Part shown: one piece after another, positions 1-26,868 of the stretch | Layout: every line of letters starts with the position of its first letter | How positions within the stretch are numbered: the first letter of the stretch is position 1 | Virus record (IMG/VR): IMGVR_UViG_3300012923_000140 | Span: 1-26,868 of that record | Origin: a virus | Length of the DNA: 26,868 bases | Strand: one strand, 5' to 3' | Notes under the pieces: model-generated | Databases searched by the model: none | The model's input: the letters and a program-made list of their open reading frames with translations, nothing else | What the model was told of the DNA's origin: nothing | Translations under genes and position numbers: made by a program

Positions 1-383
1 CGACGTCGCCGTGTCGTGACGAACGGGACGTGGTGGCAGCGCAGAAAATGATGGAGGACACGAGCGCCGATTCGGTCATCTCCGTTGTCGAGTTCCCGAA
101 GGCGGACACCCTGTTCACGCTCGGCCACGCCAACAGGATGCGGGGCGCCGGCGAGAGGGACACGGTCTACACACCGAACGGGGCGATCTACCTCGTCAAA
201 TGGGACCACCTGATGGAGAGGGGCGACTGGTACGATCCGCACGCCTACGCCTACGTCATGCCGCCGGAGCGCTCGCTCGACATCGACACGCACGCGGACT
301 TCGAGGCGGCCAGGGCGATGCTGGACGATCAGGGGCGGTTCGACCCGGAGGCGACCGTCAAGAAGGTGACGGCACCAGCATGA
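1..383 (+). CDS. CMP-nonulosonate (acylneuraminate/legionaminate) cytidylyltransferase, C-terminal part
   Basis: The reading frame is open to the left edge, so the gene starts outside the window. From position 3 it reads TSPCRDERDVVAAQ, matching the TSPLRxxxD segment that follows the active site of NeuA/LegF/PseF enzymes. The later PNGAIY and PERSLDIDTHADFEAA segments match the family's conserved C-terminal NGAIY and RSxDIDTxxDF motifs. These enzymes activate a nine-carbon nonulosonic acid with CTP to give the CMP-sugar donor. The GTG at position 30 lies inside the conserved motif and is not the real start. The next gene overlaps by ATGA. The following aminotransferase and 2-epimerase support a nonulosonate pathway, more likely legionaminic than sialic. 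Whether the whole enzyme is intact cannot be seen. Confidence 0.82.
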   Translation, partial: TSPCRDERDVVAAQKMMEDTSADSVISVVEFPKADTLFTLGHANRMRGAGERDTVYTPNGAIYLVKWDHLMERGDWYDPHAYAYVMPPERSLDIDTHADFEAARAMLDDQGRFDPEATVKKVTAPA

Positions 384-601
384 GAGACCAAGTCGTTTGC
401 ATAGATGAAGGATTTGCTTGTATCGTCAGCGGGAGATTGTTCGGGCCGTATCGTTACAGGTCTGAGGCTGAGAAGATGCTGTCCGCGCATAGGATCGCAT
501 CGGATATGCTGGCGGACCGATTTGCAATGAAGGAGAGGAAAATTGTTAAGCGTCCAAGCCGTTGTGGACGCAATTTTGTCAGTAACCGGAGGGCCGGCTA
601 G
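380..601 (+). CDS. small hypothetical protein (73 aa)
   Basis: The ATG at 380 overlaps the stop of the cytidylyltransferase (ATGA), and the protein begins MRDQVVCIDEGFAC. An in-frame ATG at 200 lies inside the upstream gene and is unlikely to be used. The protein is 73 residues with a basic C-terminus rich in Lys and Arg and no recognised domain. Its end overlaps the aminotransferase start by 59 bases. The overlap at its front end supports translational coupling. Function is unknown. Confidence 0.6.
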   Translation: MRDQVVCIDEGFACIVSGRLFGPYRYRSEAEKMLSAHRIASDMLADRFAMKERKIVKRPSRCGRNFVSNRRAG

Positions 602-1661
602 CCATCACCGGCCGGTTGTCACCGATGATGATGTTCTCGCGATAGCAGATCAGGCCCGCAGGCTAGATTCCTACCACTACGTCAACCTGCTGCAAGAGCG
701 CCTAAAGGAGCGGATCCAGGTCAAGCACGCAGTCGCCGTGTCGAGCGGCACCGCGGCGCTGGAGTTGGCGCTGCACCTGGTGGGAGTGAAGCGTGGTAGC
801 ACCGTGCTGCTGCCGACGCTATCGTTCGTGGCTGCGGCTAACGCTGTCGTCAGGGCTGGAGCAAAACCCGTTTTCCTGGACTCCAGCAAACATGATTTCG
901 GGATCGATCCTCACCGGTTCGGAGAATATCTGGCGTGCAATGAGCCACCGAAGGCTGTCATTGCGGTTCATTTGCTAGGTCATCCATGCAAGATGTCAAT
1001 CGTTAACGGATTGGCTGAAGCCTATGGCGTTACCGTCATCGAGGACGCAGCTGAGGCTATCGGTTCGTCCGTATCAGTTCACGCCTCCGACCGCTGGAAA
1101 CCATGCGGTTCCTTGGGCGCAGTCTCCGTCCTCAGCTTCAACCTCAACAAGGTAGTGACGTCCGGCGGCGGGGGTGCGCTGCTGACGAACGACGACGATA
1201 TCGGGGCCAGTGCCCACCACCTTGCCACCACCGCCAGGGTCGCGCACCCATGGCTGGTCGAGCACGACGCGGTCGGCTGGAACCACCGCATGCCGATGCT
1301 TTCGGCGGCGCTGTGCAGTGAGCAAGTCAAGCGGTTGGACGGTCTAGTGAAGGAGAAGCGTGGGCTGGCGATGGCATACAAGGCAGCGATCAACGGAATG
1401 AACGGCGTGACGTTCCACGAGGAACCTGCCGGGACGTTCTCGAACTTCTGGATGCCAACGATCATGGTCTTACCCGGGGAACGCGACGCGATGTTGACGG
1501 CGCTGCACGAGAGGGGGGTAATGGCCCGCGCGGTGTTCACGCCGATGCACCGGCTGAAAATGTACCGGGACGACGGCGGGACATTTCCGGTGGCGAACGA
1601 GGTATTCAGCCGGGCGATATGTCTGCCGGCGGGGATCGAGTTGGCGAGGAGGTTTGCATGA
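543..1661 (+). CDS. LegC-like PLP-dependent sugar aminotransferase (DegT/DnrJ/EryC1 family)
   Basis: The protein has 372 residues, a normal length for the DegT/DnrJ/EryC1 fold. These enzymes transfer an amino group to a nucleotide-linked keto-sugar. Visible motifs are AVSSGTAALELAL (cofactor-binding helix start), a GID...YL segment typical of the LegC branch, VIEDAAEAIGS (the aspartate that contacts the pyridine nitrogen), and SFNLNKVVTSGGGG with the PLP lysine at residue 203. SFNxNKxxTxGGGG is characteristic of LegC-type enzymes of legionaminic acid synthesis. The start is TTG at 543, preceded by AGGAGAGG at 531-538; an ATG in this position is absent. It sits between a CMP-nonulosonate synthetase and a UDP-GlcNAc 2-epimerase, which fits the same pathway. 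Exact substrate is inferred. Confidence 0.85.
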   Translation: MLSVQAVVDAILSVTGGPASHHRPVVTDDDVLAIADQARRLDSYHYVNLLQERLKERIQVKHAVAVSSGTAALELALHLVGVKRGSTVLLPTLSFVAAANAVVRAGAKPVFLDSSKHDFGIDPHRFGEYLACNEPPKAVIAVHLLGHPCKMSIVNGLAEAYGVTVIEDAAEAIGSSVSVHASDRWKPCGSLGAVSVLSFNLNKVVTSGGGGALLTNDDDIGASAHHLATTARVAHPWLVEHDAVGWNHRMPMLSAALCSEQVKRLDGLVKEKRGLAMAYKAAINGMNGVTFHEEPAGTFSNFWMPTIMVLPGERDAMLTALHERGVMARAVFTPMHRLKMYRDDGGTFPVANEVFSRAICLPAGIELARRFA

Positions 1662-1822
1662 CATCCTACGAAATCGAGCAGTTGTTCAAGAACCAGTTGG
1701 CGATCATGCTTGATCTTCGGAACAAATACTCATCGGTGCTGAAGAGGTTGGATGATCCGATCAAGGAGACGAAGGAGATGCTAGAAACCCTCAAGACGCA
1801 GCGTGAATTAGGTCGGGACTAG
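1658..1822 (+). CDS. small helical hypothetical protein (54 aa)
   Basis: The ATG at 1658 overlaps the aminotransferase stop (ATGA) and follows a GAGGAGG ribosome-binding site at about 1646-1652. The product, beginning MTSYEIEQLFKNQ, is charged and probably helical throughout, with heptad-like leucine spacing near VLKRLDDPIKET. No family is recognised. The strong ribosome-binding site and tight overlap make it a likely real gene. Confidence 0.6.
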   Translation: MTSYEIEQLFKNQLAIMLDLRNKYSSVLKRLDDPIKETKEMLETLKTQRELGRD

Positions 1823-2071
1823 GTGGACAGGGAGAAGCGTCTCCGCAGGCTCGTCAAGAGCAAGCGCCGAGAGGCAGCGATGAAGGCGTGGGATACTCGG
1901 AGATCGAGGAAATTATGTTCGCCGGCCGATGTTGACGCCGACTCCCGTTCCGTTGCTAGAGTCATCCACGGAGACGAAGCAAAGGAGGACGAACATGGGT
2001 TGGATATCAAGGATCATCCCCAAGTGGCTGCGCTCGCAGCCATCCGAGACGATTCGGCCGGAGATGCTTAA
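1823..2071 (+). CDS. hypothetical protein with KAWDTRR motif
   Basis: A GTG directly follows the upstream stop codon. The 82-residue product is very basic at its N-terminus and carries AAMKAWDTRRS, similar to the AxKAWxTRR motif in many small phage proteins thought to bind nucleic acid. It overlaps the next gene by 77 bases in another frame, and no clear Shine-Dalgarno precedes the GTG. The motif favours a real gene, but the C-terminal half could be fortuitous. Confidence 0.42.
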   Translation: MDREKRLRRLVKSKRREAAMKAWDTRRSRKLCSPADVDADSRSVARVIHGDEAKEDEHGLDIKDHPQVAALAAIRDDSAGDA

Positions 2072-2198
2072 GCCGTACGGGTCGAACCAGCATTTGAACG
2101 CGCCGTCGCAGCCTATGCGAACGTCGCTGCCGATACCGCCGGGACCGATACCGCAGGGCGGCAACGTTGGGTCGACTACTTCGAGGCCGTTGCGATGA
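1995..2198 (+). CDS. proline-rich small hypothetical protein (67 aa)
   Basis: The ATG at 1995 has a strong ribosome-binding site, AAAGGAGG, a few bases upstream; earlier in-frame starts lack one. The product begins MGWISRIIPKWLRSQ, an amphipathic or membrane-associating N-terminal helix, followed by a proline- and serine-rich tail (PIPPGPIPQGG). Its stop overlaps the epimerase start (ATGA), suggesting coupled translation. No family recognised. Confidence 0.55.
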   Translation: MGWISRIIPKWLRSQPSETIRPEMLKPYGSNQHLNAPSQPMRTSLPIPPGPIPQGGNVGSTTSRPLR

Positions 2199-3406
2199 AA
2201 ATTGCTTTGATCTCTGGCAGCCGGTCCGACCGCAACGCGCTCGTCATGGTCGAGAAGGCGCTACGGTCAAATGATCATTCTGTGCGAACGATAGACGTGT
2301 CTTGGCCAGACGAAGAAGAAGACATTCATGGTCCGATAGATAGCGCCGTATCGGCGAGCCTGAACGTGAACGGTATTCTCGACAAAGTAATGGACAGCAT
2401 GAATGGCGGCGAAACCAATCCCTGGTGGCCATGGAAAGGGGATACGCCACTCATCGTCGTTCACGGGGACCGCCACGAAATTCTCGGTGCGGTAGTTGGT
2501 GCCAATATTATGGGATGGCCGATCGCTCACATCGGCGGCGGCGACATCACCGAGGGCAGCCAGGACGACTGCTTCCGCCACGCCATCACCAAGCTGTCGC
2601 ACCTGCACTTCGCGTCGAACCAGGACTCGGCAGACCGGATCGTCCAGATGGGAGAGGAACCCGACCGCGTCCACGTCACTGGGTGCCCAGGGATCGACAT
2701 GGTGATGGCGACGCCGACGCTCAATCGTGAGGATACTTTCATCGCTGTTGGCCTGGGGATAAGGCAACAGATGCCTACCGACTATGGTACCGACGATAGC
2801 ATTGCCGTCACCACGCCAGCTAGGAGCCTCGTGGTGCTGTTTCACCCCAACACCCTGGATGACACCGCCTCCGAGCTAGAGGCTCTCAGCGTCGCTCTAT
2901 CGCGCAGGACGGAGGCATTGGTGCTGCTGGGGCCAAACGCGGACGCCGGGAACGACCTCATCCGACGGGAGTGGCAGCGCCTCGCCCAGAACCGCGCCGA
3001 CACCGTCTACCACGACAACGTCGAGCCGCAGGTGTTCTACTCGCTGCTGAAGTGGTGCGACGTGCTGATCGGGAACTCGTCGGCGGGGTTCTACGAGGCA
3101 CCGTGCTTCGGTACCAAAGTGCTGGATATCGGGGATCGCCAGCACGGCAGGCTCCCACACACCAACATGTTTGGTAGCTATTCGGGTGATCACCGTGAGA
3201 TCACAGCATGTCTTGATCAAGTCATAACGGCGAAGTCTGAACCATGCGTGAATCCCTACAGCGACGGCCATGCATCCGAGCGCATCGCCAAGGTGATATG
3301 CGGGATCAATGATCCGCGCACGCTGCTGCGAAAGAAGTTCAACGAGCATCGCGAGTGGTGTACTGCCGTGGTGAAGCGCAGACATTTGCCGAATATGGAG
3401 TTCTGA
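2195..3406 (+). CDS. UDP-N-acetylglucosamine 2-epimerase, hydrolysing (NeuC/LegG-like)
   Basis: The 403-residue protein shows the two-lobe GT-B epimerase pattern. Landmarks are SGSRSDRNAL at the N-terminus, VHGDRHEILGAVV, AHIGGGDITEGSQDD, FRHAITKLSHLHF, VTGCPGIDMV, LFHPNTLD and IGNSSAGFYEAPCFGTK followed by DIGDRQHGR. These correspond to the conserved UDP- and sugar-binding segments of NeuC/LegG enzymes, which release UDP while inverting C2 to make an N-acetylmannosamine-type precursor. The RHAITKLSHLHF signature fits the hydrolysing branch rather than WecB. With a LegC-like aminotransferase two genes away, a LegG role is more likely than NeuC, though the substrate cannot be read from sequence. 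A roughly 50-residue stretch around residues 180-210 looks like a loop expansion. Confidence 0.87.
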   Translation: MKIALISGSRSDRNALVMVEKALRSNDHSVRTIDVSWPDEEEDIHGPIDSAVSASLNVNGILDKVMDSMNGGETNPWWPWKGDTPLIVVHGDRHEILGAVVGANIMGWPIAHIGGGDITEGSQDDCFRHAITKLSHLHFASNQDSADRIVQMGEEPDRVHVTGCPGIDMVMATPTLNREDTFIAVGLGIRQQMPTDYGTDDSIAVTTPARSLVVLFHPNTLDDTASELEALSVALSRRTEALVLLGPNADAGNDLIRREWQRLAQNRADTVYHDNVEPQVFYSLLKWCDVLIGNSSAGFYEAPCFGTKVLDIGDRQHGRLPHTNMFGSYSGDHREITACLDQVITAKSEPCVNPYSDGHASERIAKVICGINDPRTLLRKKFNEHREWCTAVVKRRHLPNMEF

Positions 3407-3407
3407 C

Positions 3408-3713
3408 ATGGTCATAGCAGCGGCAGCGATCTCCATATTGGCGCAGGGATGGGTAGAACCAGCGCATGCCAAGACGGGTTCCGAACCCGCTGTCACAGTC
3501 CAATATCCGCGCGCACCGTCCCGCGAGGAGATGGACTGGCGTCGCAGGCACCAGGAGATACCTGGCTACGCGCCCCACACCCCAGGCTACGGCCCGTACA
3601 TCGAGGATGGCCACCCGAGATGGCAGGGCACGCGGAACCCGTACTACCGCGAGGAGTACCCGCGCATCGAGTATCCGCGTGTTTATCGTTGCTGGCGCGA
3701 CGGGCCATGCTGA
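3408..3713 (+). CDS. putative secreted small protein, Tyr/Pro/Arg-rich
   Basis: The ATG at 3408 lies one base after the epimerase stop. The first 22 residues (hydrophobic run, then EPAHA-K) resemble a signal peptide with an AHA cleavage site, though the usual N-terminal positive charge is missing. The predicted mature part is rich in Tyr, Pro, Arg and Gly (GYAPHTPGYGPYIEDG, YPRIEYPRVYRC). No domain is recognised. Its stop overlaps the start of the next gene (TGATG). Confidence 0.5.
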   Translation: MVIAAAAISILAQGWVEPAHAKTGSEPAVTVQYPRAPSREEMDWRRRHQEIPGYAPHTPGYGPYIEDGHPRWQGTRNPYYREEYPRIEYPRVYRCWRDGPC

Positions 3714-3925
3714 TGAATACCTTCGTCGAGTTCCTGATCCTGTTCATCGCCGCTGGCGTGGGGTTCATCGCCGGGTTCATTTCTGCGGCGATTGTATTTG
3801 TGCGCGCGATCAGGCAGCGCGATGCCGTGATCGCTACCCACAATCTGCTAACCGAAGACATCCTAAGGAGCATTTATGGAGATCGATTCGAAGACGAGGC
3901 CAACAAGCGTAGAGCTATGGAATGA
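3713..3925 (+). CDS. small single-pass membrane protein (70 aa)
   Basis: The ATG at 3713 overlaps the upstream stop; an ATG two codons earlier at 3707 is an alternative. A long apolar stretch (FLILFIAAGVGFIAGFISAA) at about residues 7-31 predicts one or two closely packed membrane passes, followed by a charged cytoplasmic helix. Small proteins of this shape are common in phages. No homolog is recognised. It overlaps the methyltransferase start by 50 bases. Confidence 0.55.
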   Translation: MNTFVEFLILFIAAGVGFIAGFISAAIVFVRAIRQRDAVIATHNLLTEDILRSIYGDRFEDEANKRRAME

Positions 3926-4526
3926 TCTCCACCGACAGGTCCAATGGGGGACGTGCCCGGAGCCGGCAGTGGCCCGCTGGGCGATGCGTCGGTGGGGCGG
4001 AAGGGATAAGGACGCCAAGGGCAGCGTCCACCTTCTCGATGTCGGCTGCGGCGTGGGGGCGATGGCGTTCTGGCTGGCGAACAACGGGTTTCTGGTCGAC
4101 GCTGTCGACGCTTCGGATGAGGCGATCAAACGGGCCCAGCATCTATATGGCTACGTTTACCCGCATTCTCTGCGCTTCTGGCCGATGAATATTACCAATC
4201 TGCCGCCGTCGTACGTCATTCACGCCGCAGCCCAGTTCGATGGGATCGTCGACGTCTGCTGCCTCCAACACGTCGATGACCTCGATGCGGCATTGGAGCA
4301 AATCAAGTTGATGCTCAGGTCCGGCGGTCAACTACTCTCGATAATGGCCTGCGCCGACCACAGCCCCGTGATGCGCGAGGAATTGAAGGGGGCGACATTC
4401 CACAGGTTGACGCAGGGCGAAGTCCATCGTCACTTCATGCGGTTCTCGGCCGTCAAGCTGGAATCCACGACCCATACCGACAACGGCGCGAACATCTCGC
4501 ACTGGATCATCGAGGCGACGAAATGA
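3876..4526 (+). CDS. class I SAM-dependent methyltransferase
   Basis: The 216-residue protein has motif I LLDVGCGVG at residues 53-61 with the downstream acidic DAVDAS at 75-80, the S-adenosylmethionine pocket of Rossmann-fold methyltransferases. FDGIVDVCCLQHVDDL is the motif IV region, and LRSGGQLLSI the post-motif strand of small-molecule methyltransferases of the UbiE/Methyltransf_11 type. There is no NPPY, so it is probably not an adenine-N6 DNA methylase. An AAGGAG ribosome-binding site precedes the ATG. Its place after sugar genes suggests methylation of a glycan or nucleotide sugar, but this is inference. Confidence 0.8.
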   Translation: MEIDSKTRPTSVELWNDLHRQVQWGTCPEPAVARWAMRRWGGRDKDAKGSVHLLDVGCGVGAMAFWLANNGFLVDAVDASDEAIKRAQHLYGYVYPHSLRFWPMNITNLPPSYVIHAAAQFDGIVDVCCLQHVDDLDAALEQIKLMLRSGGQLLSIMACADHSPVMREELKGATFHRLTQGEVHRHFMRFSAVKLESTTHTDNGANISHWIIEATK

Positions 4527-4557
4527 TCGCCCTCCGCGCCGCCGCCGATATTGATAC

Positions 4558-4734
4558 ATGAGAGCGATCGAAAGACGAGCCTTGAAAGTTAAATGCCCCT
4601 ATTGTTCGGCCAAGTCTGGGGAGAACTGCCGCCCCTTCTATTTTGGCGGAACGTGGGGAAAGGGTTCTCCCAAGCTTCACAAGCAACGACTTGATGTCGT
4701 GCGAAAACGCGAATCAAGGAAGGCTAACAAATGA
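4558..4734 (+). CDS. phage zinc-finger small protein (58 aa)
   Basis: This short frame reads MRAIERRALKVKCPYCSAKS and continues to a Lys/Arg-rich end. The pattern CPYCxAxxGxxCRP, followed by an HKQRLDVV segment, matches the C-x2-C-x7-C...H-x2-R zinc fingers found in many phage and actinobacterial small proteins. Its stop overlaps the next start (ATGA). About 30 bases of non-coding DNA separate it from the methyltransferase. It probably binds nucleic acid or protein. Confidence 0.62.
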   Translation: MRAIERRALKVKCPYCSAKSGENCRPFYFGGTWGKGSPKLHKQRLDVVRKRESRKANK

Positions 4735-5072
4735 GCGAGAAATGCTTTCGTTGCGGAAAGCTGCTTCCTGAGAGCTATACGATGACGATTGGCGGCCCTC
4801 AAGGATCGACAGCCGATGTCATCGGCTGGCACTGGATTAACGCCGCCCCTCATGCAGCCTCTGGTGGGACCATGGTTCCTGTATGCAACAAATGCGATCC
4901 GCCTCCGGTATTCATCCCCCGCGCCCAGCACGAAGCGCTGATGATGGCGGCGAAGGCGCTCAAGGCTTGGGACGAAGGCGGAATTGATTGGAATGTGTGG
5001 AATGAACAGGCTCACGCGGCCATCGCCGCCCTGCGCGCCGCCAGCATTGATCCATCGGAGGACAAGCCATGA
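4731..5072 (+). CDS. hypothetical protein with two CxxC zinc-binding pairs (113 aa)
   Basis: AAGGAAGG lies just upstream of the ATG. CFRCGK near residue 5 and CNKCDP near residue 52 form two CxxC pairs, likely binding one zinc ion. The C-terminal half (AQHEALMMAAKALKAWDEGG) is helical and resembles generic phage small proteins. Its stop overlaps the next start. Family not recognised. Confidence 0.62.
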   Translation: MSEKCFRCGKLLPESYTMTIGGPQGSTADVIGWHWINAAPHAASGGTMVPVCNKCDPPPVFIPRAQHEALMMAAKALKAWDEGGIDWNVWNEQAHAAIAALRAASIDPSEDKP

Positions 5073-5194
5073 CAACCGCTTCGGCTATCGCGTTTCCGTT
5101 TCTCGTGCTCTGCACTTTGCTGGGCATTGCCGCTATCATTTGGGCTTCAGGCTCCGCTTCGCGCCCTCACCCGCCATCGAAGGACAAGACATGA
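5069..5194 (+). CDS. small membrane protein (41 aa)
   Basis: A GGAGG site precedes the ATG, which overlaps the upstream stop. The product has one apolar helix (FPFLVLCTLLGIAAIIWA) and a short Pro/Lys-rich tail. It is of a size and shape seen in phage holin-like or spanin-like proteins, but no lysis genes are nearby and the function is unknown. Its stop overlaps the next start. Confidence 0.55.
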   Translation: MTTASAIAFPFLVLCTLLGIAAIIWASGSASRPHPPSKDKT

Positions 5195-5589
5195 GCGATA
5201 AACCAAGGTCAATATTAGAACGCGATTGGCCGTATCCTTTAAGTGCGGAGGAACTGAACGATTGCGATGCTGACAAGCGCATCGCCGAACTCGAAGCCGA
5301 GGTGCGCCGGCTTCAGAACAATGAGGTAAACGACTGCGATCTTCTCGGAATGCATGAGCGACGCATCGCCGAACTCGAAGCAGAGCGCGACCAGCTATTG
5401 TCCGATCTCAGCGACGTTGGAGCGGTGAAAAACGAAGTCATCAATGATCGTGATGCGGCATTAAGGGAGCGCGATGCTATCCGGGCGAAGACGATCGAGG
5501 ATGTGGCCAAATATTGGGAAGCACAGGACTGCTGGGACATCGCCAAAGAAATCCAGGCTCTCGCTCAGACGGATGAGGAAAAGACATGA
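5191..5589 (+). CDS. coiled-coil hypothetical protein (132 aa)
   Basis: The ATG at 5191 overlaps the preceding stop and has AAGGA upstream; a longer frame begins inside the previous gene. The product is almost entirely charged helix. The segment RIAELEAE appears twice, 28 residues apart, each preceded by an NDCD motif, which suggests an internal duplication. Coiled-coil oligomerisation is likely. No family is recognised. Confidence 0.6.
   Translation: MSDKPRSILERDWPYPLSAEELNDCDADKRIAELEAEVRRLQNNEVNDCDLLGMHERRIAELEAERDQLLSDLSDVGAVKNEVINDRDAALRERDAIRAKTIEDVAKYWEAQDCWDIAKEIQALAQTDEEKT
5278..5381 (+). repeat. 20-bp direct repeat within coiled-coil gene
   Basis: CGCATCGCCGAACTCGAAGC occurs at 5278-5297 and again at 5362-5381, identical and 84 bases apart, so in the same codon register. 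It encodes RIAELEA. The identity at DNA level indicates a recent tandem duplication rather than convergent coiled-coil sequence. Confidence 0.8.
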
Positions 5590-5801
5590 GCATCATTGAA
5601 CTGGATTGGCGAGCTAGTACCTATGTACGCAACGTAGGTTGCCACATTGCGGCAGTTGATGATGGATTCCTGATCGTCAGCATTGAATCACCGCGTTTTT
5701 GCTTTCACGCGGAAACACAAGAGACAGCGACCCTAAAGGCCGCGAGAGCGATAGAATGGTTCGAGAAGTCGAAGCTTGGCATCCCACATCAATGGGACTA
5801 G
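5586..5801 (+). CDS. small hypothetical protein (71 aa)
   Basis: The ATG overlaps the upstream stop (ATGA) with GAGGA ahead of it. The product, beginning MSIIELDWRASTYVRN, has alternating strands (GFLIVSIESPRFCFHAE) then a helix (ATLKAARAIEWFE), a small alpha-beta layout. A 33-base AT-rich gap with little else follows it. No family recognised. Confidence 0.58.
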   Translation: MSIIELDWRASTYVRNVGCHIAAVDDGFLIVSIESPRFCFHAETQETATLKAARAIEWFEKSKLGIPHQWD

Positions 5802-5834
5802 TCAAAACCTTAGTGAAAATAGTAAATTAGTCCA

Positions 5835-6218
5835 ATGCCAGCAGGAGCTAAGCCAGGAGAACGACGCGGCGGACGTGCCAAAGGAGCGCCAAACAAGCGC
5901 ACCATAGGTGAGGCATATTTCAAGGATCAGGCCAAGGTCCAGCCAACCCAGGAAGCCTTTGACAGCCTCGACCAAAAGCGCAAAGTCATCATGTCACTCA
6001 TCAGCTTGGCTGCCGAGGAGCAGGGCAAGCGCGCCCGCGGCGAGAAATGGGACGCGAAGTGGTTCAGGGAGACGCTGGAGGCGGCAGACAGGGCGTTGAA
6101 CGGTTTGCTGCCCTACGAGCACCGCCGCCTGGCGACGCTGGAGCCTGCGATGGAGACGGTGATCAAGCCGGACGGCAGCGTGCATGTCACGATTTCGCGA
6201 ACAGATTCGGAGCTTTAG
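5835..6218 (+). CDS. possible terminase small subunit or DNA-binding protein (127 aa)
   Basis: The N-terminus GERRGGRAKGAPNKRTIGEAY is a basic AT-hook-like segment followed by a helix, as seen at the start of several phage small terminases and proteins encoded just upstream of TerL. The rest is helical (RALNGLLPYEHRRLATLEPAM), and the C-terminus reads as a beta strand. Two genes stand between it and TerL or overlap it, a usual place for TerS. The Shine-Dalgarno is weak. No catalytic motif is expected. Either this or the next gene is the better TerS candidate. Confidence 0.45.
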   Translation: MPAGAKPGERRGGRAKGAPNKRTIGEAYFKDQAKVQPTQEAFDSLDQKRKVIMSLISLAAEEQGKRARGEKWDAKWFRETLEAADRALNGLLPYEHRRLATLEPAMETVIKPDGSVHVTISRTDSEL

Positions 6219-6674
6219 ATGGCCATCAAGTTCGAGACATCAGACGGGAAAGTCCACACGGTTGGCGGAGGTGATCCAAAGGTGAAGGCTTCAACTGGTG
6301 GGATATTGGCGAAATTCTCTGGCATAGGGCGCGCTGAACCTCCTGATGTGGGGCGAACCAAGCGGTTGGAGGCCCGGGTTGAAGCGCTGGAACAACTCGT
6401 GGCGGCTCAATCCAAGCAGGTCACGGCTCTTGCGGCAACGCTCAAGTCGATGCTTGAATCGATGCTTGTGAACAATGCCGATGCCGTTACTGTTCACAAG
6501 CCTGTTCATGCTGATGTTCACGCCACTGTTCACACAAAATCTGTCGACAAGGATGTGAACAGCGCATCGAACCGGAAGAAATATCGACGCGAATGGACTC
6601 GTGACAGCCGTGCCGCCAAGAAGCTCGGGCTGACCGTCGCCGAGTATCGGTCCAGGAATGAGCGTCCAGTTTAA
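6219..6674 (+). CDS. putative DNA-binding coiled-coil protein upstream of TerL (151 aa)
   Basis: The start follows the previous stop directly. The protein has a flexible N-terminus, a coiled coil at about residues 47-90 (RLEARVEALEQLVAAQ), a V-H-x-x periodic segment (VHKPVHADVHATVHTK) around residues 91-108, and a basic C-terminal helix, NRKKYRREWTRDSRAAKKLG, that looks DNA-binding. It overlaps the TerL start by 17 bases. A role as TerS or a packaging accessory is plausible. The V-H periodic segment is encoded by the 12-bp iterons described separately, so its sequence may be constrained by DNA rather than protein function. Confidence 0.5.
   Translation: MAIKFETSDGKVHTVGGGDPKVKASTGGILAKFSGIGRAEPPDVGRTKRLEARVEALEQLVAAQSKQVTALAATLKSMLESMLVNNADAVTVHKPVHADVHATVHTKSVDKDVNSASNRKKYRREWTRDSRAAKKLGLTVAEYRSRNERPV
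6467..6561 (+). repeat. 12-bp iteron array with flanking inverted copies, possible packaging site or operator
   Basis: TGTTCAC/T begins at 6491, 6503, 6515 and 6527, exactly 12 bases apart. Inverted copies, TGTGAACA, lie on both sides at 6467-6474 and 6554-6561. The array is inside the coding region just ahead of the terminase large subunit. Direct repeats in or beside the small terminase gene are typical of pac/cos recognition sites, but an operator is also possible. Confidence 0.6.
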
Positions 6675-8016
6675 TCTCACAGAGGCCCAGAAACGCGGCA
6701 ACAAGCTCCTCGCCGGTCCGCAGCGCCATACTGCCCTGGTCGGCGGTTCTCGGTCCGGAAAGACGTTCCTCCTCGTTCGCGCCATCGTCACCAGGGCTCT
6801 ATGCGCCGACTATTCCCGCCATGTGATCTTGAGGTTTCGCGAGAACGCCGTTTGGCGCTCGATCGGGATGGACACATTTCCCTCCGTCATGCGCAAGTGC
6901 TACCCAGGGATGCCATACGTCGTGAGGCGTGCTGACGGGTTCTTCCTGATGCCGAACAAGTCAGAGATTTGGCTGGGCGGGTTGGATGATCAGGATAGGA
7001 CAGAACGTATTTTGGGTCAGGAGTTCGCGACCCTCTATGAAAACGAATGCAGCCAGATCACCTATCGCTCGCACCTGATGGCGAGCACCCGCCTCGCGCA
7101 ATCCGTGATGAACCGTGTCACGGGAAAGATGCTTAAACAGCGCGCCTACTACGATCTCAACCCGACGGGGAAAGGACACTGGACGAACCGCCTGTTCGGG
7201 CAGTTGCGAGACCCGGTGTCGCTCCAGCCGCTTGCCAACCCTAGCGACTACGCCCGCATGTTCATGAACCCGCGGGACAACTCGGCGAACCTGTCAAAGG
7301 AGTACATCGAGAGCCTAGCAGCGTTGCCAGAGCGCCAGCGCCGGCGGTTCTACGAGGGCGTCTACGTCGACGAGTCCGAGGGCGCGCTCTGGACCTACGA
7401 CACGATTGAGCGGTGCCGTGCACCTCACCCCGGCGATGATGCCCTCCAGCGCGTTGTGGTGGCCGTGGATGCGTCCGGGGCGTCCGGGCGGGAAGATCTA
7501 CAGGCAGACGAGATCGGCATCGTGGTGGCCGCGCTGGGGCAGGACGGGCATGGCTACGTTCTGGCCGATAGGTCATGCCGGGAGTCGCCCGCGGTCTGGG
7601 GCAAGATCGTCGCCAAGGCGGTCGAGGACTTCGACGCCGACTGCGTCGTGGCCGAGAGGAACTTCGGCGGCGACATGGTGCGGTTCGTGATCAAAACGGC
7701 TGCCCCTAAGGTGCTGGTCAAGATGGTGACCGCCAGCCGCGGCAAGGTGGTGCGTGCCGAGCCGATATCGGCGCTCTACGGGGATGAGAAGACGCCGTCC
7801 CGGGTTCACCACGTCGAGCGGTTCCCGATGCTCGAGGAACAGCTGTGCGGGTTCACGACAATGGGCTACCTGGGCGAGGAGTCACCCGACCGCGCCGACG
7901 CTCTGGTGTGGGCGCTATCTGAGTTGATGCTAAAGGGGCAGACGCCTATCATGGTCGGGCCGGTCATCTCATCCAGGCAGGTCGTACCGCACGGCACCCA
8001 CGAGGGTTACCAATGA
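6658..8016 (+). CDS. terminase large subunit (TerL)
   Basis: This 452-residue ATPase-nuclease packages phage DNA. The ATPase part shows Walker A GGSRSGKT at residues 29-36, Walker B-type ATLYENE at 124-130 with the catalytic glutamate, and the coupling motif YDLNPTG at 165-171. The RNase H-like nuclease part shows VVAVDAS with D271, VVAERNFGG with E333 and DRADALVWAL with D411/D414, the expected acidic metal-binding triad. Length and motif order are normal. It overlaps the upstream gene by 17 bases and the next by four. The start at 6658 has only a weak Shine-Dalgarno, in keeping with translational coupling. Confidence 0.96.
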   Translation: MSVQFNLTEAQKRGNKLLAGPQRHTALVGGSRSGKTFLLVRAIVTRALCADYSRHVILRFRENAVWRSIGMDTFPSVMRKCYPGMPYVVRRADGFFLMPNKSEIWLGGLDDQDRTERILGQEFATLYENECSQITYRSHLMASTRLAQSVMNRVTGKMLKQRAYYDLNPTGKGHWTNRLFGQLRDPVSLQPLANPSDYARMFMNPRDNSANLSKEYIESLAALPERQRRRFYEGVYVDESEGALWTYDTIERCRAPHPGDDALQRVVVAVDASGASGREDLQADEIGIVVAALGQDGHGYVLADRSCRESPAVWGKIVAKAVEDFDADCVVAERNFGGDMVRFVIKTAAPKVLVKMVTASRGKVVRAEPISALYGDEKTPSRVHHVERFPMLEEQLCGFTTMGYLGEESPDRADALVWALSELMLKGQTPIMVGPVISSRQVVPHGTHEGYQ

Positions 8017-8207
8017 ACGACACTTTGGATTCTTTGGCGCGTTTAGTTTCAATCAAGCCAATGCAGATATGCAAGAATTGTCGCTTCAGTCATCGTCTTT
8101 CTGGTGAGGTGATGAGTTGTCGCCGAAGATCGCCATCCGAAAGCGGCTTAGACAAATGGCCGCAAGTCACTTGGGACGAATGGTGCGGGGAGTACGAGCC
8201 GCGATGA
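8013..8207 (+). CDS. cysteine-rich small phage protein (64 aa)
   Basis: The ATG overlaps the TerL stop. CKNCRFSH, a later single cysteine before RRRSP, and DEWCGEYEP make a four-cysteine pattern likely to bind zinc or an iron-sulfur cluster. The C-terminal W-C-G-E-Y is a recurring end in small phage proteins. It ends in an ATGA overlap with the next gene. Function unknown. Confidence 0.62.
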   Translation: MNDTLDSLARLVSIKPMQICKNCRFSHRLSGEVMSCRRRSPSESGLDKWPQVTWDEWCGEYEPR

Positions 8208-8413
8208 ACGTAGAAGCCCCTAAAGAGATTGTGCAGGAGATCAAGGCCCAGGTCCCTGGTTGCGCCACGCTTTTCCTGAAGAACGGCGACATCATCATGA
8301 TCCAGATAGCCGTCAAGGAAGTCCGCGAGGTGGTCGGGCAGAAGGACGCCAACGGCAAGCAGGTCTACAACTTTGAGTGGGGAGTCGGCACCCAGGTGAT
8401 CGAGAGGGACTGA
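8204..8413 (+). CDS. small hypothetical protein (69 aa)
   Basis: The ATG at 8204 overlaps the stop of the upstream gene; earlier in-frame starts lie inside it. The product is helix then beta strands (ATLFLKNGDIIMIQIAVKEV), an ordinary small alpha-beta protein. No family is recognised. One base separates its stop from the next ATG. Confidence 0.58.
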   Translation: MNVEAPKEIVQEIKAQVPGCATLFLKNGDIIMIQIAVKEVREVVGQKDANGKQVYNFEWGVGTQVIERD

Positions 8414-8414
8414 G

Positions 8415-8594
8415 ATGGGTGATCTGAACCAAGCATTTCTCAATCTTCGATCAGCCGTCGATTTTGAATGTGAACGCGGTGGTGAAGACAGGAAAGTCGA
8501 GATCAACCTTAGGGATCTCATCGAGATCATTTCATGGATTGAGGATATCAAAGACAATGATCATGTTGATGCAGCCGGTTTTTTTAGGAGTTAG
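8415..8594 (+). CDS. small acidic hypothetical protein (59 aa)
   Basis: This 59-residue frame, beginning MGDLNQAFLNLRSAVDFE, starts one base after the previous stop and ends two bases before the portal start. It is acidic and helical. Its tail includes the portal's ribosome-binding site, TAGGAG. It fills the gap between its neighbours exactly, which supports it being real. Function unknown. Confidence 0.55.
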   Translation: MGDLNQAFLNLRSAVDFECERGGEDRKVEINLRDLIEIISWIEDIKDNDHVDAAGFFRS

Positions 8595-8596
8595 CG

Positions 8597-10450
8597 ATGG
8601 CAAGGACACCACGGCAGACGCAGACGGGCGGCACGGCGAACAGCCCGGTTGACCCGGTATCCAGCGGACCCACCCGCGGCGCGTCCGACCTTGCCGGCAC
8701 TCCCAACACACCGACCATCGATCCGCGCGCCGTTACGACGGCAGGGCAGGTGCTCAGCCCGCCCGGCCCGCCCATCTCGCCCAGCGACAACATGTCGTGG
8801 GGACCCATTCCGGTCCTGACCGACGGGATGACGTTCTACGAGCTCGGCCAGACGGGCCTGCGCCAGTTCAGCGGCTGGGTGAGGGAGGAGTTCCTCCAGA
8901 CGCTCATCGGCCGCCAGGGCGCGCAGAAGTTCCGCGAGATGCGCGACAACGATGCGCAGGTCGGCGGAATGCTGTTCGCCATCGAGGCGACGATGCGGAA
9001 GGTGGAGTGGCGCGTCGATCCCGCTGAGGAGGGTGGCGGCAAGGAATACTCCGACTTCATCGAGTCATGCATGAACGACATGTCCAGCTCGTGGACCGAG
9101 ACCGTCAGCGACCACCTGTCGTTCCTGACCTACGGGTTCGCGTGGTCGGAGTTGGTCTACAAGAAGCGCCTGGGGCGCAAGCCTGGGATGGACCCGCGAC
9201 GGCCCGGACAAGAACTACCGGCGAGCGAGTACGACGACGGGAAGGTCGGGTGGCGGCGCATGCCGGGCCGCTCGCAAGATACAATAATAAAGTGGTACTT
9301 TGACATTAACGGCCAACCCAAGGGCGTCACCCAGCAGCCATGGGTGGGGCCGCTCATCGACATGCCGATCGACAAAGCGATCCTGCACCGGCCGACGCAC
9401 TACAAGGGGAACCCTGAAGGCCGTTCGATCCTGCGAAATAGCTACGTCCCGTATTACTACAAGAAGCGTCTGCAGGAGCAGGAGGCGATCCTGTTCGAGC
9501 GGCTCGGCGGCGTGCCGGTGATCTACATCCCGGGGCAGATCCTGCAGCTCGCGTCGACGGGCGATGCGAACGCGCTGGCGCAAGTGAATATGTACAAGCG
9601 CATCGCGGTGAACCTGCGCACCGACGAGCAGATGGGGCTGGTGCTGCCGTCCGACACCTACGAGGGGACGAACGGCCCGACGAGCGTCAAGCAGTACGAG
9701 TTCCAGCTAGTGGCGCCGCAGATGCGCGCGGCATCGATCAACCTCGACCAGACCATCACCCGCTATAGCACGTCGATGCTGACTTCAGTGCTGGCGGATT
9801 TCCTGACGCTCGGGCACGAGGCGCGCGGGACTCAGTCGCTCGCCGTGACCAAGGTCGACATGTTCATGCAAGCCATCGAGGGCTACCTCAACTCGATGGC
9901 CCAGGTCTACAATAAGTACGCCGTCACGAGATTGATGGACTTCAACGCGATGGACTTGGACATGCAGCCGAAGATCAAGCCGGACCTGGCGCAGCGGGTC
10001 GACCTCGACGTGCTGTCGAACTACGTCCTGCGGATGGCACAGGCCGGCATGCCGCTGTTCCCGGACGAGGAAGTGCAGACCTACCTCAAGGACGCCGCCG
10101 GCCTGCCGGACATCGACGATTCCCGTGCCATGCAGGCGGCGGGGCTGACGGACGATCAGCTCGACATGAAGGACGAGCAGAGCGAGGTGCAACTCGACCA
10201 GCTGAAGAACCCGCCGCAGCCCGCAAGTGGTTCCGGCGCGAAGCCGGGAGGGGCGAAGCCGCCCGCCAACGACAAGCAACAGAAACGCGCCAACCTTGAG
10301 ACGATGCTAAAGGGCGCGATCGCGCAGCGCATGGTGAGGCACGCCGGGCCGAAGTTCGGCGTTAGGACCGGACACGTCCACAAGAGCAACCACAAGCAGC
10401 CGTCGGTGCGGAGGTTGACGCGGATGCTGCGGGAGGTTCAATCTGGTTGA
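8597..10450 (+). CDS. portal protein (DUF935 / Mu gp29-like)
   Basis: The 617-residue protein follows TerL after three small genes, the normal place for a portal. Family hallmarks are FREMRDNDAQVGGMLFAIE, MRKVEWRVDP, LSFLTYGFAWSELVYK and HYKGNPEGRSILRNSYVP, the core of DUF935-type portals through which DNA enters the head. The first 70 residues are a Pro/Gly/Thr-rich flexible leader, and the C-terminus (from about residue 540) is a Lys/Pro linker ending in a basic segment. TAGGAG with normal spacing marks the ATG. The family is assigned from motifs seen by eye. Confidence 0.9.
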   Translation: MARTPRQTQTGGTANSPVDPVSSGPTRGASDLAGTPNTPTIDPRAVTTAGQVLSPPGPPISPSDNMSWGPIPVLTDGMTFYELGQTGLRQFSGWVREEFLQTLIGRQGAQKFREMRDNDAQVGGMLFAIEATMRKVEWRVDPAEEGGGKEYSDFIESCMNDMSSSWTETVSDHLSFLTYGFAWSELVYKKRLGRKPGMDPRRPGQELPASEYDDGKVGWRRMPGRSQDTIIKWYFDINGQPKGVTQQPWVGPLIDMPIDKAILHRPTHYKGNPEGRSILRNSYVPYYYKKRLQEQEAILFERLGGVPVIYIPGQILQLASTGDANALAQVNMYKRIAVNLRTDEQMGLVLPSDTYEGTNGPTSVKQYEFQLVAPQMRAASINLDQTITRYSTSMLTSVLADFLTLGHEARGTQSLAVTKVDMFMQAIEGYLNSMAQVYNKYAVTRLMDFNAMDLDMQPKIKPDLAQRVDLDVLSNYVLRMAQAGMPLFPDEEVQTYLKDAAGLPDIDDSRAMQAAGLTDDQLDMKDEQSEVQLDQLKNPPQPASGSGAKPGGAKPPANDKQQKRANLETMLKGAIAQRMVRHAGPKFGVRTGHVHKSNHKQPSVRRLTRMLREVQSG

Positions 10451-10453
10451 TGT

Positions 10454-10518
10454 CGGGGCGAGGTCTGGCAGGGTTAGGTTTGGCACGGTGAGGCGGGGCA
10501 AGGCTTGGCAAGGATAGG
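10454..10518 (+). repeat. degenerate G-rich decamer repeat between portal and radical SAM genes
   Basis: Short AGG-rich units recur at about 10-base spacing: aggtctggca at 10461, aggcggggca at 10491 and aggcttggca at 10501, with related copies between. The strand is almost free of C and A-runs and does not fold into a hairpin. The end of the array supplies the purine-rich site before the ATG at 10528. Function unknown. Confidence 0.5.
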
Positions 10519-10527
10519 GGCGACGAA

Positions 10528-12972
10528 ATGAGACCTCTTCGCATCGCTCTTGGTGATTTGAGTTACTTCAATGCTGACAATGTTGGCAATTTATACGTCC
10601 CGCTGAACCTCGGCTATCTCGCGTCTTACGTGAAGGCTAAGTTTGGCAGGGACGTGGACATGCGGCTGTTCAAGGACCCGCACGCAATGCTGGAGCATGT
10701 GAAAGATGAGCGACCAGACCTCGTCGGACTGTCAGCCTACTACTGGCAAGAGGAACTCGACAAACTGTTCGTCCGCAAAGTCAGGGAGATCGACGCCGGG
10801 TTTCGTCCGTACATCGTCATTGGTGGGCCATCAGTCGACAGCGATGTGCTGGAGCAGAGATCGTACCTGGACCGTCACCGTGGAGTGGACAAGCTGGTAG
10901 TCAACGAGGGCGAGGATGGCCTTGCCGCGGTCGTGGGGACGCTGCTGGGAGGTTCTGATGCTGAGGTGGCCATAACCCACCCCGAGCGCGTCGGGCTCTC
11001 CACGGACCTCGCCAGCGTTCCCTCGCCGTACCTGGACGGGACCCTGGACGAGTTCCTCGACGGTCCGTTCCAGCCGATGTTGCAGACGTCGCGGTTGTGT
11101 CCTTATACGTGTCTGGCGGGCGACACGCCCATCAACACGATCTTCGGCGATATTTCGATCCGGGAACTTGCCGAGAAGTATGGCGATGCCGGCATCCCAG
11201 TCTACACGTTCAATTTGGAGACGCGGGATGCGTTCATCGCCGATTCAGTCATGATCAGGAAATATGGCGAGAACCAGCATCTCGTTCGCGTTCATTTCGA
11301 CGACGGGACGCACATAGACTGCACTCCCGATCATAAGTTCCTCCAGATATCGCGCGGCTGTCAATGGGAATGCGAGGCAAGCAGTCTTCCCGCTGGCTCA
11401 GCTATTAGGGCGATGAGGGTCGAGGTCAATCCGCATCTTCAGCGTGCATATGTGACTTGGGCGCGGCGCGACAGGCGATTGCGGTCCAGGATGATCAAGG
11501 AATATGAAATGGGGCGGCGGCTCGCCAGTTCCGAGCACGTTCACCATGTTGACCGCAACACGCTGAACGATGCTCCTGAGAATCTTGTGCATTACGCCTC
11601 TGCCGCGGATCATCTTGATCAGCATCCAGAGATTGCAGAGCGTATGCGAACCAACAATCCTACCAAGGGCGGGATGAGCCAGGAATGGCTAGACAATTTG
11701 GCTGCCGCCAACCGCGGGAAAGTGCGATCTCATGAATCCAGGCTTCGTTATCGGAAGTCAAAACTTGGGACCAAGAACCCCAACTTCAAAGACGGTGCAT
11801 CCAGCATCGACAGAAAGTCGCGGATCGCGGAGATCAACCACCGAGTGGTAAGCGTGGATCGGCTGGCAGAAAAGGGCGACGTTTATTGTCTCACAGTGCC
11901 AGCGACCGGATGGTTCTTTGCAAACAATGTTTTGGTCAAGAATTGCTCATTCTGCGTGTCCGGCAAAAGCCGGGGCAAGCTGCGCGTATTCCCGATGGAG
12001 CAGGTCAATGCCGAGATTGAGTTCATCGCCAAACGGTTCGCCGACCGGCCAGACCACATTCTCTATATCGTCGACGAGAACTTCGGCATATTGGGCCGCG
12101 ATGTCGATGTGGCCAAGTCCATCCGCAGAGCTATGGATTACGGTTACCCCAAGCGGGTCTTCTACTACAACGACAAGCGTTTCACTCAGACGAGCCGCGA
12201 CGTCCAGGAAGTGCTAGGCAACGCGTGCCACCACGGCGTCTGCCTGTCGCTCCAGAGCGAGAACCCGGAGACGCTGAAAGCCATCCGCCGGCGCAACCTG
12301 ACCGACGACGACGTCCGCTCTGCTATCGCGTGGGCGCACGGGCTCGGGTTGATGGTCAGCACCGAGTTGATATTCGGTCTTCCGTGCGAGACGAGGGCTA
12401 GTTTCCTGGCGCTGCTCGACAAGTGCGCGCGGCTCGGGTTCGACAAGGTGCAGTGCTACAACCTTATCGTGTTCGATGGCATAGAGATGAACCGGCAGGC
12501 ATACCGGGACGAGCACAAGCTGGTGACGAAGCGTCGGCCGATCAACGCGCATTCCCTGGTGCTCGACGGCGAGGCGTGTGCCGAGACGGAGGAGGTTGTA
12601 GTCCAATCCAGCAGTATCTCGTTCGACGACTACCGCCTAATACGGGCGATGAACGTGATGTTCCACGCGGTGTTCGTGCTCGGCGTGCATCGGGAGTTTT
12701 TCCGCGGACTGGTGGATTCCGGGCAGTCGTTGACGGCATTCTTCGAGAAGTTTCTAGAACCACTCAAGGATGGGGACTGGACGGCGCAGATGCACCGCCG
12801 ATTCATCGCTGACCTTGAGGATGCGATATGCGATGAACTTGGTGGGCACGTGCTCCACGACGGCCGCGTGGTGAAGATCCAGCCGGTGTTCGCCAGCAAG
12901 CTCGCGCAGGCGACGTGGGTGCCAGAAGTCATAGCCAGGATAGCGCGCCAGAGGGAAGAAATAGCAGCATGA
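10528..12972 (+). CDS. B12-binding-type radical SAM protein interrupted by an intein
   Basis: The 814-residue precursor has a Rossmann-like N-terminal domain resembling B12-binding domains (RPDLVGLSAYY, IVIGGPSVDS), then a radical SAM core. In the precursor the cluster motif is split: C191-P-Y-T precedes the intein (residues 195-472), and C473-S-F-C476 follows. Splicing gives CPYTCSFC, a canonical CxxxCxxC [4Fe-4S] site. Other radical SAM landmarks follow: DENFGIL, SLQSENPETLKAI and ELIFGLPCETRASF. The host extein is about 536 residues. No DxHxxG motif is seen, so cobalamin may bind base-off or not at all. Homologs with this layout sit in surface-sugar clusters, which would fit the upstream sugar genes, but the reaction is unknown. 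Confidence 0.87.
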   Translation: MRPLRIALGDLSYFNADNVGNLYVPLNLGYLASYVKAKFGRDVDMRLFKDPHAMLEHVKDERPDLVGLSAYYWQEELDKLFVRKVREIDAGFRPYIVIGGPSVDSDVLEQRSYLDRHRGVDKLVVNEGEDGLAAVVGTLLGGSDAEVAITHPERVGLSTDLASVPSPYLDGTLDEFLDGPFQPMLQTSRLCPYTCLAGDTPINTIFGDISIRELAEKYGDAGIPVYTFNLETRDAFIADSVMIRKYGENQHLVRVHFDDGTHIDCTPDHKFLQISRGCQWECEASSLPAGSAIRAMRVEVNPHLQRAYVTWARRDRRLRSRMIKEYEMGRRLASSEHVHHVDRNTLNDAPENLVHYASAADHLDQHPEIAERMRTNNPTKGGMSQEWLDNLAAANRGKVRSHESRLRYRKSKLGTKNPNFKDGASSIDRKSRIAEINHRVVSVDRLAEKGDVYCLTVPATGWFFANNVLVKNCSFCVSGKSRGKLRVFPMEQVNAEIEFIAKRFADRPDHILYIVDENFGILGRDVDVAKSIRRAMDYGYPKRVFYYNDKRFTQTSRDVQEVLGNACHHGVCLSLQSENPETLKAIRRRNLTDDDVRSAIAWAHGLGLMVSTELIFGLPCETRASFLALLDKCARLGFDKVQCYNLIVFDGIEMNRQAYRDEHKLVTKRRPINAHSLVLDGEACAETEEVVVQSSSISFDDYRLIRAMNVMFHAVFVLGVHREFFRGLVDSGQSLTAFFEKFLEPLKDGDWTAQMHRRFIADLEDAICDELGGHVLHDGRVVKIQPVFASKLAQATWVPEVIARIARQREEIAA
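11110..11943 (+). mobile_element. intein with HNH homing endonuclease domain (278 aa) inside the radical SAM gene
   Basis: The insert begins with Cys (CLAGDTPINT, block A) and ends in KN before a +1 Cys. Block B DCTPDHKFL contains the usual His, and the C-terminal block reads VYCLTVPATGWFFANNVLVKN-like in register (residues 452-472). The penultimate residue is Lys rather than the usual His. The middle, about residues 336-425, has EHVHHVDRNTLNDAPENL (HNH, His-His and Asn-rich) and a NUMOD3-like GTKNPNF segment. Boundaries follow from the intact CxxxCxxC motif produced on removal. Confidence 0.9.
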
Positions 12973-13370
12973 GAACCATCAAGACGAACACCGTCGAGTA
13001 CGTCATCCTGGATGAGGGGGAGCGGCTGAAGTCGTCGACCCTCATCTCGCGCAGCGGTACGGGATGGCAAGGTCAGCTTTTCCTGGAAACGATCAAGGCT
13101 ACGAACAGCGCATGGCATACGGGACAGACTGACGGGAACGGCGGGATAATCGTGCGTATTCCAAGCGTCGACGAGGTTGTGGATCGCGCTGTCGAGTTGG
13201 TCGAGAAGGCGATCACTGCTATGGAGAAACATGGCTGGAGCGTCGAGATGGTGACCGCGGACGAACTGTTGGACCACGGCGGCGGCCGTCCTGGTTTCGT
13301 GGTAAACAGCGGACATGGCAAAGCAGATCAGGGCGGCCCGTCACTACCAGCATCGAAACGATCCGCTTAG
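12969..13370 (+). CDS. hypothetical protein (133 aa)
   Basis: The ATG at 12969 overlaps the radical SAM stop (ATGA); an earlier in-frame ATG lies within that gene. The product starts with beta strands (TVEYVILDEGERLKSS), then two helices (VDEVVDRAVELVEKAIT) and a flexible glycine-rich end. Its last 56 bases overlap the head morphogenesis gene. No family recognised. Confidence 0.58.
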   Translation: MRTIKTNTVEYVILDEGERLKSSTLISRSGTGWQGQLFLETIKATNSAWHTGQTDGNGGIIVRIPSVDEVVDRAVELVEKAITAMEKHGWSVEMVTADELLDHGGGRPGFVVNSGHGKADQGGPSLPASKRSA

Positions 13371-14856
13371 GCGCATCGCCGATCGGGCGATCCCCGGCGT
13401 CAAGCGCGACCTCCTAGTGTCGCTGAGGGGACTGCGGGAACTCATCCCCTCCGACGTCGTCGACAAATATGCGCGCCACGCCGATTGGACTGGGCTGAAG
13501 GACGTCATCGACTGGCACCATTTCAGGGAATCGCTGAAGGGCGTGTTCGGGCACATCGGCAAGGCGCGCGAGGCTGGGGCGCAGCACGGGGCGCAGGAGA
13601 TCAACGCGGCGTTCGCCAGCGCCGGGCGCAAGGTGCGGTTCCGAAAATATAGTCCAGATCAACCTCGTGATGATCACGGTCGATGGGCATCTGGCGGCGG
13701 TAGTTCGTCAGCCAGCATATCTGTCGGCGGCAAGGACATCACCGTTAGCCTCTCACGTGTCGACCAGGCCGTCGGCTATCGGTTGGTGAATATCGACGTA
13801 CATACTTTCAACGCGGCCTGGAGTCGTGACCACGAGTTTTACGTCGGTCCGCAGGGAAGCGGAAAGGGAACCATAATTGGTCGCTACGAGAGGTTCGGCG
13901 AATGGATCAGGAATCACGACCACGACCACATGGAAGCGTCGTCGGCGGGCGTGCAATCTGATGGTCGCGTCGGGTTTGATAACGGTCGCCACCGTTTCGC
14001 CTGGCTGCGCGATCAGGGACTGAAGACTGTCCCAGTGGCGATGGACAGGCAGTCCATCGAGAACGCGCGCCGGCACGGCTATCTTAGCGAGAAGGTGCTA
14101 AAGTTCACGCTGAGCCCGCTGCTCGGCATCGTTCGAAAGGACGCCAACGATCAGTATACCTTTGATTTATATTCCCAAGAAGTCCAGGACGAGCTGCGAG
14201 CCGCCCAGGATGCCCTCATCGTCGGGCTGGAGCAGGATGTCCGCGACTCTATCGACGCCATCATCATGGACGCGGCACAGCGGGGACTTGGACCAGAGGA
14301 GATCGTCGACAGCATCCGCGACCTGATCGGCCTCACTGACAGGCAGGTTGCCGCCGTTGGCAACTACCGATCTATGTTGGAGAATCTCGACCCCGGCGCG
14401 CTGGACCGACAACTGCGCAACGTCCTTGAGGATGACGTGGTCCAGCAGGCGATAGATGACCAGACTGACTTGGCCGCGGCGTACATCGACAAGATGACTG
14501 GCGACTACGTTGATAACTACCTGGACTATCGGGCAGAGACGATCGTTCAAAGTGAGGTGACTCGCGCGGTGAACGCAGGCCTCCAAGATTCTTACTCGCA
14601 GGCGATCGATCGAGGAGTATTCCCGTCTGAGGCCGTGAGGCAGTTCTGGCGCATCAATCCTGATGCGTGCGAGATATGCCAGTCGATCCCGGACATGAAT
14701 CCGGACGGCGTTGCCATGGACGAGGCGTTCGACTCGATCGACGGACCTCAGGATGCGCCGCCCGATCCGCATCCACATTGCTTTTGCAGCCTTGAAATTG
14801 TGACGGACCTGGACATGGTCTCGACGGATGATGTTGACGCCGGGGAAGCGGCATAA
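13315..14856 (+). CDS. MuF-type head morphogenesis protein with inserted ParB-like domain
   Basis: The 513-residue protein follows the portal group, as expected. Its C-terminal half has the Mu gpF-like pattern: RAETIVQSEVTRAVNAG at residues 406-422, FWRINPDACEICQ with C452 and C455, and PPDPHPHCFCSLEIV at 482-496, a metal-binding set. This is the minor head protein that joins the capsid. Unusual is the middle: YSPDQPRDDHGRWASGGG at 112-129, a linker found again in the fused protease, then about 110 residues ending in FDNGRHRFAWLRDQGLKTVPV (221-241), a pattern resembling ParB-like DGHHR folds. The start overlaps the previous gene by 56 bases. Confidence 0.82.
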   Translation: MAKQIRAARHYQHRNDPLRRIADRAIPGVKRDLLVSLRGLRELIPSDVVDKYARHADWTGLKDVIDWHHFRESLKGVFGHIGKAREAGAQHGAQEINAAFASAGRKVRFRKYSPDQPRDDHGRWASGGGSSSASISVGGKDITVSLSRVDQAVGYRLVNIDVHTFNAAWSRDHEFYVGPQGSGKGTIIGRYERFGEWIRNHDHDHMEASSAGVQSDGRVGFDNGRHRFAWLRDQGLKTVPVAMDRQSIENARRHGYLSEKVLKFTLSPLLGIVRKDANDQYTFDLYSQEVQDELRAAQDALIVGLEQDVRDSIDAIIMDAAQRGLGPEEIVDSIRDLIGLTDRQVAAVGNYRSMLENLDPGALDRQLRNVLEDDVVQQAIDDQTDLAAAYIDKMTGDYVDNYLDYRAETIVQSEVTRAVNAGLQDSYSQAIDRGVFPSEAVRQFWRINPDACEICQSIPDMNPDGVAMDEAFDSIDGPQDAPPDPHPHCFCSLEIVTDLDMVSTDDVDAGEAA

Positions 14857-14889
14857 TAGCGGTCATCCATGGTCAAATAGAATCTAGAT

Positions 14890-14917
14890 GCCTCACCGTT
14901 TACGTCCCGTAGGAGGC
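14890..14917 (+). promoter_or_regulatory. possible ribosome-binding-site hairpin before the cytochrome gene
   Basis: GCCTC at 14890-14894 can pair with GAGGC at 14913-14917. The latter includes most of the AGGAGG ribosome-binding site of the cytochrome gene. The stem is only five base pairs, so an effect on translation is plausible but not proven. Confidence 0.3.
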
Positions 14918-14921
14918 AAAC

Positions 14922-15992
14922 ATGAGAATCATAGTCATCTTACTAGCCCTGTGGTCAGGGTGCGCAACAGCGGCAGAACTGCCACGGCCAAAGCCGGTGC
15001 CACCAGCTAAGCCGGTAGCCGCGCCTACGATTGGCGGCCCGGTAGACGGTCTCGGAAGGGCCGGCATCGCATTATTCAATCAAGGAAAGAATGTGTTTAG
15101 CCGGGTCTTCACACCCGAGACAGGATTGGGGCCACTGTTCAACAACATAGGTTGTGCGACTTGTCACGAGGTGCCCGTAGTAGGCGGATCAGGCGGTTTC
15201 AATGAAGACGACGTTGACGTGGAGCGTCACGCCACTGCCGACGATCAACCGTCCTGTAACGAGTTGACCACGTTCGGTGGTCCTGTTTTCAGGGAGCAAG
15301 CAGTACCGGGCGCAACAGTTCCCTCAATTCCCGGCAACGCAGGTGTGCGTATTGGCCTGCGCTCGACACCTGCCCTGTTTTCATCCGGTTCAATTGATGC
15401 GGTTTCCGAGGAAACCATCATCGACAACGCTAGGCGCAACAATGGCGGGCGCGTCGCGAAGTTACCGAACGGTAAGATCGGAAAATTTGGACGCAAGGCG
15501 ACTGACCCGGATTTGGCTGGTTTCGTGCGTGGAGCATTTGCGACGGAACAGGGTATAGATTCCCCCAGCGAGATCAGCGAGACTGACCTTTTACTGGCCA
15601 CGTTTTTTATCGCCAATCTCGCGCCACCTGACGCGCAGGCAGATGCACAAGGGTCCAAAGTCTTTCACGATATAGGGTGCGCCAGCTGCCACATCCCCAG
15701 CCTTCCGACCGAGAAGGGGAAACATGCGTTCTTGTATTCCGACCTTCTGTTGCACGATATGGGACCCGGCCTAGCTGATCTATGCAAGGGAGTGGCGGCG
15801 ACCAACGAGTTCCGCACCGAACCTTTGATGGGGCTGAGGTTCCGATCCAGGTTCCTCCACGACGGGCGTGCAGAGCGTCTTTCCGCCGCGATCACGAGCC
15901 ACGGAGGTCAGGGTCAAGCGGCTGCAGACAAGTTTGTGCGGGTGAATGATCGGGATCGTAACGCTTTGATGAAATTCCTAAGCGGCCTCTAA
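14922..15992 (+). CDS. periplasmic di-heme c-type cytochrome, DUF1111 (thiol oxidoreductase-like)
   Basis: The 356-residue protein begins with a signal peptide (apolar run then ATAA-E), so it should be exported. It has two CxxCH haem-c sites: C78-C81-H82 in NNIGCATCHEVP and C253-C256-H257 in HDIGCASCHIPS. The DUF1111 frame is clear: FTPETGLGPLFN, GRKATDPDLAGFVRGAF, LLLHDMGPGLAD, FRTEPLMGLRFR and FLHDGRA. Such proteins are bacterial electron carriers or MauG/peroxidase relatives needing host cytochrome c maturation. TAGGAGG precedes the ATG. It is an odd neighbour for head genes and may be an acquired moron gene. It ends 14 bases before a tiny ORF. The role for a phage is unknown. Confidence 0.88.
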   Translation: MRIIVILLALWSGCATAAELPRPKPVPPAKPVAAPTIGGPVDGLGRAGIALFNQGKNVFSRVFTPETGLGPLFNNIGCATCHEVPVVGGSGGFNEDDVDVERHATADDQPSCNELTTFGGPVFREQAVPGATVPSIPGNAGVRIGLRSTPALFSSGSIDAVSEETIIDNARRNNGGRVAKLPNGKIGKFGRKATDPDLAGFVRGAFATEQGIDSPSEISETDLLLATFFIANLAPPDAQADAQGSKVFHDIGCASCHIPSLPTEKGKHAFLYSDLLLHDMGPGLADLCKGVAATNEFRTEPLMGLRFRSRFLHDGRAERLSAAITSHGGQGQAAADKFVRVNDRDRNALMKFLSGL

Positions 15993-16006
15993 CGCGGTGA
16001 AACAGC

Positions 16007-16141
16007 ATGACCCCACATCAGAAACGAGCGTTGCGTGATCCTTGTTTTGAGGCTGAGGAGACGGCGCGCCCGCAGTTCGGGTGGCGCGCCCAGGACGATT
16101 TGGTAACCTTGCTTCTGACGATGAACATAGGCCTCGAATGA
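16007..16141 (+). CDS. tiny hypothetical protein (44 aa)
   Basis: This frame, MTPHQKRALRDPCFEAEETA onward, is a possible small gene after the cytochrome, with weak Shine-Dalgarno GGTGA. Within it, two GGCGCGCC octamers at 16063-16070 and 16083-16090 form an 8-bp stem with a 12-base loop. The frame could be chance in GC-rich DNA. Confidence 0.28.
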   Translation: MTPHQKRALRDPCFEAEETARPQFGWRAQDDLVTLLLTMNIGLE

Positions 16142-16249
16142 GCCGCGTTCTTCGGCGGCGCACCATTGTGGCATTGCAGTGTCGCGCTGTGGTCGCCATG
16201 GACGCGCCGACCGAAGATCCTGTCCGTGTGGCAGGAATCTGACTTCGAG

Positions 16250-16420
16250 ATGGCCATGCGATATGCGATGCTGACGCTGGACGGTGTCGGCATGCTGGGG
16301 AATGACGTCATCCAGCGAGGAACTGCCGCTTTTCACGTGAGGCGGCAGACGAACGAAGTAGAATCCGCCAGTGTGATGAAAACGCCGCGATGGAGAGCCA
16401 AGTATGAACAAAGAAGCTGA
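16250..16420 (+). CDS. possible small hypothetical protein (56 aa)
   Basis: The ATG at 16250 opens a 56-residue frame beginning MAMRYAMLTLDGVGMLGNDV and ending 17 bases into the next gene. No domain, no clear ribosome-binding site. The stretch 16142-16249 otherwise shows no convincing gene; a 34-residue frame at 16138-16242 is equally weak. Confidence 0.27.
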   Translation: MAMRYAMLTLDGVGMLGNDVIQRGTAAFHVRRQTNEVESASVMKTPRWRAKYEQRS

Positions 16421-16739
16421 TGACGCGGTTCTGCAGGCGCTCCAGCAGCACCACGGCACGATCATCCTCAACAACCCGTCGAAGGCGCTGATCGCCGTCG
16501 GCAAGGAGAACACCGAGCTGCACGACGAGATGGACCGCTGCCACCGGGAGTTGGACATCTACCGCAACGCGCTGACTGTCATCGCCTACCTGTCGTGGGT
16601 CGAGGTCGGAAGTGTGGACAGCGCTTTCGGCAAATGTCAGACTCTGGCAAAGGCAGCGCTGTCGCAGCTTCAGATGGCTGGTTCAGACTTGGCGCTGCTT
16701 AGGCAGGCCACTCAGAGGAAGACCGATGTCGGAAACTAG
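16404..16739 (+). CDS. hypothetical coiled-coil protein (111 aa)
   Basis: The ATG at 16404 leads a helical product. NPSKALIAVGKENTELHDEM is followed by a coiled-coil-like segment and an amphipathic helix with LAKAALSQLQM. It overlaps the next gene by 14 bases. No family recognised. Base composition and position fit a phage structural-region accessory gene. Confidence 0.55.
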   Translation: MNKEADDAVLQALQQHHGTIILNNPSKALIAVGKENTELHDEMDRCHRELDIYRNALTVIAYLSWVEVGSVDSAFGKCQTLAKAALSQLQMAGSDLALLRQATQRKTDVGN

Positions 16740-17064
16740 CACCGCCACCCAGACGCCGGCGCAAGACCTGAAGGACGCCGAGGCCGCGCTCACCCGCGCC
16801 GAGCATGCACAGATGTTGGCCCGCCAGGTTGTCCGGGAAAAGCGCATCAACGTCATGCGCGTCCAAGTCAAGGGCATGGGCAGCGCGCTCCAGGACGCCC
16901 ACATCAACCTGACGTTAGCCAACCTGGAACTGTCCGACGCCGAGGCTAACGAGACGCGCGCCACGCAAAGAACAGCCAAGGCGCGGCAGAACGTTGACCA
17001 TGCACAACGTGGGCACGTCGCTGCTTTGAGGGAGTCGCGGACGATCAATGCGCAGGTGGCATGA
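16726..17064 (+). CDS. long-helix coiled-coil hypothetical protein (112 aa)
   Basis: The ATG at 16726 is chosen because a longer frame from 16612 lies within the upstream gene. The product is almost one continuous charged helix (AEAALTRAEHAQMLARQVV, LELSDAEANETRATQRT), likely coiled coil. It overlaps the next start by ATGA. Function unknown. Confidence 0.57.
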   Translation: MSETSTATQTPAQDLKDAEAALTRAEHAQMLARQVVREKRINVMRVQVKGMGSALQDAHINLTLANLELSDAEANETRATQRTAKARQNVDHAQRGHVAALRESRTINAQVA

Positions 17065-17171
17065 TGTGTGACGATTTCGTCCAGCATCTTGTAGGATTTT
17101 GGAGCGTCATTGGTGCGACAGGATTGTTTATGTTTGGCGTTTGGTGGTTTACATCCCACTCGCCAGGATAA
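17061..17171 (+). CDS. small membrane protein (36 aa)
   Basis: The frame, overlapping the previous stop, gives MMCDDFVQHLVGFWSVIGAT and a second half of strongly apolar residues (GLFMFGVWWFTSHS). A single membrane helix is likely. Too short for a family call. Confidence 0.48.
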   Translation: MMCDDFVQHLVGFWSVIGATGLFMFGVWWFTSHSPG

Positions 17172-17203
17172 ATTCGGCACAGCAGGGGCGCAAGTGGCTT
17201 AAC

Positions 17204-17371
17204 ATGGCGAACGGTGGCGTCCTTCCGACTGAAGAAGGCACAGGTGTTTTGATATTGCCTGAACCGATCTCCGATGGAGAAGTTGAGATTATCCTGGCCT
17301 TGGTCTCTCCAGATGTTCGTGATGAACTTGATAAAATCAGGTCCCTTAGGCGGCGACTCCCGCACTCCTGA
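17204..17371 (+). CDS. small hypothetical protein (55 aa)
   Basis: The ATG at 17204 starts MANGGVLPTEEGTGVLILPE; an in-frame start at 17099 overlaps the membrane-protein gene. The product has a beta-rich front and an acidic helix (SPDVRDELDKIRSL). No family recognised. The ribosome-binding site is weak. Confidence 0.42.
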   Translation: MANGGVLPTEEGTGVLILPEPISDGEVEIILALVSPDVRDELDKIRSLRRRLPHS

Positions 17372-17390
17372 GGTATAATCCCGTGCGAAA

Positions 17391-17455
17391 GCCCGGAGAG
17401 AAACGACCGCGAATAGGTCGCGTATCGTTGATGGGTGAGTAGGCTTGCTCCGGGC
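17391..17455 (+). ncRNA. possible structured small RNA (nested hairpin) upstream of the tRNA-like sequence
   Basis: GCCCGGAG at 17391-17398 pairs perfectly with CTCCGGGC at 17448-17455. Inside, AACGA (17402-17406) pairs with TCGTT (17425-17429), and CGCGA (17408-17412) with TCGCG (17418-17422). The nested stems and absence of a good ORF suggest a structured RNA. A TATAAT at 17374-17379 is suitably placed as a -10 box, but no convincing -35 is seen. No known family recognised. Confidence 0.4.
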
Positions 17456-17507
17456 GGACGGAGACGCCGGTTGTGGGTGACACCTCGGGGTTGGAACCCT
17501 CACTCGG

Positions 17508-17590
17508 GGGCCTTTCGTCTAGTGGTTGAGGACGCCGTCGCCCAGCTATCGAGCCCGGCGGAAACGTTGGTTCGAATCCTTCAAGGTCCA
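17508..17590 (+). tRNA. degenerate tRNA-Glu-like sequence with expanded anticodon loop
   Basis: GGGCCTT (17508-17514) pairs with AAGGTCC (17583-17589). The D-arm GTCTAGTGGTTGAGGAC and the T-loop GGTTCGAATCC resemble bacterial tRNA-Glu. The anticodon stem CCGTC/GGCGG (17535-17539 and 17557-17561) encloses 17 bases instead of 7. The T stem GTTGG/CCTTC has two mismatches. No CCA is encoded in place. It looks like a decayed tRNA, an atypical phage tRNA, or an interrupted one. The decoding identity is not readable. Confidence 0.45.
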
Positions 17591-17595
17591 CTGCC

Positions 17596-17973
17596 ATGTT
17601 GCCTTCAGACAGCTCGAACGTAGTCCAGTATAGCAACGCCGAGATGAGACTTTACGACCGTCTCGGACCCTTGGCTAAGGCGGCGATTGGCAACGCGCAC
17701 CGCATCCTGGACATCGCGTTCTGCCTCAACCAGTTCCAGCGCGGGCGAGGGCCGATCGAGCGGGACGGCGATTTCTATCCGGCACCGGCGTACAACAGTT
17801 CGGAAGGTGATGTCGAGTTCGCGCGCTGGATCGAGGACAAGGTGATCCGCAAGGACGCGAAGATGTCCGTCGATCAACTCACCCTCAGGCCGCTGCGGAC
17901 GGGCCCAGTGACGAAACGCGCCATGCGTGCTAATGCTCGTGGCGGAAGTCGCGCTCTTGGGACTAGCGGCTAA
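17596..17973 (+). CDS. hypothetical protein (125 aa)
   Basis: The ATG at 17596 follows the tRNA-like element, whose acceptor AAGG could serve as ribosome-binding site. The product has a helical middle (YDRLGPLAKAAIGNAHRILD) and a basic, Ala/Arg-rich tail. No domain is recognised. The frame agrees with local base composition. Confidence 0.5.
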   Translation: MLPSDSSNVVQYSNAEMRLYDRLGPLAKAAIGNAHRILDIAFCLNQFQRGRGPIERDGDFYPAPAYNSSEGDVEFARWIEDKVIRKDAKMSVDQLTLRPLRTGPVTKRAMRANARGGSRALGTSG

Positions 17974-18162
17974 GGGGTTGAGCCTCGACGCCGAACCTGC
18001 GAAATCCTGTATGGGCAACCAGCCTGACCGTCCTGTGATCCGATGACGCGCCTTCGCTCTGGGATGGATTCGGTGAGGACGTAGCAGAGACCGGGTAAAC
18101 GCCACAGGTCAGGTAAAACCCGGCGGCTTCCGCCAATTTGTTCTGCCGCCGGAGCATCGCAA
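17974..18162 (+). other. intergenic stretch with inverted repeats, no gene seen
   Basis: Only very short frames occur here. CCGGGT...ACCCGG and CCGGCGG...CCGCCGG can form stems in the second half, around 18090-18152. Nothing matching a known RNA or promoter is recognised. Confidence 0.35.
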
Positions 18163-18486
18163 GTGACCCTCATCAGATTGATGGAAAGTACCCTATACAA
18201 ATCGCCAGGGACTATCATCGTCAGCCGAGACGACGACGGCGTCCATCATTTCTCCAGCTCCGAACGTCCAGACCGCATCATCATCGACATCCATAACCTG
18301 AGCATCGGTTTCGGCTGGATGAACGTAAACAGTATCCAGAAGACGATCACCTTCTCGCTGGACGGGGAGGTTTTGGTGTATCGTCGCATCGGCAAGGACC
18401 CCCACGGGTGGTGGGTCTGCGATCGGGTGCATGATGGCGATCAACTTCACGAAGGCGATAGAACTTCAGGTAGTCCGCAAGCTTAA
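18163..18486 (+). CDS. hypothetical protein (107 aa)
   Basis: The GTG at 18163 has GGAG eight bases upstream, so it is preferred to the ATG at 18181, which has none. The product is beta-rich (GTIIVSRDDDGVHHFSS, FGWMNVNSIQKTITFSLDG). Its end overlaps the fused protease gene by 56 bases. No family recognised. Confidence 0.5.
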   Translation: MTLIRLMESTLYKSPGTIIVSRDDDGVHHFSSSERPDRIIIDIHNLSIGFGWMNVNSIQKTITFSLDGEVLVYRRIGKDPHGWWVCDRVHDGDQLHEGDRTSGSPQA

Positions 18487-21418
18487 GTCCCACGCCAAGG
18501 TCGGCTACCAGGACCATCCCAACGGCGACAAGCGGTGCTCCGGCTGCTCGATGTTCGTTGATGGCAACCCGCCGGCGTGCACCCACGTCGCGCCTCCGAT
18601 AGCTTCCCACGGCTACTGCGATGACTATGAACCCCTCGATCCCAACGCCAGGGCGCGCGCGGCTATCGGAAAGGCTAAGTCCTTCGCCGAGGTGCTGAAG
18701 GACGGCCCTCCGGACGAGGCCCGCGACAACCAGGGCAAGTGGACGACCGGGTCTGGCGCTGGCCAGGGTACGACGAGGCAAAGCGGCAGGACCGGTGGCA
18801 GGATTGCTGGTCGGCGCGGCCAATCAGTGAGCACCTATCTCGATGCTGAGCTTCGCCGGGAGGAGCGCCAGCAGGCCCGCGACGAAAAGCAGATGAAGGA
18901 TGCCCAGCAAAAGGTGGACGACCTCCAGCGTCAACTTAGTGAGCACAGCCAGGACAAGAGCGAGGATCTCTACTGGGGCGTCCACCGGATGCTCCAGCAG
19001 GCGCGGGACGATCTCCAGAGCTTGCAATCCGCGCACAAGGCGTACAGTCCGGACGAGCCGCGGGACGCGAAGGGGATGTGGACGTCGGAGGGTGGCGGGA
19101 TATCATCTGGCACAGCAGCCAATATCCACGGTGCTGTCGAAGGTAACGACATAGCTGGCCACGCCAGCAAGGTGGATGATGCCCACCAGACGCTCGATCA
19201 AGCCATGACCGAGGCTAGCTACGCTGAGGAAGTGGCCCAGGAGCATCAAGACAACCACGGAGAGCAGGATCCTGAGCTTGAGAGTGCTGCGGTGGCTGCC
19301 CAGAAGACGGCGGCAGAGGCGGCTGTCGAGCTTCACCAACATCTCAGCGATCTGCACCAAGCCACGGGGGACGCGATGGCGAGGATCGAGCAGCACTTGT
19401 CTGCGTCAGGCATCCATAGGGTGGGCAAGAACATGACCGTCGGCGATGTCCACGCGACCACCGCGCTAGGCAACCAGCCTCCCAACAAGCGCAAGGCGAA
19501 GGACTTCCTGACCACCATCGGGGAGATCAAGGGTGCGCGCGTCATGGCGGTCCCAGCCATGGATTTCGGCAAGGCGCTGGAGAAGATCAAGGCCGATGCG
19601 CTTGCCAGTGCGGCGACCATTGACTTTGTGACCGCGCTTGGAAATGCAGTTCTAGCCAAGGTGGATTGGGACGAACTCAGCAAGCGCACTGTTTCAGTGC
19701 TGTTCATGCGCCACGGCCCGACCCGGTTCAACAACCAGACCGATATGAGCAAGGACCGGGTGCGATCCTGGAACAACGTCCCGCTGACGGCGGAGGGCAT
19801 CGAGGACGCCGAGAAGGCCGGCGAGAAACTGGCGAAGCAGGACATCGGCTACATCGTCAGCTCTGATCTTGGCCGCGCCATCCAGACGTCCAAGCTCGTC
19901 GGCAAGGCGGTTGGGATCAAACCCATCCATGACTACGGAATGCGGCCGTGGAACCTCGGCAAGTTCACCGGGCAGACGACGGACGAGGCCCATGACGGTA
20001 TTTTGGAGCACGTCGAGAACCCGGACGAGATGGTGGACGGCGGCGAGTCGTTCAACACGTTCAAGGCGCGCGCCGCGCAGGCGATGCTGAGCCACATCAA
20101 GAAGGCGGGCAAGAAGAAGATGCTGGTTGTTTCCCATCATCGCAACGAGCGCCTGTTCGCGGCGATGCGTCCGGACGGGACGGTCGACGCCAAAAAGTTC
20201 ATGAAGGCTGGCGAGGACCCCGGCGACTTCGTGGAAATGGAATTCAGCACCGACGAACTCCAGAATGCCCTCAGGAGCGCCAAGGAAGACCATGGAGAGG
20301 CGAAAGTCGGCAAGGTGTGGGGCAGCAACGCCGAACTCCCGGACGGCGTCAGGAACGTCCTGCCGCAGGAGGCGCAGACCGTCTGGAGGAAGGTGGCGAA
20401 CGACCGCATCAAGGCGGGGCAGTCCGAAAAATCTGCTATCCGGCAGGCATGGACCGCCGTCAAGAACGGATGGAGCAAGACCAAGGACGGTTGGATGCGC
20501 AAGACATGGCTGGAGTCGGACGGCGTCCACGAGTTCCTCGATGCGGAACTGGCCAAACTGGGGGGTAGCACGTCGTCCATCGCCAAGCCAACGGACCAGG
20601 TCAACGTATCGCTCCAGCTCATCCCGTTGGACGACCAGAACGCGAGGTCGCCGTTCCCGTACGACCAGTATTTCTTCTCCGATCTGCGCAACGATCAGAA
20701 GGAGCGGGTGCTGGCGGCGCTGACGGACCAGGATTCGCTGGAGGAGCGGGAGATCCCGTTATCCATGCTGTCAGCCGTCCAGGACCGGGTCGACCCGGGG
20801 AAAATACAGTCGATGATCGAGGGCGCCACGGAGAAGCGCCCTGTTGTGGTGCGCATTGGCCCGGGGCGCTACTGCATCGTCGACGGACACCACAGGTTGA
20901 CGGCCGCGAAGCTCAGCGGCGTCAAGACGGTCACGGTCAAGTACCTCGATATCGAGGATTACGATCCGCGCGTCCACACCGATGAAAATCAAGGCAGCAA
21001 GGGCGAACCCGTGAACAAGGCACCCGACATGGAGATCGAGTTCGACGTCCGGAAGACCGACGAGGACCAGCAGCTCGTGTTCGGCTGGGCGTCGATTTGC
21101 TCGATCGGTGGCGAGGATGTTGTGGACAAGCAGGACGACATCATCCCGGAGGACGAGCTGGAGAAGGCCGCCTACGACTTCGCCCTCTACTGCCGCCAGC
21201 AGGGCGACATGCACGAGCGAATGGGCGTTGGCCGGCTGGTCGAGTCCATGATGTTCACGAAGCAGAAGCAGGAGGCGCTAGGCGTCGATCTTGGACTCAC
21301 AGGATGGTGGATCGGTTTTCGCGTGGATGATCCAGGAGTATGGAAGCGCATCAAGGCTGGCGAGTTGCCGGAGTTCTCCATCGGCGGGAAGGCGAGGCGG
21401 GAAACAGTCGACGCTTGA
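18431..21418 (+). CDS. multidomain fusion: HiPIP-like, coiled coil, histidine phosphatase, ChaB, ParB-like, XkdF prohead protease
   Basis: The 995-residue protein carries distinct modules. Residues 36-66 (C36-x2-C39-x10-C50-x12-C63) fit the high-potential iron-sulfur protein signature, with CTHVAPPIASHGYCDDY at the end. PPDEARDNQGKW (93-104) and YSPDEPRDAKGMW (205-217) are linker repeats. A coiled-coil region covers about 140-320. VLFMRHGPTRF gives the phosphoglycerate-mutase RHG motif (R427-H428-G429), with R482 and H569/H570 later. Residues 635-690 fit ChaB (ELPDGVRNVLPQEAQ...AWTAVKNG). VDGHHRLTAAK (817-827) is ParB-like. Residues 866-995 match XkdF-type prohead protease, ending FSIGGKARRE. 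The XkdF end seems truncated by the insertion described below. The start is the ATG at 18431 or 18434. Confidence 0.85.
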   Translation: MMAINFTKAIELQVVRKLKSHAKVGYQDHPNGDKRCSGCSMFVDGNPPACTHVAPPIASHGYCDDYEPLDPNARARAAIGKAKSFAEVLKDGPPDEARDNQGKWTTGSGAGQGTTRQSGRTGGRIAGRRGQSVSTYLDAELRREERQQARDEKQMKDAQQKVDDLQRQLSEHSQDKSEDLYWGVHRMLQQARDDLQSLQSAHKAYSPDEPRDAKGMWTSEGGGISSGTAANIHGAVEGNDIAGHASKVDDAHQTLDQAMTEASYAEEVAQEHQDNHGEQDPELESAAVAAQKTAAEAAVELHQHLSDLHQATGDAMARIEQHLSASGIHRVGKNMTVGDVHATTALGNQPPNKRKAKDFLTTIGEIKGARVMAVPAMDFGKALEKIKADALASAATIDFVTALGNAVLAKVDWDELSKRTVSVLFMRHGPTRFNNQTDMSKDRVRSWNNVPLTAEGIEDAEKAGEKLAKQDIGYIVSSDLGRAIQTSKLVGKAVGIKPIHDYGMRPWNLGKFTGQTTDEAHDGILEHVENPDEMVDGGESFNTFKARAAQAMLSHIKKAGKKKMLVVSHHRNERLFAAMRPDGTVDAKKFMKAGEDPGDFVEMEFSTDELQNALRSAKEDHGEAKVGKVWGSNAELPDGVRNVLPQEAQTVWRKVANDRIKAGQSEKSAIRQAWTAVKNGWSKTKDGWMRKTWLESDGVHEFLDAELAKLGGSTSSIAKPTDQVNVSLQLIPLDDQNARSPFPYDQYFFSDLRNDQKERVLAALTDQDSLEEREIPLSMLSAVQDRVDPGKIQSMIEGATEKRPVVVRIGPGRYCIVDGHHRLTAAKLSGVKTVTVKYLDIEDYDPRVHTDENQGSKGEPVNKAPDMEIEFDVRKTDEDQQLVFGWASICSIGGEDVVDKQDDIIPEDELEKAAYDFALYCRQQGDMHERMGVGRLVESMMFTKQKQEALGVDLGLTGWWIGFRVDDPGVWKRIKAGELPEFSIGGKARRETVDA

Positions 21419-21505
21419 CCTCATGGCAAGGACGTGACAGCGTGACCAGGTTGGAATTCCTCCCTGAATTGCAACATCTCAGAGATCCCCTCTCAGAGAG
21501 CGAAG

Positions 21506-21540
21506 TCGGGCCTCCCGCCACACTGGAGGCCCGATTTGAT
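21506..21540 (+). terminator. rho-independent-type terminator after the fused protease gene
   Basis: TCGGGCCTCC (21506-21515) and GGAGGCCCGA (21525-21534) form a perfect 10-bp stem with a 9-base loop, followed by TTTGATTTT. This suggests transcription ends here. Confidence 0.75.
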
Positions 21541-21614
21541 TTTGGCATCTCAAATGCTATAGCTGGCAGTACTGTACGGACACTGCGTCCGTCCAGATCG
21601 AAGCAATTGACTTT

Positions 21615-21646
21615 CAGGCGGCGTGTTGAAATCGTCGCCTGTTTTT
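21615..21646 (+). terminator. second rho-independent-type terminator
   Basis: CAGGCGGCG (21615-21623) pairs with CGTCGCCTG (21633-21641), nine pairs including one G-U, loop of nine, followed by five T at 21642-21646. Confidence 0.72.
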
Positions 21647-21649
21647 CTT

Positions 21650-22193
21650 AGCCTCCGGCACGCCGGTGGCTATTCTCGCGGAAGCGTGTAGCCACGCAGC
21701 GTTAACAGAGCGTCGGAGTTTGTAAGCGTTGCGACCGAAAGGTGGCGCCCAGGCATGCCGAGCCGGATCAGCGCCCGGCCCGCGAGGAACTAAAGCTAGG
21801 CGGCTCGCTCGCGGACTGCTCTCATCCGCCGTGGTGAGAGTGGCCATCGCCGACTGAAGTCTAGACTTCGTGTATGGGCGCAGTGGTGTGGAGAGGCATG
21901 AGGCGGCGCGCGCCTCACGTAACGCCCTTTCGATAGGGGGCCAAACGCCAGCGGTGCGGTGTGGTCCGGACCAAACAGACCGAACAGATGGCTGCCGGAT
22001 GATCTAACACGCCTCGCCCATGCACGATTCGGGCAGCGAGCTGCTGACTGAAAGAGAAGTGATACGTGGAAGAATGCAATCTACCCTTTGAACGCGTGCC
22101 GAGCTGCGCTTGTGATGATGGCGCTGGCCTTCCGCCATCGGCAGAGAAGCGTGCCAAATGTCGCTGGGAAGGTGGCCCATGTTCTAGGCTTTG
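21650..22193 (+). other. structured non-coding stretch within the insertion
   Basis: No convincing gene is seen here. There are many self-complementary segments: the palindrome GAAGTCTAGACTTC at 21856-21869, a TGAGGCG/CGCCTCA hairpin at 21899-21917, GCCCT/AGGGGGC at about 21924-21941, and the palindrome TGGTCCGGACCA at 21962-21973. This suggests a folded RNA or an intron-like core. No hallmark of group I or II introns was matched with confidence. Confidence 0.4.
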
Positions 22194-22222
22194 CAGCGAG
22201 CCGCCGACTAAAGGAAGGTGCA

Positions 22223-22465
22223 ATGTCAACCCTGGAAGAACTCAAAGCCCTTGCCGACGGCTGGCATGGGCCTAAAAGCAAGGCCATCACGTCAGCGGCC
22301 ATCGATACGGCCGACAATATGACGCCTGTTCCCTGTTCTGATGGCGGCCTCCATCTAGAGATGCACGCGGGTGGTGTTGATATCGAGATTACGATCAATC
22401 CCGAAGGCCACGTCACCAGCGTTTATGTTGAAAGGGCGGACCTTCGGAAGCCTACCTCACGGTAG
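22223..22465 (+). CDS. small hypothetical protein between direct repeats (80 aa)
   Basis: AAGGAAGG precedes the ATG at 22223. The product starts MSTLEELKALADGWHGPKSK and continues with GGLHLEMHAGGVDIEITINP, which resembles a common family of small proteins with LADGWDG and GGxxLEWH segments. That family's role is not established. The stop falls within a perfect hairpin (22448-22469). An in-frame ATG at 22088 is further upstream but lacks a ribosome-binding site. Confidence 0.62.
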   Translation: MSTLEELKALADGWHGPKSKAITSAAIDTADNMTPVPCSDGGLHLEMHAGGVDIEITINPEGHVTSVYVERADLRKPTSR

Positions 22466-22469
22466 GCTT
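22448..22469 (+). terminator. 9-bp perfect hairpin at the end of the small ORF
   Basis: AAGCCTACC and GGTAGGCTT pair across a TCAC loop, overlapping the ORF stop codon. There is no T tract, so termination is uncertain. Confidence 0.4.
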
Positions 22470-22503
22470 GTGGTTCGACAAGCGCTCGTCAGCGAGCCGC
22501 CGA

Positions 22504-22857
22504 CTAAGTTGACACCGGCGCATGCTGGAACGGAATGAGTGCGTCGCGGATCGCGACGACGCCGTCAGCGGTGAGGTCATATAGAACCCTGGGTGGCCTG
22601 TATTCCGTGGCGGCGTTAACTTTCTCATGGTGGCACCGGACCCAGCCCCGGCGCTCGAAGCTGCGGAATATCTGAGATACCGAGGTGGGCGACGTCCCGA
22701 CCCGCTTGGCGATCTCCCAGCCCCAGTGCTTCTTGTCCCGCTCCGTAAGCATGATGCTGCCGACCTTGAGCGATATGGTAGGGATTCTCCCGTTGCTTCC
22801 AGAGTACCCCCGGCGCTGCCGGTAGTCTTTCATCGCGTGGGACATGACGTTTACCAT
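22504..22857 (-). CDS. PadR-like winged-helix transcription regulator
   Basis: On the reverse strand, this gene shows WGWEIAKRVGTSPTSVSQIF (winged-helix recognition region) and RPPRVLYDLTADGVVAI, close to the PadR signature RPPRxxYxLTxxG. The start is uncertain: the Met at 22857 is chosen because longer starts would overlap the GIY-YIG gene heavily; a start a few codons later is also possible. It follows the endonuclease gene in the same direction, overlapping by seven bases. It may regulate the element or host genes. Confidence 0.65.
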   Translation of the reverse strand: MVNVMSHAMKDYRQRRGYSGSNGRIPTISLKVGSIMLTERDKKHWGWEIAKRVGTSPTSVSQIFRSFERRGWVRCHHEKVNAATEYRPPRVLYDLTADGVVAIRDALIPFQHAPVST

Positions 22858-23657
22858 AGAGAAAGTTGGGCTGGACTGCTTGAGCACTTTCCACGAATGC
22901 GTTTAACTTTCCCTCGCAGTGCTCGGCTTATTTTCAGGCTAGTCTCGGAAGAGACGACCCGACCCTTGTTTTGTGATGCTCTTAGTGTAGCAAGCGCCTT
23001 TCCCTCATTGCTGGCGTAGAAAGCTTTCAGGGACACGCTTCGCTTGATTTTAGAATCGATGCTTTGTGGCCTGCCTGTAAGAGCAGCAATGGCGGCTTGA
23101 GTTGTTGCGGGACTGGGTCTCCTACCCTTGCATTTTTCTTTCATCTTAAGAATGGATTCCTGGGTATGTCTGCCCCAGCTTTTGCGTTTTGTTCCTAATT
23201 GCTTAAGTCTACTTTGTTCCACAGCAGCGCGGTCTCTTGGCTGTCCTCGTCGAGAAGCAATACGTTTCTCGATTAGTTCTAAAGATTGCTTTTTCCCAAG
23301 TAGAGCGTTGCGCTTTTTGAGTCTCGTTTCAGCGCTTGGTGCAAACATTCCTTCACCGCCGGCAGTCAAATTGTAACCGTTAGGAGAGATCGTATTTTCT
23401 TGGGAGATAATTTCCCGTTCTGCGATCATGAGCGAGTTCCTGTCGATGGCACAGGCGACCTCTTCGATGACGAACTGGTTTTTACCGTACTTAGCGATCG
23501 CAGCGTGTATGGCATGACCCTTCCCATTTCCGACACTCAGAAGGTGCGCTTGCCAGCGTCTTTTCAACTTCCGTATCGTCACTCCAATGTAGCTTTTCCC
23601 TGAAACCAGACACGTGATTTTGTATACAAGTCCATATGGCGGTCCTGATGCTTTCAA
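22851..23657 (-). CDS. GIY-YIG homing endonuclease
   Basis: The 268-residue reverse-strand protein has the GIY-YIG-like motif GLVYKITC with SYIGVT, then RWQAHLLS and an AAIAKYGKNQF region, typical of the GIY-YIG nuclease domain. The C-terminal half contains NUMOD3-like repeats (KKRNALLGKKQS, ILKMKEKCKG, KISRALRGK). Its DNA is visibly lower in GC than its neighbours. It lies in the middle of what seems to be an interrupted prohead protease/scaffold unit. The ATG is at 23655-23657 on the reverse strand. Confidence 0.85.
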   Translation of the reverse strand: MKASGPPYGLVYKITCLVSGKSYIGVTIRKLKRRWQAHLLSVGNGKGHAIHAAIAKYGKNQFVIEEVACAIDRNSLMIAEREIISQENTISPNGYNLTAGGEGMFAPSAETRLKKRNALLGKKQSLELIEKRIASRRGQPRDRAAVEQSRLKQLGTKRKSWGRHTQESILKMKEKCKGRRPSPATTQAAIAALTGRPQSIDSKIKRSVSLKAFYASNEGKALATLRASQNKGRVVSSETSLKISRALRGKVKRIRGKCSSSPAQLSLW

Positions 23658-23731
23658 CCTGCTGACTCCCCTTCATATTGCGCGCGCACTCATGAATATA
23701 CAGTGAAACAGCCCAGTGATAAATCCCATGA

Positions 23732-25147
23732 ATGGCACGCGTTCTGAGAAATTTACGAATCGATGACGTATCATCGGTTGATGTCGGCGCTGGCCGCGGC
23801 GTCAAGGTGGTCCTCACGAAGCGCAACATGCCTTCGTTGTACGAGTCCATGGGGCCTGACGAGATCGCGGACCTTTCCGAGGAAGTGGCGGAGTATCTGA
23901 AGCGCGAGTTCAGCGGCAAGGAGCGTCAGTCGGCCGCGGACAGTGGGGCCGCGTTGCCTGATGGGTCCTATCCGATCAAGACCAAGGAAGACCTCGGCAA
24001 CGCCATCCAGGCGATCGGCCGCGCGAAGAATCCGGCGAAGGCTAAGGCGCACATCAAGGCGCGCGCTTCTGCGCTCGGCGCGTCAGATATGCTGCCGGAC
24101 TCCTGGAGCAAGAAACTCACCAAAGCCGACGTGGAGTTGATCGCCGAGCGCAACGCCTTCGCCAGGGTGTGCAAGGCGGCGAAGGACTTCAGCGACATGG
24201 CAGACGCCATGGAGACGGCAGAGGACGCGTCGGAACTCATGTGCGCCGTCCGCGACGCGATGTGCGCTCTCGATTGCTCGATACAGTCCATCCTTTGCGA
24301 CGAGGCTATCACCGACAAGGTCCCGTCGATCACCACCAGCTACAACCAGTTCAAGGATCACATCGCCAGCCTCGGCCTTGAGGACGACGCGGACGACGAC
24401 GACACCAGCAAGAGGGACGACGACATGACCACTCCCGCTCTCAGCCCGCAGGTTCAGAAAATGATGGATGAGGCGGTCGCCAAGGCAGTCGCCGCCGCCA
24501 CCGCTTCCAGCGAGGAGAAGATCAACAAACTCCTCGACGACCTCGTCGTCTCGAAGATGAGCGACGCCCAGAAGACCTACCACGACAACCTGGGGTCGGA
24601 CGCGGACAAGAAGAAGTTCCGTGACATGTCGCCCGATGCGCGCGACGGCGAGATGGACAAGACGAAAAAGCGTCTGTCCGACGATCCGATCGTCAAGGGT
24701 TTGATGGCCGAGAACGCAGATCTGAAGAAGCGCCTCGACGCCATGGACGACGAGCGCGACCTCAAGATCGCCAAGCAGGACGCGAAGGACTCCGGGTTCA
24801 CCCAGACCGACGCCGGCGAGGTGCTGATGAAGATGCGCCGCGGCGACAAGGACGCGATCAAGAAGTACGAGGGCATGGTCGCCGAGTTGGCGAAGTCCAA
24901 GAAGGCGTTCGAGAAGTCCAGCCGCGCGTTCGATGAACTCGGACATACAGGCTCGCCGGAGGGCGAAGGTGCCACCGCGATGGACTCCATCACCACGATG
25001 GCCAAGGCGCTGCGCGAGAAGGACCCGTCCCTCACCGAGGCCCAGGCGTTCGACAAGGCCTACAACGATCCGGCCAACGTCAAGCTGCGCCAGGCCGAGG
25101 CCGACGCGCGCATGGCCAAGATCCACGGCCGGTCCCACGCCGCCTGA
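23732..25147 (+). CDS. scaffold-like protein with XkdF C-terminal-type N-terminus (471 aa)
   Basis: The first 30 residues (ARVLRNLRIDDVSSVDVG, then VKVVLTKR) resemble the end of XkdF-type prohead proteases, normally joined directly to FSIGG segments such as the one that ends the upstream 995-residue protein. A DUF6582-like piece follows (YPIKTKEDLGNAIQAIGRAK). The rest is charged helix (AENADLKKRLDAMDDERD), fitting a scaffold. No Shine-Dalgarno precedes the ATG at 23732, so this may be an artificial start of a gene cut in two, or the 3' exon of a spliced gene. Downstream it is followed by the decoration gene. Confidence 0.75.
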   Translation: MARVLRNLRIDDVSSVDVGAGRGVKVVLTKRNMPSLYESMGPDEIADLSEEVAEYLKREFSGKERQSAADSGAALPDGSYPIKTKEDLGNAIQAIGRAKNPAKAKAHIKARASALGASDMLPDSWSKKLTKADVELIAERNAFARVCKAAKDFSDMADAMETAEDASELMCAVRDAMCALDCSIQSILCDEAITDKVPSITTSYNQFKDHIASLGLEDDADDDDTSKRDDDMTTPALSPQVQKMMDEAVAKAVAAATASSEEKINKLLDDLVVSKMSDAQKTYHDNLGSDADKKKFRDMSPDARDGEMDKTKKRLSDDPIVKGLMAENADLKKRLDAMDDERDLKIAKQDAKDSGFTQTDAGEVLMKMRRGDKDAIKKYEGMVAELAKSKKAFEKSSRAFDELGHTGSPEGEGATAMDSITTMAKALREKDPSLTEAQAFDKAYNDPANVKLRQAEADARMAKIHGRSHAA

Positions 25148-25185
25148 GCCAGGCACGACATCCGTTCCACGGAGGAGCAGTAGCC

Positions 25186-25776
25186 ATGTACTTCGAGAAA
25201 GAGATCGGCCAGGGCCGCGCCTTCATGGAGCTGGAACGCCGGGCGGACGGCGGTTTCGGCATCAAGCGCCGCGGGTTCATCCAGCGCGCCAAGGGCCGTC
25301 CGGTGCAGCAGCAGCAGGCGACGGAGTCGCCGCTCATCCACGACGGGTCGCAGACTATTCTGTCGACTGGCCAGGACTTCCGCAACTCGACGCTGACAGG
25401 AACGACCCTCTCGGGACCGAGCGGCAGTGGTCAATTTTTGCTAGTCACGCTCAGCACCGGTCGCACCATCACCCTGTTCACGTCGACGATGATCAATTTG
25501 TCGTCGGCCCAATCAGTGTATGGCGTCTGTCAGAACAAGCCACGAGCTGGTGATGCGGTCGACGTCGGTATCTTTGGCTTCACGAAGGTGGTGTCAGCAT
25601 CCACTGCAATCGCTGGCGGATCATTGCTGCAAGCATCATCCACATCATCCGGCGCAGTTGTTCCGTGGGCTAGCGGTAATGGCAGAGCGGTCGGCATCGC
25701 AATCGAGAACGCGCTCAGCGTCGGTGCAGTGTTCACCGCCTTCGTGGGCGGCGTTCAGATCGCGTCGAGCTTCTAA
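25186..25776 (+). CDS. capsid decoration/head fibre-like protein
   Basis: GGAGGAG lies upstream of the ATG. The 196-residue product has a basic front and a beta-rich second half (AGDAVDVGIFGFTKVVSAST, then AVGIAIENALSVGAVFTAFVG), the DUF2190-like pattern of phage capsid-decorating proteins. It precedes the major capsid gene, as expected. Its TAA stop overlaps, by four bases, the stop of the reverse-strand HNH gene. Confidence 0.72.
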   Translation: MYFEKEIGQGRAFMELERRADGGFGIKRRGFIQRAKGRPVQQQQATESPLIHDGSQTILSTGQDFRNSTLTGTTLSGPSGSGQFLLVTLSTGRTITLFTSTMINLSSAQSVYGVCQNKPRAGDAVDVGIFGFTKVVSASTAIAGGSLLQASSTSSGAVVPWASGNGRAVGIAIENALSVGAVFTAFVGGVQIASSF

Positions 25777-26381
25777 CGGAGAACGTGCGCAGGATATGTT
25801 TTCTCGAACCAGGAGATCAGCGCCTTACGGTCGCGCGATAGAAGCAGACGATGAGCAATCCAGTGGCAGTCGACACATATGACGGCGAAATTCGTGGGAT
25901 GATCGTTCCCATGATCCCCGTCGATATGGTGAAGATCGATGCGCTTTTCAGCGCGGGTTACGCCGCAAGCTTGGCATCGATCCTCTGTCGCGTTGAGGAA
26001 CTCAAGCGCCTCTGGTCCATGTCTGTCGAGGATGCGAAATACTCGCTGGCGTTTGAACGTTTGCTGGTAGTGTTCCTCACAGTACAGCGTCGATCCCTTG
26101 CGCAACTTCTTTGGGCACATCGAGCACTTGCCAAGTTTGCGGGAGCGCGCTCGACTGTCGGCAATGCGTTTGCGTTCCCATTGCGCGCAATTCTTGCATT
26201 TGGTCAGTCCCGGTTGAGATGGGCGTTCACACCGTGCGCAGAGTCCTTTCCGCACCCGACTGATGTGACGAATGGTGTTCACATGCAGTCCGAGACGTCT
26301 CGCTGTCTCAGGGATGTTCCCCTCAGTCTCATCGAGCATTTTGAAAATAGGCTCGCGATCAACTCTGACCCGGCTTGGCAT
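25773..26381 (-). CDS. free-standing HNH homing endonuclease
   Basis: The reverse-strand gene begins at the Met at 26379-26381, preceded by AGGAG six bases away; an earlier Met (26429) lacks one. The 202-residue product has a helix-turn-helix-like front (ETARRLGLHVNTIRHISRV), four zinc-binding CxxC pairs (CARC, CKNC, CSMC, CQAC), and the HNH core RIDLHHIDGDHGNDHPTNFAV with VDCHWIAHRL. It lies convergent between the decoration and capsid genes. Its stop overlaps the decoration stop by four bases. Confidence 0.85.
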   Translation of the reverse strand: MPSRVRVDREPIFKMLDETEGNIPETARRLGLHVNTIRHISRVRKGLCARCERPSQPGLTKCKNCAQWERKRIADSRARSRKLGKCSMCPKKLRKGSTLYCEEHYQQTFKRQRVFRILDRHGPEALEFLNATEDRCQACGVTRAEKRIDLHHIDGDHGNDHPTNFAVICVDCHWIAHRLLLSRDRKALISWFEKTYPAHVLR

Positions 26382-26408
26382 GGTTGTTCTCCTGTCCTGT
26401 CCACCAAA

Positions 26409-26435
26409 GCCTACGCACAGAATGTTCACGTAGGC
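26409..26435 (+). promoter_or_regulatory. 7-bp hairpin in the HNH-capsid spacer
   Basis: GCCTACG and CGTAGGC pair perfectly around a 13-base loop. It lies in the leader of both the HNH gene (reverse) and capsid gene (forward). Function unknown. Confidence 0.35.
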
Positions 26436-26474
26436 AACAGCGCAACACGAGAAAGCCGCGTCCAGCGTGCTGTT

Positions 26475-26498
26475 CTCCTAGCTAAATAGGAGGTTGCC
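26475..26498 (+). promoter_or_regulatory. Shine-Dalgarno hairpin before the capsid start
   Basis: CTCCTA (26475-26480) pairs with TAGGAG (26487-26492) over a six-base loop. The strong AGGAGG ribosome-binding site, five bases before the AUA codon at 26499, would be hidden in this stem. Confidence 0.55.
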
Positions 26499-26868
26499 AT
26501 ACCCCAGCCGACCTTCGGCGATGTTCATGTGGCAGCGGCGCTGACACAAATCGCGGTCGCCTACTTCCAGAGCGACGACAACTACGTTGCGGACAAGGTG
26601 TTTCCGATGGTGCCGGTCCAGCACCAGACGGATGTGTATTTCGTCTGGTCGAAGGCTGATTTTTTCCGCGACGAGGCGCAGGTCCGCGCCGACGCGTCGG
26701 AGTCGGCGGGCACCGGCGTCAACCTGACGACGCAGACCTACAGCGCCAAAGTTTGGGCATTGCATCAGGACGTCGGTCCGCAGGTCCGCGCCAACCAGGA
26801 TCCGGCGATCGATATCGACGTAGTGAGCACTAGGCAGTTGATGCAAAAATTGATGATACGCCGTGATA
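26499..26868 (+). CDS. major capsid protein (5' part), apparent AUA start
   Basis: The frame runs without a stop from 26499 to the edge. The product would begin (M)PQPTFGDVHVAAALTQIAV and contains YVADKVFPMVPV, DVYFVWSKADFFRDEA and QVRADASESAGTG, which fit a recurring phage major capsid family. The only in-frame codon at correct distance (five bases) from AGGAGG is ATA; an in-frame stop (TAG) lies just before. The first GTG is ten codons later, in a conserved-looking part. A sequencing error or mutation of ATG to ATA is possible. The gene continues outside the window. Confidence 0.72.
   Translation, partial: MPQPTFGDVHVAAALTQIAVAYFQSDDNYVADKVFPMVPVQHQTDVYFVWSKADFFRDEAQVRADASESAGTGVNLTTQTYSAKVWALHQDVGPQVRANQDPAIDIDVVSTRQLMQKLMIRRD

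Follow-up and report, generated by a model that had tools for sequence, protein, structure and literature searches.

Which sugar would a phage make with the enzymes of a nonulosonic acid (NulO) pathway, and where would it put the product? The question is raised by the window, the whole 26,868-base stretch of DNA analyzed here, a virus record from a soil phage. The window is a phage fragment, and its + strand carries genes for the terminase large subunit, a Mu-type portal, head morphogenesis and scaffold proteins. Directly upstream of the terminase gene and on the same strand lies a cassette of sugar-synthesis genes (Table 1). On balance, we lean towards the reading that this cassette yields a CMP-activated legionaminic-type NulO, probably tailored, produced late in infection and destined most likely for a virion structural protein.

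Genes of the cassette in the window and upstream of it

Inspection of the window recovers the three genes that an earlier note had placed there, namely the end of a CMP-NulO synthetase, a LegC-like aminotransferase and a NeuC/LegG-like 2-epimerase, and the profile scores agree with each assignment (Table 1). That note had described an overlapping run ending with the epimerase gene at position 3406. The three genes are instead separated by gaps of 159 and 533 bases that hold small ORFs, and the cassette reaches further, with a methyltransferase gene as its last member. Those of the small ORFs at 1619-2198 that were tried against NCBIfam, PHROGs and Pfam belong to no known family.

Table 1 Positions of cassette genes and associated features. 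Positions are those of the window unless a contig is named.
Feature	Position	Strand	Length	Profile match or remark
NeuB-type synthase, predicted	L001:1479-2336			NeuB_NnaB 265 bits vs PseI 156 bits
Complete CMP-NulO synthetase	L001:2508-3191		227 aa	TIGR03584 (PseF) 110 bits
CMP-NulO synthetase, C-terminal part (NeuA/LegF/PseF-like)	3-383	+		TIGR03584 (PseF) 27 bits for the fragment
LegC-family PLP aminotransferase	543-1661	+		TIGR04181 323 bits (below the curated cut-off of 420); PF01041 260 bits
Small overlapping ORFs, LegC-NeuC interval	1619-1822, 1823-2071, 1929-2198	+		Coding status uncertain
Hydrolysing 2-epimerase (NeuC/LegG-like)	2195-3406	+		NeuC_NnaA TIGR03568 239 bits (above the cut-off of 235.9); PF02350 175 bits
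SAM-dependent methyltransferase, last cassette member	3876-4526	+		PF08241 55 bits
Dehydratase of the L093 phage (88 kb, most distant cassette phage)	Directly adjoins the portal gene			PF02719 265 bits

Positions that hardly vary among the bacterial enzymes are mostly conserved in their phage counterparts. The LegC gene, which has a TTG start with AAGGAGAGG in front, retains the PLP lysine K203 together with other near-invariant residues, and the synthetase likewise keeps its conserved residues, its PDB matches being CMP-NeuNAc synthetases. The closest solved structures for NeuC are the hydrolysing GDP/UDP-diacetylbacillosamine 2-epimerase and human GNE. Scores far beyond chance and recurrence in independent assemblies confirm that the gene identities are real. 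A promoter and terminator scan returned fewer sites than the shuffles did.

A protein search of viral contigs located relatives of the aminotransferase at four loci, among them contig L001, which is 99.98% identical to window positions 1-9912 over 9,912 bases, represents the same virus and extends 2,808 bases further upstream. A NeuB-type synthase is predicted there, ~1330 to 470 bases ahead of the first base of the window, which bears out the guess that the synthase (NeuB/LegI) lies just upstream. The dehydratase that was to be looked for in the same place was not seen in this virus.

In all six cassette phages, the synthase ends 67-70 residues past the EKHF motif, as compared with a bacterial median of 111, and the C-terminal SAF domain usual in bacterial NeuB is missing; nor is a SAF domain present elsewhere in the cassette phage records. 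Synthases of this shortened type account for 24 of 75 other viral genes and one of 79 bacterial genes, that one being cut by a contig end, a contrast to be read with care, the bacterial set having been picked by similarity. Because the phage synthase has no SAF domain, its activity is not assured.

Conservation among uncultured phages

The gene order NeuB-NeuA-LegC-NeuC-methyltransferase is shared by six phage lineages (the window with L001, L002, L003 with L004, L012, L013 and L093), with the methyltransferase homologue at the same place in every one. In five lineages, those with contigs that extend far enough, a FemAB-type gene is found upstream; L001 starts just downstream of that place, so for the window's virus we infer this gene rather than see it. 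L012 and L013 carry two additional genes between NeuB and NeuA; the L012 pair consists of a polysaccharide deacetylase gene and a gene with a weak GNAT match. In the trees of NeuB (SH-aLRT 97), LegC (99) and NeuC (100/99), the cassette phages each time group as a single clade, and the branching of the three trees is near-congruent. Pairwise dN/dS ranges from 0.08 to 0.50, saturated comparisons giving no value, and all cassette genes are under purifying selection.

These observations bear on whether the cassette is passenger or contaminant bacterial DNA without function in the phage. It is known from metagenome contigs alone, without an isolate, as such an origin would have it. The same cassette nevertheless stands beside phage genes on contigs from several separate metagenomes and shares a contig with terminase and portal, and both the single clade in three trees and the purifying selection speak against passenger DNA, an explanation that is already largely refuted and that we find barely credible. 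Assembly chimera was considered separately and rejected because independent assemblies agree.

A search of 50,697 phage records (E 1e-5, single queries) gave three matches to the synthase (an 11.7 kb Moritella record, a 484 kb uncultured phage and a marine single-cell virus), one to the epimerase and none to the FemAB-type protein. The gene set turned up in none of the isolated phages searched and is common to related uncultured phages. At least 183 stretches in IMG/VR hold a NeuB relative, and genes of all four types occur in a second viral group (L015, L017, L020, L031, L037, L041 and L046). It is therefore not unusual for viral metagenome contigs to carry NulO genes as such. The open-licence literature searched yielded no paper on a phage gene set for de novo CMP-NulO synthesis, a result that says little about true absence; one P. 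aeruginosa phage paper matched 'NeuB' through an author name only.

The phage enzymes reported to act on such sugars in the literature found adjust a host-made product, whereas the present phages encode a near-complete de novo pathway. That this pathway has been kept while the lineage diverged so far implies a lasting advantage, for which a sialic-acid-like virion coat and receptor masking are candidates. Four sialic-acid enzymes, among them the SAF-less synthase, are available here in divergent form, together with a possible sugar-aminoacylating ligase.

No close bacterial donor emerged from an alignment search with LegC, and the best bacterial identities are about 39-47%. The phage NeuC groups with some alphaproteobacteria that have the same GGD variant, a grouping that hints at the source of the gene, not at the host. 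A portal search of 385 genomes of one class returned two weak prophage-like matches.

Probable identity and tailoring of the sugar

An aminotransferase is not required on the route to neuraminic acid, and a NeuC-type epimerase has no part in that to pseudaminic acid; the combination of LegC, NeuC and NeuB-like enzymes therefore points to a legionaminic-type sugar. The window's aminotransferase scores 323 bits with LegC versus 207 bits with PseC, and the synthase favors NeuB over PseI (Table 1), such that neither PseC nor PseI is the best model. In the tree, the phage LegC is nested among bacterial LegC proteins of LegB-linked, legionaminic-type clusters. The same four genes are clustered in many of the bacteria sampled, and the loci that were inspected include LegB-like genes as well. 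Enzyme scores, trees and bacterial gene neighborhoods all agree with the "probably legionaminic" of the earlier note, and the two observations that it named as contrary evidence, an upstream region lacking the synthase and genes belonging to another sugar pathway, were looked for and do not hold. Because most phage family scores lie below the equivalog cut-offs, we strongly infer, rather than demonstrate, a legionaminic-type NulO as the product.

Such scores also leave room for another diamino sugar, for example pseudaminic acid or an 8-epi or 4-epi isomer, and PseF is the best model for the synthetase. The dehydratase of the L093 phage likewise fits best with PseB, although its 221 bits are below the cut-off. 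Against these points stand an epimerase of NeuC type that exceeds its cut-off, the wide lead of LegC over PseC and of NeuB over PseI, and the nesting of the phage LegC among LegB-linked bacterial proteins, and we judge a different diamino sugar unlikely.

The closest comparator for a legionaminic-type product is the bacterial CMP-legionaminic pathway (Campylobacter LegB, LegC, LegH, LegG, LegI and LegF; Legionella pneumophila ORF 21-25). Like that pathway, the cassette brings together homologues of LegC, LegG/NeuC, LegI/NeuB and LegF/NeuA on one strand, with best identities of about 39-47% to the bacterial genes. Unlike it, the cassette is phage-borne, its synthase is without the SAF domain, it includes a FemAB-type ligase, and neither a dehydratase nor a LegH/NeuD-type acetyltransferase was seen in the window's virus.

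No member of PF01370, the family searched for the 4,6-dehydratase, was found in seven of the eight records, that of the window's virus included; all eight are metagenome contigs that may be fragments, and the seven without a dehydratase probably are. The dehydratase of the L093 phage has Leu where the catalytic Tyr of YxxxK usually stands. A missing Tyr at this place is typical of retaining dehydratases, so the substitution would suit a legionaminic route. The L. pneumophila dehydratase is likewise encoded outside the locus (PMC3766260). With no dehydratase visible in the window's virus, the pathway is complete only with a 4-keto sugar from the host or a gene in the unseen part of the genome. 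An N-acetyltransferase of the LegH/NeuD type was not seen among the ORFs inspected; its place may be taken by the FemAB-type protein (five lineages) and by the protein with a weak match to GNAT (L012).

Structural modeling of a sister-phage FemAB protein (pLDDT 87) gave FemX, FemA and the streptothrisamine ligases Sbb17/Sba18 as best matches (Z 24-25; 13-17% identity), with MprF (Z 18) and CoA-dependent transferases (Z at most 15) lower. The protein is thus predicted to have the Fem fold, matching aminoacyl-tRNA-dependent ligases, and the substrate of Sbb17 and Sba18, streptothrisamine, is an amino sugar. Homologues of both the FemAB protein and the methyltransferase are found in bacterial NulO clusters with NeuB, NeuC and LegB-like genes (L110 and L162), the former of which adjoins a flagellin gene. 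Taken together, the fold and this neighborhood make tailoring of the product probable. Leg5GluNMe7Ac and Leg5AmNMe7Ac are both present on flagella of bacteria, and synthesis of Leg5AmNMe7Ac involves the N-methyltransferase PtmH (PMC13317340). As for the tailored legionaminic acids of Clostridium and Campylobacter, a methyltransferase is encoded with the CMP-Leg genes (PMC13317340); gene neighborhood is the basis both for likening the phage enzyme to PtmH (Cj1325) and for regarding it as a probable NulO N-methyltransferase. Aminoacylation and N-methylation of the phage sugar are likewise proposed here on the basis of fold and neighborhood.

In the proposed route, a 4,6-dehydratase of the host or encoded elsewhere would supply an NDP-4-keto-6-deoxy-HexNAc, which LegC would aminate at C4. 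The NeuC/LegG-like enzyme would then epimerize C2 and release the nucleotide, the NeuB-like synthase would condense the free sugar with phosphoenolpyruvate, and the NeuA/LegF-like enzyme would activate the product with CTP. The FemAB-type ligase, known from the sister phages and presumed in the window's virus, probably places an amino acid on an amino group, with N-methylation probably contributed by the methyltransferase, as in the flagellar Leg5GluNMe7Ac or Leg5AmNMe7Ac of bacteria. Synthesis would probably fall late in infection. The acceptor is most likely to be a structural protein of the virion, with the host surface nearly as likely.

Possible destinations of the sugar

In the L093 phage, head genes and tail genes flank the cassette, the dehydratase gene adjoins that for the portal, and a pair of MptE-like (PF01973) genes stands just ahead of the cassette. 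PF01973 is linked with Maf flagellin transferases. None of the eight records contains an integrase. The late-gene position, the lack of an integrase and the MptE-like genes beside one cassette favor virion decoration.

In a close rival, transferases of the host would attach the sugar made by the phage to the cell's own flagella, capsule or LPS, and the changed surface would exclude rival phages or convert the host. No NulO transferase was recognized in the window's virus, flagellin adjoins one bacterial cluster that shares the FemAB and methyltransferase genes, and prophage enzymes that alter capsule NulO are known in A. baumannii (PMC12053666, PMC6586298). The latter enzymes (EpaA/EpaB; O-acetyltransferases) resemble the present ones in being phage-encoded and in acting on nonulosonic acids, but they alter a host-made sugar, whereas the present cassette encodes core synthesis and activation and is accompanied by no visible integrase. 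The same three observations that favor virion decoration weigh against a host-surface role, and altering the surface at a late stage of lytic infection would bring a smaller benefit. We regard host-surface use as quite possible, though not as the reading to choose; from sequence alone the two uses are inseparable.

Among the uses listed in the earlier note, DNA modification has the least support. Here the sugar would serve as a donor for a modification that protects phage DNA, in keeping with a TAGT glycosyltransferase and a ParB-like gene in the L012 phage and with DNA methylase genes in several cassette phages. The TAGT gene, however, is found in one of the eight records and does not adjoin the cassette, and we know of no DNA modification that uses a CMP-NulO, which makes this role very improbable. 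A Tet_JBP search was also run, with a silent control.

Returning to the virion, a more specific and rather doubtful version of its decoration is that lytic soil phages use a reduced, SAF-less pathway to place aminoacylated, N-methylated legionaminic acid on their own virion proteins by way of phage MptE/Maf-like transferases. If true, this would amount to a phage-encoded sialic-acid-like coat.

An intein-split radical-SAM gene

Inspection of the B12-binding radical-SAM gene in the window reveals that it is split by an intein, which occupies residues 195-472, contains an HNH_3 domain and is inserted exactly within the CxxxCxxC cluster motif of the radical-SAM protein (CPYT / C...N / CSFC). An intein-free counterpart, 87% identical to the window's gene, is found in the phage of L002, another carrier of the nonulosonic acid cassette. 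A B12-binding radical-SAM gene also sits between NeuB and NeuC in L162, a bacterial legionaminic-type cluster; compared with that interval, the window phage's own gene has a different location.

Features inside and outside the window (L012 and L183, cassette phages; L162, bacterial)
Feature	Location	Strand	Remark
B12-binding radical-SAM gene	window 10528-12972		split by intein
Di-haem oxidoreductase, PF06537	window 14922-15992		cytochrome c peroxidase-like; amid head genes
995-aa ORF	window 18431-21418		composite of three stretches
Probable homing endonuclease, GIY-YIG-like	window 22851-23657	-	by eye
Probable homing endonuclease, HNH-like	window 25773-26429	-	by eye
TET-associated glycosyltransferase, PF20691	L012:2596-3630		154 bits; adjoins ParB-like gene
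Sulfotransferase-family ORF	L183:15566-16402 (record G007 35566-36402)		
B12-binding radical-SAM gene	L162:11188-12693		bacterial cluster

Head-region and opposite-strand genes

The di-haem oxidoreductase is also kept in the L002 phage. Within the 995-aa ORF, a phosphoglycerate-mutase-like stretch, recognized by eye, is combined with one that resembles ParB, and the C-terminus is head-maturation-protease-like. Two further ORFs, probably homing endonucleases as judged by eye, lie on the strand opposite the late genes.

Genes in other viruses

The TET-associated glycosyltransferase and its ParB-like neighbor occur in one cassette phage, that of L012. Among the cassette phages, the first to show a dehydratase also carries the sulfotransferase-family ORF, whose product may sulfate a glycan. 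Clustered LegC-, NeuA-, NeuB- and NeuC-like genes define a second viral group (L015, L017, L020, L031, L037, L041 and L046), where NeuB extends just 34 residues past the EKHF motif.
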